DNA from: Xiphophorus maculatus | Taxonomy: Eukaryota > Chordata > Actinopteri > Cyprinodontiformes > Poeciliidae | Length of the DNA: 64,000 nucleotides | Assembly: GCF_002775205.1 (NCBI RefSeq) | Contig: NC_036447.1 | Location: 22,178,501 to 22,242,500, forward strand | Direction: 5' to 3' | Shown here: one piece after another, positions 1 to 64,000 of the stretch | How the letters are laid out: each line of letters begins with the position of its first letter | How positions within the stretch are numbered: position 1 is the stretch's first letter | Program-made: the position numbers and the translations under genes | Notes under the pieces: generated by a model | The model's input: the letters and a program-made list of their open reading frames with translations, nothing else | Told to the model about the DNA's origin: nothing | Databases searched by the model: none

Positions 1-3000
1 GTTTATAGGTTCACTATTAGTCTAACATGTGGCAGCCATATTGGATTTTGAGCTGGGAGATGGTTAGAAACCTTTGATGCTGACAAATCTCAGTGTAACC
101 ACTTTCCAGTCAGAAAATCAGTAAGATAATTGTTGTGGTCTCTGACTTGCTAATTTTTAGCATGCTAACAAAAACTAGCAACAATTTATTTCTCTTTGTT
201 TTATGTATTCAAAGGCTACAGGAATACATTTACAGATGTATATGAAAGCTTGAAGAGATTTACTGTATGACGGTCACTATCTAAATATTCCTGAGATTTA
301 ATTTTTTTTTTTATTAAACTTCAGAGATTTTGACTTCTGAGGGAAAACTTAATGTTAAATTAAGCCTTCCCTGGTCTTAAGAGATGGAGTCATTTAGACC
401 GCACAAGTTTTGGGGTCCAGTGGGATCACACTGACACCATGTGCACTTTTACAAACTTTTTCGTGTGGTTTCAGGCGTTTTCTGCTCTCCTTAGCGTCAC
501 GCTAGGACCACATCTAGGAAACTAGAAACTACTTAAGAAAGTTATATTTCTATATTATTTGTCTTTTTAAGAAAAACACAACAAACAGACTAATTTCACG
601 TGCTGCTAAACGGCTGTTTCAAAAATGTATTTCAGTATAGTTGTACTTGGAAACAGAGATATACAGATATGGTCCAGACTATTGGCGCCTGCAGGATATT
701 ATCGGACGGTACACACAGTACTAACACTGCACCTGACCCACAAACCTAAACCACACAAATACAGGCCGCATGTGCATAATGCGCATGGCCCACAAAAACA
801 TCGGCTCTAACAGGCTTTTTTTGAAAATCTTTTTTTCTTTTTTACAAATTATACTAAATAATAAAAACAGCCTATCCGTGTAATCCACGGGAGGATGGAG
901 ATTCCCAGGTTCAGGTGCTGTGTCTTTGACTTACAGAGGAGTAAAAGGTGAAGCAACAAGTTTGCTAGATTTCTATACTTCTGGCAAAGTTTCGATTAAA
1001 TTGTTTAACCCTGCAGCATTCTTAGAGCGACACTCAGGAAGAGCGAGGCAAACGTCACGGTCGGCCAAGCAGGTGACCCGTCAGCTCTTCAGTTTGCGAA
1101 ACCACACACATACACACACAAAAAAGCTGTTAAATTAGCAACTCCGCCAGAACAGAGCACACGGTAAAAAGCTCAGGCGGGGTCCACTAAGGGAGGGTTA
1201 AAATTTCGCCTACTCATTTTTAGCTAGCTTCACTACATTGTCGCATTTAGCTTGCAGAAAGAGTGCCAATTTAACAACAGTAAACTGACACGCACAGTGT
1301 GGACAGCTGGACAGCTGCAGGCGCTAGATAAGATGCTTCCATCTATTTCTAGTTTAAGAGTAAAATTGGGTCAGAAAATGGGTTTTGAGATGCGGTATTT
1401 TAGGATATTAGTACTGCAGTTTAGCCTATTAATTTTATAGAGGCGGTTGAGGGGGGTTGTTTCCAATTTTTGCTTTTTCCTCAGTAAAAGCAAAAAGCGT
1501 TGTGGGTGGATCTCGGAAGGTGCCACATGAAATCCGCTGAGTCGAAGCTATACGTAAGTGGTGTGTTTCAGCATCTGTTTGCACGTGATTATGTGAGAGA
1601 GCCATATTTCTCTGCGTGTGTGCGTGTTTGCACCATTTAAAGCCTTACACAACATGGCGATAAATCAAAGTAAGAGAGACAGACTATGTGGGGGTGTTGG
1701 TTCATGGTTTGGAGGCAGGGGAAGAGGGGTGAGAGTGCTACCCATATAATTGCCTGCTCTGCTTGGCAGTGTCTGCCTTGTGGTCCAGCAGTAGCATGTT
1801 GGTTCACACACAGCAGACAGGGAAATATGCACGTACATATCTACTCCCCCTGGCTTCCCTCCTTGTAAACAAAGCTCTTTAAAGTCAAGGCTATAACCAA
1901 ACGCCATGAGAGCATGCTGGGAAACACAGAGCATATGATGTAAGACGGATGTCTCCAGCTTTTATTGGAAGGGTCCATCTTTTCTGTAAAGGGAGAAGTA
2001 AGTAAGCACTTTTGGTTTTCAGTTGTCTTTCAGCTTCTGGGAACCAAACAACTGTGGGACGCTCTGTGATGGGTTGGGAACAGATTGAAATTGACTTGAT
2101 CTGGGAGTTTTAATGGAGAACAATAAAGAGCTGTATAAAGGTTGGGAACAGAGCTGTCTGGGGAAGACTCTCTTATTTCATAGGATCGTCAGCTCGATTG
2201 GGTTTTAATGAAATTCTAACAACGCAATACGAGAAGTCACAGTGGAAGGAGACGCTGACTCACAAGAAGCTGAAGATAACCTGTTATTACAAACCTCTGC
2301 ACAAATTCAGGGACAATCGGCTCATTGGAGATTTCCATTCTCGCTCCATAACGACCCTTCATCATCCCCACCCTCTCTAGAGTGGCGAAAACTTAAAGGG
2401 GTCCCAATGATGCTCTTTCCATAAGAAGAGAGTTTAATAAAATACAGAAAAGGCGGGAAGGCCGGGGTTTTAATCAGGGTGAAATGGAACTGGATTGGAG
2501 AAGCTGATGAAGTTACTGTACGCTTCAAAGAGATTGTGAAAGTTATGAAACAATGGAGCTGGGAAATGAATTTAGTGTTTTTTTGTGTGCACAGCAAAAA
2601 GCGGGACAGTAAAACATCTGTAGAAATGAGAGAAGTTGGCAGTCAAAGACAAAGGGATCCATTACACCAGAAAAGAGAGGGAAGTGCAGACAGCACAGAG
2701 TGTCCAGTAGATCCATCTGGCAGAATTAAAGTTGTTTGTTGCACTAAGCACTTGACCAGAGGGAAGGAAGATGTGATAATATGCACTGATCTGAAACATT
2801 CTGATTTCAAATGAACCTTTTCTCCACCTGCAGTATTTTTCTGACCTTTTTTTGTGCATTGTAAACATATTGACTGCATTATTGTCTGTGACTGCAGGTC
2901 AAATAAAGGTAATAAACAACAAAGCCGCTTCCCTACCTTTTGAAAACTAAATTAGGTAAATTACTGTTCAGCTAACCCAAACTCTCACCATAAACCTTAA
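1..3000. other. AT-rich spacer or distal intron, no supported gene
   Basis: I searched both strands for SRCR or lysyl oxidase exons that would continue the minus-strand gene at 7.7-10.9 kb and found none. There are short CA-rich runs near 1,106-1,124. A plus-strand open frame at 2,479-2,814 has no recognisable domain. The stretch is most simply a long intron of the LOXL-like gene or its 3' flank. Confidence 0.4.
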
Positions 3001-3006
3001 CCATAA

Positions 3007-3206
3007 TTGGCTTCAAGGTTCCTGTCCTGACTTGTAAAGTCTCCTTACAAGTCATCTTGTACCTTTTGAGCTTTTTCATATGTTGTCAAGGTAAGGCCAC
3101 AAACGTCTATGTATTTTATTCAAATTCAGTGTATTAGCTCTAATACATACATATGAAAAAGCTCAAAAGGTAAAGCAGGACCCAATTTTGAAGCTAATGA
3201 AAATGG
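3007..3206. repeat. Fold-back (hairpin) repeat
   Basis: Positions 3,060-3,083 and 3,149-3,172 are perfect inverted copies of each other over 24 bases, separated by 65 bases. The similarity continues outward less perfectly (GGCTTCAAGG near 3,010 against its complement near 3,195), with about 30 extra bases on the left arm. This is the shape of a small fold-back element or MITE remnant. No transposase or family-specific end was recognised. Confidence 0.6.
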
Positions 3207-3269
3207 ATTTTGATTCCTCTACAAATAAAAATTATGTTACTTTTAGATATGCTATTATTTTGTGTTATC

Positions 3270-4614
3270 TGCAGTTTACATACACTGAATAAAAAGACAA
3301 AAAATCTTTTTTTCCCCTCGTTCTGTTGTTAAATCAGACTTAGCTTAGTTAGAATTAGCAAAATTATTTCTAGTTGCTAAATGCCAGAAAATTCGGTGGG
3401 AATATTTACATTTTTTTTTGTTGTTGCAACTTTTCTTGAATTCAAAAGTTTACCAACATTTGGTCAGTAACCGGGGTAGCTGTCTTTTAAACTGTTTGAC
3501 TTAGGTCAACCATTTTGGGTTTTCTTCCACAAGTTTCTGGTCCATTTCTCCTGACAGAACTTGTGTAATTGAGTCCATTTTGGAGGCCACCTCACTCACA
3601 CACACACCTTTTTAGATCTTCCCACAACGTCTCCTTTGTGATGGCCACACCAAAACATTGACTTCTTTGTCCTTATGCCACGTTGTAACCGCTTTGGCTG
3701 GATGCTCAGGGTTGTTGTCCATTTGGAGGACTAATCTATGCTCAAGCTTTTACTTTCTGGTTGATATTTTTAGATGTTGCTTCAATATTTCCGCATCAGA
3801 TTCTTTCCTCATGATGCCATCTATTTTGTGAAGTGCACCAAGTTCCTCTTGCAGCAAAACATCACCACAACGTGATGCTGCCACCTTCATCCTAACTTGC
3901 TACACCATCCTAATTGTCATTCTTGTTCTCCCTCCAAATGATGATAATTATGTCCAAACAGTTCCACTTTAGTTTCATCAGATCATGGGACATGTCTCAA
4001 AAATGATTATCTTTTTGGTAACGAACTGCTTTACCAGCTTCAACCAGCATCTACTCTAGGTCTTTGGCTTTTGTTTTGGGGTCAGTCTGCACGTTTCAGA
4101 CCAAAAGACATTCAAACCTGCCTCGTTTTTGGTTAGACGTTCTCATCATGTCTATGCTGGAATTGTTCCCAAGGATGAACCAGACTTGTGCAGCTGCACA
4201 ATTCTCTTTCTTTTCACTTTCCCATCGTGTCAAACAGTAAAGCAGTGTGTTTCAGGTGTGGCCTTAAAACACATTCACAGGTGTGTTAACTCAACTGTGC
4301 CAGTTCGTCTATCAGAAGCTTGTGGAAAGAAAACCAAAAACTTTGATCCAATCATACATTTTAAGAGACAATTATCCTGTATGTTGAGCAAATGTATGCA
4401 GACTTTTGAATTTGAGAAAAACTACAAAAGAAAAAAAAAACCTCTAAAGAATTTTCTCGCTAAGTTTTCTGTCATATAGCAAATATAAATAATTTTAGTA
4501 ATTTTAACTAAGCTAAAACTAGAAAGGTTTGGTCTGATTTAACTTCAGACAGTGAGAAAAAAATGTGTTTGTGTCTTTTTATTCAGTGTACGTAGATATC
4601 TGGCTTCAACTGTA
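3270..4614 (-). mobile_element. Degenerate Tc1/mariner DNA transposon
   Basis: A roughly 1.35-kb element has matching inverted ends: TACACTGAATAAAAAGAC at about 3,281 and its complement near 4,573-4,592. The right end finishes in CTTCAACTG followed by TA, the Tc1-type target dinucleotide. The left end has lost part of its terminal repeat. On the minus strand, 3,691-3,726 encodes QMDNNPEHPAK, which matches the conserved block around the second catalytic Asp of Tc1-family transposases. The rest of the transposase frame is broken by stops and indels, so the copy is dead. A microsatellite (CA)n lies inside at about 3,594-3,608. Confidence 0.8.
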
Positions 4615-6235
4615 CTTATGTATTTTACATGCTACCACTTGAGGGCGCTCTCTTAAAGTGCCTGAAAATCCAGGTCACTTTCAGACTGATGCAAGATTAC
4701 AGCACAGCAGTGAGATTTTAAGATATGTAATGACTTTTGGGTTTTGTTTGTTTAAGAAAGTTGTCTTTGTTTAAGAAAGGTTAACAAGCAAACATGAATG
4801 ACTCCAGACTGGAAAAAAGAGACTGGCTAAACTGCTCCGACGTCCAGTCCAAGTATCTGATTAACCTGAAGCTTCTGATCCTTCTGTGGTTAAAACAACA
4901 ACAAAAAAGTCTTCTTAACCCCTTTCACATGTTTACCGTTGGAAAAAGAAAATTAGCTTCAGTCATTTCCCAGATGGGGTGGAGGTTGACACAAAAACAA
5001 ACACGATTTGTTCCCTTAGTCAGTTTTTATACAAGCTTCTAGATTGGTTTTTGGCACAATCTGTGATGTTTCTCTGGGTGATTCTGAGGCATTCGTGGAA
5101 TGTGCTCGTTATGCAGGCATTACATTAATTTTATTACAAAACTCAGCTAGGTCACAACTGATGTTCCTACTATTTTACCTAAAAGCACTGCACAAATAGA
5201 CCGGCGAGCTTAATAAATACAGACATATTTTCTCTCACCATCCAACCAACATCCTCGTCTGTTTGTTTGCTTAGCTTTTTTTTTTTTTTTTTTTTTAAAT
5301 ACCAAAAAAGATCCATCGGGATCTTCTTCCAGAGAATCCTGATCAAGATGGCTGCACGGATCCAAACAAATAGTTTTATGAGACACTTTATGGTGTGTTT
5401 TTATGGGGCAGCTGAGGAGAAGCTGCTTGTTTTCTGCTCCTCAGGTCACAAGGGGTAATTATTGGCCTCTCACACGGAGAGACATATGGTACTTTGCAGA
5501 CCGGCGGTCAGTGCAGTCCTCCTGTTAGACGAGCCCTAAAAAGACCTCTGTGGGCAGACAGACTCATGGAGGGCAGTGTTTGCTTCTGTGTGTGTTTGCA
5601 TGCAAATTTGTGTGTGCACTCGGGCACGGTTTTGGAAATAGTTAGGGATGTATTAACATGTGGGCGTAAGTGAGGTGTTAGGGTTTTCGATGGTATGTTT
5701 TTAAGGGCTTTGAAAGTTTGTGTAGCTGCTCAGTGGGTATTCAAGCTTGAAAGCAGACAGATTAAAAAGGGTTATACACATCAAAATATTGACATACCCA
5801 CTCGGTGCTATTAGTGGAGCAAATGATTGAGGTTTGATGGATAACAGAAGAGTTATGAGCAGAAAAATCTCGTCACGGCTCTTACTGTGCACTGATGGTT
5901 TAGTCACATTTTCAACTTTTTATATTGGAATAGTGAAATAGAAGGAAACAAATAGGAAATTTAATATGCTTATTACGTAAAAACCTATAAACTAATTTGT
6001 TGGACTGCTTTTGAATCCAACAAAGGCTTAATCTGATCCGAGTGCCTCTTCTGTTAGCTGTTTCACAGACATGACTTGTGATGAACTCTGTAAATTGAAG
6101 TTTTCCAGCAGATGACTAATCTTGCCCTGAAAACACATTCTTTTCACCTAAGCTATTGTTCTCTGCTACTGCTGCAAAGTGATCATGTGGACAACTTTTA
6201 AATACTTGCCTACTTCACATGCCTAAGTAAAAGGT
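4615..6235. other. AT-rich spacer, nothing recognised
   Basis: No exon, RNA gene or element with defined ends was recognised. A poly-T tract of about 20 bases lies near 5,277-5,296. At 4,633-4,648 the sequence CCACTTGAGGGCGCTC resembles a CTCF core with one mismatch; this alone is weak evidence. Confidence 0.3.
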
Positions 6236-6560
6236 CATTGTTCAAGATTAAAGCTGTGGTATGTAACTTAAAAAAAAAAAAAAGAAAGCTTTTTACATAT
6301 TTGTTCAAAATGTCGTTATGTATTGACGGTATAATATTATACAGATAATCTAGAAGGTTCGAAGTACTACTGTTTGTGTCTGAAGAAATGCACCAAAAAC
6401 AATTAATCAGAGTCAGGGGGAGGGTCTTAGTGCTGTCAGTCACCCTCGTGTACACACTGCTCAATGTGCTAAGGGCAGAGAAACAACTTACTGTTGCAGG
6501 AAAACTGTTTACCCTCCATCATCAGAGGCCATGATAACTAACCTTAGATTTCATGACAGG
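6236..6560. repeat. Probable MITE-like interspersed repeat
   Basis: The block opens with AAAGCTGTGGTATGTAACTT followed by a 13-base A run, then a moderately GC-rich body with GTCAGTCACCCTCGTGTACA. This layout is like short non-autonomous DNA elements common in fish genomes. I recognise the style rather than a named family. The right boundary is approximate and no terminal inverted repeat could be confirmed. Confidence 0.35.
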
Positions 6561-6578
6561 CTCTACTGTAGCTTAGCA

Positions 6579-6800
6579 CAGTGGTCCCCAACTTTTTTAG
6601 TGCCGCGGACCGGTCAAGACGCGCACCGACACCGATGCTGTTGCTGCTGTTTCTAAATATATAGAACAGAATTTATTGCTTTAATGATGATAACAAGTCA
6701 ATGAAGCAAAGCAATTTAAATCTGGGGCTGCTTTGCTTCGTCAGGATGCCATTCACTTGTCATCATCATTAAAGCAATAAATTCTGTTCTATAGCAAAAA
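6579..6800. mobile_element. hAT-like end plus long hairpin
   Basis: CAGTGGTCCCCAACTTTTTT at 6,579 followed by GCCGCGGACCGGT is the kind of terminus seen on hAT-superfamily elements of vertebrates. It is followed by a near-perfect inverted repeat: 6,660-6,698 pairs with 6,755-6,793 at 38 of 39 positions, and an inner pair (GAAGCAAAGCA with TGCTTTGCTTC) extends the stem around a short loop. No matching right end or 8-bp target duplication was found, so the element is truncated or rearranged. Confidence 0.5.
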
Positions 6801-7665
6801 AAAAACAAAACAACAAACCCTCCCGCCCCCCTGAAGCTGAATGTCTTGCTATCTGCTTGTGACCTTAAGCTTAAGCATATTTTTGAGATGCAGCGGCAGA
6901 AGCACACCTACAAATTGAGCTCTGAATGGATCAATAACAAAACAATTGAAGGTTTTGGAGTGGCCTAGTCAAAATCTATTGACTAGGCCTCCTTAAGTGG
7001 GCCATAAATACATAAATATGTAAAATAAAACAACTTTGCATAGAAGAGTGGGTCTAAATTCATCCACAGGGATTTAAAAGCCTCAGAAATGGTAGTTGCT
7101 GCAGCCCATGGGCACTTAGGTAGTAATTAGGTTTAAGGGGCAAGTACTCTTCCACACAGGGCTGGTTTGAGTTGAATATTTATTTAATAAATGAAATACA
7201 TTATGTGTGTCTTATAAAAAAGCTTGTTTGATGATCTGAAACATGTAAAAACCAAAAGGTTTTTTGCAGCACTGCATATACAAAGACGCATCACGAGAAG
7301 GATGATAATTTTACAGTCTGACTCTGACATTAATTATATGCTTTGAAGAATTATTTTAAAGGTCTGAGACGAGGCCCACATGGTTGATGAGGGAGGCAGA
7401 CCTGGTGGACAGGACATTACTAAGGTGGACCTTAGTAATGTCACCGTGGCCATGTCATGCCAAGTGCGGTTGGACAAATGACAGCTGCTTCGGTTGACCT
7501 CTACTACACGGGGACTGAACCAGCAAACCAGACACGGACTGTAACCTGCGCGGTGATGTAAACCTCCCATTCACTCTTCATAAAATAGACCTTTAGGAAA
7601 TAAAAGTTTCTGCTGATGCCTTCTTTCCATGACCTCGTCTGTGCCGCCCTCTCTCACATACTTAC
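6801..7665. other. Spacer or intron 3 of the LOXL-like gene, no exon seen
   Basis: The second half of the SRCR2 domain should lie downstream of 7,666 on the minus strand, but no exon with the expected Cys-Leu-Gly-Thr-Glu type motif was found here. A minus-strand open frame at 7,334-7,570 does not resemble an SRCR domain. Confidence 0.35.
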
Positions 7666-10600
7666 CTGTAAGGATTTTGGTCAAACGACTCAGCTGCCGG
7701 AAACCCCAGCATGCCGCACACGACACGGCTGCTGCTCAGGTCCCATCCCTTGTTGCACACGTGACGCCACTTTCCAGCATGCTTCACTTCCAGGACTCCT
7801 TCTGTCACCAGACCACCATGGTTGCCGGACAGCACGGGCCGAAGACGAGCCTCCTCCAGGTAAATCCTTTCAGATCCCTGTGGGGGTTTTTAAGCAAATA
7901 AGTAGATATTTTTTTATTGTACTACATAACTTTGTCTCTCTCTCTCTCTATATATATATATTTTTAGGACACTGACCTCAACTTTTTCAGTGAGGCACCA
8001 GGGTGAGGCAATAAAACTCCCTCTCACGCGAGCCGTTGTTGCTTTGTTTGAACAAACGGCAGTAGACGGCACGCAATCGCGACAACAACAAAAAAGATAA
8101 CACGCCTTAGTCATCACCTTCTCTAATCAGGCACATGCCATGCTCTGGGCAGCAGGAAGGAAACTAACAGTGAACGCATAGTTTGTGAAATGTGTCAGGA
8201 TGCTTACAAACTAGTGAGAAAATGTCATGCCCGCAAGTGGAAGAAAGGACAGGGGAAAATGCAAGCGTGAATGACAAACGACTCAATTTCCTCTAATCCG
8301 AGATGTTTCCTTCAGAAGACGAGCCACCGGTGGTTAGGCTAAACTTCAGAACATCTCGGTGCCCGAGAAGTGTATCTAGAGAAGCTTGAGGTTTTAGGTA
8401 TGTCTCTAATTATATATATGCTTGCTAGGCTGCAGCACCACAAATGACATTTCACTTGAAATTGGTACCAAACCAGACTGGGTGTGTTACATAGCTGTGA
8501 GTGTGTGTTTTCACCTGTGTGTATTGAACATCAGTCTCCAAGTCCACATCTGGATAAACTGGGTCTGGTTCCACATGGTTTCCGCTTAGCTGCTGATGCC
8601 TGTCGCTCCTCCGGTCAGAGTGGATCTGGGCAGGATGTTGAGGTTGGGGCTGCCTGTTCGCCTGCACTCCAGGCTCGTGCCTCACAGTCTGAGAACTTGC
8701 CCTCGCCGCCTCCTGCCTCTGCCTGTAGGCGTCGCTGTTTGCGAGGCGCGAGGGCAGCTGGTGACCTCGCGGCAGGGGTGGGCTGATCTGCTGGTTTGCT
8801 CTTGAGCCACCTCGATTTCGCCTCGAGATCTGGATCTCGTGGCCGTTTTCCCGGGGCGAGACGCTGTTGCGGCGGGAGGAGGACGTGCTGCGATGAAGGG
8901 CAATCTCATGGCCTCTTGCTGAGTAAGAGTTTGCTGGGGTTGCAGGTTGCACCGGGGAAGGCGGTGAGTTTCTTTGCCTCTGTTGGCTTGGCTGTTGACC
9001 TGAAGATGAAGCTGTCTCGTCTAAAATGGCAGGGGGGAAGCCAGGTCTTCTTTCTGGGCTGCAAATGACTCCCAAGTCTTCAGCGTGGGTGCAGTCATTG
9101 ATTCCCCAACCGCTGAACTGACACTGTGCAACAGAGGTCTCTGAGCCCTGGCAGCGCACATTGTCTAACCAGATATGACCTATGAAATAAAACGGTCATC
9201 ATTCATAAAAAAATAAACACAATGTTAAAACATTCTTACCTCTTGACAGTTTATAACACTATTTTATTAGGACTGTATGAGATTTATATAGTTGTAAAAT
9301 GCATGAAAGGCAACTTGTGGGTTTCAGGATGGATTTAACTCCTTAACTGTCACAGCTGTTCACGGAGGAGGCTGTCTGCAGAAAAGTGTGGCGCTATCTC
9401 CATGGCCGTTTTGTAAAAGCAAAAGAGAAGATGCGGGGAGGGAGTGAAAAACCCGTCGAGAAGTAGCAGGACAAATACTGAAGCAGAATAGGTGTCTGCG
9501 CTGTTGTGTGAAAGATGTGTGCTAATATGAATGGTCTGAAACCATGTGACTGCGCATCGACTGTTCAGCTTTGGGCAAAGTATGTTGGAGCCTTAACATG
9601 GAAGCATTTTGAAAGTAACAATTAAGGGGTTCATATTGACTATAATATACTCTGTGTAATTTAACTGTCACCTTCAAAACATGACATGAAGAGACCGGTG
9701 TACTCATGGACCCATTGACTTGAATATAAGTGTTGACCGCTGACAGCTAAGGGGATTAGAGGTTAATTTCGATTCTAATTCAAATGCCTTGTTCTTTGAA
9801 GGCCTCAAAGGTTAGTCCGAGAACAATCGGCATAGTGAAGACCAAAGAACGCAGAAGATTTTCTGTTAGGAAGTTGTGGAGAAGCTTATCCTCTTAACCA
9901 TTTCTGCCAAAACGTCCAAATGGGTCCAGGAGGACACCGGTGTTATTGTGACAGTTTTAGAGCAGGGTTAGGTTATGAAACAATTTCTTCAGCTATAACA
10001 TCTCACGGAGTTCTGTTCAACAAATAACCTGAAAGCAGACGTTTTATTGGACAAGTGCAAACCTACCAAGACATGGCCGCCGTAAAGTGACAGGCTAGGT
10101 AAGGAGAGAATTAATCAGAGAAGCGGCCAAAAAGCTCACAGCTCTGGAGGAGCAGGTAAAAGGAAAGTGGTAGGAATTTGCAATGAAAAACTGAAATGTA
10201 GAAATATGGTGGAAGAGGACTGCTGCAAAATACCCTAGAATAGACCAGTGGTTCATGATCCAGCAGCGACTATAAACATATAGGCACAATGGATACAATG
10301 GAGTGGTTTAGATCAAAGCACATTAATGTTTTAGAACAGCCAAGTTAAAGTCCAGCTCCAAATCCAACTGGCAAGTTGGCAAGCAATCATGGCAAGACTT
10401 TTGTGCTCACAGAAGAATGGACGTCTAGATGAGCAAAAACTGTACAGAAATTTTAAAACCATGTATCATTTCTCTTCTACCTGACAAATTTGCCCAACCT
10501 TATCATGCATAAAGTAAATAAAACTCATTAAAACCTGTATTTATTATGTGACAAATCTGTAAAGTTTGCATGTGGATACTTTCTAAAGGCACTGCTGGTG

Positions 10601-10898
10601 AGGAACTGACTTGCTTCTGATTGCCCTTACCTTGTCCTTGGCCGAACTTGGCACTGTGTGCCCAGGTGAAGCTGCGCTGGAAGCCCAGCTGCCGGCACAG
10701 CACGTTGGCAAGTTTAATATCCACCTCGTCATCACACACTGTGCCCCAGGATCCGCCGTAGAACACCTCCACACGTCCCTCGTTTGCATTCCGTCGACCC
10801 ACGCCTGCGAGACGTATCAGCACTTCCTGCGCAGACAGCTGTGAGGGGTGGAGGAGAAGCAGGACGAGGAGGATGGACAGGGAGCTGAGGGACAGCAT
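7666..10898 (-). CDS. Lysyl oxidase-like protein with SRCR domains (5' part; LOXL3/LOXL4-like)
   Basis: Three coding exons are visible: 10,631-10,898 (ATG at 10,898, splice acceptor at 10,904 just upstream), 8,515-9,179 and 7,666-7,877. All have GT-AG borders and compatible phases. The protein starts with a signal peptide ([20 protein letters not shown]), then SRCR domain 1 split between exons ([19 protein letters not shown], then [13 protein letters not shown] and [12 protein letters not shown]), then a linker of about 190 residues rich in Ser, Arg and Gln, and the start of SRCR domain 2 ([29 protein letters not shown]). The SRCR pairs and their phases match LOXL2/3/4, secreted copper-dependent amine oxidases that cross-link collagen and elastin. 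[13 protein letters not shown] plus IWLDNVRC is closest to LOXL4 from memory; LOXL3 is also possible. The SRCR3/4 and catalytic exons lie beyond the left edge. The linker is far longer than the roughly 27 residues of mammalian LOXL4. Confidence 0.85.
7931..7966. repeat. TC/TA dinucleotide microsatellite
   Basis: A (TC)n run passes directly into a (TA)n run inside LOXL intron 2. The flanking 7,970-8,130 has CAACTTTTTCAGTGAGGCAC, weakly like internal hAT sequence; this was not strong enough to call separately. Confidence 0.6.
9790..10490. repeat. Degraded Tc1-type repeat in LOXL intron 1
   Basis: Phrases such as GAAGACCAAAGAACGCAGAA (about 9,838) and GTTAAAGTCCAGCTCCAAAT (about 10,345), then CTCACAGAAGAATGGACG, resemble worn Tc1-like transposase-derived repeats of fish. 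No ends are preserved. The left breakpoint of the tandem array (10,126) falls inside this block, which makes it a plausible recombination substrate. Confidence 0.4.
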
Positions 10899-10903
10899 GC
10901 TTG

Positions 10904-13424
10904 CTGCAGAGACAGAGACGCAGGTGGGGGAAAGAAGGAGTGATGATGAAAATGTGACAGAAAAAAAAAGCTTGAGACCCCAAATACATTTCACCACAAA
11001 AATCCTAAAAATCATGCACAGACATGAAGCTGATATTCCACACCCTGGCAAACATAATTAGAAACTTTTCCTTAAAGCTTTAATGGGATACTGCAATAAG
11101 TTGAGAGATTTATGGTTTGTGCTTTTTTCAAAATGTATTTATTTTTATTTTAAAAATAATCGGTCAAATAAAGGACAATAAGAGGCCTTGGACGTAGTCT
11201 GGACCAGTTAGGGCGCAGGGTGTAATAACCGAAGCTAAAAGTAGTCTCTTCATCCAGCCAGCGGAAACTCTGGCTTCCCACAAACCCTCAAGTTTAGCTG
11301 CTCACATTTAGCCAACAGAGACAAAAGCAAATAAACACTGTCATAAAAAAATGTTCTCACACATTAAAAAAAAACAACAAACATTCGGAATGTAAAGAAA
11401 TGCTTTGGCCAAGGAGAAGTGATAAAACGTTCGAAATGTAAAGAAATGCTTTGGCCAATGAGAAGTGAGAAATTAAGCTATCTGATTAAAAGCAGAATTT
11501 TAAATATTTCTATTTTGCTCTGCATAATTCTTCCTACCATTTTGAGAAAAGTTGAAGAAAACAAAGTAGACAGCAAAGTGCTGAGGTGGAACTCACCAAT
11601 CTGCTGATCTCACCTTGGAGTCACTGGGAGAAAGAAGGGAGAGGAAACTGGGACTTTGGTCCTGCTTGTCTTTCTGTTCTTCTCTTTTCCCTCCCTCTTT
11701 CTTTTTCTGTCACTCCCTCAAATTTTGCAACTTCATCAATCCCTCCCATTTTTATTCACTTAAGCACTTCTGCCCCTCTCATCTTTGTTGCACGTTTCTG
11801 TTTTCCATTGCAGACTGCTCTTTAAAAGACAATCAGCAAAAAGGAAACTCAACCGTGAAATCTATATGTTAAAAAACTGGAAACAAAATAGTCTGGCCTG
11901 CTTTTTGTTGCTATTATGAGTGTACAATAATTAGAGCACCCCTGGGAAACCTTATCTGCATATGCATAAAGTTTTACACCAACCACCAATGGGCCAGCCG
12001 CATGTGCAACATGAACCTAAATAATAAAAGATTGCAAATTTGGCTTTTGTCCCTTTATTTACTTGTACAGACCTTTACAAAGCCCCTGAGTCTCAATATA
12101 AATGTGAAATGTCACTTTTGAGTTTCTTAACCTTTTAATCGATTACAAACTATTGCATGTATATCCATGGCAATGCATATTACTCACATTTAGGGGTGGC
12201 ATAAGATGTGCTCAGCAGCAACCTGCACTGATGACTACACTGTGCCTGTGTGGCTGAAGCTGAGTTTCATAACATCCTCAGTCGTGGCACCTCCTGAGTT
12301 ACTGCAGAACCTTTCTAAGAATAGAGATGAATTATTTCTCAGTGACTTCTTGGAAACAGAAGATCCTTCATCAGTTAATGTGCTAGATTTCACCTGTAGA
12401 CTTTAATGTGAATAAAGAAAAATATATCTACATTTTGTAGCCCAAAATGCAAATTAGCAAATAACCTGTATTTAATGTAGTAATTAACGTCTGCTCACTG
12501 TAAAGCACACGTCAATGTGATCAGACTTAACCTCCCATCTTCCTTCACATCTTATAGTTGTGTTTGTGTTGTATACTTTAATGCTGCTTCTAAAGACAAA
12601 GACAAGTTGAAGATGTCCAGGAAAAGCAGAAATATTGAAGCTAGACGGCTCCCTCTAGTGGAGAGAAATATTTCTGGCGCAGTCTTCAGAAGACTTCAGT
12701 ACAGCTCGATTTAAACATGGGATTTACTCATTTTGTTGAAGTTTGTCAAATTGTACAACACAAAAGTTTAAAGTTCCTTAAAGATTGACCGAGTTGTCAG
12801 TTTTATATTTAACATATATTATTATTTTGAGTCAAGATAGGTTTCAAATTTGCAATATTCCCCAGAATCTGAAATGTTTGGATCTATAGCATTAAGTGCT
12901 ATGGATGCATCCAAAGCTTTTTGGAATGTAGGGTCATTGATCATGTTTGTGGAAAGATTCATATCCAAGTTATAACCTTAACTAGAATTAACACTATGAT
13001 AGGCAACCATTTGCATTCACATTTACATCTAGACATTAAAATAATCAGTTTCTAAATTGGAACTAAATAGATGATAATCCTCGGCGTGGAATATTAAAGG
13101 CAGCAAAACTACAAGCTCTTTTGATATTTTATGTAAAAAGTTAACTTTGAAGGTGAGAAACAAACCGGAGAGACGAGGAGCCAGCAGCAGGAAGCAGCAG
13201 CCTGAGAAATTTTGACTGAAAATAAAAAAATTAATAAATGAATCCTGGAGGCTGTTGCCAATCTCAAAGTTCTGCTGCACAGATTGTGTTTATGTTTTCT
13301 GGTCAATTACAGCTTAGGAAAAGTTTTCAGGTAAGTAACAGATGTAACTTTCTAACTGGAAGTTTTGAAACTAACGTCTTACAGCTAGCTTGCTAACCTA
13401 TGAAAGAGTGACTGGTTCAATAAA
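10904..13424. other. Spacer between LOXL exon 1 and tektin-4
   Basis: No coding gene is supported. A purine-rich minus-strand stretch ending at about 11,615 in CTCCAAG|GTGAGATC could be a non-coding first exon of the LOXL-like gene (good donor, right distance), but only the donor supports it. A segment of about 46 bp (GTAAAGAAATGCTTTGGCCA) is tandemly duplicated at about 11,391 and 11,437. The region 10,765-11,438 is missing from units 2 and 3, replaced by the LINE. Confidence 0.35.
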
Positions 13425-13560
13425 GCACCTTGCAAAGGTACTCACTCCAAATCAACCTTTTCACAGCGTGTCAAGTTACAAACAAGCAAAATTTTATTGT
13501 AATGTGATTTTATTTCATAGAACAGTTCAAAATAGTGAAGTGGAAGAAAAAATATATTTT
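13425..13560 (+). repeat. Tc1-like element terminus
   Basis: CTTGCAAAGGTACTCACTCC, then CACAGCGTGTCAAGTTACAA and AATAGTGAAGTGGAAG, follow the order of a widespread fish Tc1-type repeat end. Copies lie at about 35,219-35,350 and 57,565-57,696 at the same place in units 2 and 3, so the insertion predates the duplication. Confidence 0.5.
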
Positions 13561-13841
13561 ATTTGAAGACTTTAGCCATTTGTTAGAGAGCAATAATGAG
13601 CAACAGCATCAAGAAGACTAAAGGCTCCCACATACTCAGGCATACTTCATTCCGTTCAAATTACTCAAGAGCACCTTTGTCCACTCAAAGAGGACGAAGG
13701 TCAATTTTTACAACTTAGTACACATATTCTGTGTCAAACATCCTCCTCCTTTGTTGATGCCATGGCTGAAATTGTGAGAAATTAATACTATGATACTATT
13801 CAAACTGTCAAGCAGAACAATCCCAAGTTATGAAGTCAAGT

Positions 13842-16221
13842 TCAGTATCCTGAAAGTACTGAGAGAGTTGGATATCGTTTACGGTGAATCATGCACTTTT
13901 CCCTCTCAATAAACAGTGAATTGGTTTTACAGTTTATGTCCTTCTCAAGAGCCATCCTTGACTCCTCCAGATGGGACAGGGAGCTCCTGGCTTCACTCAG
14001 CTTCTGCTTCAGAGACTCCAAGGAGGCATCAATCTGCCTCACTTCTCCTTCCAAACTGCAGACACAGTTCATACATGAGGACATGGACACATGACATAAT
14101 AATGACGTTTCTGTTTGTGTGCATCTACCTGAGCTGGGGTTGGTCCCTGCAGAGCTCCATGTTTGGTCTGAGAGAGCGAAGGTAGAGTCTGGACTGAGCC
14201 ACCCTCAGTGGAGCCTCTTTGTTGTGGATGGCCCGCTGTAGGACCTCAATGTTCTTCTCCTGGACACCAATTTGCTCCAAAGTCTACAGGAACAATTAAA
14301 CAGTCAATCACATTTCACCTGTCAGTCTGTTTCTTCTGTCTGTCAGCTCATCCACCTGAGCTAGCGTCATCTCCAGCTGGGTCTTGGCCTCAATAAGGTC
14401 CTCACAGTGCAGGCTGAAGGCTCGCTCCACGCTGGCGCATTGGACCCTCAGATCCTCAGTGGTGTCCTGCAGCATTTGCTCCACAAGCATTCTGACAAAC
14501 AAAAACACAGCCACTGAGTTCTCAGCAGTCAAAGAAAATCACTCTGGCAACAAAGCGTACCATTGTGACTCTGACCTGAGACTCTTGGTAGCATGATCCT
14601 CCTGCAGGGCTATTGACAGGTTGTCTTGAGTAAACTTTGTCCATGATGAGGGGGTAGAAACGCTGCAGTAAACGAGGGAACCTTTTGTGTAAAAGTTGAA
14701 CACAGCTCTGATGTTTCTAAAGAGTCAGACTCACTGCTCCTGCATGGTAGCAGAACTGGGGTGCTGCTGTGTGTCTGGACTCATGTTATGGTTTCTTCCA
14801 CAGGCGTCATCAAAGCTGTAGGCCTGACACTTATCAGACCAGTCCATCTCTAATGTTTGTTGGGCATCTTGGTTCCTCCTGGCCCACAGAAACCATCAAC
14901 TCGTAGGAATGCTGTTTTCTAAAGTGAGAGGCTTCAAACCAACTGGATCCCTGATTATAAGGGAGCCAGTCACCAGTTTTACACTTACTTGATCTGAGTG
15001 CCAACCTGAGCTGCAGTTTTCTTCAGAAGAGCCTGAATGCTCCTGATCAAGTCCACTTCCTACAAAACACGCAGAGCCACATGTTCAACCTGCTGTGCCT
15101 GTCTTACTGTGAGATTCATTATGTGGAGATTTTCAGCTTACCTATTAACCCTTTACACAGTCTGCCTGAAGATCTTGAAACTTTCTAGATGTATTTCTTT
15201 CTGCGCCTCCTTTTCATTTTTGAGACTGTCCATGTTGTTCTCTGTTCTCCTCTCTCTAATTAATTGATTGATTGATTGATTGAGAGCCGTGGATGGCCAT
15301 TAGCTGCTGTAATTGGTCTAGCCCAGAATCCTTAATGACTAATGGGCCGATCTATCAGTTTTGTGTATCATATCATCACTAGAAAAAAACCCTCATCCGT
15401 CTCAAAATCAACATTGGCCCAGTGGGAAGTGCCTGTATGCCAGACAGCCATCTTGATTTGAACAGGTACAACCCATGCTATATTGGTAAAATAATTTGGG
15501 AAAACAACCTCAGTCTCCCATTCCTCACTTCTAACATCCGCCATGGCACCTCGCCATGAATATTGCAAAGGGTCAATATTCATAGTAAACTTAAAGTAGT
15601 AAAGAAAGTATCATAATCCATGATCTCATTACTGTTAACTAGGCAAAATGTTAAATATAAACCCAAACAGTAATGTAAGAATGCATTGCTGACCTTCAGC
15701 AGCTCCTCCTCCACCGTGTCTCTGACCAGCTCTGCTCCCAGTCTTCTTGCTCTGCAGGTCAAATTATCGGTGGCGATGGCATAAGGAGTCTCTGTGGCAT
15801 CCAGCGCCCTCTCCAGTCGCTTCTTCACCATCAGCAGTGACTTCGTGTCGGCCTGCAGTAGCTCGATGTGCCGCTGCAGCTCAGACTTCCAGGAGTGGAT
15901 CTCCTGGAGTCTCTCTCCAAGAAGACGCGTTCCTGTGGCCTGGGTCTTCAAAGCTCCAGCCTCAGTGTCCTGGCTCAAGGTTCTGGACTCATGCTGGATG
16001 TTCTGGGCGTCTCTGCGGTTGGTACCGGCCTGTTCAAGGATGGTTTGGTAATTGGAGAACCATTCAGCAGGAGTGTATTTAGCAGAGCGAAACCCAGCAG
16101 TGGCTGAGCCCGAGGATGCCTGCGGCACTTCCTGCTCTAAAGGCGGACTTTTCTGGTGGACTCCTTGGGCTGCAGCTCTGCTGTCATAATGCGGCCGAGA
16201 CACAATGATTTCTGAACTCAT
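13842..16221 (-). CDS. tekt4: Tektin-4, copy 1
   Basis: Seven exons join in frame: 15,694-16,221; 14,989-15,059; 14,735-14,878; 14,576-14,662; 14,356-14,491; 14,129-14,283; 13,842-14,055. They total 1,335 nt, 444 residues, close to the roughly 435 of human TEKT4. Tektins are coiled-coil filament proteins of the ciliary and sperm-flagellar doublet lumen. Family marks are YTPAEWFSNY, HSWKSELQRHIELL, LERALDATETP, EMDWSDK, the tektin signature RPNMELCRD in exon 6 (about 14,150) and the C-terminal ALEKDINCKTNSLFIEREKC. All splice sites are GT-AG and no stop interrupts the frame. The gene is divergent from the small open frame at 16,898. GTTGCC/GGCAAC half-sites lie 94-175 bp upstream. Two near-identical copies follow in units 2 and 3. 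Confidence 0.95.
15257..15284. repeat. TTGA tetranucleotide microsatellite in tekt4 intron 1
   Basis: About six ATTG/TTGA units in a row. Units 2 and 3 carry one variant repeat (ATCG) at the same place (about 37,253-37,280 and 59,599-59,626). Confidence 0.7.
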
Positions 16222-16314
16222 TTTCTGACAGTACAGTTAAAAGAAAAATCAACCAGCAGGACAATCGGTGCAGGAGTGAAAGCAACCCTTTAGAAACCAG
16301 AGAGTTAGTTTGCT

Positions 16315-16396
16315 GTTGCCTATAGTTACACGTTTGCAGGAGGAGATCGAGTGACAGATAAGACGAGAGGAGTGGATGGCAACTTCCAGAGGCAAC
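16315..16396 (-). promoter_or_regulatory. Possible RFX/X-box half-sites upstream of tekt4
   Basis: GTTGCC at 16,315-16,320 and GGCAAC at 16,378-16,383 and 16,391-16,396 are half-sites of the X-box bound by RFX factors that drive ciliary genes such as tektins. No full palindromic X-box is formed, so this is suggestive only. All three half-sites are kept in units 2 and 3. Confidence 0.25.
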
Positions 16397-16673
16397 AAAA
16401 TGATGAAACAATTTGAATTTACACCTTTGGGAAAATCAGCAATTTCACACAATTTTTATTTTATAATGATATCTTATTAATGTTCCTGTTATTTTTTGTT
16501 TTCAAAACTTATATGCAGTAAATATTGTCTTCTATATTTTTCCGCGATGTTATTATTAAGTGGTCAGACTGGGATCATTTGTGCCAATGAGATAAGTGAG
16601 ATAGCCAATAACTCTTAAACTCTTGGAAAAGCTAAAAGTTACATCCCATTAAAACCGTGACATCTCATTTCTT

Positions 16674-16689
16674 CCAGTAGGGGTCGCTG
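16674..16689 (+). promoter_or_regulatory. CTCF-like motif
   Basis: CCAGTAGGGGTCGCTG matches the vertebrate CTCF core with one mismatch. It lies between the divergent tekt4 and small-ORF starts and is unchanged at 38,657-38,672 and 61,003-61,018. Function is inferred from motif only. Confidence 0.3.
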
Positions 16690-16897
16690 CCATTTAAACA
16701 GGAAGGAAATTACGTGTCTGTAACTGTGACCCACGAGTTAGGTTTAAAGCAAGTGTCTCTTATCAGACTTCTCTCCCTGTGTTAGTTTGTTGATAGGAAA
16801 ACCCCAGTGATTGAGAGCTACAGCAAGTCAGATTTAAGATCAAAGCTTAGCTCTAACAGCTTAAGGAAGTTTTAAAGAAACTTTTTAAACAACAGAT

Positions 16898-17056
16898 ATG
16901 TGGAGACAGCAAGACAAAGCGAAGCAGCAGGCGGCAGAAGCGGCTGTGGGACAGATTCCTGGAGCAGATAACAAAGACCACCGGCCTTTACATGACAATT
17001 ATGGACGACCCAAAACACTGGAGGCTGGTTTCAACTCTAAAGTTGTGTTGCACTGA
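16898..17056 (+). CDS. Small open frame divergent from tekt4, unknown
   Basis: A 52-residue frame begins MWRQQDKAKQQAAEAAVGQI and continues with LHDNYGRPKTLEAGFNSKVV. It begins about 680 bp upstream of the tekt4 start on the opposite strand. A donor-like CAG|GTTTGT follows at about 17,060, so it may be a first coding exon. In units 2 and 3 one extra base (CCACCTGG for CCACCGG) shifts the frame and stops it after 32 residues. In unit 1 the last codon before the donor is TGA where units 2 and 3 have AGA, so each copy carries one defect. It is composition-biased and matches no family I know. It may be an exon of the zinc-finger relic downstream. Confidence 0.3.
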   Translation: MWRQQDKAKQQAAEAAVGQIPGADNKDHRPLHDNYGRPKTLEAGFNSKVVLH

Positions 17057-17498
17057 TCAGGTTTGTATTTTTTCATGTCGACCTGACTTAGAAGTTGTTG
17101 TGAAAAAAAAGTATATTGTCCACAGCAGGAGTCCTCAGACCAGGACTCAAGGCTTTAAGTTGCTGACATCTGTCCTCAAGGCCTGGATTTGAAAATCATT
17201 TCTCTATTTATAGCTTTGCTAACTAAAGCCGTAGAGTCGGCTCACAAATACACTTTTAAAAAATGTCTATACTCCAGCTTTTAGTTTATGTATTCATTTT
17301 CAGTCAACTTAATACATGAACTCTCACCTTGTCCCGCCATTCATAGCTTTTGCTTTCATGTTAGCGACGGGATTGGACACCTTTGTTTGTCACACACAGA
17401 AACGTATCTACCAGCCATGTACCGCCCCAATGCCCTTTGTTTGTTGAGACTGGGATTATATGAAATTAATTTTCCGGTTCGTTTCTGGTTTTTGATAG

Positions 17499-17990
17499 TC
17501 CACACAGGGGGGAAGCGTCACTCTTGTGGAATGTGTGGGAAACAATTTACACAAACTGGATCTTTACACAGACACATTTTGATACACACAGGACATAAGA
17601 TTTTTAGAGGAAATCTAAAAATGGACAAATCTTTAGAGAAAAAGTTCATTTAAACAACCACTTAAGAATCCACACTGATGACAAACCATCCTGTTGTAAT
17701 CTTTGTGGACAAGCATTTCATAAGAAATGTGTTTTTAAAATACAAGAGAGTTCACACAGAAGAGAAACCTTTCTGTGTTCTCTTTGACAACACTTTACTC
17801 CAAAGACAAAGTTAAAGAATCACATGAGAAATCACCAGGTTGGAAACCCTTTTGTTGTGATCTTTGGAATAAACAATTTACTTGTAAAGTATCTTTGAAC
17901 AAGCACATGAGCTCGCACACCAGTGAACCATATTGTTGTGATGTTTGTGGACAAATATTTAATGAAAAGACCATATTATACCACATTTGA
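17499..17990 (+). pseudogene. C2H2 zinc-finger gene relic, copy 1
   Basis: After a plausible acceptor (TTTTTGATAG) the frame reads [20 protein letters not shown] with the finger spacing C-x2-C-x12-H-x3-H. The frame stops at 17,653. Fingers continue in other frames: LRIHTDDKPSCCNLCGQAFH near 17,665-17,725 and KPFCCDLWNKQFT, then CDVCGQIF up to 17,990, so at least two frameshifts break the array. HTG(D/E)KP-type linkers place it among DNA-binding C2H2 proteins. No intact gene can be read, so it is a decayed gene or a terminal exon of one whose 5' exons are lost. Confidence 0.75.
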
Positions 17991-17999
17991 GAAAAAAAA

Positions 18000-18548
18000 A
18001 AGTATTCCCATAAACATTCAACAACTGAGTTAAAAATAACCAGATGTATAGTTTAATACTATTTTTTTAAATGTATTTTTAAAAATTCATCTAATACTTG
18101 ATAATTTTAAACAATTTCTTTAACTGCTTTTAGAATGGAATTTGCATTCTTCCTCAGTTGTACAGTCCCATTTCTTTCTTAGACTGAATGTTTAAAACGT
18201 ATTTTTCCATTAGAGTTTCAGTTCAGATTATGTTTGTATATTGGAATTGGTGTACACTATATTACTGTTTAAATTGTAGCAACTATTTGCTTAAAAGTGC
18301 CAAGTGTCATGCGTTTAGACTTTGCATGCCAGATTTCAATGCTCAAGATTCTAAGTATCAATGCTGAAAGAACATTTTGATTAAATGCACAGGATTGGTG
18401 AAAAGATTGGTTTATTGCAGCTTATATATTCATTACAATAACATTGAAATTACAGCATTTGTGAATATTGAATAGCTCACGTTCAGATAACGTTATTTAA
18501 TAAATATTAAAAACATGTCTAAATGAAAACACACCAGCATTTGGTTGC
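18000..18548. other. Spacer downstream of receptor gene A
   Basis: AT-rich sequence between the convergent zinc-finger relic and gene A. On the minus strand AATAAA motifs at 18,549-18,554 and 18,411-18,416 are candidate polyadenylation signals for gene A, about 63 and 200 bp after its stop. Confidence 0.4.
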
Positions 18549-18616
18549 TTTATTGAGCTGTTACATAAGATGGCAGAAACTCTGGTCACGTGTTTCCTAA
18601 TTTCTGCAGGTCTCCT

Positions 18617-21600
18617 TTAAAGGACGTTGTTGTAGATATCATTGTCATGACTTAACATGTTTGGAGTGGAAGAGTTCATGTAAACAGCATCTTCTTGTAA
18701 CTCATAGATCTAAAGAAATAAAAGAAATAAGATTTTATTTGCAGGCAGAAAAAAAATATTTTAGAGCTGAAGTTCTGTTTACTCACATCATTGATTCTCA
18801 TCTCCACATTATTATCAGCAGAGTACAACACGTTTGCATTGATTCCATCCACTGAAAACACAAAGTAAACATGATGTGATTCTGTGGAGGATTTATGTGT
18901 TAGTGTATAATCTGTATAAATGTACCTTGCTTGATCCTTGATTTGTATTTTAAAACCAGCAAAAGGACAAATGTCAGGATCAGAAGCAGAGCGAAGACCG
19001 CAGGCAGAATGTAGAATAAAGGAACATCTGAAAACAAGGAAATGGAGAAGTTAACTGGTTCACAGAAATCCTCCCTAGAAACAACACGAGAAAATGAGAA
19101 CCTGAGTTTCTTATTTTAAATGTTGTGGAAAAACTGTAATCACTTGCAGTTCAACTCGATACACGTGTTCCTGTTTTCTCTTTCTCTCTCCACCACATTT
19201 ACTTTGTTTTCTTAACTCTTATTTATAATAAACTTATTTGAGTTCAGCCCAATAATTCTCAGTGTCATTTAAGGATACATTCACACAACGAGCAAATGTG
19301 ACCCAAAGCCTCAGACCTATTTCTGACATTTTCCTGGCAGTCTGAATGGCAATATTTCGATCGTTTCATCTTCAAATAAAAATCCAGTTTGTGCCACTTC
19401 CATATGTGGAACGAAATCGAATATGTAACAGTTATGTGGCTTTTTACCCAACTTTTGTGCTACTGATGTGAGATATGCACCAGAAGAAGGTAAAACTGGA
19501 CTTGAACAATGGTTGAACATTATAATTATGAAAATATGAAAAACGTCTGTGACACTGAGGCACATCACATCACAGTCCCACCACTCCTGGTTCTGACTAC
19601 AATCCAAACAGACCTCTCTGCAGAGGTTGCAGTCAATTCACCACAAAAGGCCATTGCTGTTAGTTGTGCTTTCTTTTTCTTTTTTCTCTTGTGTTCTTGT
19701 CATGATAGATACTGTCACAAGATACTTTTAATTTGATCCGTAAATAGCTACATCTACTCTTACTTCCATAAACAGTTTACTGCTGAGTGATGTCAACGTT
19801 CTTCTATGATTGTGGGTTGCTTTTGGGTTGTAAACCGTTTGCACAGAAGTCTGATTGCGGTTCGATTTAATTAGAAGTATGAACGACCACGCAAAAAAAG
19901 CCCGTCCACTACTGATGAAACTAAATCCTACATTGAGGAGCTGAAATGACCTTCAGTTTAATAATGCAGAGATTCACTTTGTGTCATAAGAGCAGCTTAG
20001 AGCAGTTAGACCAGAACATATGGAGATTTGGAATAACAGGAATGAAAAGAGTGAGCAAAAACACAAGTAATAAATAAAGAGAAACTAAGAGTTTACCAGG
20101 TTTATGTGATGGTGGCTGTGATGTCAAATGTTCAGCAGAGCTGGTTGGAGCCACAGAGCTGGTTTGATTTGGAGAGACTGTCAGAGAAAATACAAAACAT
20201 AATGTGGTAAAAAACCTTAACCTAGATTTTGTGTTGCTTTTTATTTTTCTATCTCTCTCTGTGTTGGTCTCACCGACTGCCAGCTGTATCTTTGTGAATC
20301 TCAGCTGAGAGTCTGAACCACAGTAGTATGTTCCTGCATCAGCTGCTTCCAGTTCAGTGATGATCACAGAGAAACAGATGGAGGAGACATTGAGCAGCTT
20401 GAACTTTGTTTGTTTCTCCATCATGTCTGTACAGTTGTTGTGTTGGTCTCCTTTACAGAGGAACTTCTTGTTATCATGTTGTTGTCCTGAATTAGGACAC
20501 TGCAGAGTTACTGGACGTCCCTCGATGCCACTGATGTTGTACGACTCCAGACAGAACAATTTTGCTGGAGAAGGAAATTTTAATGACTGTTGTATTAATA
20601 AACTTCTTAAGATTCAATATCAAATTAGCAAAGGCAGAATGATCTCTCACCTTTGACCTTCAGTTCAACAGCAGAGAAAACATCAAATCCTGAGATTCTC
20701 TGGACTCCACAAAGATACGACCCAGAATCCTTCAGGGTCAGACTGGAAATGGTCACTGTGAATATTCTTGACTTCCTGTCATCAGAGAGTCTGAATCGTC
20801 CATTTTGTGTGTTGCTAGAGGTGATCACTGCCTGCTGTCGACATGTGGAGGGCCGGTTTCCTCTGCAGAGGAACTTCAGCTTGTTGACAGACTGAGAGTC
20901 GTACGGACAGCTGATGGTCACTGAACCTTCCTCAATACTTTGGATTTTATTCACTGTGTCGCAGCATCTGTCTGACATGAGGTTAATAAAACAATGTAAA
21001 GTGAAAGAAAAACTAGAAATAAATCTAAAACATAAAAGAAAGTTGTGCTTTTTTGATAGAGATTTATATTTAACATTATAGTACAATTGTCTTGTATTAA
21101 CTTGTCTGCATTGATGTCTAAACATGTATTTATTTTCAACATAGAAGACGATCCAGATCTGCAAGTACATGATAATTCAACTAGCAAAATTAGAAAATTC
21201 ATTTAGCTTCTAATAACAGCTAAATTTAAGACCACACATTGATTAAAAGTGTGTATTATTAACATGGTTAGACTTTGATGCTTCATTTAATTCATTTTAA
21301 TTTGCTGTGAAATCTATAGTGAAATATAGAAACATGAACTTATTATTTACCTTCTTTTATGTGCAGTTTTACTTCACTGTAGGTATCTATTCCCCACCTA
21401 GTGACTCCACACCAGTATTTCCCAGCATCATGTGATTGAAGACCAGAGATGGTCACTGTGACGATTCTGATCTTTTTATCATCAGTGATGGAATATTTGC
21501 CTTTATTTTTCTGTTTTGTTGTAATGAGAACGTCACTGGAGCCACAGTCATTCTTACAAAGGTATTTTTTGCTGTCCTCATATCTCTCATCATAGTGGCA

Positions 21601-22696
21601 TGAAACATTTACACCTCTTCCCTCATATCCAAACAATTGGATCAAACCTTCAGCACTGATCACAAAACTCAAAGCTGCTGCAGACAGAAAACAACATCAG
21701 TTTAGTTTTCATGCTTCAACATTTGAACAATAAATATTTTTTTTTACAAGTTTTGTAAAACTACTTTTTCAAATAAAAAGCGTAATTAGTTTGTATGAGA
21801 TCAGACGATCACATTTCAGTCACAACACAAACAGGAAGTTCTACTGAGTATTTAAGTAAATGCTATATAATTTAAAAACACATTTAATTTTAATGAAATA
21901 AATTTCATCATAAGATTAAAGCAAACTGTTGTAGATCATATATTATGTCTTACTGCAGACGACGATGTGTTGATGGCTCCACATCTCTTTGTTCTTCTAA
22001 ACCAGAGCTAAACTGAGGCAGAAGTTATTTTAAAATGAGACATTTAGAGGAAACGTCAGAGCTATTAAGGATCCGGACATTCAGAAAGTTTAACAGCTTT
22101 TGAACTTGTCAACTTAATTCACAAGTGTGAAACGTCTTGTTTCTGCATTGGTCAAGTGATAACTCTGCAACCGAGTCGCTCAAAGGCTTTTCTCACAAAT
22201 ACAGGAAATAGATTTTTTTCACCACAACAAAGTTTGGGTGGATTATTGAGGGACACTCAGTTTTCAGGTTTTAATCTCAGCTGTGCAGATCTTCATGTTT
22301 GAACTTGAGAGAAACAGGAGAGAACAAAAATATAATTCAATGCCACTAACTTTAATTTTAAATTATTGTCATTTGCAAAAAATAGAATGAAATTCTTAGT
22401 CTGACTCCTCAGCAAACAGTAGATATACGTATAAATAGAAAAGGTCATGTGTATAAAAGACAATGGATAGATTGTAAATGTATTTATTTAAAAGCAAATT
22501 GAAAAACAAAAGTCGTATGTCAGCCACGGAGGGCGCCATCATGTCTATTTGATTTTATTCTAAATTTTTATTATGTTGATGACAAAATCTACTCCTGCTT
22601 TTAAAGCCAATGGAAACTGTTTAACTTATATTTGAAAACAAATAAATATTAAAACTTACCAGACAAGATGAACAACACGATCTGGAAGCTCCACAT
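18617..22696 (-). CDS. CD300/pIgR-like receptor A1, three Ig domains, tyrosine tail
   Basis: Eight exons join in frame: leader 22,660-22,696; Ig1 21,351-21,677; Ig2 20,651-20,971; Ig3 20,274-20,564; stalk 20,097-20,177; membrane 18,926-19,027; tail 18,787-18,851 and 18,617-18,709. They total 1,317 nt, 438 residues, and all Ig exons are phase 1-1. The leader MWSFQIVLFILS runs into the first residues of Ig1 to make a signal peptide of about 21 residues. Each V-type domain has the B- and F-strand Cys (VNVSCHY...GKYWCG; VTISCPY...GSYLCG; VTLQCPN...GTYYCG) and an extra C/C' Cys pair (KKYLCKNDC, KFLCRGNRPSTC, KFLCKGDQHNNC), the mark of CD300/CMRF35-like and pIgR-like proteins. A Ser/Thr/Pro stalk and the membrane segment LFYILPAVFALLLILTFVLL follow. 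The tail holds IYELQ, VYMNS and IYNNV, none a strict ITIM; YMN and YNN fit a Grb2-type YxN motif. It is probably a leukocyte surface receptor; the ligand is unknown. Confidence 0.85.
19260..19990. repeat. Possible interspersed repeat in gene A membrane-side intron
   Basis: GGATACATTCACACAACGAG at about 19,273 resembles the opening of short non-autonomous DNA elements, but no matching end was found. Units 2 and 3 carry it at 41,240 and 63,607. Unit 2 has about 310 extra bases at 41,930-42,240 that unit 1 lacks. Confidence 0.25.
21954..21984 (-). other. Alternative leader exon of gene A1
   Basis: ATG at 21,984 opens MWSHQHIVVC and ends at a GTAAGA donor in the same phase (1) as the leader at 22,660-22,696. 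Spliced to Ig1 it would still give a hydrophobic start through ALSFVISA. In gene B the equivalent exon is the only leader found, so gene A may have two alternative first exons, or this one may be a relic of a duplicated promoter. Confidence 0.5.
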
Positions 22697-23641
22697 CTTT
22701 GCATTACTGAGGACGACAAACTAAACCAGAAACAATGTTGAAGTGAAACATGACGTATCTTAAGGAAACCACATTGGTGTGATGAGTTCAACCCTTCACA
22801 CATATCAGCAGGCCTCATAAATGATGTGTAAAATGATCATTTTCTCTATGTTTCAAATGCTAAAACTAAACTCTATCAAAACAACCAAAAAGTAAGAAGA
22901 CATGCTTATTATTAGTAAAATAAAAATAAGTTCTTACAGAATTGGAGGAAATGGTCATAGAAAATGTGGGAGGGCTGAGGTGTAGTGGTTAGTGCTGTAT
23001 CATCTCAGCAAGAATATTTCCTGTTTAAATATAAGTAAAGCAGAACTTTCTGTCTATAGTTTGATAATTTATTTTAGAACATTCATCGATGTTCTCCAGG
23101 TTCTCTTTCTCTCATTGCAAAACTGTTTATAGTAACAGAATCTAGTGAATAAAATGAGCAGGAAGAAACATGTTGCCACACATTGAGGTTAAATTAAAAT
23201 TTATTTTACAGTCAAACTGACAAATGACAAATATAGAAACATAAAAAAGATTACTAGAACAATTTAAGAGGATGAAAAAACTGTAGATTTAAAAAGTGTT
23301 TTCCTCTACAGAAAACCTTATCACCTTCATGATTTAGTCTTAATATAAAAAGAAACAAAGGCTGGTTCATCAAAAACCTCTTATTTATTGTGGTGTGGAG
23401 AAAGTTAATATAATGAAATAAGTTGCATCATTAAAATATTTAGCAATTAGCATCTAAATTTTTAAATTAGCTTGAAATGTATATAATAATTTCCTCTGCA
23501 GTGCATTTCATCATTTTGCTTTCCGACAATCAGAATAAATATCTTCATTTGTGGTGAGACTTTGGTTCACATGTTGAGATTCTGCAGCTTCATCGTTGCT
23601 CCTGATGCTTTGATGCAAAGGTTGAGCTGTCTTCTGGATTT

Positions 23642-26600
23642 TCACAAATCTGAAAAATAATCATTTATGATATTCAGATAAATGAGATTTATATTACTGA
23701 GCAGAAAAACTTATCTGGATGAATGTTTATAATCTCACAGGACAAAACCTGAAGGATCTGGACACAAAGATAAAGTCATCCATTGAGCAAAGAACCAATG
23801 TAGAGGGTGATGAAAAAGTTATTAATGTAGGAGAAATGTATACTGAATCCTCAAAGGCTGCGATTTGTGATCAAACTTCTCAAATCCACCTGTTGAAATT
23901 TTGATGAAGCATCTTTTGAGACGTGACAAAGACATGGAGAAACTGAACAGAAACAGAAAACTTTCCCTAGTGGACATAAAAATAAGTAACAGGAAACGTT
24001 TTGGATCCAGTTGTCATCATTTCTTTTCACTTTTGTTTTAGAGATTTCATATGTAATCTATCCAGGATAGTAAGACATATAGAAATCCACTAGTGCAGTC
24101 ACTAGCTGTGTTTCTATTACAATTGTGTGCAAATATTTGTCGATATTCTGCTAATCTTGACTAAAGTTATAATGAGATATTTTCATCATTCAGTCTTGGC
24201 GCTAGCATTTCTCTATCAGCCATCAGAGGAGACGTCAGCATCTTGTGCTGGAGTGACAAGTTTCTTATTGGGAGCGGCTTTGTATGCAGCGTTTTGGGTA
24301 AATTGCAGTCTGTGATTTCTCAGAAGAGCTGTGGATTTTACACGTTTGAATTTTTTATGAACTGTGAGAGCTCTGGTGGAGACTGCTGCACATTATCCCA
24401 AATAAGCCCCAAAACAAACCATCATCCTGCTACTGTTTCTTGTCGTCATCTTCAACCTTTTCGCCAGCAGTAACATCTGGATATGTATAATGTTACTTGT
24501 GTGATGCTAAAAAACTGTTTCCATTGCAGTTTCGCGAAATACATCTATTTCAACACGACTGGAAAACATTATCTACCTACTGCAAAACGTTTCATTGAAA
24601 ACTCTTAAGTTTTTTAGAAATTGGTGTGTTTCCATTAAGCAAATTTATTTTATAGTTAATGAAAACTTAACTAATGTCCTCGCAAGAAGAAATCTTTCAG
24701 AGCGGCAGCTTTGTGGTCTTACATCATAGATCCTTTTTTTCTTGTTCTTTATTGTTGTGGGTTGATGTTCTGGTTAAATTCACCTTGTTGCTTCAATTTT
24801 CTTTTAAGAATCATCAGAAGGACAAACGGCAGGATCCACAGCAGAAACAGGACGACACGCAGAATGTAAAATAAGGTCAGATCTGAAAAGAAGAGAATTG
24901 AATATTCAATAGGCAAGGACAGAAAATTTCCTTCAAACAGACACAGAGAATGAAAGCATGTAATAACAATTTGAAACATTGTTTACAAAAAATCAACACT
25001 AAACATTCAGACTTCATTTATGAAGGTCCAGGCAACAGGAAGGACTGGTAGGTCCAGGATTGACCTGCGTTGGCTCAATTGTCTCTAATGGGAGATTGGA
25101 CACACCTGAGATAAAACTTCTAGAAAGAGCACAAGCTGCTACAGTTAGTTTATAAATCACTGAACAGCTCAGCATCACAATACATTAAAGATCTGCTGTT
25201 GTTGTGTCAACCTTCCAGACCTCTCAGGTCTTCTGGTTCTGGTTCTGCATCTCCAGAACCAGAACCAAACATGGAGAAGCAACATTGAGCATCTATGCAC
25301 CACAAATCTGGAACAAACTGCAAGAAAACTGCAAATATGCTGAAACACTGAGTTCCCTTAAATCTGGACTAAAAACCAGCCTGTTTAGTTTCTTTTGAAA
25401 CATAATCAATGAAAAATTTAACAAAGGCACTTTGTTGACTAAATTATAATGTTTCAAATGTTGCCTTTGCGTTCTATGAGTTTGTATGTTTGTTGTGTTT
25501 TTATGATGTAAAGCACTTTGAAATACCTTGGTGCTGAAATGTGCTATATAAATAAAATTTGATTGATTTGATGGCTGACTTAAATTCATATTAGTGTACT
25601 GCAGTGGACATCTGCAGCATTACCATTAGGCTGTGGGGTGAAGGCAGGAAAAGCTGTGAGAAGCCAACAAAACAACATTCTCTAATACTCCATTAATGTA
25701 TTTGAGTACTTGAATATCTGCTGTTTGTGGAAAACTAAGTGAAGGAAATCAGGAGAGGCACAGAGAAACAGAAAATGTAAAGAGTTTACCAGGATTATAT
25801 GATGGTGGCTGTGATGTCAAATGTTCAGCAGAGCTGGTTTCATGCAGTGAGACTGTCAGAGAAAATACAAAACATAATGTCTTTAAAATCCTTAACCTAG
25901 ATTTTGTGTTGCTTTTTATTATTCTATCTCTCTCTGTGTTGGTCTCACCGACTGCCAGCTGTATCTTTATGAATCTCAGCTGAGAGTCTGAACCACAGTA
26001 GTATGTTCCTGCATCAGCTGCTTCCAGTTCAGTGATGATCACAGAGAAACAGATGGAGGAGACATTGAGCAGCTTGAACTTTGTTTGGTTCTCCATCATG
26101 TCTGTACAGTTGTTGTGTTGGTCTCCTTTACAGAGGAACTTCTTATTATCAAGTTGTTGTCCTGAATTAGGACACTGCAGAGTTACTGGACGTCCCTCGA
26201 TGCCACTGATGTGGTACGACTTCAGACAGAACAATTTTGCTGGAGAAGGAAATTTTAATAACTGTTGTATTTATAAACTTCTTAAGATTCATTATCAAAT
26301 TAGCAAAGGCAGAATGATCTCTCACCTTTGACCTTCAGTTCAACAGCAGAGAAACCATCAAATCCTGAGTTTCTCTGGACTCCACAAAGATACGACCCAG
26401 AATCCTTCAGGGTCAGACTGGAAATGGTCACTGTGAATATTCTTGACTTCCTGTCATCAGAGAGTCTGAATCGTCCATTTTGTGTGTTGCTAGAGGTGAT
26501 CACTGCCTGCTGTCGACATGTGGAGGGCCGGTTTCCTCTGCAGAGGAACTTCAGCTTGTTGACAGACTGAGAGTCGTACGGACAGCTGATGGTCACTGAA

Positions 26601-27443
26601 CCTTCCTCAATACTTTGGATTTTATTCACCGTGTTGCAGCATCTGTCTGACATGAGGTTAATAAAACAATGTAAAGTGAAAGAAAACCTAGAAATAAATC
26701 TAAAACATAAAAGAAAGTGGTAGTGTTTTGATAGAGATTTATATTTAACATTATAGACTAGTACAATTTTCTTGTATTAACTTGTCTGCATTGATGTCTA
26801 AACATTTACCTTCTTTTATGTGCAGTTTTACTTCACTGTAAGTATCAATAAACCACCCAGTGACTCCACACCAGTATTTCCCAGCATCATGTGATTGAAG
26901 ACCAGAGATGGTCACTGTGACGATTCTGATCTTTTTATCATCAGTGATGGAATATTTGCCTTTATTTTTCTGTTTTGTTGTAATGAGAACGTCACTGGAG
27001 CCACAGTCATTCTTACAAAAGTATTTTTTGCTATCCTTAAATCTCTCATCATAGTGGCATGAAAAATTTACACCTCTTCCCTCATATCCAAACACTTCGA
27101 TCAAACCTTCAGCACTGATCACAAAACTCAGAGCTGCTGCAGACAGAAAACAACATCAGTTTAGTTTTCATGCTTCAACATTTGAACAATAAATATATTT
27201 TTTTACAAGTTTTGTAAAACTACTTTTTCTAATAAAAAGCACAATTAGTTTGTATGAGATCAGACGATCACATTTCAGTCACAACACAAACAGGAAGTGC
27301 TACTGAGTCTTTAAGTAAATGCTATATAATTTAAAAACACATTTAAATTTAATTAAATAAAATTCATCATAAGATTAAAGCAAACTGTTGTAGATCATAT
27401 ATTATGTCTTACTGCAGACGATGATGTGTTGATGGCTCCACAT
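23642..27443 (-). CDS. CD300/pIgR-like receptor B1, three Ig domains, Arg in membrane segment
   Basis: Exons: leader 27,413-27,443 (MWSHQHIIVC); Ig1 26,810-27,136; Ig2 26,326-26,646; Ig3 25,949-26,239; stalk 25,790-25,852; membrane 24,784-24,882; terminal exon from 23,649. Joined, they give 1,140 nt, 379 residues, ending two residues into the terminal exon. The three Ig domains are nearly those of gene A1. The membrane segment reads LFYILRVVLFLLWILPFVLL: where gene A has Pro, B has Arg (residue about 353), a buried charge of the kind used by activating receptors to bind adaptors such as DAP12 or FcR-gamma. The tail would be only KRKLKQQDL. The terminal exon also has a 45-codon frame ending NEDIYSDCRKAK at 23,511, reachable only if an unseen small exon shifts the phase. 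The intron between stalk and membrane exons holds a plus-strand L2 LINE fragment. Confidence 0.8.
24117..24660. repeat. Interspersed repeat with three TGTTTC(C/T)ATT motifs
   Basis: TGTTTCTATTACAATTG near 24,119, TGTTTCCATTGCAGTTTCGC near 24,516 and TGTTTCCATTAAGCAAATTT near 24,627 are spaced as direct repeats in the last intron of gene B1. No transposase is present. The copy in unit 2 lies at about 46,482-47,023. It looks like a non-autonomous element or a compound of several; the family was not recognised. Confidence 0.35.
25144..25571 (+). mobile_element. 5'-truncated L2-clade LINE, 3' fragment
   Basis: The plus strand encodes the last part of the LINE reverse-transcriptase ORF (matching the product of the larger copy at 31,536-33,262), then the same 3' end: AAGCACTTTGAAATACCTTG, TATAAATAAAATTTGATTGA. 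It sits in the gene B1 intron between stalk and membrane exons, in opposite orientation to the gene. Confidence 0.7.
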
Positions 27444-27769
27444 CTCTTTGTTCTTCTAAACCAGAGTTAAACTGAGGCAGAAGTTATTTTAAAATGAGAC
27501 ATTTAGAGGAAACGTCAGAGCTATTAAGGATCCGGACATTCAGAAAGTTTAACAGCTTTTGAACTTGTCAACTTAATTCACAAGTGTGAAACTTCTTGTT
27601 TCTGCCTTGGTCAAGTGATAACTCTGCAACCGAGTCGCTCACAGGCTTTACTCACAAATACAGGAAATAGATTTTTTTCACCACAACGAAGTTTGGGTGG
27701 ATTATTGAGGGACACTCAGTTTTCAGGTTTTAATCTTAGCTGTGCAGATCTTCATGTTTGAACTTCAGA

Positions 27770-28738
27770 TGTTCTTTTCCTTAAATATTTTCTTCAGGAA
27801 CTTGATTTGTTCTCACACCAAGAAACGAGTCGGCACAGTTTAGCATTGAGAAGTGTTTATTGCTTCTATCTGTTGAATTCATAAAAACTTATCAGTTGAA
27901 TGATTTTTTATTTATTTATAATTAAAGACATTAGTGATGAGAAGAGTTTAATCATTACAGCACTGAACCTTAAAAAAAATTGAGATAATCTATTGATAAC
28001 ACACTGATTTTAGTTTAGGTATAATGTTGGAAAAAAGACTTTTTAGCTTTTGCTATTAAAAAAGATGAACATTAATAAAACAAGATTACATCATTTTTCA
28101 GGGAAAACCAACTTGATTGGTGCTTCTTTATTCTGTTCATGTGCAGAAAACATCTGGTGGAAGAGAAGGAAGTTCACTGCATGCTAAGTAACACCTGTAA
28201 CCATGGAAACAGCACCAACTTCCTCTCTTTTACCGCCTGCTCCAGGTGGTTTATCTGCATCTTCCACTGAATGCTTCTGTTTGTTCAAAGAAAATTTTAT
28301 ATCAGATAGTGAGCTCCAAGTGTTTAATGTATGAAGGTCGCCCTAACATCAGACTAATCTTTAGCTCCCTCTAGTGGTTCAAGTTGAGACTCAGATTGGG
28401 AAACTCCAAAATGTTAAAATTACTTTCAAAAGAAAAAGCTAAAATTAAAATAATACCCTACTCCTAAATCTGCCATAGGTGTGAATCATTTTTTTTGTAT
28501 GTGTAGATTCTTTGAAACTTATTTTGAAATTCCTTCTTGGTTTCAGAAACACAACAGAGCCTAAAGATGCATATCGTGACACAGTGAACAGATCATCTGC
28601 CCTTCACTGCCCAGGCTGATATGACAGTACATGTCAATTTGACTTGTTCTGTCTGCATATAGTTTTAACACACCTTAATAACATTTGAGATAAAACCTAA
28701 TAAGTATTAAATATCCTTATCTGACATCTGTTACACAA
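27770..28738. other. Spacer upstream of gene B1, nothing recognised
   Basis: Similarity to the gene A 5' flank ends at about 27,765. Beyond it no exon or element with defined ends was seen. CCACTAGAGGGAG (minus strand, about 28,366-28,378) resembles a CTCF core; the same motif occurs at about 12,651. Confidence 0.3.
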
Positions 28739-29215
28739 TGTTACGGCCCGGCTCTGATGACCGCAACAACAAACTGGGAGGACACGACAACAAGAACCAT
28801 TTTAAGCCCTTCAGAGGCATTTATTATTAAAATGATTGTCTAGATTTAGTGGGCAGCAGCCCAAGAACCGCTACACCGGCGTGTGCTCCCTTCGGCCTGG
28901 TCCTCCGCCTGGTGCAGATCTCCCTCAGTCATGGACTGGTTTGCCCCCACAGGCCTCAGCCTCTGCTCCCAGGTCTGGTCATGCGACGCCTCCACATGTG
29001 GTCCATCTGAACCACGAACTGGTTCCCACATCGTGTCAAGCGACTGAAGCAACCCACACCTTCTGGTTCCTGGCTCCGCCTCTTGATCTGACCTCTAGCT
29101 CTCTCTGCTTCTGGGCCTGGATGTCCATGAATGGTCATCCAGGCCCCTGGATACATGATTCAGGTGGACAAGTGATTATAAGCGACTCCCAACTCCAAGA
29201 CCCTCATTGAATGAA
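28739..29215. repeat. GC-rich inserted block of unknown class
   Basis: This block is much richer in GC than its surroundings and begins TGTTACGGCCCGGCTCTGAT. On the minus strand it has an AATAAA about 90 bases before that edge. It could be a solo LTR or the 3' end of a retrocopy. No terminal pairing or target duplication could be confirmed. It lies directly behind the 3' UTR of the A-type relic and recurs at 51,086-51,560. Confidence 0.35.
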
Positions 29216-29315
29216 AATTAACAGGCAAAATGCAAAACAGCAGGCAGGGGGCCATCATCACACACAAGATGTTAGAAACATTGGTCACGTGGTTCTTAAC
29301 TTCTGCTGGTCTCCT

Positions 29316-30027
29316 TTAAAGGATGTTGTTGTAGATATCATTGTTATCACGATTCAACATGTTTGGAGTGGAAGAGTTCATGTAAACAACATCCTCTTGT
29401 AAATCATAGACCTAAAAGTAATAATATATGAAATTAATTAGATTCTCTTTGCAAAAAACATCAAATATCTTGTAGCTGAAGTTCAATTTACTCACATCAT
29501 TGATTCTCATCTCCACATTACTATCAGCAGAGTTCAACACGTTTGCATTGATTCCATCCACTGAAAACACAAAGTAAACATGATGTGATTCTGTGGAGGA
29601 TTTATGTGTTAGTATATAATCTGTATAAATGTACCTTGCTTGATCCTTGATTTGTATTTTAAAACCAGCAAAAGGACAAATGTCAGGATCAGAAGCAGAG
29701 CGAAGACCGCAGGCAGAATGTAGAATAAAGGAACATCTGAAAACAAGGAAGTGGAGAACTTAGCTGGTTCTCCAGGAACAGAACCCTACACAGAAACACC
29801 ACAGAATGACATGAATTACTTATTTTAGTCAGACCTGATAGACATGTTCCTGTTTTCTCATTCTATCTCCACCACATTTAGATGGTTTTCTTAACTTATT
29901 GTTAATACATCTAAATCCATTAACATTAGTAACAGAGATATAGAAAGAAGCCTAAAGAGTTTACCAGATTTATGTGATGGTGGCTGTGATGTAACTTGTT
30001 CAGCAGAGCTGGTTTGATGTGGAGAGA
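29316..30027 (-). pseudogene. A-type receptor relic: stalk, membrane and tail exons only
   Basis: Four exons homologous to gene A remain: stalk 29,965-30,027, membrane 29,635-29,736, tail 29,496-29,560 and 29,316-29,411. The membrane exon matches gene A (no Arg), and the tail keeps three tyrosines (VYDLQ, VYMNS, IYNNI). Upstream, where Ig3, Ig2, Ig1 and leader should lie, the intron sequence passes at about 30,090 into the 3' flank of a B-type gene. In gene A1 the matching points lie at about 20,240 and 23,100, so roughly 2.9 kb with every Ig exon was deleted. It cannot make a receptor alone. Splicing of its cassette onto a neighbour is possible but unproven. Confidence 0.75.
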
Positions 30028-30089
30028 CTGTCAGAGAAAATACAAAACATAATTAACCTGGATTTTGTTTTGCTTTTTATTATTCTATT

Positions 30090-30559
30090 TATTATTCTTT
30101 CTCTCATTGCAAAAGCTGCTTTTGTAAAATGCAGAATCTAGTGAATAAAATGAGCATGAAGAAATATGTTGCCACAAATTGAGGTTAGAATTAAATTTTA
30201 TTTTAAAGTCAAACTGACAAATGACAAATATAGAAACATAAAAAAGATTGCCAGAACAATGTAACAGGATGAAAATACTGCAGATATAAAAAGTGTTTTC
30301 CTCTACAGAAAGCCTTATCATCTTCATGAAATAGTCTTAATTTAAAAAGAAACAAGATGGTTCATCAAAAACCTCATATTTATTGTGGTGTGGAGAAAGT
30401 TAATGAAATAAAACAAGCTGCATCATTAAAACCTTTAACAATTAGCATCTAAATCTTAAAATTAGCTTGAAATATATATAATAATTTCCTCTGCCTTGCA
30501 TTTCACCATTTTGCTTTCCGACAATCAGAAGAAAGATTTTCATTTGTGGTGAGACTTGA
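30090..30559 (-). pseudogene. Relic of a B-type receptor 3' end
   Basis: This segment is similar to 23,100-23,551, the 3' UTR and last part of the terminal exon of gene B1 (TTTTGCTTTCCGACAATCAG at both). Similarity stops at GGTGAGACT, where the LTR-like block begins. It shows that a second A-B gene pair once stood here, now reduced by deletion and by the array breakpoint. Confidence 0.6.
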
Positions 30560-30900
30560 TGTGGAAAAATTACAATAAGGTCACACCTGCTAGTTGTATT
30601 GCTCTATGTTTATCCTAAGTTCTGTATATTCCCACCAAGATAAAGCTATTTTGGTTACATGTACAAGGTTGGTCGTTGTTTTTCACAGCTGCATGGGAAC
30701 CAGTCTGTTTCCCAGGCTTTTAATCCTTTATCCCTTTGTATAAAACTAATGTGTTGTCTCTGCCTGGCAGAGTTTTTCATCCAGACCTGCTTCATTATTG
30801 ATTGTCCAACAAGCTCTCTGTATTGTGCGCAATATATGAATAAACCTGATTGAGTGATTTTACCTGAACAGTGCTTGAGATCAAATTGGCTGGTTGAACA
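30560..30900 (+). mobile_element. Solo LTR-like block at the array junction
   Basis: The 341-bp block begins TGTGG and ends GAACA (TG...CA). It holds TATAAAA at 30,739-30,745 and AATAAA at 30,839-30,844, the spacing of a retroviral-type promoter and polyadenylation site. It ends exactly where the LOXL-derived sequence of unit 2 begins. No internal genes and no target duplication are seen; it is treated as a fossil of an LTR element, family unknown. Confidence 0.4.
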
Positions 30901-31405
30901 GCCAAAAAGCTCACAGCTCTGGAGGAGCAGGTAAAAGGAAACTGGTAGGAATTTACAATGAAAAACTGAAATGTAGAAATATGGTGGAAGAGGACTGCTG
31001 CAAAATACCCTAGAATAGACAAGTGGTTCACGATCCAGCAGCGACTATAAACATACAGCCACAATGGATACAATGGAGTGGTTTAGATCAAAGCACATTA
31101 ATGTTTTAGAACAGCCAAGTTAAAGTCCAGCTCCAAATCCAACTGGCAAGTTGGCAAGCAATCATGGCAAGACTTTTGTGCTCACAGAAGAATGGACGTC
31201 TAGATGAGCAAAAACTGTACAGAAATTTTAAAACCATGTATCATTTCTCTTCTACCTGACAAATTTGCCCAACCTTATCATGCATAAAGTAAATAAAACT
31301 CATTAAAACCTGTATTTATTATGTGACAAATCTGTAAAGTTTGCATGTGGATACTTTCTAAAGGCACTGCTGGTGAGGAACTGACTTGCTTCTGATTGCC
31401 CTTAC

Positions 31406-31535
31406 CTTGTCCTTGGCCGAACTTGGCACTGTGTGCCCAGGTGAAGCTGTGCTGGAAGCCCAGCTGCCAGCACAGCACGTTGGCAAGTTTAATATCCACC
31501 TCGTCATCACACACTGTGCGCCAGGATCCGTCGTA
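31406..31535 (-). pseudogene. LOXL exon 1 relic, copy 2
   Basis: This is the 3' part of the first coding exon of the LOXL-like gene ([20 protein letters not shown]), with its donor at 31,405. The start codon, signal peptide and first SRCR residues are replaced by a LINE, and exons 2 onward are absent because the array breakpoint lies in intron 1. One conserved Arg before QLGF is now Trp. It is not functional. Confidence 0.85.
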
Positions 31536-33262
31536 GAATCAATCAATAAATCAATCAATCAAATTTTATTTGTATAGCACATTTCAGCAGCAAGACATTT
31601 CAAAGTGCTTTACATCATTACAAACACAGAAACACAATGCAATATAGAATCAATCATTAAGTCAAGTTCCATCAATAAATTTGTAATTGATTACGTTTCA
31701 AATACAATCCTAAACAGGTGGGTTTTCAGTTGAGATTTAAAAGAAGTCAGTGTTTCAGCTGTTTTACAGTTTTCTGGAAGTTTGTTCCAAATTTGTGGTG
31801 CATAGATGCTGAAAGCTGCTTCTCCTCATTTGGTTCTGGTTCTGGGGATGCAGAGCAGAACCAGAACTGGAAGACCTGAGAGGTCTGGAAGGTTGATACA
31901 ACAACAGCAGATCTTTAATGTATTGTGGTGCTAAACCGTTCAGTGATTTGTAAACTAACAGTATTTTAAAGTCTATTCTTTGAGCTACAGGGAGCCAGTG
32001 GAGGGACTTTAAAACTGGTGTTATGTGCTCTATCTTCCTGGTTTTAGTGAGAACGCGAGCAGCAGCATTCTGGATCAGCTGCAGCTGTTTAATTGATTTG
32101 TTGGACAGACCTGTGAAGACGCTGTTGCAATAATCAATACGACTGAAGATTAACACATGGATGAGTTTCTCTAGATCTGGCTGAGACATTAGTCCTTTAA
32201 TCCTGGAAATGTTCTTCAGGTGATAGAAGGCCGACTTTGTGTCTGTCTTTATGTGGCTCTGGAGGTTCAGGTCAGAGTCCATCACTACTCCCAGGTTTCG
32301 GGCTGATCGCTGGTTTTCAGTTGTAATAACTGAAGCTGTGCATTGACTCTAGATCGTTCCTCTTTAGGTCCAAAAATAATAACTTCAGTTTTGTTTCTGT
32401 TCAGCTGGAGAAAGTTTTGGCACATCCACACATTTATCTGTTCTAAGCATCTGTTCAGTGATTGGATGGGCTCTGAGTCACCTGGTGACATCTTAATGTA
32501 GAGCTGTGTGTCATCTGCATAGTTATGGTAGCTAATATTTTCTGTTATAACCTGAGCTAGTGGGAGCATATAAATATTGAATAAAAGGGGTCCTAGGATT
32601 GAACCTTGGGGTACCCCACATGTGACCATTGACCTCTTTGATGAAAAGTTTTCAATTGAAACAAAGAAATCCCTGTTCTTTATGTAGGATTCAAACCAGT
32701 TAAGCACTGGACTGGAGAGTCCGACCCAACTCTCCAGTCGATTCAGTAATATGTCATGGTCAACAGTGTCAAAAGCTGCACTGAGGTCCAACAGAAACCA
32801 GCACTGTGGTTCTGCCACAGTCCGCATTTATATGGATGTCATTGAACACTTTTACGAGGGCGGTCTCTGTGCTGTGGTGAGCACAAAAACCAGACTGGAA
32901 GGAGTCAAAGAGGTTGGTTATAGTTAGGAAGCTAGTTAATTGTTTACACACAGCTTTTTCATTAACTTTGCTGATGAATGGGAGGTTGGAGATCGGCCTG
33001 TAATTCTGCATTAGTGATTTGTCCAGATTGTTCTTTTTTATAAGTGGTTTGATTACTGCTGTTTTCAAAGCCTGGGGGAAAACGCCTGATGAGAGCCATG
33101 AGTTTACTATTTGGATCAGATCAGCAGCAATAACAGGCAGGACTTTCTTAAAGAAATGTGTGGGTAAAACATCCAGACAGCAGGAACTGGAGCTTATTTG
33201 ACTTATAATTTCCTGTAGGGTTTTATAATTAAGTAGTTGGAATTGGGTCATTTTTCCTGTAT
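31536..33262 (-). mobile_element. 5'-truncated L2-clade LINE
   Basis: Reverse transcriptase is readable on the minus strand in three segments: 32,769-33,251 (QNYRPISNLPFISKV), 32,285-32,827 ([29 protein letters not shown], catalytic YADD) and 31,764-32,285 (LHWLPVAQRIDFK). The switches of frame near 32,800 and 32,285 are two frameshifts. The endonuclease half is missing. The 3' end (TTTATTTGTATAGCACATTT) finishes in AATC/TTGA repeats at 31,536-31,565, usual for L2-like LINEs. It is inserted in LOXL exon 1 with loss of about 670 bp of target, and is present in units 2 and 3 but not in unit 1. Confidence 0.85.
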
Positions 33263-35832
33263 TTGTTTAGAAATACAGAAATGCTTTGGTCAATGAGAAG
33301 TGAGAAATTAAGCTATCTGATTAAAAGCAGAATTTTAAATATTTCTATTTTGCTCTGCATAATTCTTCCTACCATTTTGAGAAAAGTTGAAGAAAACAAA
33401 GTAGACAGCAAAGTGCTGAGGGGGAACTCACCAATCTGCTGATCTCACCTTGGAGTCACTGGGAGAAAGAAGGGAGAGGAAACTGGGACTTTGGTCCTGC
33501 TTGTCTTTCTGTTCTTCTCTTTTCCCTCCCTCTTTCTTTTTCTGTCACTCCCTCAAATTTTGCAACTTCATCAATCCCTCCCATTTTTATTCACTTAAGC
33601 ACTTCTGCCCCTCTCATCTTTGTTGCACGTTTCTGTTTTCCATTGCAGACTGCTCTTTAAAAGACAATCAGCAAAAAGGAAACTCAACCGTGAAATCTAT
33701 ATGTTAAAAAACTGGAAACAAAATAGTCTGACCTGCTTTTTGTTGCTATTATGAGTGTACAATAATTAGAGCATCCCTGGGAAACCTTATCTGCTTATGC
33801 ATAAAGTTTTACACCAACCACCAATGGGCCAGCCACATGTGCAACATGACCCTAAATGATAAAAGATTGCAAATTTGACTTTTGTCCCTTTATTTACTTG
33901 TACAGACTTTTACAAAGCCCCTGAGTCTCAATATAAATGTGAAATTTCACCTTTGAGTTTCTTAACCTTTTAATCGATTACAAACTATTGCATGTATATC
34001 CATGGCAATGCATATTACTCACATTTAGGGGTGGCATAAGATGTGCTCAGCAGCAACCTGCACTGATGATTACACTGTGCCTGTGTGGCTGAAGCTGAGT
34101 TTCATAACATCCTCAGTCGTGGCACCTCCTGAGTTACTGCAGAACCTTTCTAAGAATAGAGATGAATTATTTCTCAGTGACTTCTTGGAAACAGAAGATC
34201 CTTCATCAGTTAATGTGCTAGATTTCACCTGTAGACTTTAATGTGAATAAAGAAAAATATATCTACATTTTGTAGCCCAAAATGCAAATTAGCAAATAAC
34301 CTGTATTTAATGTAGTAATAAACGTCTGCTCACTGTAAAGCACACGTCAATGTGATCAGACTTAACCTCCCATCTTCCTTCACATCTTATAGTTGTGTTT
34401 GTGTTGTATACTTTTATGCTGCTTCTAAAGACAAAGACAAGTTGAAGACGTCCAGGAAAAGCAGAAATATTGAAGCTAGACGGCTCCCTCTAGTGGAGAG
34501 AAATATTTCTGGCGCAGTCTTCAGAAGACTTCAGTACAGCTCGATTTAAACATGGGATTTACTCATTTTGTTGAAGTTTGTCAAATTGTACAACACAAAA
34601 GTTTAAAGTTCCTTAAAGATTGACCGAGTTGTCAGTTTTATATTTAACATATATTATTATTTTGAGTCAAGATAGGTTTCAAATTTGCAATATTCCCCAG
34701 AATCTGAAATGTTTGGATCTATAGCATTAAGTGCTATGGATGCATCCAAAGCTTTTTGGAATGTAGGGTCATTGATCATGTTTGTGGAAAGATTCATATC
34801 CAAGTTATAACCTTAACTAGAATTAACACTATGATAGGCAACCATTTGCATTCACATTTACATCTAGACATTAAAATAATCAGTTTCTAAATTGGAACTA
34901 AATAGATGATAATCCTCGGCGTGGAATATTAAAGGCAGGAAAACTACAAGCTCTTTTGATATTTTATGTAAAAAGTTAACTTTGAAGGTGAGAAACAAAC
35001 CGGAGAGACGAGGAGCCAGCAGCAGGAAGCAGCAGCCTGAGAGATTTTGACTGAAAATAAAAAAATTAATAAATGAATCCTGGAGGCTGTTGCCAATCTC
35101 AAAGTTCTGCTGCACAGATTGTGTTTATGTTTTCTGGTCAATTACAGCTTAGGAAACGTTTTGTGGAAAGATTCATATCCAAGTTATAACCTATGAAACA
35201 GTGACTGGTTCAATAAAGCACTTTGCAAAGGTACTCACTCCAAATCAACCTTTTCACAGTGTGTCAAGTTACAAACAAGCTAAATTTTATCGTAATGTGA
35301 TTTTATTTCATAGAACAGTTCAAAGTAGTGAAGTGGAAGAAAAAAAAGTATTTTGAAGACTTTAGCCATTTGTTAGAGAGCAATAATGAGCAACAGCATC
35401 AAGAAGACTAAAGGCTCCCACATACTCAGGCATACTTCATTCTGTTCAAATTACTCAAGAGCACCTTTGTCCACTCAAAGAGGACAAAGGTCAATTTTTA
35501 CAACTTAGTACACATATTCTGTGTCAAACATCCTCCTTCTTTGTTGATGCCATGGCTGAAATTGTGAGAAATGAAGGAATTTGTCGGGAGAAATTTAGTA
35601 AATCAATACCCTTGATTATGAAATTTCAACCCTCTACAGACAGTGTGCATGGAGTCACAGTGACACGGTGTGCCTGAGAACGTTTGAGCCTTTAGAAAAA
35701 CAACAAACAGGTCAGGAATAAAGTTGTGGAGATAAAAGACTTGGGTTATAAAACAATGTTCCAAGATTTTAACTTTTCACATGATACTATTTAGACTGTC
35801 AAGCAGAACAATCCCAAGTTATGAAGTCAAGT
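33263..35832. other. Spacer between LINE and tektin-4, unit 2
   Basis: Counterpart of 11,439-13,841. Holds the Tc1-like terminus at about 35,219-35,350. The 33 bases at 35,160-35,192 are an exact copy of 34,781-34,813 and replace about 70 bases found in unit 1. No coding gene is supported. Confidence 0.4.
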
Positions 35833-38216
35833 TCAGTATCCTGAGAGTACTGAGATGGTTGGGTATCGTTTACGGTGAATCATGCATTTTTCCCTCTCAA
35901 TAAACAGTGAATTGGTTTTACAGTTTATGTCCTTCTCAAGAGCCATCCTTGACTCCTCCAGATGGGACAGGGAGCTCCTGGCTCCACTCAGCTTCTGCTT
36001 CAGAGACTCCAAGGAGGCATCAATCTGCCTCACTTCTCCTTCCAAACTGCAGACACAGTTCATACATGAGGACATGGACACATGACATAATACTGACGTT
36101 TCTGTTTGTGTGCATCTACCTGAGCTGGGGTTGGTCCCTGCAGAGCTCCATGTTTGGTCTGAGAGAGCGAAGGTAGAGTCTGGACTGAGCCACCCTCAGT
36201 GGAGCCTCTTTGTTGTGGATGGCCCGCTGTAGGACCTCAATGTTCTTCTCCTGGACACCAATTTGCTCCAAAGTCTACAGGAACAATAAAACAGTCAATC
36301 ACATTTCACCTGTCAGTCTGTTTCTTCTGTCTGTCAGCTCATCCACCTGAGCTAGCTTCATCTCCAGCTGGGTCTTGGCCTCAATAAGGTCCTCACAGTG
36401 CAGGCTGAAGGCTCGCTCCACGCTGGCGCATTGGACCCTCAGATCCTCAGTGGTGTCCTGCAGCATTTGCTCCACAAGCATTCTGACAAACAAAAACACA
36501 GCCACTGAGTTCTCAGCAGTCAAAGAAAATCACTCTGGCAACAAAGCGTACCATTGTGACTCTGACCTGAGACTCTTGGTAGCATGATCCTCCTGCAGGG
36601 CCATTGACAGGTTGTCTTGAGTAAACTTTGTCCATGATGAGGGCGTAGAAACGCTGCAGTAAATGAGGGAACCTTGTGTGTAAAAGTTGAATACAGCTCT
36701 GATGTTTCTAAAGAGTCAGACTCACTGCTCCTGCATGGTAGCAGAACTGGGGTGCTGCTGTGTGTCTGGACTCATGTTATGGTTTCTTCCACAGGAGTCA
36801 TCAAAGCTGTAGGCCTGACACTTATCAGACCAGTCCATCTCTAATGTTTGTTGGGCATCTTGGTTCCTCCTGGCCCACAGAAACCATCAACTCGTAGGAA
36901 TGCTGTTTTCTAAAGTGAGAGGCTTCAAACCAACTGGATCCCTGATTATAAGGGAGCCAGTCACCAGTTTTACACTTACTTGATCTGAGTGCCAACCTGA
37001 GCTGCAGTTTTCTTCAGAAGAGCCTGAATGCTCCTGATCAAGTCCACTTCCTACAAAACACGCAGAGCCACATGTTCAACCTGCTTTGCCTGTCTTACTG
37101 TGAGATTCATTTTGTGGAGATTTTCAGCTTACCTATTAACCCTTTACACAGTCTGCCTGAAGAACTTGAAACTTTCTAGACGTATTTCTTTCTGCGCCTC
37201 CTTTTCATTTTTGAGACTGTCCATGTTGTTCTCTGTTCTCCTCTCTCTAATTAATTGATTGATCGATTGATTGATTGAGAGCCGTGAATGGCCATCAGCT
37301 GCTGTAATTGGTCTAGCCCAGAATCCTTAATGACTAATGGGCCGATCTATCAGTTTTGTGTATCATATCATCACTAGAAAAAAACCCTCATCCGTCTCAA
37401 AATCGACATTGGCCCAGTGGGAAGTGCCTGTATGCCAGACAGCCATCTTGATTTGAACAGGTACAACCCATGCTATATTGGTAAAATAATTTGGGAAAAC
37501 AACCTCAGTCTCCCATTCCTCACTTCCAACATCCGCCATGGCACCTCGCCATGAATATTGCAAAGGGTCAATATTCATAGTAAACTTAAAGTAGTAAAGA
37601 AAGTATCATAAACCATGATCTCATTACTGTTAACTAGGCAAAATGTTAAATATAAACCCAAACAGTAATGTAACAATGCATTGCTGACCTTCAGCAGCTC
37701 CTCCTCCACCGTGTCTCTGACCAGCTCTGCTCCCAGTCTTCTTGCTCTGCAGGTCAAATTATCGGTGGCGATGGCATAAGGAGTCTCTGTGGCATCCAGC
37801 GCCCTCTCCAGCCGCTTCTTCACCATCAGCAGTGACTCCGTGTCGGCCTGCAGTAGCTCGATGTGCCGCTGCAGCTCAGACTTCCAGGAGTGGATCTCCT
37901 GGAGTCTCTCTCCAAGAAGACGCGTTCCTGTGGCCTGGGTCTTCAAAGCTGCTGCCTCAGTGTCCTGGCTCAAGGTTCTGGACTCATGCTGGATGTTCTG
38001 GGCGTCTCTGCGGTTGGTACCAGCCTGTTCAAGGATGGTTTGGTAATTGGAGAACCATTCAGCAGGAGTGTATTTAGCAGAGCGATACCCAGCAGTGGCT
38101 GAGCCCGAGGATGCCTGCGGCACTTCCTGCTCTAAAGGCGGACTTTTCTGGTGGACTCCTTGGGCTGCAGCTCTGCTGTCATAATGCGGCCGAGACACAA
38201 TGATTTCTGAACTCAT
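35833..38216 (-). CDS. tekt4: Tektin-4, copy 2
   Basis: Same seven-exon structure as copy 1. Exon 1 lies at 37,689-38,216, exon 6 at 36,120-36,274 and exon 7 at 35,833-36,046, with all splice sites and the RPNMELCRD signature kept and no stop in frame. It differs from copy 1 by a few residues: for example Tyr for Phe in SATAGYRSAKY, Glu for Lys in LLQADTESL, Lys for Thr in LEMKLAQ, Gly for Glu in KQKLSGARSS. The start and the upstream half-sites are unchanged, so this copy should be expressible as a second tektin-4. Confidence 0.92.
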
Positions 38217-38880
38217 TTTCTGACAGTACAGTTAAAAGAAAAATCAACCAGCAGGACAATCGGTGCAGGAGTGAAAGCAACCCTTTAGAAACCAGAGAGT
38301 TTGTTTGCTGTTGCCTATAGTTACACGTTTGCAGGAGGGGATCGAGTGACAGATAAGACGAGAGGAGTGGATGGCAACTTCCAGAGGCAACAAAATGATG
38401 AAACAATTTGAATTTACACCTTTGGGAAAATCAACAATTTCACACAGTTTTTATTTAAAATGACGTCTTATTAATGCTCCTGTTATCAAAACTTATATGC
38501 AGTAAATATTGTCTTCTATATTTTTCCGCGATGTTATTATTAAGTGGTCAGACTGGGATTATTTGTGCCAATAAGATAAGTGAGATAGCCAATAACTCTT
38601 AAACTCTTGGAAAAGCTAAAAGTTACATCCATTCAAACCGTGATGTCTCATTTTTTCCAGTAGGGGTCGCTGCCATTTAAACAGGAAGGAAATTACGTGT
38701 CTGTAACTGTGACCCACGAGTTAGGTTTAAAGCAAGTGTTTCTTATCAGACTTCTCTCCCTGTGTTAGTTTGTTGATAGGAAAACCCCAATAATTGAGAG
38801 CTACAGCAAGTCAGATTTAAGATCAAAGCTTAGCTCTAACAGCTTAAGGAAGTTTTAAAGAAACTTTTTAAACAACAGAT

Positions 38881-38979
38881 ATGTGGAGACAGCAGGACAA
38901 AGCGAAGCAGCAGGCGGCGGAGGCGGCTGTGGGACAGATTCCTGGAGCAGATAACAAAGACCACCTGGCCTTTACATGA
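38881..38979 (+). pseudogene. Small open frame divergent from tekt4, copy 2 (frameshifted)
   Basis: Same MWRQQDKAKQQAAEAAVGQI start as at 16,898. One extra base (CCACCTGGCC) ends the frame after 32 residues. The donor-like CAG|GTTTGT downstream is kept. It is unclear which copy has the ancestral length. Confidence 0.3.
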
Positions 38980-39478
38980 CAATTATGGACGACCCAAAAC
39001 ACTGGAGGCTGGTTTCAACTCTAAAGTTGTGTTACACAGATCAGGTTTGTATTTTTTCATGTCGACTTGACTTAGAAGTTGTTGTGAAAAAAAAGTATAT
39101 TGTCCACAGCAGGAGTCCTCAGACCAGGACTCAAGGCTTTAAGTTGCTGACATCGGTCCTCAAGGCCTGGATTTGAAAGTCATTTCTCTATTTATAGCTT
39201 TGCTAACTAAAGCCGTAGAGTCGGCTCACAAATACACTTATAAAAAATGTCTATACTCCAGCTTTTAGTTTATGTATTCATTTTCAGTCAACTTAATACA
39301 TGAACTCTCACTTTGTCCCGCCATTCATAGCTTTTGCTTTCATGTTAGCGATGGGATTGGACACCTTTGTTCATCACACACAGAAACGTATCTACCAGCC
39401 ATGTACCGCCCCGATGCCCTTTGTTGAGACTGGGATTATATAAAATTAGTTTTCTGGTTCGTTTCTGGTTTTTGATAG

Positions 39479-39970
39479 TCCACACAGGGGGGAAGCGTCA
39501 CTCTTGTGGAATGTGTGGGAAACAATTTACACAAACTGGATCTTTACACAGATACATTTTGATACACACAGGACATAAGATTTTTAGAGGAAATCTAAAA
39601 ATGGACAAATCTTTAGAGAAAAAGTTCATTTAAACAACCACTTAAGAATCCACACTGATGACAAACCATCCTGTTGTAATCTTTGTGGACAAGCATTTCA
39701 TAAGAAATGTGTTTTTAAAATACAAGAGAGTTCACACAGAAGAGAAACCTTTCTGTGTTCTCTTTGACAACACTTTACTCCAAAGACAAAGTTAAAGAAT
39801 CACATGAGAAATCACCAGGTTGGAAACCCTTTTGTTGTGATCTTTGGAATAAACAATTTACTTGTAAAGTATCTTTGAACAAGCACATGAGCTCGCACAC
39901 CAGTGAACCATATTGTTGTGATGTTTGTGGACAAATATTTAATGAAAAGACCATATTATACCACATTTGA
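39479..39970 (+). pseudogene. C2H2 zinc-finger gene relic, copy 2
   Basis: Counterpart of 17,499-17,990 with the same frame breaks. In addition the first zinc-ligand His of the leading finger is Tyr (SLHRYILIH for SLHRHILIH), which would abolish zinc binding. This supports relaxed constraint. Confidence 0.75.
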
Positions 39971-40596
39971 GCAAAAAAAAAGTATTCCCATAAACATTCA
40001 ACAACTGAGTTAAAAATAACCAGATGTATAGTTTAATACTATTTTTTTAAATGTATTTTTAAAAATTCATCTAATACTTGATAATTTTAAACAATTTCTT
40101 TAACTGCTTTTAGAGTGGAATTTGCATTCTTCCTCAGTTGTACAGTCCCATTTCTTTCTTAGACTGAATGTTTAAAACGTATTTTTCCATTAGAGTTTCA
40201 GTTCAGATTATGTTTGTATATTGGAATTGGTGTACACTATATTACTGTTTAAATTGTAGCAACTATTTGCTTAAAAGTGCCAAGTGTCATGCGTTTAGAC
40301 TTTGCATGCCAGATTTCAATGCTCAAGTTTCTAAGTATCAGTGCTGAAAGAACATTTTGATTAAATGCACAGGATTGGTGAAAAGGTTGGTTTATTGCAG
40401 CTTATATATTCATTACAATAACATTGAAATTACAGCATTTGTGAATATTGAATAGCTCACGTTCAGATAACGTTATTTAATAAATATTAAAAACATGTCT
40501 AAATGAAAACACACCAGCATTTGGTTGCTTTATTGAGCTGTTACAGAAGATGGCAGAAACTCTGGTCACGTGTTTCCTAATTTCTGCAGGTCTCCT

Positions 40597-43500
40597 TTAA
40601 AGGACGTTGTTGTAGATATCATTGTCATGACTTAACATGTTTGGAGTGGAAGAGTTCATGTAAACAGCATCTTCTTGTAACTCATAGATCTAAAGAAATA
40701 AAAGAAATAAGATTTTATTTGCAGGCAAAAAAATATATTTTAGAGCTGAAGTTCTGTTTACTCACATCATTGATTCTCATCTCCACTTTATTATCAGCAG
40801 AGTACAACACGTTTGCATTGATTCTGTCCACTGAAAACACAAAGTAAACATGATGTGATTCTGTGGGGATTTATGTGTTGGTGTATAATCTGTATAAATG
40901 TACCTTGCTTGATCCTTGTTTTGTATTTTAAAACCAGCAAAAGGACAAATGTCAGGATCAGAAGCAGAGCGAAGACCGCAGGCAGAATGTAGAATAAAGA
41001 AACATCTGAAAACAAGGAAATGGAGAATTAGCTGGTTCACAGAAATCCTCCCTAGAAACAACACGAGAAAATGAGAACCTGAGTTTCTTATTTTAAATGT
41101 TGTGGAAAAACTGTAATCACTTGCAGTTCAACTCGATACACATGTTCCTGTTTTCTCTTTCTCTCTCCACCACATTTACTTTGTTTTCTTAACTCTTATT
41201 TATAATAAGAGTTAAGTTAAGTTATTTGAGTTCAGCCCAATAATTCTCAGTGTCATTTAAGGATACATTCACACAACGAGCAAATGTGACCCAAAGCCTC
41301 AGACCTATTTCTGACTTTTTCCTGGCAGTCTGAATGGCAATATTTCGATTGTTTCATCTTCAAATAAAATCCAGTTTGTGCCACTTCCATATGTGGAAGT
41401 AAATTGAATATGTATCTGGTAGTTTTTGAAGGGTTGCAGTCTGAACGGTCATGTGGCTTTTTACCCAACTTTTGTGCCATAGATGTGAGATATGCACCAG
41501 AAGAAGGTAAAACTGGACTTGAACAATTTTTGAACATTATAATTATGAAAATATGAAAAACGTCTGTGACACTGAGGCACATCACATCACAGTCCCACCA
41601 CTCCTGGTTCTGACTACAATCCAAACAGACCTCTCTGCAGAGTTTGCAGTCAATTCACCACAAGAGGCCATTGCTGTTAGTTGTGCTTTCTTTTTCTTTT
41701 TTCTCTTGTGTTCTTGTCATGATAGATACTGTCACAAGATACTTTTAATTTGATCCGTAAATAGCTACATCTACTCTTACTTCCATAAACAGTTTACTGC
41801 TGAGTGATGTCAACGTTCTTCTATGATTGTGGGTTGCTTTTGTGTTGTAAACCGTTTGCACAGAAAGTCTGATTGCGGTACGATTTAATTAGAAGTATGA
41901 ACGACCACGCAAAAAAACAACTAAAGATTGGATTTCAGCAAAAAATTGAATTAAGCATCAAGACCTGTGATGTGAATGTTGTCATTTTTGTCTCAAACTC
42001 AAAACTCAGAAACCTGAAAAAGTTCACACCTCAAAAGTCAGTAGCATGACTCAATCTAATGAAAGAGGAACTAGATTTTGTTCTCCATCTTAAGGTTTCC
42101 TGAGAAAGATACTGAAAGATGGTTGGCATAACATTCTCTAGTGCTGATGTTCTCTGAATGTGTGAAATGCATGAATGTGTTGATGCTTTGTGAGTGAGGA
42201 TGTTTAGTGTGCATTTAAACAGCTACATCATTTCAGCCAATCCACTACTGATAAAACTAAATCCTACATTGAGGAGCTGGAAATGACCTTCAGTTTAATA
42301 ATGCAGAGATTCACTTTGTGTCATAAGAGCAGCTTAGACCAGTTAGACCAGAACATATAGAGATTGGAATAACAGGAATGAAAAGAGTGAGCAAAAACAC
42401 AAGTAAATAAACAGAAAGAAACAAAGAGTTTACCAGGTTTATGTGATGATGGGGACAGCGATGGTGGCTGTGATGTAACCTGTTCAGCAGAGCTGGTTGG
42501 AGCCACAGAGCTGGTTTGATTTTGAAGAGACTGTCAGAGAAAATACAAAAATTGATGTGGTAAAAAAAAACCCCAACAACCTTAACTGAATTTTGTGTTG
42601 CTTTTTATTATTATTCTATCTCTCTCTGTGTTGGTCTCCACCGACTGCCAGTTGTATCTTTGTGAATCTCAGCTGAGAGTCTGAACCACAGTAGTATGTT
42701 CCTGCATCAGCTTGCTTCCAGTTCAGTGATGATCACAGAGAAACAGGTGGAGGAGACATTGAGCAGCTTGAACTTGTTTGGTTCCCATCATGTCTGTACA
42801 GTTGTTGTGTTGGTCTCCTTTACAGAGGAACTTCTTGTTATCATGTTGTTGTCCTGAATTAGGACACTGCAGAGTTACTGGACGTCCCTCGATGCCACTG
42901 ATGTTGTACGACTTCAGACAGAACAATTCTGCTGGAGAAGGAAATTTTAATAACTGTTGTATTTATAAACTTCTTAAGATTCATTATCAAGTTAGCAAAG
43001 GCAGAATGATCTCTCACCTTTGACCTTCAGTTCAACAGCAGAGAAAACATCAAATCCTGAGTTTCTCTGGACTCCACAAAGATACGACCCAGAATCCTTC
43101 AGGGTCAGACTGGAAATGGTCACTGTGAATATTCTTGACTTCCTGTCATCAGAGAGTCTGAATCGTCCATTTTGTGTGTTGCTAGAGGTGATCACTGCCT
43201 GCTGTCGACATGTGGAGGGCCGGTTTCCTCTGCAGAGGAACTTCAGCTTGTTGATAGACTGAGAGTCGTACGGACAGCTGATGGTCACTGAACCTTCCTC
43301 AATACTTTGGATTTTATTCACTTTGTAGCAGCATCTGTCTGACATGAGGTTAATAAAACAATGTAAAGTGAAAGAAAAACTAGAAATAAATCTAAAACAT
43401 AAAAGAAAGTTGTACTTTTTTGATAGAGATTTATATTTAACATTATAGACTAGTACAATTGTCTTGTATTAACATGTCTGCATTGATGTCTAAACATGTA

Positions 43501-45064
43501 TTTATTTTCAACATAGAAGACGATCCAGATCTGCAAGTACATGATAATTCAACTAGCAAAATTAGAAAATACATTTAGCTTCTAATAACAGCTAAATTTA
43601 AGACCACACATTGATTAAAAGTGTGTATTATTAACATGGTTAGACATTGATGCTTCATTTAATTCATTTTAATTTGCTGTGAAATCTATAGTGAAATATA
43701 GAAACATGAACTTATTATTTACCTTCTTTTATGTACAGTTTTACTTCACTGTAGGTATCTTTTCCCCACCTAGTGACTCCACACCAGTATTTCCCAGCAT
43801 CATGTGATTGAAGATCAGAGATGGTCACTGTGACGATTCTGTTATTTTTATCATCAGTGATGGAATATTTGCCTTTATTCTTCTGTTTTGTTGTAATGAG
43901 AATGTCACTGGAGCCACAGTCATTCATACAAAAGTATTTTTTGCTATTCTCATATCCCTGGTCATAGTGGCATGAAACATTTACACCTCTTCCCTCATAT
44001 CCAAACACTTCGATCAAACCTTCAGCACTGATCACAAAACTCAAAGCTGCTGCAGACAGAAAACAACATCAGTTTAGTTTTTATGCTTCAACATTTGAAC
44101 AATAAATATATTTTTTTACAAATTTTTAAAACTACTTTTTCAAATAAAAAGCACAATTAGTTTGTATAAGATAAGACGATCACATTTCAGTCACAACACA
44201 AACAGGAAGTGCTACTGAGTCTTTAAGTAAATGCTATATAATTTAAAAACACATTTAATTTTAATGAAATAAAATTCATCATAAGATTAAAGCAAACTGT
44301 TGTCGATCATATATTATGTCTTACTGCAGATGATGATGTGTTGATGGCTCCACATCTCTTTGTTCTTCTAAACCAGAGTTAAACTGAGGCAGAAGTTATT
44401 TTAAAATGAGACATTTAGAGGAAACGTCAGAGCTATTAAGGATCCTGACATTCAGAAAGTTTAACAGCTTTTGAACTTGTCAACTTAATTCACAAGTGTG
44501 AAACGTCTTGTTTCTGCATTGGTCAAGTGATAACTCTGCAACCAATGATCTCACAGGCTTTACTCACAAAAACAGGAAATAGATTTTTTTCACCACAACA
44601 AAGTTTGGGTGGATTATTGAGGGACACTCAGTTTTCTGGTTTTTAATCTCAGCTGTGCAGATCTTCATGTTTGAACTTGAGAGAAACAGGAGAGAACAAA
44701 TTAAATTCAATGCCACTAACTTTAATTTTAAATTATTGTAATTTGCAAAAAATTAGAATGAAATTCTTAGTCTGACTAAGCAAACAGTAAATATACGTAT
44801 AAATAGAAAAGGTCATATGTATAAAAGACAATGGATAGATTGTAAATGTATTTATTTAAAAGCAAATTGAAAAACAAAAGTCGTATGTCAGCTACGGAGG
44901 GCGCCATCATGTCTATTTGATTTTATTCTAAATTTTTATTATGTTGATGACAAAATCTACTCCTGCTTTTAAAGCCAATGGAAACTGTTTAAATTATATT
45001 TGAAAACAAATAAATATTAAAACTTACCAGACAAGATGAACAACACGATCTGGAAGCTCCACAT
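40597..45064 (-). CDS. CD300/pIgR-like receptor A2, tyrosine tail (frame disturbed by probable sequence errors)
   Basis: Exons match gene A1: leader 45,028-45,064, alternative leader 44,325-44,355, Ig1 43,723-44,049, Ig2 43,018-43,338, Ig3 42,642-42,931, stalk 42,434-42,530, membrane 40,904-41,005, tail 40,766-40,830 and 40,597-40,689. Ig1, Ig2, membrane and tail exons are open. Ig1 differs from A1 mainly in CDR-like loops (DQGYENSKK for DERYEDSKK; TRWGKDT for TRWGIDT). The stalk has five extra codons (SLSPSSHKPG) plus one extra base. Ig3 carries several single-base indels (GGTCTCCACC, CAGCTTGCTT, GAACTTGTTTGG) and does not read through. These indels sit in a stretch where indels are frequent everywhere, so I infer an intact gene read with errors rather than a true pseudogene. 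The membrane segment keeps Pro, not Arg; the tail keeps the IYELQ, VYMNS and IYNNV motifs. Confidence 0.75.
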
Positions 45065-46006
45065 CTTTGCATTATTGAGGACGACAAACTAAACCAGAAA
45101 CAATGTAGAAGTGAAACATGACGTATTTTAAGGAAACCACATTGGTGTGATGAGTTCAGCCCTTCACACATATCAGCAGGCCTCATAAATGATGTGTAAA
45201 ATGATCATTTTCTCTATGTTTCAAATGCTAAAACTAAACTCTATCAAAACAACCAAACAGTAAGAAGACATGCTTATTATTAGTAAAATTAAAATAAGTG
45301 TTTACAAAGTTGGAGGAAATGGTCATAGGAAATGTGGAGGGCTGAGGTGTAGTGGTTAGTGCTGTATCATCTCAGCAAGAATATTTCCTGTTTAAATATA
45401 AGTGAAGCAGAACTTTCTGTCTATAGTTTGATAATTTATTTTAGAACATTCATCGATGTTCTCCAGGTTCTCTTTCTCTCATTGCAAAACTGTTTATAGT
45501 AACAGAATCTAGTGAATAAAATGAGCAGGAAGAAACATGTTGCCACACATTGAGGTAGAATTAAAATTTATTTTAAGTCAAACTGACAAATGACAAATAT
45601 AGAAACATAAAAAAGATTACTAGAACAATTAAGAGGATGAAAAAACTGTAGATTTAAAAAGTGTTTTCCTCTACAAGAAAACCTTATCACCTTCATGATT
45701 TAGTCTTAATATAAAAAGAAACAAAGGCTGGTTCATCAAAAACCTCTTATTTATTGTGGTGTGGAGAAAGTTATATAATGAAATAAGTTGCATCATTAAA
45801 ATATTTAGCAATTAGCATCTAAATTTTTAAATTAGCTTGAAATGTATATAATAATTTCCTCTGCAGTGCATTTCATCATTTTGCTTTCCGACAATCAGAA
45901 TAAATATCTTCATTTGTGGTGAGACTTTGGTTCACATGTTGAGATTCTGCAGCTTCATCGTTGCTCCTGATGCTTTGATGCAAAGGTTGAGCTGTCTTCT
46001 GGATTT

Positions 46007-49000
46007 TCACAAATCTGAAAAATAATCATTTATGATATTCAGATAAATGAGATTTATATTACTGAGCAGAAAAACTTATCTGGATGAATGTTTATAATCT
46101 CACAGGACAAAACCTGAAGGATCTGGACACAAAGATAAAGTCATCCATTGAGCAAAGAACCAATGTAGAGGGTGATGAAAAAGTTATTAATGTAGGAGAA
46201 ATGTATACTGAATCCTCAAAGGCTGCGATTTGTGATCAAACTTCTCAAATCCACCTGTTGAAATTTTGATGAAGCATCTTTTGAGACGTGACAAAGACAT
46301 GGAGAAACTGAACAGAAACAGAAAACTTTCCCTAGTGGACATAAAAATAAGTAACAGGAAACGTTTTGGATCCAGTTGTCATCATTTCTTTTCACTTTTG
46401 TTTTAGAGATTTCATATGTAATCTATCCAGGATAGTAAGACATATAGAAATCCACTAGTGCAGTCACTAGCTGTGTTTCTATTACAATTGTGTGCAAATA
46501 TTTGTCGATATTCTGCTAATCTTGACTAAAGTTATAATGAGATATTTTCATCATTCAGTCTTGGCGCTAGCATTTCTCTATCAGCCATCAGAGGAGACGT
46601 CAGCATCTTGTGCTGGAGTGACAAGTTTCTTATTGGGAGCGGCTTTGTATGCAGCGTTTTGGGTAAATTGCAGTCTGTGATTTCTCAGAAGAGCTGTGGA
46701 TTTTACACGTTTGAATTTTTTATGAACTGTGAGAGCTCTGGTGGAGACTGCTGCACATTATCCCAAATAAGCCCCAAAACAAACCATCATCCTGCTACTG
46801 TTTCTTGTCCATCTTCAACCTTTTCGCCAGCAGTAACATCTGGATATGTATAATGTTACTTGTGTGATGCTAAAAAACTGTTTCCATTGCAGTTTCGCGA
46901 AATACATCTATTTCAACACGACTGGAAAACATTATCTACCTACTGCAAAACGTTTCATTGAAAACTCTTAAGTTTTTTAGAAATTGGTGTGTTTCCATTA
47001 AGCAAATTTATTTTATAGTTAATGAAAACTTAACTAATGTCCTCGCAAGAAGAAATCTTTCAGAGCGGCAGCTTTGTGGTCTTACATCATAGATCCTTTT
47101 TTTCTTGTTCTTTATTGTTGTGGGTTGATGTTCTGGTTAAATTCACCTTGTTGCTTCAATTTTCTTTTAAGAATCATCAGAAGGACAAACGGCAGGATCC
47201 ACAGCAGAAACAGGACGACACGCAGAATGTAAAATAAGGTCAGATCTGAAAAGAAGAGAATTGAATATTCAATAGGCAAGGACAGAAAATTTCCTTCAAA
47301 CAGACACAGAGAATGAAAGCATGTAATAACAATTTGAAACATTGTTTACAAAAAATCAACACTAAACATTCAGACTTCATTTATGAAGGTCCAGGCAACA
47401 GGAAGGACTGGTAGGTCCAGGATTGACCTGCGTTGGCTCAATTGTCTCTAATGGGAGATTGGACACACCTGAGATAAAACTTCTAGAAAGAGCACAAGCT
47501 GCTACAGTTAGTTTATAAATCACTGAACAGCTCAGCATCACAATACATTAAAGATCTGCTGTTTGTGTCAACCTTCCAGACCTCTCAGGTCTTCTGGTTC
47601 TGGTTCTGCATCTCCAGAACCAGAACCAAACATGGAGAAGCAACATTGAGCATCTATGCACCACAAATCTGGAACAAACTGCAAGAAAACTGCAAATATG
47701 CTGAAACACTGAGTTCCCTTAAATCTGGACTAAAAACCAGCCTGTTTAGTTTCTTTTGAAACATAATCAATGAAAATTTAACAAAGGCACTTTGTTGACT
47801 AAATTATAATGTTTCAAATGTTGCCTTTGCGTTCTATGAGTTTGTATGTTTGTTGTGTTTTTATGATGTAAAGCACTTTGAAATACCTTGGTGCTGAAAT
47901 GTGCTATATAAATAAAATTTGATTGATTTGATGGCTGACTTAAATTCATATTAGTGTACTGCAGTGGACATCTGCAGCATTACCATTAGGCTGTGGGGTG
48001 AAGGCAGGAAAAGCTGTGAGAAGCCACAAAACAACATTCTCTACTCCATTAATGTATTTGAGTACTTGAATATCTGCTGTTTGTGGAAAACTAAGTGAAG
48101 GAAATCAGGAGAGGCACAGAGAAACAGAAAATGTAAAGAGTTTACCAGGATTATATGATGGTGGCTGTGATGTCAAATGTTCAGCAGAGCTGGTTTCATG
48201 CAGTGAGACTGTCAGAGAAAATACAAAACATAATGTCTTTAAAATCCTTAACCTAGATTTTGTGTTGCTTTTTATTATTCTATCTCTCTCTGTGTTGGTC
48301 TCACCGACTGCCAGCTGTATCTTTATGAATCTCAGCTGAGAGTCTGAACCACAGTAGTATGTTCCTGCATCAGCTGCTTCCAGTTCAGTGATGATCACAG
48401 AGAAACAGATGGAGGAGACATTGAGCAGCTTGAACTTTGTTTGGTTCTCCATCATGTCTGTACAGTTGTTGTGTTGGTCTCCTTTACAGAAGGAACTTCT
48501 TATTATCAAGTTGTTGTCCTGATTAGGACACTGCAGAGTTACTGACGTCCCTCGATGCCACTGATGTGGTACGACTTCAGACAGAACAATTTTGCTGAGA
48601 AGGAAATTTTAATAACTGTTGTATTTATAAACTTCTTAAGATTCATTATCAAATTAGCAAAGGCAGAATGATCTCTCACCTTTGACCCTTCAGTTCAACA
48701 GCAGAGAAACCATCAAATCCTGAGTTTCTCTGGACTCCACAAAGATACGACCCAGAATCCTTCAGGGTCAGACTGGAAATGGTCACTGTGAATATTCTTG
48801 ACTTCCTGTCATCAGAGAGTCTGAATCGTCCATTTGTGTGTTGCTAGAGGTGATCACTGCCTGCTGTCGACATGTGGAGGGCCGGTTTCCTCTGCAGAGG
48901 AACTTCAGCTTGTTGACAGACTGAGAGTCGTACGGACAGCTGATGGTCACTGAACCTTCCTCAATACTTTGGATTTTATTCACCGTGTTGCAGCATCTGT

Positions 49001-49797
49001 CTGACATGAGTTAATAAAACAATGTAAAGTGAAAGAAAACCTAGAAATAAATCTAAAACATAAAAGAAAGTGGTAGTGTTTTGATAGAGATTTATATTTA
49101 ACATTATAGACTAGTACAATTTTCTTGTATTAACTTGTCTGCATTGATGTCTAAACATTTACCTTCTTTTATGTGCAGTTTTACTTCACTGTAAGTATCA
49201 ATAAACCACCCAGTGACTCCACACCAGTATTCCCAGCATCATGTGATTGAAGACCAGAGATGGTCACTGTGACGATTCTGATCTTTTTATCATCAGTGAT
49301 GGAATATTTGCCTTTATTTTTTCTGTTTTGTTTGTAATGAGAACGTCACTGGAGCCACAGTCATTCTTACAAAAGTATTTTTTGCTATCCTTAAATCTCT
49401 CATCATAGTGGCATGAAAAATTTACACCTCTTCCCTCATATCCAAACACTTCGATCAAACCTTCAGCACTGATCACAAAACTCAGAGCTGCTGCAGACAG
49501 AAAACAACATCAGTTTAGTTTTCATGCTTCAACATTTGAACAATAAATATATTTTTTACAAGTTTTTGTAAAACTACTTTTTCTAATAAAAAGCACAATT
49601 AGTTTGTATGAGATCAGACGATCACATTTCAGTCACAACACAAACAGGAAGTGCTACTGAGTCTTTAAGTAAATGCTATATAATTTAAAAACACATTTAA
49701 ATTTAATTAAATAAAATTCATCATAAGATTAAAGCAAACTGTTGTAGATCATATATTATGTCTTACTGCAGACGATGATGTGTTGATGGCTCCACAT
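46007..49797 (-). CDS. CD300/pIgR-like receptor B2, Arg in membrane segment (frame disturbed by probable sequence errors)
   Basis: Counterpart of B1: leader 49,767-49,797, Ig1 49,163-49,490 (328 nt, one too many), Ig2 48,680-49,000, Ig3 48,305-48,594 (290 nt, one too few), stalk 48,146-48,208, membrane 47,147-47,245, terminal exon from 46,014. The membrane exon with its Arg and the short tail are identical to B1. Each Ig exon carries compensating or single one-base indels, for example TTTGACCCTTCAG and CCATTTGTGTG in Ig2. No substitution separating B2 from B1 was noticed. It is best treated as an intact gene whose frame must be re-read from better data, or as a duplicate rendering of B1. Confidence 0.65.
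46482..47023. repeat. Interspersed repeat with TGTTTC(C/T)ATT motifs, unit 2 copy
   Basis: Counterpart of 24,117-24,660, in the same intron of gene B2. Confidence 0.35.
47506..47931 (+). mobile_element. L2-clade LINE 3' fragment, unit 2 copy
   Basis: Counterpart of 25,144-25,571 at the same intronic site of gene B2, with one-base length differences only; the insertion predates the latest duplication. Confidence 0.7.
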
Positions 49798-51085
49798 CTC
49801 TTTGTTCTTCTAAACCAGAGTTAAACTGAGGCAGAAGTTATTTTAAAATGAGACATTTAGAGGAAACGTCAGAGCTATTAAGGATCCGGACATTCAGAAA
49901 GTTTAACAGCTTTTGAACTTGTCAACTTAATTCACAAGTGTGAAACTTCTTGTTTCTGCCTTGGTCAAGTGATAACTCTGCAACCGAGTCGCTCACAGGC
50001 TTTACTCACAAATACAGGAAATAGATTTTTTCACCACAACGAAGTTTGGGTGGATTATGAGGGACACTCAGTTTTCAGGTTTTAATCTTAGCTGTGCAGA
50101 TCTTCATGTTTGAACTTCAGATGTTCTTTTCCTTAAATATTTTCTTCAGGAACTTGATTTGTTCTCACACCAAGAAACGAGTCGGCACAGTTTAGCATTG
50201 AGAAGTGTTTATTGCTTCTATCTGTTGAATTCATAAAACTTATCAGTTGAATGATTTTTTATTTATTTATAATTAAAGACATTAGTGATGAGAAGAGTTT
50301 AATCATTACAGCACTGACCTTAAAAAAAATTGAGATAATCTATTGATAACACACTGATTTTTAGTTTAGGTATAATGTTGGAAAAAAGACTTTTTAGCTT
50401 TTGCTATTAAAAAAGATGAACATTAATAAACAAGATTACATCATTTTTCAGGGAAAACCAACTTGATTGGTGCTTCTTTATTCTGTTCATGTGCAGAAAA
50501 CATCTGGTGGAAGAGAAGGAAGTTCACTGCATGCTAAGTAACACCTGTAACCATGGAAACAGCACCAACTTCCTCTCTTTTACGCCTGCTCCAGGTGGTT
50601 TATCTGCATCTTCCACTGAATGCTTCTGTTTGTTCAAGAAAATTTTATATCAGATAGTGAGCTCCAAGTGTTTAATGTATGAAGGTCGCCCTAACATCAG
50701 ACTAATCTTTAGCTCCCTCTAGTGGTTCAAGTTGAGACTCAGATTGGGAAACTCCAAAATGTTAAAATTACTTTCAAAAGAAAAAGCTAAAATTAAAATA
50801 ATACCCTACTCCTAAATCTGCCATAGGTGTGAATCATTTTTTTGTATGTGTAGATTCTTTGAAACTTATTTTGAAATTCCTTCTTGGTTTCAGAAACACA
50901 ACAGAGCCTAAAGATGCATATCGTGACACAGTGAACAGATCATCTGCCCTTCACTGCCCAGGCTGATATGACAGTACATGTCAATTTGACTTGTTCTGTC
51001 TGCATATAGTTTTAACACACCGTAATAACATTTGAGATAAAACCTAATAAGTATTAAATATCCTTATCTGACATCTGTTACACAA

Positions 51086-51560
51086 TGTTACGGCCCGGCT
51101 CTGATGACCGCAACAACAAACTGGAGGACACGACAACAAGAACCATTTTAAGCCCTTCAGAGGCATTTATTATTAAAATGATTGTCTAGATTTAGTGGGC
51201 AGCAGCCCAAGAACCGCTACACGGCGTGTGCTCCCTTCGGCCTGGTCCTCCGCCTGGTGCAGATCTCCCTCAGTCATGGACTGGTTTGCCCCCACAGGCC
51301 TCAGCCTCTGCTCCCAGGTCTGGTCATGCGACGCCTCCACATGTGGTCCATCTGAACCACGAACTGGTTCCCACATCGTGTCAAGCGACTGAAGCAACCC
51401 ACACCTTCTGGTTCCTGGCTCCGCCTCTTGATCTGACCTCTAGCTCTCTCTGCTTCTGGGCCTGGATGTCCATGAATGGTCATCCAGGCCCCTGGATACA
51501 TGATTCAGGTGGACAAGTGATTATAAGCGACTCCCAACTCCAAGACCCTCATTGAATGAA
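51086..51560. repeat. GC-rich block, unit 2 copy
   Basis: Counterpart of 28,739-29,215, starting TGTTACGGCCCGGCTCTGAT, with single-base losses. Confidence 0.35.
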
Positions 51561-51660
51561 AATTAACAGGCAAAATGCAAAACAGCAGGCAGGGGGCCAT
51601 CATCACACACAAGATGTTAGAAACATTGGTCACGTGGTTCTTAACTTCTGCTGGTCTCCT

Positions 51661-52373
51661 TTAAAGGATGTTGTTGTAGATATCATTGTTATCACGATTC
51701 AACATGTTTGGAGTGGAAGAGTTCATGTAAACAACATCCTCTTGTAAATCATAGACCTAAAAGTAATAATATATGAAATTAATTAGATTCTCTTTGCAAA
51801 AAAACATCAAATATCTTGTAGCTGAAGTTCAATTTACTCACATCATTGATTCTCATCTCCACATTACTATCAGCAGAGTTCAACACGTTTGCATTGATTC
51901 CATCCACTGAAAACACAAAGTAAACATGATGTGATTCTGTGGAGGATTTATGTGTTAGTATATAATCTGTATAAATGTACCTTGCTTGATCCTTGATTTG
52001 TATTTTAAAACCAGCAAAAGGACAAATGTCAGGATCAGAAGCAGAGCGAAGACCGCAGGCAGAATGTAGAATAAAGGAACATCTGAAAACAAGGAAGTGG
52101 AGAACTTAGCTGGTTCTCCAGGAACAGAACCCTACACAGAAACACCACAGAATGACATGAATTACTTATTTTAGTCAGACCTGATAGACATGTTCCTGTT
52201 TTCTCATTCTATCTCCACCACATTTAGATGGTTTTCTTAACTTATTGTTAATACATCTAAATCCATTAACATTAGTAACAGAGATATAGAAAGAAGCCTA
52301 AAGAGTTTACCAGATTTATGTGATGGTGGCTGTGATGTAACTTGTTCAGCAGAGCTGGTTTGATGTGGAGAGA
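51661..52373 (-). pseudogene. A-type receptor relic, unit 2 copy
   Basis: Counterpart of 29,316-30,027: tail exon 51,661-51,756, then tail, membrane and stalk exons up to 52,373. All Ig exons are absent in the same way, so the deletion preceded the latest duplication. Confidence 0.75.
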
Positions 52374-52435
52374 CTGTCAGAGAAAATACAAAACATAATT
52401 AACCTGGATTTTGTTTTGCTTTTTATTATTCTATT

Positions 52436-52905
52436 TATTATTCTTTCTCTCATTGCAAAAGCTGCTTTTGTAAAATGCAGAATCTAGTGAATAAAATGAG
52501 CATGAAGAAATATGTTGCCACAAATTGAGGTTAGAATTAAATTTTATTTTAAAGTCAAACTGACAAATGACAAATATAGAAACATAAAAAAGATTGCCAG
52601 AACAATGTAACAGGATGAAAATACTGCAGATATAAAAAGTGTTTTCCTCTACAGAAAGCCTTATCATCTTCATGAAATAGTCTTAATTTAAAAAGAAACA
52701 AGATGGTTCATCAAAAACCTCATATTTATTGTGGTGTGGAGAAAGTTAATGAAATAAAACAAGCTGCATCATTAAAACCTTTAACAATTAGCATCTAAAT
52801 CTTAAAATTAGCTTGAAATATATATAATAATTTCCTCTGCCTTGCATTTCACCATTTTGCTTTCCGACAATCAGAAGAAAGATTTTCATTTGTGGTGAGA
52901 CTTGA
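52436..52905 (-). pseudogene. B-type receptor 3' end relic, unit 2 copy
   Basis: Counterpart of 30,090-30,559 at an offset of exactly 22,346. Confidence 0.6.
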
Positions 52906-53246
52906 TGTGGAAAAATTACAATAAGGTCACACCTGCTAGTTGTATTGCTCTATGTTTATCCTAAGTTCTGTATATTCCCACCAAGATAAAGCTATTTTGG
53001 TTACATGTACAAGGTTGGTCGTTGTTTTTCACAGCTGCATGGGAACCAGTCTGTTTCCCAGGCTTTTAATCCTTTATCCCTTTGTATAAAACTAATGTGT
53101 TGTCTCTGCCTGGCAGAGTTTTTCATCCAGACCTGCTTCATTATTGATTGTCCAACAAGCTCTCTGTATTGTGCGCAATATATGAATAAACCTGATTGAG
53201 TGATTTTACCTGAACAGTGCTTGAGATCAAATTGGCTGGTTGAACA
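52906..53246 (+). mobile_element. Solo LTR-like block at the unit 2/3 junction
   Basis: Counterpart of 30,560-30,900, again directly before the LOXL-derived start of the next unit. No difference from the first copy was noticed. It is part of the duplicated unit rather than a new insertion. Confidence 0.4.
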
Positions 53247-53751
53247 GCCAAAAAGCTCACAGCTCTGGAGGAGCAGGTAAAAGGAAACTGGTAGGAATTT
53301 ACAATGAAAAACTGAAATGTAGAAATATGGTGGAAGAGGACTGCTGCAAAATACCCTAGAATAGACAAGTGGTTCACGATCCAGCAGCGACTATAAACAT
53401 ACAGCCACAATGGATACAATGGAGTGGTTTAGATCAAAGCACATTAATGTTTTAGAACAGCCAAGTTAAAGTCCAGCTCCAAATCCAACTGGCAAGTTGG
53501 CAAGCAATCATGGCAAGACTTTTGTGCTCACAGAAGAATGGACGTCTAGATGAGCAAAAACTGTACAGAAATTTTAAAACCATGTATCATTTCTCTTCTA
53601 CCTGACAAATTTGCCCAACCTTATCATGCATAAAGTAAATAAAACTCATTAAAACCTGTATTTATTATGTGACAAATCTGTAAAGTTTGCATGTGGATAC
53701 TTTCTAAAGGCACTGCTGGTGAGGAACTGACTTGCTTCTGATTGCCCTTAC

Positions 53752-53881
53752 CTTGTCCTTGGCCGAACTTGGCACTGTGTGCCCAGGTGAAGCTGTGCTG
53801 GAAGCCCAGCTGCCAGCACAGCACGTTGGCAAGTTTAATATCCACCTCGTCATCACACACTGTGCGCCAGGATCCGTCGTA
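53752..53881 (-). pseudogene. LOXL exon 1 relic, copy 3
   Basis: Same as the unit 2 relic at 31,406-31,535: a donor end of the exon without start codon or signal peptide, cut by the LINE. Confidence 0.85.
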
Positions 53882-55608
53882 GAATCAATCAATAAATCAA
53901 TCAATCAAATTTTATTTGTATAGCACATTTCAGCAGCAAGACATTTCAAAGTGCTTTACATCATTACAAACACAGAAACACAATGCAATATAGAATCAAT
54001 CATTAAGTCAAGTTCCATCAATAAATTTGTAATTGATTACGTTTCAAATACAATCCTAAACAGGTGGGTTTTCAGTTGAGATTTAAAAGAAGTCAGTGTT
54101 TCAGCTGTTTTACAGTTTTCTGGAAGTTTGTTCCAAATTTGTGGTGCATAGATGCTGAAAGCTGCTTCTCCTCATTTGGTTCTGGTTCTGGGGATGCAGA
54201 GCAGAACCAGAACTGGAAGACCTGAGAGGTCTGGAAGGTTGATACAACAACAGCAGATCTTTAATGTATTGTGGTGCTAAACCGTTCAGTGATTTGTAAA
54301 CTAACAGTATTTTAAAGTCTATTCTTTGAGCTACAGGGAGCCAGTGGAGGGACTTTAAAACTGGTGTTATGTGCTCTATCTTCCTGGTTTTAGTGAGAAC
54401 GCGAGCAGCAGCATTCTGGATCAGCTGCAGCTGTTTAATTGATTTGTTGGACAGACCTGTGAAGACGCTGTTGCAATAATCAATACGACTGAAGATTAAC
54501 ACATGGATGAGTTTCTCTAGATCTGGCTGAGACATTAGTCCTTTAATCCTGGAAATGTTCTTCAGGTGATAGAAGGCCGACTTTGTGTCTGTCTTTATGT
54601 GGCTCTGGAGGTTCAGGTCAGAGTCCATCACTACTCCCAGGTTTCGGGCTGATCGCTGGTTTTCAGTTGTAATAACTGAAGCTGTGCATTGACTCTAGAT
54701 CGTTCCTCTTTAGGTCCAAAAATAATAACTTCAGTTTTGTTTCTGTTCAGCTGGAGAAAGTTTTGGCACATCCACACATTTATCTGTTCTAAGCATCTGT
54801 TCAGTGATTGGATGGGCTCTGAGTCACCTGGTGACATCTTAATGTAGAGCTGTGTGTCATCTGCATAGTTATGGTAGCTAATATTTTCTGTTATAACCTG
54901 AGCTAGTGGGAGCATATAAATATTGAATAAAAGGGGTCCTAGGATTGAACCTTGGGGTACCCCACATGTGACCATTGACCTCTTTGATGAAAAGTTTTCA
55001 ATTGAAACAAAGAAATCCCTGTTCTTTATGTAGGATTCAAACCAGTTAAGCACTGGACTGGAGAGTCCGACCCAACTCTCCAGTCGATTCAGTAATATGT
55101 CATGGTCAACAGTGTCAAAAGCTGCACTGAGGTCCAACAGAAACCAGCACTGTGGTTCTGCCACAGTCCGCATTTATATGGATGTCATTGAACACTTTTA
55201 CGAGGGCGGTCTCTGTGCTGTGGTGAGCACAAAAACCAGACTGGAAGGAGTCAAAGAGGTTGGTTATAGTTAGGAAGCTAGTTAATTGTTTACACACAGC
55301 TTTTTCATTAACTTTGCTGATGAATGGGAGGTTGGAGATCGGCCTGTAATTCTGCATTAGTGATTTGTCCAGATTGTTCTTTTTTATAAGTGGTTTGATT
55401 ACTGCTGTTTTCAAAGCCTGGGGGAAAACGCCTGATGAGAGCCATGAGTTTACTATTTGGATCAGATCAGCAGCAATAACAGGCAGGACTTTCTTAAAGA
55501 AATGTGTGGGTAAAACATCCAGACAGCAGGAACTGGAGCTTATTTGACTTATAATTTCCTGTAGGGTTTTATAATTAAGTAGTTGGAATTGGGTCATTTT
55601 TCCTGTAT
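53882..55608 (-). mobile_element. 5'-truncated L2-clade LINE, unit 3 copy
   Basis: Same insertion as 31,536-33,262, with the same two frameshifts and the same YADD-bearing segment (54,631-55,173). It moved by duplication of the unit, not by a new transposition. Confidence 0.85.
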
Positions 55609-58178
55609 TTGTTTAGAAATACAGAAATGCTTTGGTCAATGAGAAGTGAGAAATTAAGCTATCTGATTAAAAGCAGAATTTTAAATATTTCTATTTTGCT
55701 CTGCATAATTCTTCCTACCATTTTGAGAAAAGTTGAAGAAAACAAAGTAGACAGCAAAGTGCTGAGGGGGAACTCACCAATCTGCTGATCTCACCTTGGA
55801 GTCACTGGGAGAAAGAAGGGAGAGGAAACTGGGACTTTGGTCCTGCTTGTCTTTCTGTTCTTCTCTTTTCCCTCCCTCTTTCTTTTTCTGTCACTCCCTC
55901 AAATTTTGCAACTTCATCAATCCCTCCCATTTTTATTCACTTAAGCACTTCTGCCCCTCTCATCTTTGTTGCACGTTTCTGTTTTCCATTGCAGACTGCT
56001 CTTTAAAAGACAATCAGCAAAAAGGAAACTCAACCGTGAAATCTATATGTTAAAAAACTGGAAACAAAATAGTCTGACCTGCTTTTTGTTGCTATTATGA
56101 GTGTACAATAATTAGAGCATCCCTGGGAAACCTTATCTGCTTATGCATAAAGTTTTACACCAACCACCAATGGGCCAGCCACATGTGCAACATGACCCTA
56201 AATGATAAAAGATTGCAAATTTGACTTTTGTCCCTTTATTTACTTGTACAGACTTTTACAAAGCCCCTGAGTCTCAATATAAATGTGAAATTTCACCTTT
56301 GAGTTTCTTAACCTTTTAATCGATTACAAACTATTGCATGTATATCCATGGCAATGCATATTACTCACATTTAGGGGTGGCATAAGATGTGCTCAGCAGC
56401 AACCTGCACTGATGATTACACTGTGCCTGTGTGGCTGAAGCTGAGTTTCATAACATCCTCAGTCGTGGCACCTCCTGAGTTACTGCAGAACCTTTCTAAG
56501 AATAGAGATGAATTATTTCTCAGTGACTTCTTGGAAACAGAAGATCCTTCATCAGTTAATGTGCTAGATTTCACCTGTAGACTTTAATGTGAATAAAGAA
56601 AAATATATCTACATTTTGTAGCCCAAAATGCAAATTAGCAAATAACCTGTATTTAATGTAGTAATAAACGTCTGCTCACTGTAAAGCACACGTCAATGTG
56701 ATCAGACTTAACCTCCCATCTTCCTTCACATCTTATAGTTGTGTTTGTGTTGTATACTTTTATGCTGCTTCTAAAGACAAAGACAAGTTGAAGACGTCCA
56801 GGAAAAGCAGAAATATTGAAGCTAGACGGCTCCCTCTAGTGGAGAGAAATATTTCTGGCGCAGTCTTCAGAAGACTTCAGTACAGCTCGATTTAAACATG
56901 GGATTTACTCATTTTGTTGAAGTTTGTCAAATTGTACAACACAAAAGTTTAAAGTTCCTTAAAGATTGACCGAGTTGTCAGTTTTATATTTAACATATAT
57001 TATTATTTTGAGTCAAGATAGGTTTCAAATTTGCAATATTCCCCAGAATCTGAAATGTTTGGATCTATAGCATTAAGTGCTATGGATGCATCCAAAGCTT
57101 TTTGGAATGTAGGGTCATTGATCATGTTTGTGGAAAGATTCATATCCAAGTTATAACCTTAACTAGAATTAACACTATGATAGGCAACCATTTGCATTCA
57201 CATTTACATCTAGACATTAAAATAATCAGTTTCTAAATTGGAACTAAATAGATGATAATCCTCGGCGTGGAATATTAAAGGCAGGAAAACTACAAGCTCT
57301 TTTGATATTTTATGTAAAAAGTTAACTTTGAAGGTGAGAAACAAACCGGAGAGACGAGGAGCCAGCAGCAGGAAGCAGCAGCCTGAGAGATTTTGACTGA
57401 AAATAAAAAAATTAATAAATGAATCCTGGAGGCTGTTGCCAATCTCAAAGTTCTGCTGCACAGATTGTGTTTATGTTTTCTGGTCAATTACAGCTTAGGA
57501 AACGTTTTGTGGAAAGATTCATATCCAAGTTATAACCTATGAAACAGTGACTGGTTCAATAAAGCACTTTGCAAAGGTACTCACTCCAAATCAACCTTTT
57601 CACAGTGTGTCAAGTTACAAACAAGCTAAATTTTATCGTAATGTGATTTTATTTCATAGAACAGTTCAAAGTAGTGAAGTGGAAGAAAAAAAAGTATTTT
57701 GAAGACTTTAGCCATTTGTTAGAGAGCAATAATGAGCAACAGCATCAAGAAGACTAAAGGCTCCCACATACTCAGGCATACTTCATTCTGTTCAAATTAC
57801 TCAAGAGCACCTTTGTCCACTCAAAGAGGACAAAGGTCAATTTTTACAACTTAGTACACATATTCTGTGTCAAACATCCTCCTTCTTTGTTGATGCCATG
57901 GCTGAAATTGTGAGAAATGAAGGAATTTGTCGGGAGAAATTTAGTAAATCAATACCCTTGATTATGAAATTTCAACCCTCTACAGACAGTGTGCATGGAG
58001 TCACAGTGACACGGTGTGCCTGAGAACGTTTGAGCCTTTAGAAAAACAACAAACAGGTCAGGAATAAAGTTGTGGAGATAAAAGACTTGGGTTATAAAAC
58101 AATGTTCCAAGATTTTAACTTTTCACATGATACTATTTAGACTGTCAAGCAGAACAATCCCAAGTTATGAAGTCAAGT

Positions 58179-60562
58179 TCAGTATCCTGAGAGTACTGAG
58201 ATGGTTGGGTATCGTTTACGGTGAATCATGCATTTTTCCCTCTCAATAAACAGTGAATTGGTTTTACAGTTTATGTCCTTCTCAAGAGCCATCCTTGACT
58301 CCTCCAGATGGGACAGGGAGCTCCTGGCTCCACTCAGCTTCTGCTTCAGAGACTCCAAGGAGGCATCAATCTGCCTCACTTCTCCTTCCAAACTGCAGAC
58401 ACAGTTCATACATGAGGACATGGACACATGACATAATACTGACGTTTCTGTTTGTGTGCATCTACCTGAGCTGGGGTTGGTCCCTGCAGAGCTCCATGTT
58501 TGGTCTGAGAGAGCGAAGGTAGAGTCTGGACTGAGCCACCCTCAGTGGAGCCTCTTTGTTGTGGATGGCCCGCTGTAGGACCTCAATGTTCTTCTCCTGG
58601 ACACCAATTTGCTCCAAAGTCTACAGGAACAATAAAACAGTCAATCACATTTCACCTGTCAGTCTGTTTCTTCTGTCTGTCAGCTCATCCACCTGAGCTA
58701 GCTTCATCTCCAGCTGGGTCTTGGCCTCAATAAGGTCCTCACAGTGCAGGCTGAAGGCTCGCTCCACGCTGGCGCATTGGACCCTCAGATCCTCAGTGGT
58801 GTCCTGCAGCATTTGCTCCACAAGCATTCTGACAAACAAAAACACAGCCACTGAGTTCTCAGCAGTCAAAGAAAATCACTCTGGCAACAAAGCGTACCAT
58901 TGTGACTCTGACCTGAGACTCTTGGTAGCATGATCCTCCTGCAGGGCCATTGACAGGTTGTCTTGAGTAAACTTTGTCCATGATGAGGGCGTAGAAACGC
59001 TGCAGTAAATGAGGGAACCTTGTGTGTAAAAGTTGAATACAGCTCTGATGTTTCTAAAGAGTCAGACTCACTGCTCCTGCATGGTAGCAGAACTGGGGTG
59101 CTGCTGTGTGTCTGGACTCATGTTATGGTTTCTTCCACAGGAGTCATCAAAGCTGTAGGCCTGACACTTATCAGACCAGTCCATCTCTAATGTTTGTTGG
59201 GCATCTTGGTTCCTCCTGGCCCACAGAAACCATCAACTCGTAGGAATGCTGTTTTCTAAAGTGAGAGGCTTCAAACCAACTGGATCCCTGATTATAAGGG
59301 AGCCAGTCACCAGTTTTACACTTACTTGATCTGAGTGCCAACCTGAGCTGCAGTTTTCTTCAGAAGAGCCTGAATGCTCCTGATCAAGTCCACTTCCTAC
59401 AAAACACGCAGAGCCACATGTTCAACCTGCTTTGCCTGTCTTACTGTGAGATTCATTTTGTGGAGATTTTCAGCTTACCTATTAACCCTTTACACAGTCT
59501 GCCTGAAGAACTTGAAACTTTCTAGACGTATTTCTTTCTGCGCCTCCTTTTCATTTTTGAGACTGTCCATGTTGTTCTCTGTTCTCCTCTCTCTAATTAA
59601 TTGATTGATCGATTGATTGATTGAGAGCCGTGAATGGCCATCAGCTGCTGTAATTGGTCTAGCCCAGAATCCTTAATGACTAATGGGCCGATCTATCAGT
59701 TTTGTGTATCATATCATCACTAGAAAAAAACCCTCATCCGTCTCAAAATCGACATTGGCCCAGTGGGAAGTGCCTGTATGCCAGACAGCCATCTTGATTT
59801 GAACAGGTACAACCCATGCTATATTGGTAAAATAATTTGGGAAAACAACCTCAGTCTCCCATTCCTCACTTCCAACATCCGCCATGGCACCTCGCCATGA
59901 ATATTGCAAAGGGTCAATATTCATAGTAAACTTAAAGTAGTAAAGAAAGTATCATAAACCATGATCTCATTACTGTTAACTAGGCAAAATGTTAAATATA
60001 AACCCAAACAGTAATGTAACAATGCATTGCTGACCTTCAGCAGCTCCTCCTCCACCGTGTCTCTGACCAGCTCTGCTCCCAGTCTTCTTGCTCTGCAGGT
60101 CAAATTATCGGTGGCGATGGCATAAGGAGTCTCTGTGGCATCCAGCGCCCTCTCCAGCCGCTTCTTCACCATCAGCAGTGACTCCGTGTCGGCCTGCAGT
60201 AGCTCGATGTGCCGCTGCAGCTCAGACTTCCAGGAGTGGATCTCCTGGAGTCTCTCTCCAAGAAGACGCGTTCCTGTGGCCTGGGTCTTCAAAGCTGCTG
60301 CCTCAGTGTCCTGGCTCAAGGTTCTGGACTCATGCTGGATGTTCTGGGCGTCTCTGCGGTTGGTACCAGCCTGTTCAAGGATGGTTTGGTAATTGGAGAA
60401 CCATTCAGCAGGAGTGTATTTAGCAGAGCGATACCCAGCAGTGGCTGAGCCCGAGGATGCCTGCGGCACTTCCTGCTCTAAAGGCGGACTTTTCTGGTGG
60501 ACTCCTTGGGCTGCAGCTCTGCTGTCATAATGCGGCCGAGACACAATGATTTCTGAACTCAT
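58179..60562 (-). CDS. tekt4: Tektin-4, copy 3
   Basis: All seven exons lie at the unit 2 positions plus 22,346 (exon 1 at 60,035-60,562, exon 7 at 58,179-58,392). The deduced protein showed no difference from copy 2 in the exons compared. Splice sites, start, stop and the RPNMELCRD signature are intact. Whether this is a third genomic gene or an assembly duplicate of copy 2 cannot be decided from the sequence alone. Confidence 0.9.
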
Positions 60563-61226
60563 TTTCTGACAGTACAGTTAAAAGAAAAATCAACCAGCAG
60601 GACAATCGGTGCAGGAGTGAAAGCAACCCTTTAGAAACCAGAGAGTTTGTTTGCTGTTGCCTATAGTTACACGTTTGCAGGAGGGGATCGAGTGACAGAT
60701 AAGACGAGAGGAGTGGATGGCAACTTCCAGAGGCAACAAAATGATGAAACAATTTGAATTTACACCTTTGGGAAAATCAACAATTTCACACAGTTTTTAT
60801 TTAAAATGACGTCTTATTAATGCTCCTGTTATCAAAACTTATATGCAGTAAATATTGTCTTCTATATTTTTCCGCGATGTTATTATTAAGTGGTCAGACT
60901 GGGATTATTTGTGCCAATAAGATAAGTGAGATAGCCAATAACTCTTAAACTCTTGGAAAAGCTAAAAGTTACATCCATTCAAACCGTGATGTCTCATTTT
61001 TTCCAGTAGGGGTCGCTGCCATTTAAACAGGAAGGAAATTACGTGTCTGTAACTGTGACCCACGAGTTAGGTTTAAAGCAAGTGTTTCTTATCAGACTTC
61101 TCTCCCTGTGTTAGTTTGTTGATAGGAAAACCCCAATAATTGAGAGCTACAGCAAGTCAGATTTAAGATCAAAGCTTAGCTCTAACAGCTTAAGGAAGTT
61201 TTAAAGAAACTTTTTAAACAACAGAT

Positions 61227-61325
61227 ATGTGGAGACAGCAGGACAAAGCGAAGCAGCAGGCGGCGGAGGCGGCTGTGGGACAGATTCCTGGAGCAGATAA
61301 CAAAGACCACCTGGCCTTTACATGA
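61227..61325 (+). pseudogene. Small open frame divergent from tekt4, copy 3 (frameshifted)
   Basis: Same as 38,881-38,979, with the same extra base. Confidence 0.3.
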
Positions 61326-61824
61326 CAATTATGGACGACCCAAAACACTGGAGGCTGGTTTCAACTCTAAAGTTGTGTTACACAGATCAGGTTTGTATTT
61401 TTTCATGTCGACTTGACTTAGAAGTTGTTGTGAAAAAAAAGTATATTGTCCACAGCAGGAGTCCTCAGACCAGGACTCAAGGCTTTAAGTTGCTGACATC
61501 GGTCCTCAAGGCCTGGATTTGAAAGTCATTTCTCTATTTATAGCTTTGCTAACTAAAGCCGTAGAGTCGGCTCACAAATACACTTATAAAAAATGTCTAT
61601 ACTCCAGCTTTTAGTTTATGTATTCATTTTCAGTCAACTTAATACATGAACTCTCACTTTGTCCCGCCATTCATAGCTTTTGCTTTCATGTTAGCGATGG
61701 GATTGGACACCTTTGTTCATCACACACAGAAACGTATCTACCAGCCATGTACCGCCCCGATGCCCTTTGTTGAGACTGGGATTATATAAAATTAGTTTTC
61801 TGGTTCGTTTCTGGTTTTTGATAG

Positions 61825-62316
61825 TCCACACAGGGGGGAAGCGTCACTCTTGTGGAATGTGTGGGAAACAATTTACACAAACTGGATCTTTACACAGATA
61901 CATTTTGATACACACAGGACATAAGATTTTTAGAGGAAATCTAAAAATGGACAAATCTTTAGAGAAAAAGTTCATTTAAACAACCACTTAAGAATCCACA
62001 CTGATGACAAACCATCCTGTTGTAATCTTTGTGGACAAGCATTTCATAAGAAATGTGTTTTTAAAATACAAGAGAGTTCACACAGAAGAGAAACCTTTCT
62101 GTGTTCTCTTTGACAACACTTTACTCCAAAGACAAAGTTAAAGAATCACATGAGAAATCACCAGGTTGGAAACCCTTTTGTTGTGATCTTTGGAATAAAC
62201 AATTTACTTGTAAAGTATCTTTGAACAAGCACATGAGCTCGCACACCAGTGAACCATATTGTTGTGATGTTTGTGGACAAATATTTAATGAAAAGACCAT
62301 ATTATACCACATTTGA
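61825..62316 (+). pseudogene. C2H2 zinc-finger gene relic, copy 3
   Basis: Same as copy 2, including the Tyr in place of a zinc-ligand His and the same frame breaks. Confidence 0.75.
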
Positions 62317-62942
62317 GCAAAAAAAAAGTATTCCCATAAACATTCAACAACTGAGTTAAAAATAACCAGATGTATAGTTTAATACTATTTTTTTAAATGT
62401 ATTTTTAAAAATTCATCTAATACTTGATAATTTTAAACAATTTCTTTAACTGCTTTTAGAGTGGAATTTGCATTCTTCCTCAGTTGTACAGTCCCATTTC
62501 TTTCTTAGACTGAATGTTTAAAACGTATTTTTCCATTAGAGTTTCAGTTCAGATTATGTTTGTATATTGGAATTGGTGTACACTATATTACTGTTTAAAT
62601 TGTAGCAACTATTTGCTTAAAAGTGCCAAGTGTCATGCGTTTAGACTTTGCATGCCAGATTTCAATGCTCAAGTTTCTAAGTATCAGTGCTGAAAGAACA
62701 TTTTGATTAAATGCACAGGATTGGTGAAAAGGTTGGTTTATTGCAGCTTATATATTCATTACAATAACATTGAAATTACAGCATTTGTGAATATTGAATA
62801 GCTCACGTTCAGATAACGTTATTTAATAAATATTAAAAACATGTCTAAATGAAAACACACCAGCATTTGGTTGCTTTATTGAGCTGTTACAGAAGATGGC
62901 AGAAACTCTGGTCACGTGTTTCCTAATTTCTGCAGGTCTCCT

Positions 62943-63352
62943 TTAAAGGACGTTGTTGTAGATATCATTGTCATGACTTAACATGTTTGGAGTGGAAGAG
63001 TTCATGTAAACAGCATCTTCTTGTAACTCATAGATCTAAAGAAATAAAAGAAATAAGATTTTATTTGCAGGCAAAAAAATATATTTTAGAGCTGAAGTTC
63101 TGTTTACTCACATCATTGATTCTCATCTCCACTTTATTATCAGCAGAGTACAACACGTTTGCATTGATTCTGTCCACTGAAAACACAAAGTAAACATGAT
63201 GTGATTCTGTGGGGGATTTATGTGTTGGTGTATAATCTGTATAAATGTACCTTGCTTGATCCTTGTTTTGTATTTTAAAACCAGCAAAAGGACAAATGTC
63301 AGGATCAGAAGCAGAGCGAAGACCGCAGGCAGAATGTAGAATAAAGAAACAT
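62943..63352 (-). CDS. CD300/pIgR-like receptor A3, 3' exons (gene continues past window end)
   Basis: Tail exon 62,943-63,035, tail exon 63,112-63,176 and membrane exon 63,251-63,352 match gene A2 (SLFYILPAVFALLLILTFVL; DRINAN; IYELQ, VYMNS, IYNNV). Stalk and Ig exons would lie beyond 64,000. The intron here lacks the one-base losses seen in unit 2. Confidence 0.75.
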
Positions 63353-64000
63353 CTGAAAACAAGGAAATGGAGAAATTAGCTGGTTCACAGAAATCCTCCC
63401 TAGAAACAACACGAGAAAATGAGAACCTGAGTTTCTTATTTTAAATGTTGTGGAAAAACTGTAATCACTTGCAGTTCAACTCGATACACATGTTCCTGTT
63501 TTCTCTTTCTCTCTCCACCACATTTACTTTGTTTTCTTAACTCTTATTTATAATAAGAGTTAAGTTAAGTTATTTGAGTTCAGCCCAATAATTCTCAGTG
63601 TCATTTAAGGATACATTCACACAACGAGCAAATGTGACCCAAAGCCTCAGACCTATTTCTGACTTTTTCCTGGCAGTCTGAATGGCAATATTTCGATTGT
63701 TTCATCTTCAAATAAAAATCCAGTTTGTGCCACTTCCATATGTGGAAGTAAATTGAATATGTATCTGGTAGTTTTTGAAGGGTTTGCAGTCTGAACGGTC
63801 ATGTGGCTTTTTACCCAACTTTTGTGCCATAGATGTGAGATATGCACCAGAAGAAGGTAAAACTGGACTTGAACAATTTTTGAACATTATAATTATGAAA
63901 ATATGAAAAACGTCTGTGACACTGAGGCACATCACATCACAGTCCCACCACTCCTGGTTCTGACTACAATCCAAACAGACCTCTCTGCAGAGTTTGCAGT

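Follow-up and report, generated by a model that had tools for sequence, protein, structure and literature searches.

Two receptor genes with a shared outer part

The DNA analysed here, a stretch of 64,000 nucleotides referred to as the window, carries on its minus strand two adjacent genes, A and B, which raise the question whether they form a pair of receptors that signal by different routes, and how such a pair would be kept matched. The preliminary description had placed them at 18617..27443, and both ends of this span held, position 18617 being the last base of the stop codon of A and position 27443 base 1 of the candidate ATG of B.

Gene A (all exons on the minus strand) comprises exon 1 for the signal peptide MWSFQIVLFILS (22660..22696; donor 10.6 bits), a second signal-exon copy (MWSHQHIVVC; 21954..21984), three exons for V-type Ig domains, D1 (21351..21677), D2 (20651..20971) and D3 (20274..20564), a stalk exon (20097..20177), a membrane exon with Pro at the aligned position discussed below (18926..19027) and two cytoplasmic exons (18787..18851, phase 1 to 0, and 18617..18709, with three conserved tyrosines and the stop). 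The splice model derived from the sequence predicts a product of 438 amino acids. Gene B, likewise on the minus strand throughout, has exons D1 (26810..27136), D2 (26326..26646) and D3 (25949..26239), a stalk exon (25790..25852), a membrane exon with Arg (LTLFYILRVVLFLLWILPFVLLMIL; 24784..24882) and a last exon (23514..23649). Its sole candidate signal exon (MWSHQHIIVC) lies at 27413..27443, with no canonical one within 6 kb upstream of D1, and the best splice model gives 379 amino acids. In both genes, phase-1 junctions and open frames extend across the whole ectodomain. All splice scores were computed with consensus frequencies.

Up to the membrane exon, and with the signal peptide included, A and B share 317 of 344 aligned residues (92.2%). 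The three Ig domains proved near-identical, as had been described, with 92.7%, 97.2% and 94.9% of the residues and 95.7%, 98.8% and 97.9% of the nucleotides shared in D1, D2 and D3, respectively. The membrane exons agree at 18 of 29 aligned residues (62.1%), and their nucleotide alignment differs at 30 of 99 positions. The earlier statement that these exons differ at one position captured the exchange of Pro in A (CCT) for Arg in B (CGT), but overlooked that 11 of the 29 residues differ.

By sequence, A and B are V-domain receptors of the pIgR/CD300 type. The Pfam V-set profile matched three stretches in each product (A 1.4e-26, B 6.8e-26), and PDB searches with whole A, D1 and D3 returned pIgR as the best and CMRF35-like molecule 1 as the next match (whole A 3.3e-35, D1 5.3e-28, D3 5.1e-17); NCBIfam contained no match for D2. 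Candidates for the second cysteine pair expected in each V domain of this type were read directly in the translation (CKNDC, CRGNRPSTC and CKGDQHNNC).

Predicted short tail and charged membrane segment of B

The tail of nine residues previously noted for B corresponds to the best-scoring splice, which joins the donor at 24784 (8.8 bits) with the acceptor at 23649 (5.6 bits) and gives KRKLKQQDL followed by a stop. Read-through past the membrane donor would give a tail of 18 residues, KRKLKQQGEFNQNINPQQ, ending in a stop that overlaps an AATAAA, and neither this tail nor the DL tail contains a tyrosine. The AATAAA was ruled out as conserved design, as it is missing in B4. The DL ending recurs in all six B-type copies, five of them independent if B' is an artefact, and each of the six B-type membrane exons, all on C5, encodes the Arg; Pro occupies the aligned position in all six A-type membrane exons.

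In another frame the last exon of B reads NEDIYSDC, probably what is left of an earlier tyrosine tail, and a B tail with one tyrosine would require the acceptor at 23626, which scores -3.7 bits. The end of this exon scored 47 against the tyrosine-tail exon of a neighbouring gene (G5b), above the maximum of 41 reached by its shuffles, in one of eight pairings that were each compared with 1000 mononucleotide shuffles. The observed score was reached by 0 shuffles for B-G5b, 5 for B-G9, 218 for B-G8, 418 for B-G5a and 841 for B-A, and by 35 for A-G8, 232 for A-G5b and 0 for G5b-G8; the relic reading is thus backed by just one, perhaps two, of the five pairings of B. The decayed look of the exon fits a short-tail receptor and also a dying gene.

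An insertion model places the Arg of B within the outer third of the membrane segment. The best segment (-5.26) includes the Arg and the best one starting after it reaches -2.88, in agreement with the proposal that this residue lies inside the bilayer. In the best-scoring segments the Arg takes position 6-8 of 23-26, between the rules for FcRgamma and DAP12, and it falls at position 4 when 21 residues are counted off from the cytoplasmic KRK. According to PMC8102735, an Arg at membrane position 4 pairs with FcRgamma and a Lys at position 9 with DAP12. In PMC4810170, the catfish receptor IpLITR 2.6b, which has a Lys and a short tail, co-precipitated with FcRgamma, FcRgamma-L and CD3zeta-L, and not with DAP12.

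The genome also codes for adaptors that resemble FcRgamma and zeta and carry the Asp needed for such pairing. A profile of the TCR-zeta/FcRgamma family gave 14 matches, among them four exons above the cut-off; two of these match FcRgamma best (E 8.7e-10 and 4.3e-11, the latter with zeta close at 9.8e-11) and one matches zeta best. The FcRgamma-like genes are on C6 and C14. A pattern search near the FcRgamma-like exons found no full ITAM, and half of one ITAM was seen. FcRgamma coupling is suggested by the Arg, which the insertion model sets in the outer part of the segment, and by Asp-bearing adaptor exons in the genome. Given the Arg in the outer third and the partners of the catfish short-tail receptor, adaptors of the FcRgamma/zeta type appear likelier than DAP12. 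Of the earlier suggestion that B uses DAP12 or FcR-gamma, the adaptor-type segment and the second partner are therefore retained in preference to the first.

Tyrosine tail of A

The tail of A had been credited with three tyrosine motifs, which is the number conserved, but A itself has four tyrosines (VLYSAD, DIYELQ, AVYMNS and DIYNNV). The first is replaced by Asn in A4 and C, and the other three are kept across the four A-type tails compared. In a pattern scan of eight tails (A, A'', A4, C and four tail exons from neighbouring genes), YxN was present in all eight and ITIM, ITSM or ITAM in none. A was dropped as a candidate inhibitory receptor because its tail has no ITIM. The partner of B would therefore be a YxN tail; opposed signs of the two receptors are unsupported, and any sign assigned to the signal of A is conjectural.

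A probable matched pair and competing readings

We consider it probable that A and B, on a chromosome that probably comes from a teleost, represent a paired pIgR/CD300-like set, in which an adaptor-coupled B and a YxN-tailed A are matched by cassette copying. Among the features of paired receptors, we found adjacent genes with near-identical ectodomains and distinct membrane and tail parts (A/B and A4/B6) and, under predicted splicing, one gene of the pair whose membrane segment bears a charge and whose short tail is free of motifs (6/6 B-type copies); an ITIM in the other member was seen in 0/8 tails scanned. From the paired tyrosine-tail and adaptor-coupled system originally proposed, the pairing, the adaptor-type segment of B, a very short predicted tail and repeated copying of the set thus survive, but DAP12 has become less likely and the partner has no ITIM.

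In such a pair, both chains would be expressed at the cell surface and may share a ligand. The Arg of B, in the outer third of the membrane helix, would pair with an Asp supplied by an ITAM adaptor, the likeliest being an FcRgamma or zeta-like dimer, B's own tail having presumably decayed to about nine residues, while A, without a membrane charge, would use the YxN tyrosine tail that it carries itself, signalling most likely through GRB2-type SH2 adaptors. A single ectodomain cassette, from signal exon to stalk, may have passed by copying or conversion from one of two fixed membrane/tail ends to the other, and the pairs would stay matched because of this exchange.

The short tail could also be taken for damage. 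We think it unlikely that B is in decay or a mere decoy, with a wrecked tail, a second-rate signal exon and an Arg that is passive or ER-retaining, although its last exon provides DL and a stop in phase with the probable relic out of frame, and although the array contains an example of such decay in C, a group of orphan A-type exons for stalk, membrane and tail that has no Ig exon (29316..30027, minus strand) adjoining a B-type last-exon remnant (30509..30557, minus strand). The signal exons add to this suspicion, as the canonical one is present in one of five B-type genes, namely B6, and absent in B and three of the four others: B and B5 (searched over 4.2 kb) have the second copy alone, matching at 40/41 and 39/41 nucleotides, and within 6 kb of D1 no signal exon was found in B'' (best 24/42) or B4 (best 28/41). 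However, B6 combines the canonical signal exon with a frame fully open to the DL ending, all three Ig exons as well as the stalk and membrane exons are open in B, and the membrane exon has the same sequence in B, B'' and B4, with a difference of one nucleotide in B5 and B6, whereas its flanking bases differ in B4.

The least probable alternative is that B is spliced to a tyrosine tail, either through its own NEDIYSDC frame, which is open in five of six B-type copies, or to the tail exons of A 5.9 kb downstream, where a phase-1 donor in the B membrane exon and a first A tail exon that accepts phase 1 would yield an open chimera. The NEDIYSDC frame, however, is interrupted by a stop in B4, and its acceptor falls far below the 5.6 bits of the DL acceptor. 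Exons that might bridge the B membrane and last exons and restore a tyrosine tail were listed by open frame and phase, and none of the 23 candidates was convincing when judged by eye; the join to the tail of A is not contradicted by the sequence. It also appears rather improbable that the pairing is as proposed with B coupled to DAP12 instead of FcRgamma: the Arg at 6-8 in the best segments comes near the Lys-9 rule, but the residue is Arg and not Lys, the count from KRK gives position 4, and the catfish Lys receptor took FcRgamma and CD3zeta-L rather than DAP12 (PMC4810170). If the favoured combination of an adaptor-coupled B and a YxN-tailed A is correct, the paired-receptor principle operates in a fish pIgR/CD300-like cluster, where adaptor-coupled and tyrosine-tailed ends exchange an ectodomain cassette.

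Outer cassettes on two fixed ends

Approximately 50-60 kb to the left, beyond the window, lies an inverted set, A4/B6, with a first domain unlike that of A/B. Compared from the signal peptide as far as the membrane exon, A4 and B6 are identical at 343 of 348 aligned residues (98.6%). By D1, A groups with B and A4 with B6 (dS 0.075 for A-B, 0.0 for A4-B6 and 0.96 for A-A4); by membrane exon, A groups with A4 and B with B6 (dS 0 for A-A4, 0 for B-B6 and 0.6 for A-B). B6 matches A4 at 98.75-100% in seven consecutive ungapped 400-bp intervals, which begin upstream of the signal exon and reach D3, and at 51% and 22-33% beyond them, the gapped match stopping just beyond the stalk exon, at -38460. 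Judged from these patterns, two fixed ends receive differing outer cassettes, and the pairing is strengthened by the A4/B6 set. The D1 match of A''/B'' is 82% and poorer than that of A/B; A'' itself, whose 3' end lies at 62943..64000 (minus strand) and which continues to 67410 outside the window, is intact and encodes 443 amino acids.

Over the same 66 gene pairs from 12 genes, a count that excludes A', B' and the D1 at 83673, median dS was 0.041 for D2 versus 0.82 for D1, and among the 56 genome-wide D2 matches listed, every one above 50% identity falls inside the cluster. The cluster could, as a tentative extension that we hold to be less probable than the paired set itself, be a combinatorial two-polarity system in which diverse D1s are joined via a homogenised D2 to an Arg/adaptor or a YxN end, each binding face existing in both forms. 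If the pairing is correct, A/B and A4/B6 are matched pairs with quite different D1s, in which ligand, adaptor choice and signal sign become testable on one ectodomain.

Likeness to known receptors

The A/B set looks like a fish version of mammalian receptor pairs. CD300A/CD300C and other mammalian CD300 (CMRF35-like) pairs have the same CD300/pIgR-type V domains (PDB: CMRF35-like molecules 1 and 6, CMRF35-H) and, like A/B, place a charged-membrane short-tail member beside a tyrosine-tailed one. Homogenisation of the CD300A/C ectodomain by gene conversion, as reported in PMC12447643, is comparable to what is proposed for A/B. A and B differ from CD300 proper, which has a single V domain, by having three each, and from the CD300 pairs by a YxN tail without ITIM; the membrane residue is Glu in CD300C and Arg in B.

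In PMC8102735, activating macaque KIR are described as having an Arg close to where the membrane segment ends on the outside, FcRgamma as partner and an ectodomain joined to the membrane/tail end of another gene. B shares the outer-end Arg with these receptors but not their nature as C2-type mammalian NK receptors. KIR partner tails carry ITIMs. Catfish IpLITR 2.6b resembles B in its basic membrane residue and short tail, with Lys instead of Arg, and belongs to a different Ig-receptor branch from A/B. The zebrafish pIgR-like (PIGRL) family and salmon CD300-like molecules, named as teleost multigene pIgR/CD300-like receptors in PMC9321927, are likened to A/B by family kind alone.

A second set within the window

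The array had been proposed to copy a whole paired set at once. The second set in the window consists of A' (40597..45064, minus strand), a copy of A'' in which one-base indels break the D3 frame, and B' (45879..49797, minus strand), a copy of B with no isolated substitution, in which one-base homopolymer indels break the frames. We rejected A'/B' as an independent pair, as they are near substitution-free relative to A'' and B and form an indel-rich patch. They cannot carry the proposal, which gains independent support from the inverted A4/B6 set. The join of the duplicated 22.3-kb block (45559..45706, unstranded) matches the A''-B'' spacer on its left and the A-B spacer on its right; with the near absence of substitutions and the homopolymer indels centred on this join, the set may be a fresh crossover or a misassembly.

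The chances are about even that A'/B' are an assembly product and that the window holds one real complete pair. Across approximately 22 kb, three comparisons (23.4-28.9/45.8-51.2 kb, 28.9-41.2/51.2-63.5 kb and A'/A'') gave six, zero and two mismatches; a shifted homopolymer pair accounts for five of the six, the sixth being a lone substitution at 28675, and the two between A' and A'' are adjacent. One-base indels fell in homopolymers in 24/24, 3/4 and 15/16 cases, most of them within 6 kb of the join, and the block has five more indels of 2-3 bases each. A join that is a hybrid of two real spacers fits an assembly product, but unequal crossing-over that involved these two spacers, A''-B'' and A-B, would create the same hybrid, and the error-rich stretch may represent a single long read that genuinely spans the join. 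Array copy numbers in assemblies may be inflated. A second copy of C, termed C', lies at 51661..52377 on the minus strand.

Domain organization

Gene A, the receptor gene with the tyrosine tail, occupies 22696 to 18617 of the window (C5:22178501-22242500) on the minus strand, and its eight exons encode 438 residues in the order signal peptide, three V-type Ig domains (D1, D2 and D3), Pro/Ser/Thr-rich stalk, membrane segment and a tail of 52 residues, the latter encoded by two exons. The short-tailed gene B (27443 to about 23640, minus strand) shares this layout as far as its membrane exon, with phase 1 junctions in both genes from the signal exon through the membrane exon. A Pfam V-set was detected in A and in B, and the solved structures nearest to A were pIgR, followed by CMRF35-like (CD300) molecules. 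By its domains the A/B set belongs to the pIgR/CD300-like kind, although its three V domains place it outside CD300 proper. We take the set to function as paired receptors do; expression, splicing, the choice of adaptor and the sign of A are inferred. Judged by its gene content, the genome is probably that of a teleost. Among the titles listed by literature searches, which left aside the papers describing PIGRL of zebrafish and CD300-like molecules of salmon, none described this fish arrangement.

Membrane segments and proposed adaptor coupling

The membrane exons of A (VPLFYILPAVFALLLILTFVLLLVL) and B (LTLFYILRVVLFLLWILPFVLLMIL) share 18 of 29 aligned residues. The exchange of Pro for Arg, which the preliminary description had presented as the difference between them, is present, but it is only one among eleven. 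A membrane insertion model places this Arg within the bilayer: the best B segments contain it (-5.26 with Arg at position 8 of 25; -4.98 at position 6 of 23) and a segment beginning after the Arg reached only -2.88. Counted back over 21 residues from the cytoplasmic KRK, the Arg occupies position 4. According to a paper on macaque KIR, FcRgamma goes with Arg at position 4 and DAP12 with Lys at position 9 (PMC8102735), and a review describes co-precipitation of a short-tailed catfish receptor carrying Lys with FcRgamma, FcRgamma-L and CD3zeta-L, not with DAP12 (PMC4810170). Within the genome studied here, four of 14 matches exceeded the cut-off of the zeta/FcRgamma family, all four with Asp in a CYxLD context. 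When three of these were compared with solved structures, the nearest was FcRgamma in one case, zeta in another, and FcRgamma with zeta almost level in the remaining one. A pattern search around the four matches returned no complete ITAM. The stretch GLSSPSNDTYETIK, which sits near one FcRgamma-like exon, is presumably, by its likeness, the second half of an ITAM.

Cytoplasmic tails

Eight tails, namely those of A, A'' (the A-type gene of the set at the right window edge), A4 (left of the window), the orphan remnant C and four neighbour tail exons that had been chosen on splice score, an open frame and visual inspection, were scanned. Each holds three to five tyrosines, and YxN is found in all of them, while ITIM, ITSM and ITAM patterns were absent from all eight. 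YxN is given as the GRB2-binding motif in a review (PMC4810170), and human CD300b is described as docking Grb2 by way of a tail tyrosine (PMC7247439).

For B, predicted splicing of the phase 1 membrane donor to the acceptor at 23649 yields Asp-Leu-stop, an outcome found in all six B-type copies. An alternative frame of the last exon closes with NEDIYSDC; its likeness to the end of a neighbour gene's tail exon (STTEDIYRN) has a score reached by none of 1000 shuffles, but three of five pairings of B's last exon with tail exons were without likeness in the shuffle test. The exon is therefore probably, though not certainly, what remains of a tyrosine tail. To use the NEDIYSDC frame, splicing would require an acceptor that scores -3.7 bits. 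Read-through past the membrane donor would give a tail of 18 residues lacking tyrosine and runs into AATAAA, a signal that is missing after the membrane exon of the further B-type copy B4. B might also be joined by splicing to the tail exons of A, with which the phase of its membrane donor is compatible.

The missing canonical signal exon is the main point against individual B genes other than B6, a B-type gene left of the window. A canonical signal exon was found at A, A'', A4 and B6, and B and B5 (also left of the window) carry only a second, related one (MWSHQHI), with 4.2 kb upstream searched for B5; a search of the 6 kb upstream of D1 detected none in B4 or in B'', the partner of A''. Copies of the second signal exon lie at 21954-21984, 27413-27443 and 44325-44355. 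Gene B has no candidate start other than the copy at 27413-27443, from which a hydrophobic leader is still predicted. B6 represents the B type better.

Probable sharing of ectodomains between two fixed ends

Exon mapping was extended over the 50 kb left of the window and the 70 kb right of it. To the left, B5, B6 and A4 lie on the strand opposite to the window genes, B6 and A4 having open frames and a canonical signal exon. Up to the membrane exon, A4 and B6 are 98.6% identical (343/348), and their first domain shares only 58% with that of A. Synonymous divergence (dS) in D1 groups A with B (0.075) and A4 with B6 (0; A-A4, 0.96), whereas in the membrane exon it groups A with A4 (0) and B with B6 (0; A-B, 0.6). 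Seven ungapped 400-bp windows up to D3 show 98.75-100% identity between B6 and A4; beyond D3 identity drops to 51% in the window spanning the stalk and to 22-33% in the remainder, and the gapped match stops at the same place. A cassette moved between two fixed ends would produce such a pattern, and the same one, ectodomain conversion between CD300A and CD300C, is described for primates (PMC12447643). Tight matching is not universal, as D1 of A'' and B'' is 82% identical.

For 12 genes compared in 66 pairs, the synonymous distance has a median of 0.82 in D1 and of 0.041 in D2. We read the low silent divergence of D2 as putative gene conversion, since constraint on the protein sequence alone would not spare silent sites. 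D3 forms two classes in the cluster, near-identical to that of A or about half identical. The D2 exon (20651-20971 in A) is near-identical at silent sites across the 12 genes, and their D1 is often strongly diverged.

Genome-wide, the A-type membrane exon had at least six matches and the B-type exon at least six of its own type plus at least six cross-matches, all those listed lying on C5 within about 140 kb. D2 gave at least 56 matches; among those listed, 13 cover the full length at 88% or more. These and the two pieces of B' (the B-type gene of the second set in the window) fall within C5 22.133-22.293 Mb, followed in rank by a match at 47%.

Repeated set and other elements of the array

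The block at 23.4-41.2 kb is repeated at 45.8-63.5 kb, and A', the partner of B', corresponds to A''. Three comparisons totalling about 22 kb gave 6, 0 and 2 mismatches. Of the six, five trace back to a single displaced pair of homopolymer indels and one is a lone substitution at 28675; the two are adjacent bases. One-base indels fell in homopolymers in 24/24, 3/4 and 15/16 cases and are concentrated at 41.2-51.2 kb, with five additional indels of 2-3 bases. The sequence at 41200-51250 resembles unpolished long reads, with homopolymer indels against an otherwise near-identical copy. The join agrees with the A''-B'' spacer left of 45559 and with the A-B spacer right of 45706, the matching side being free of substitutions. 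A hybrid join of this kind indicates unequal crossing-over or a misjoin. The indel-rich stretch centred on it fits an unpolished patch, and the frameshifts of A' and B' are therefore no ground for calling these genes pseudogenes.

C consists only of A-type stalk, membrane and tail exons, lies beside what is left of a B-type last exon and is an older remnant of an A/B-type pair. Such orphan exons, with open frames and lacking Ig exons, lie at 29316-30031 and 51661-52377 and could in principle serve upstream genes as alternative 3' ends.

Alongside the receptors, a tektin exon occurs in three copies (15580-16236, with a Pfam match; 37575-38231; 59921-60577). SRCR-domain exons are located at 8452-9195 and 10503-11057, and 10126-10763, which overlaps the second, is repeated at 30901-31538 and 53247-53884. 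Reverse-transcriptase-type frames occupy equivalent spots in two array units (31764-33266 and 54110-55612), one piece matching Pfam RVT_1, and a plus-strand C2H2 zinc-finger fragment (17285-17653) recurs in the other units.
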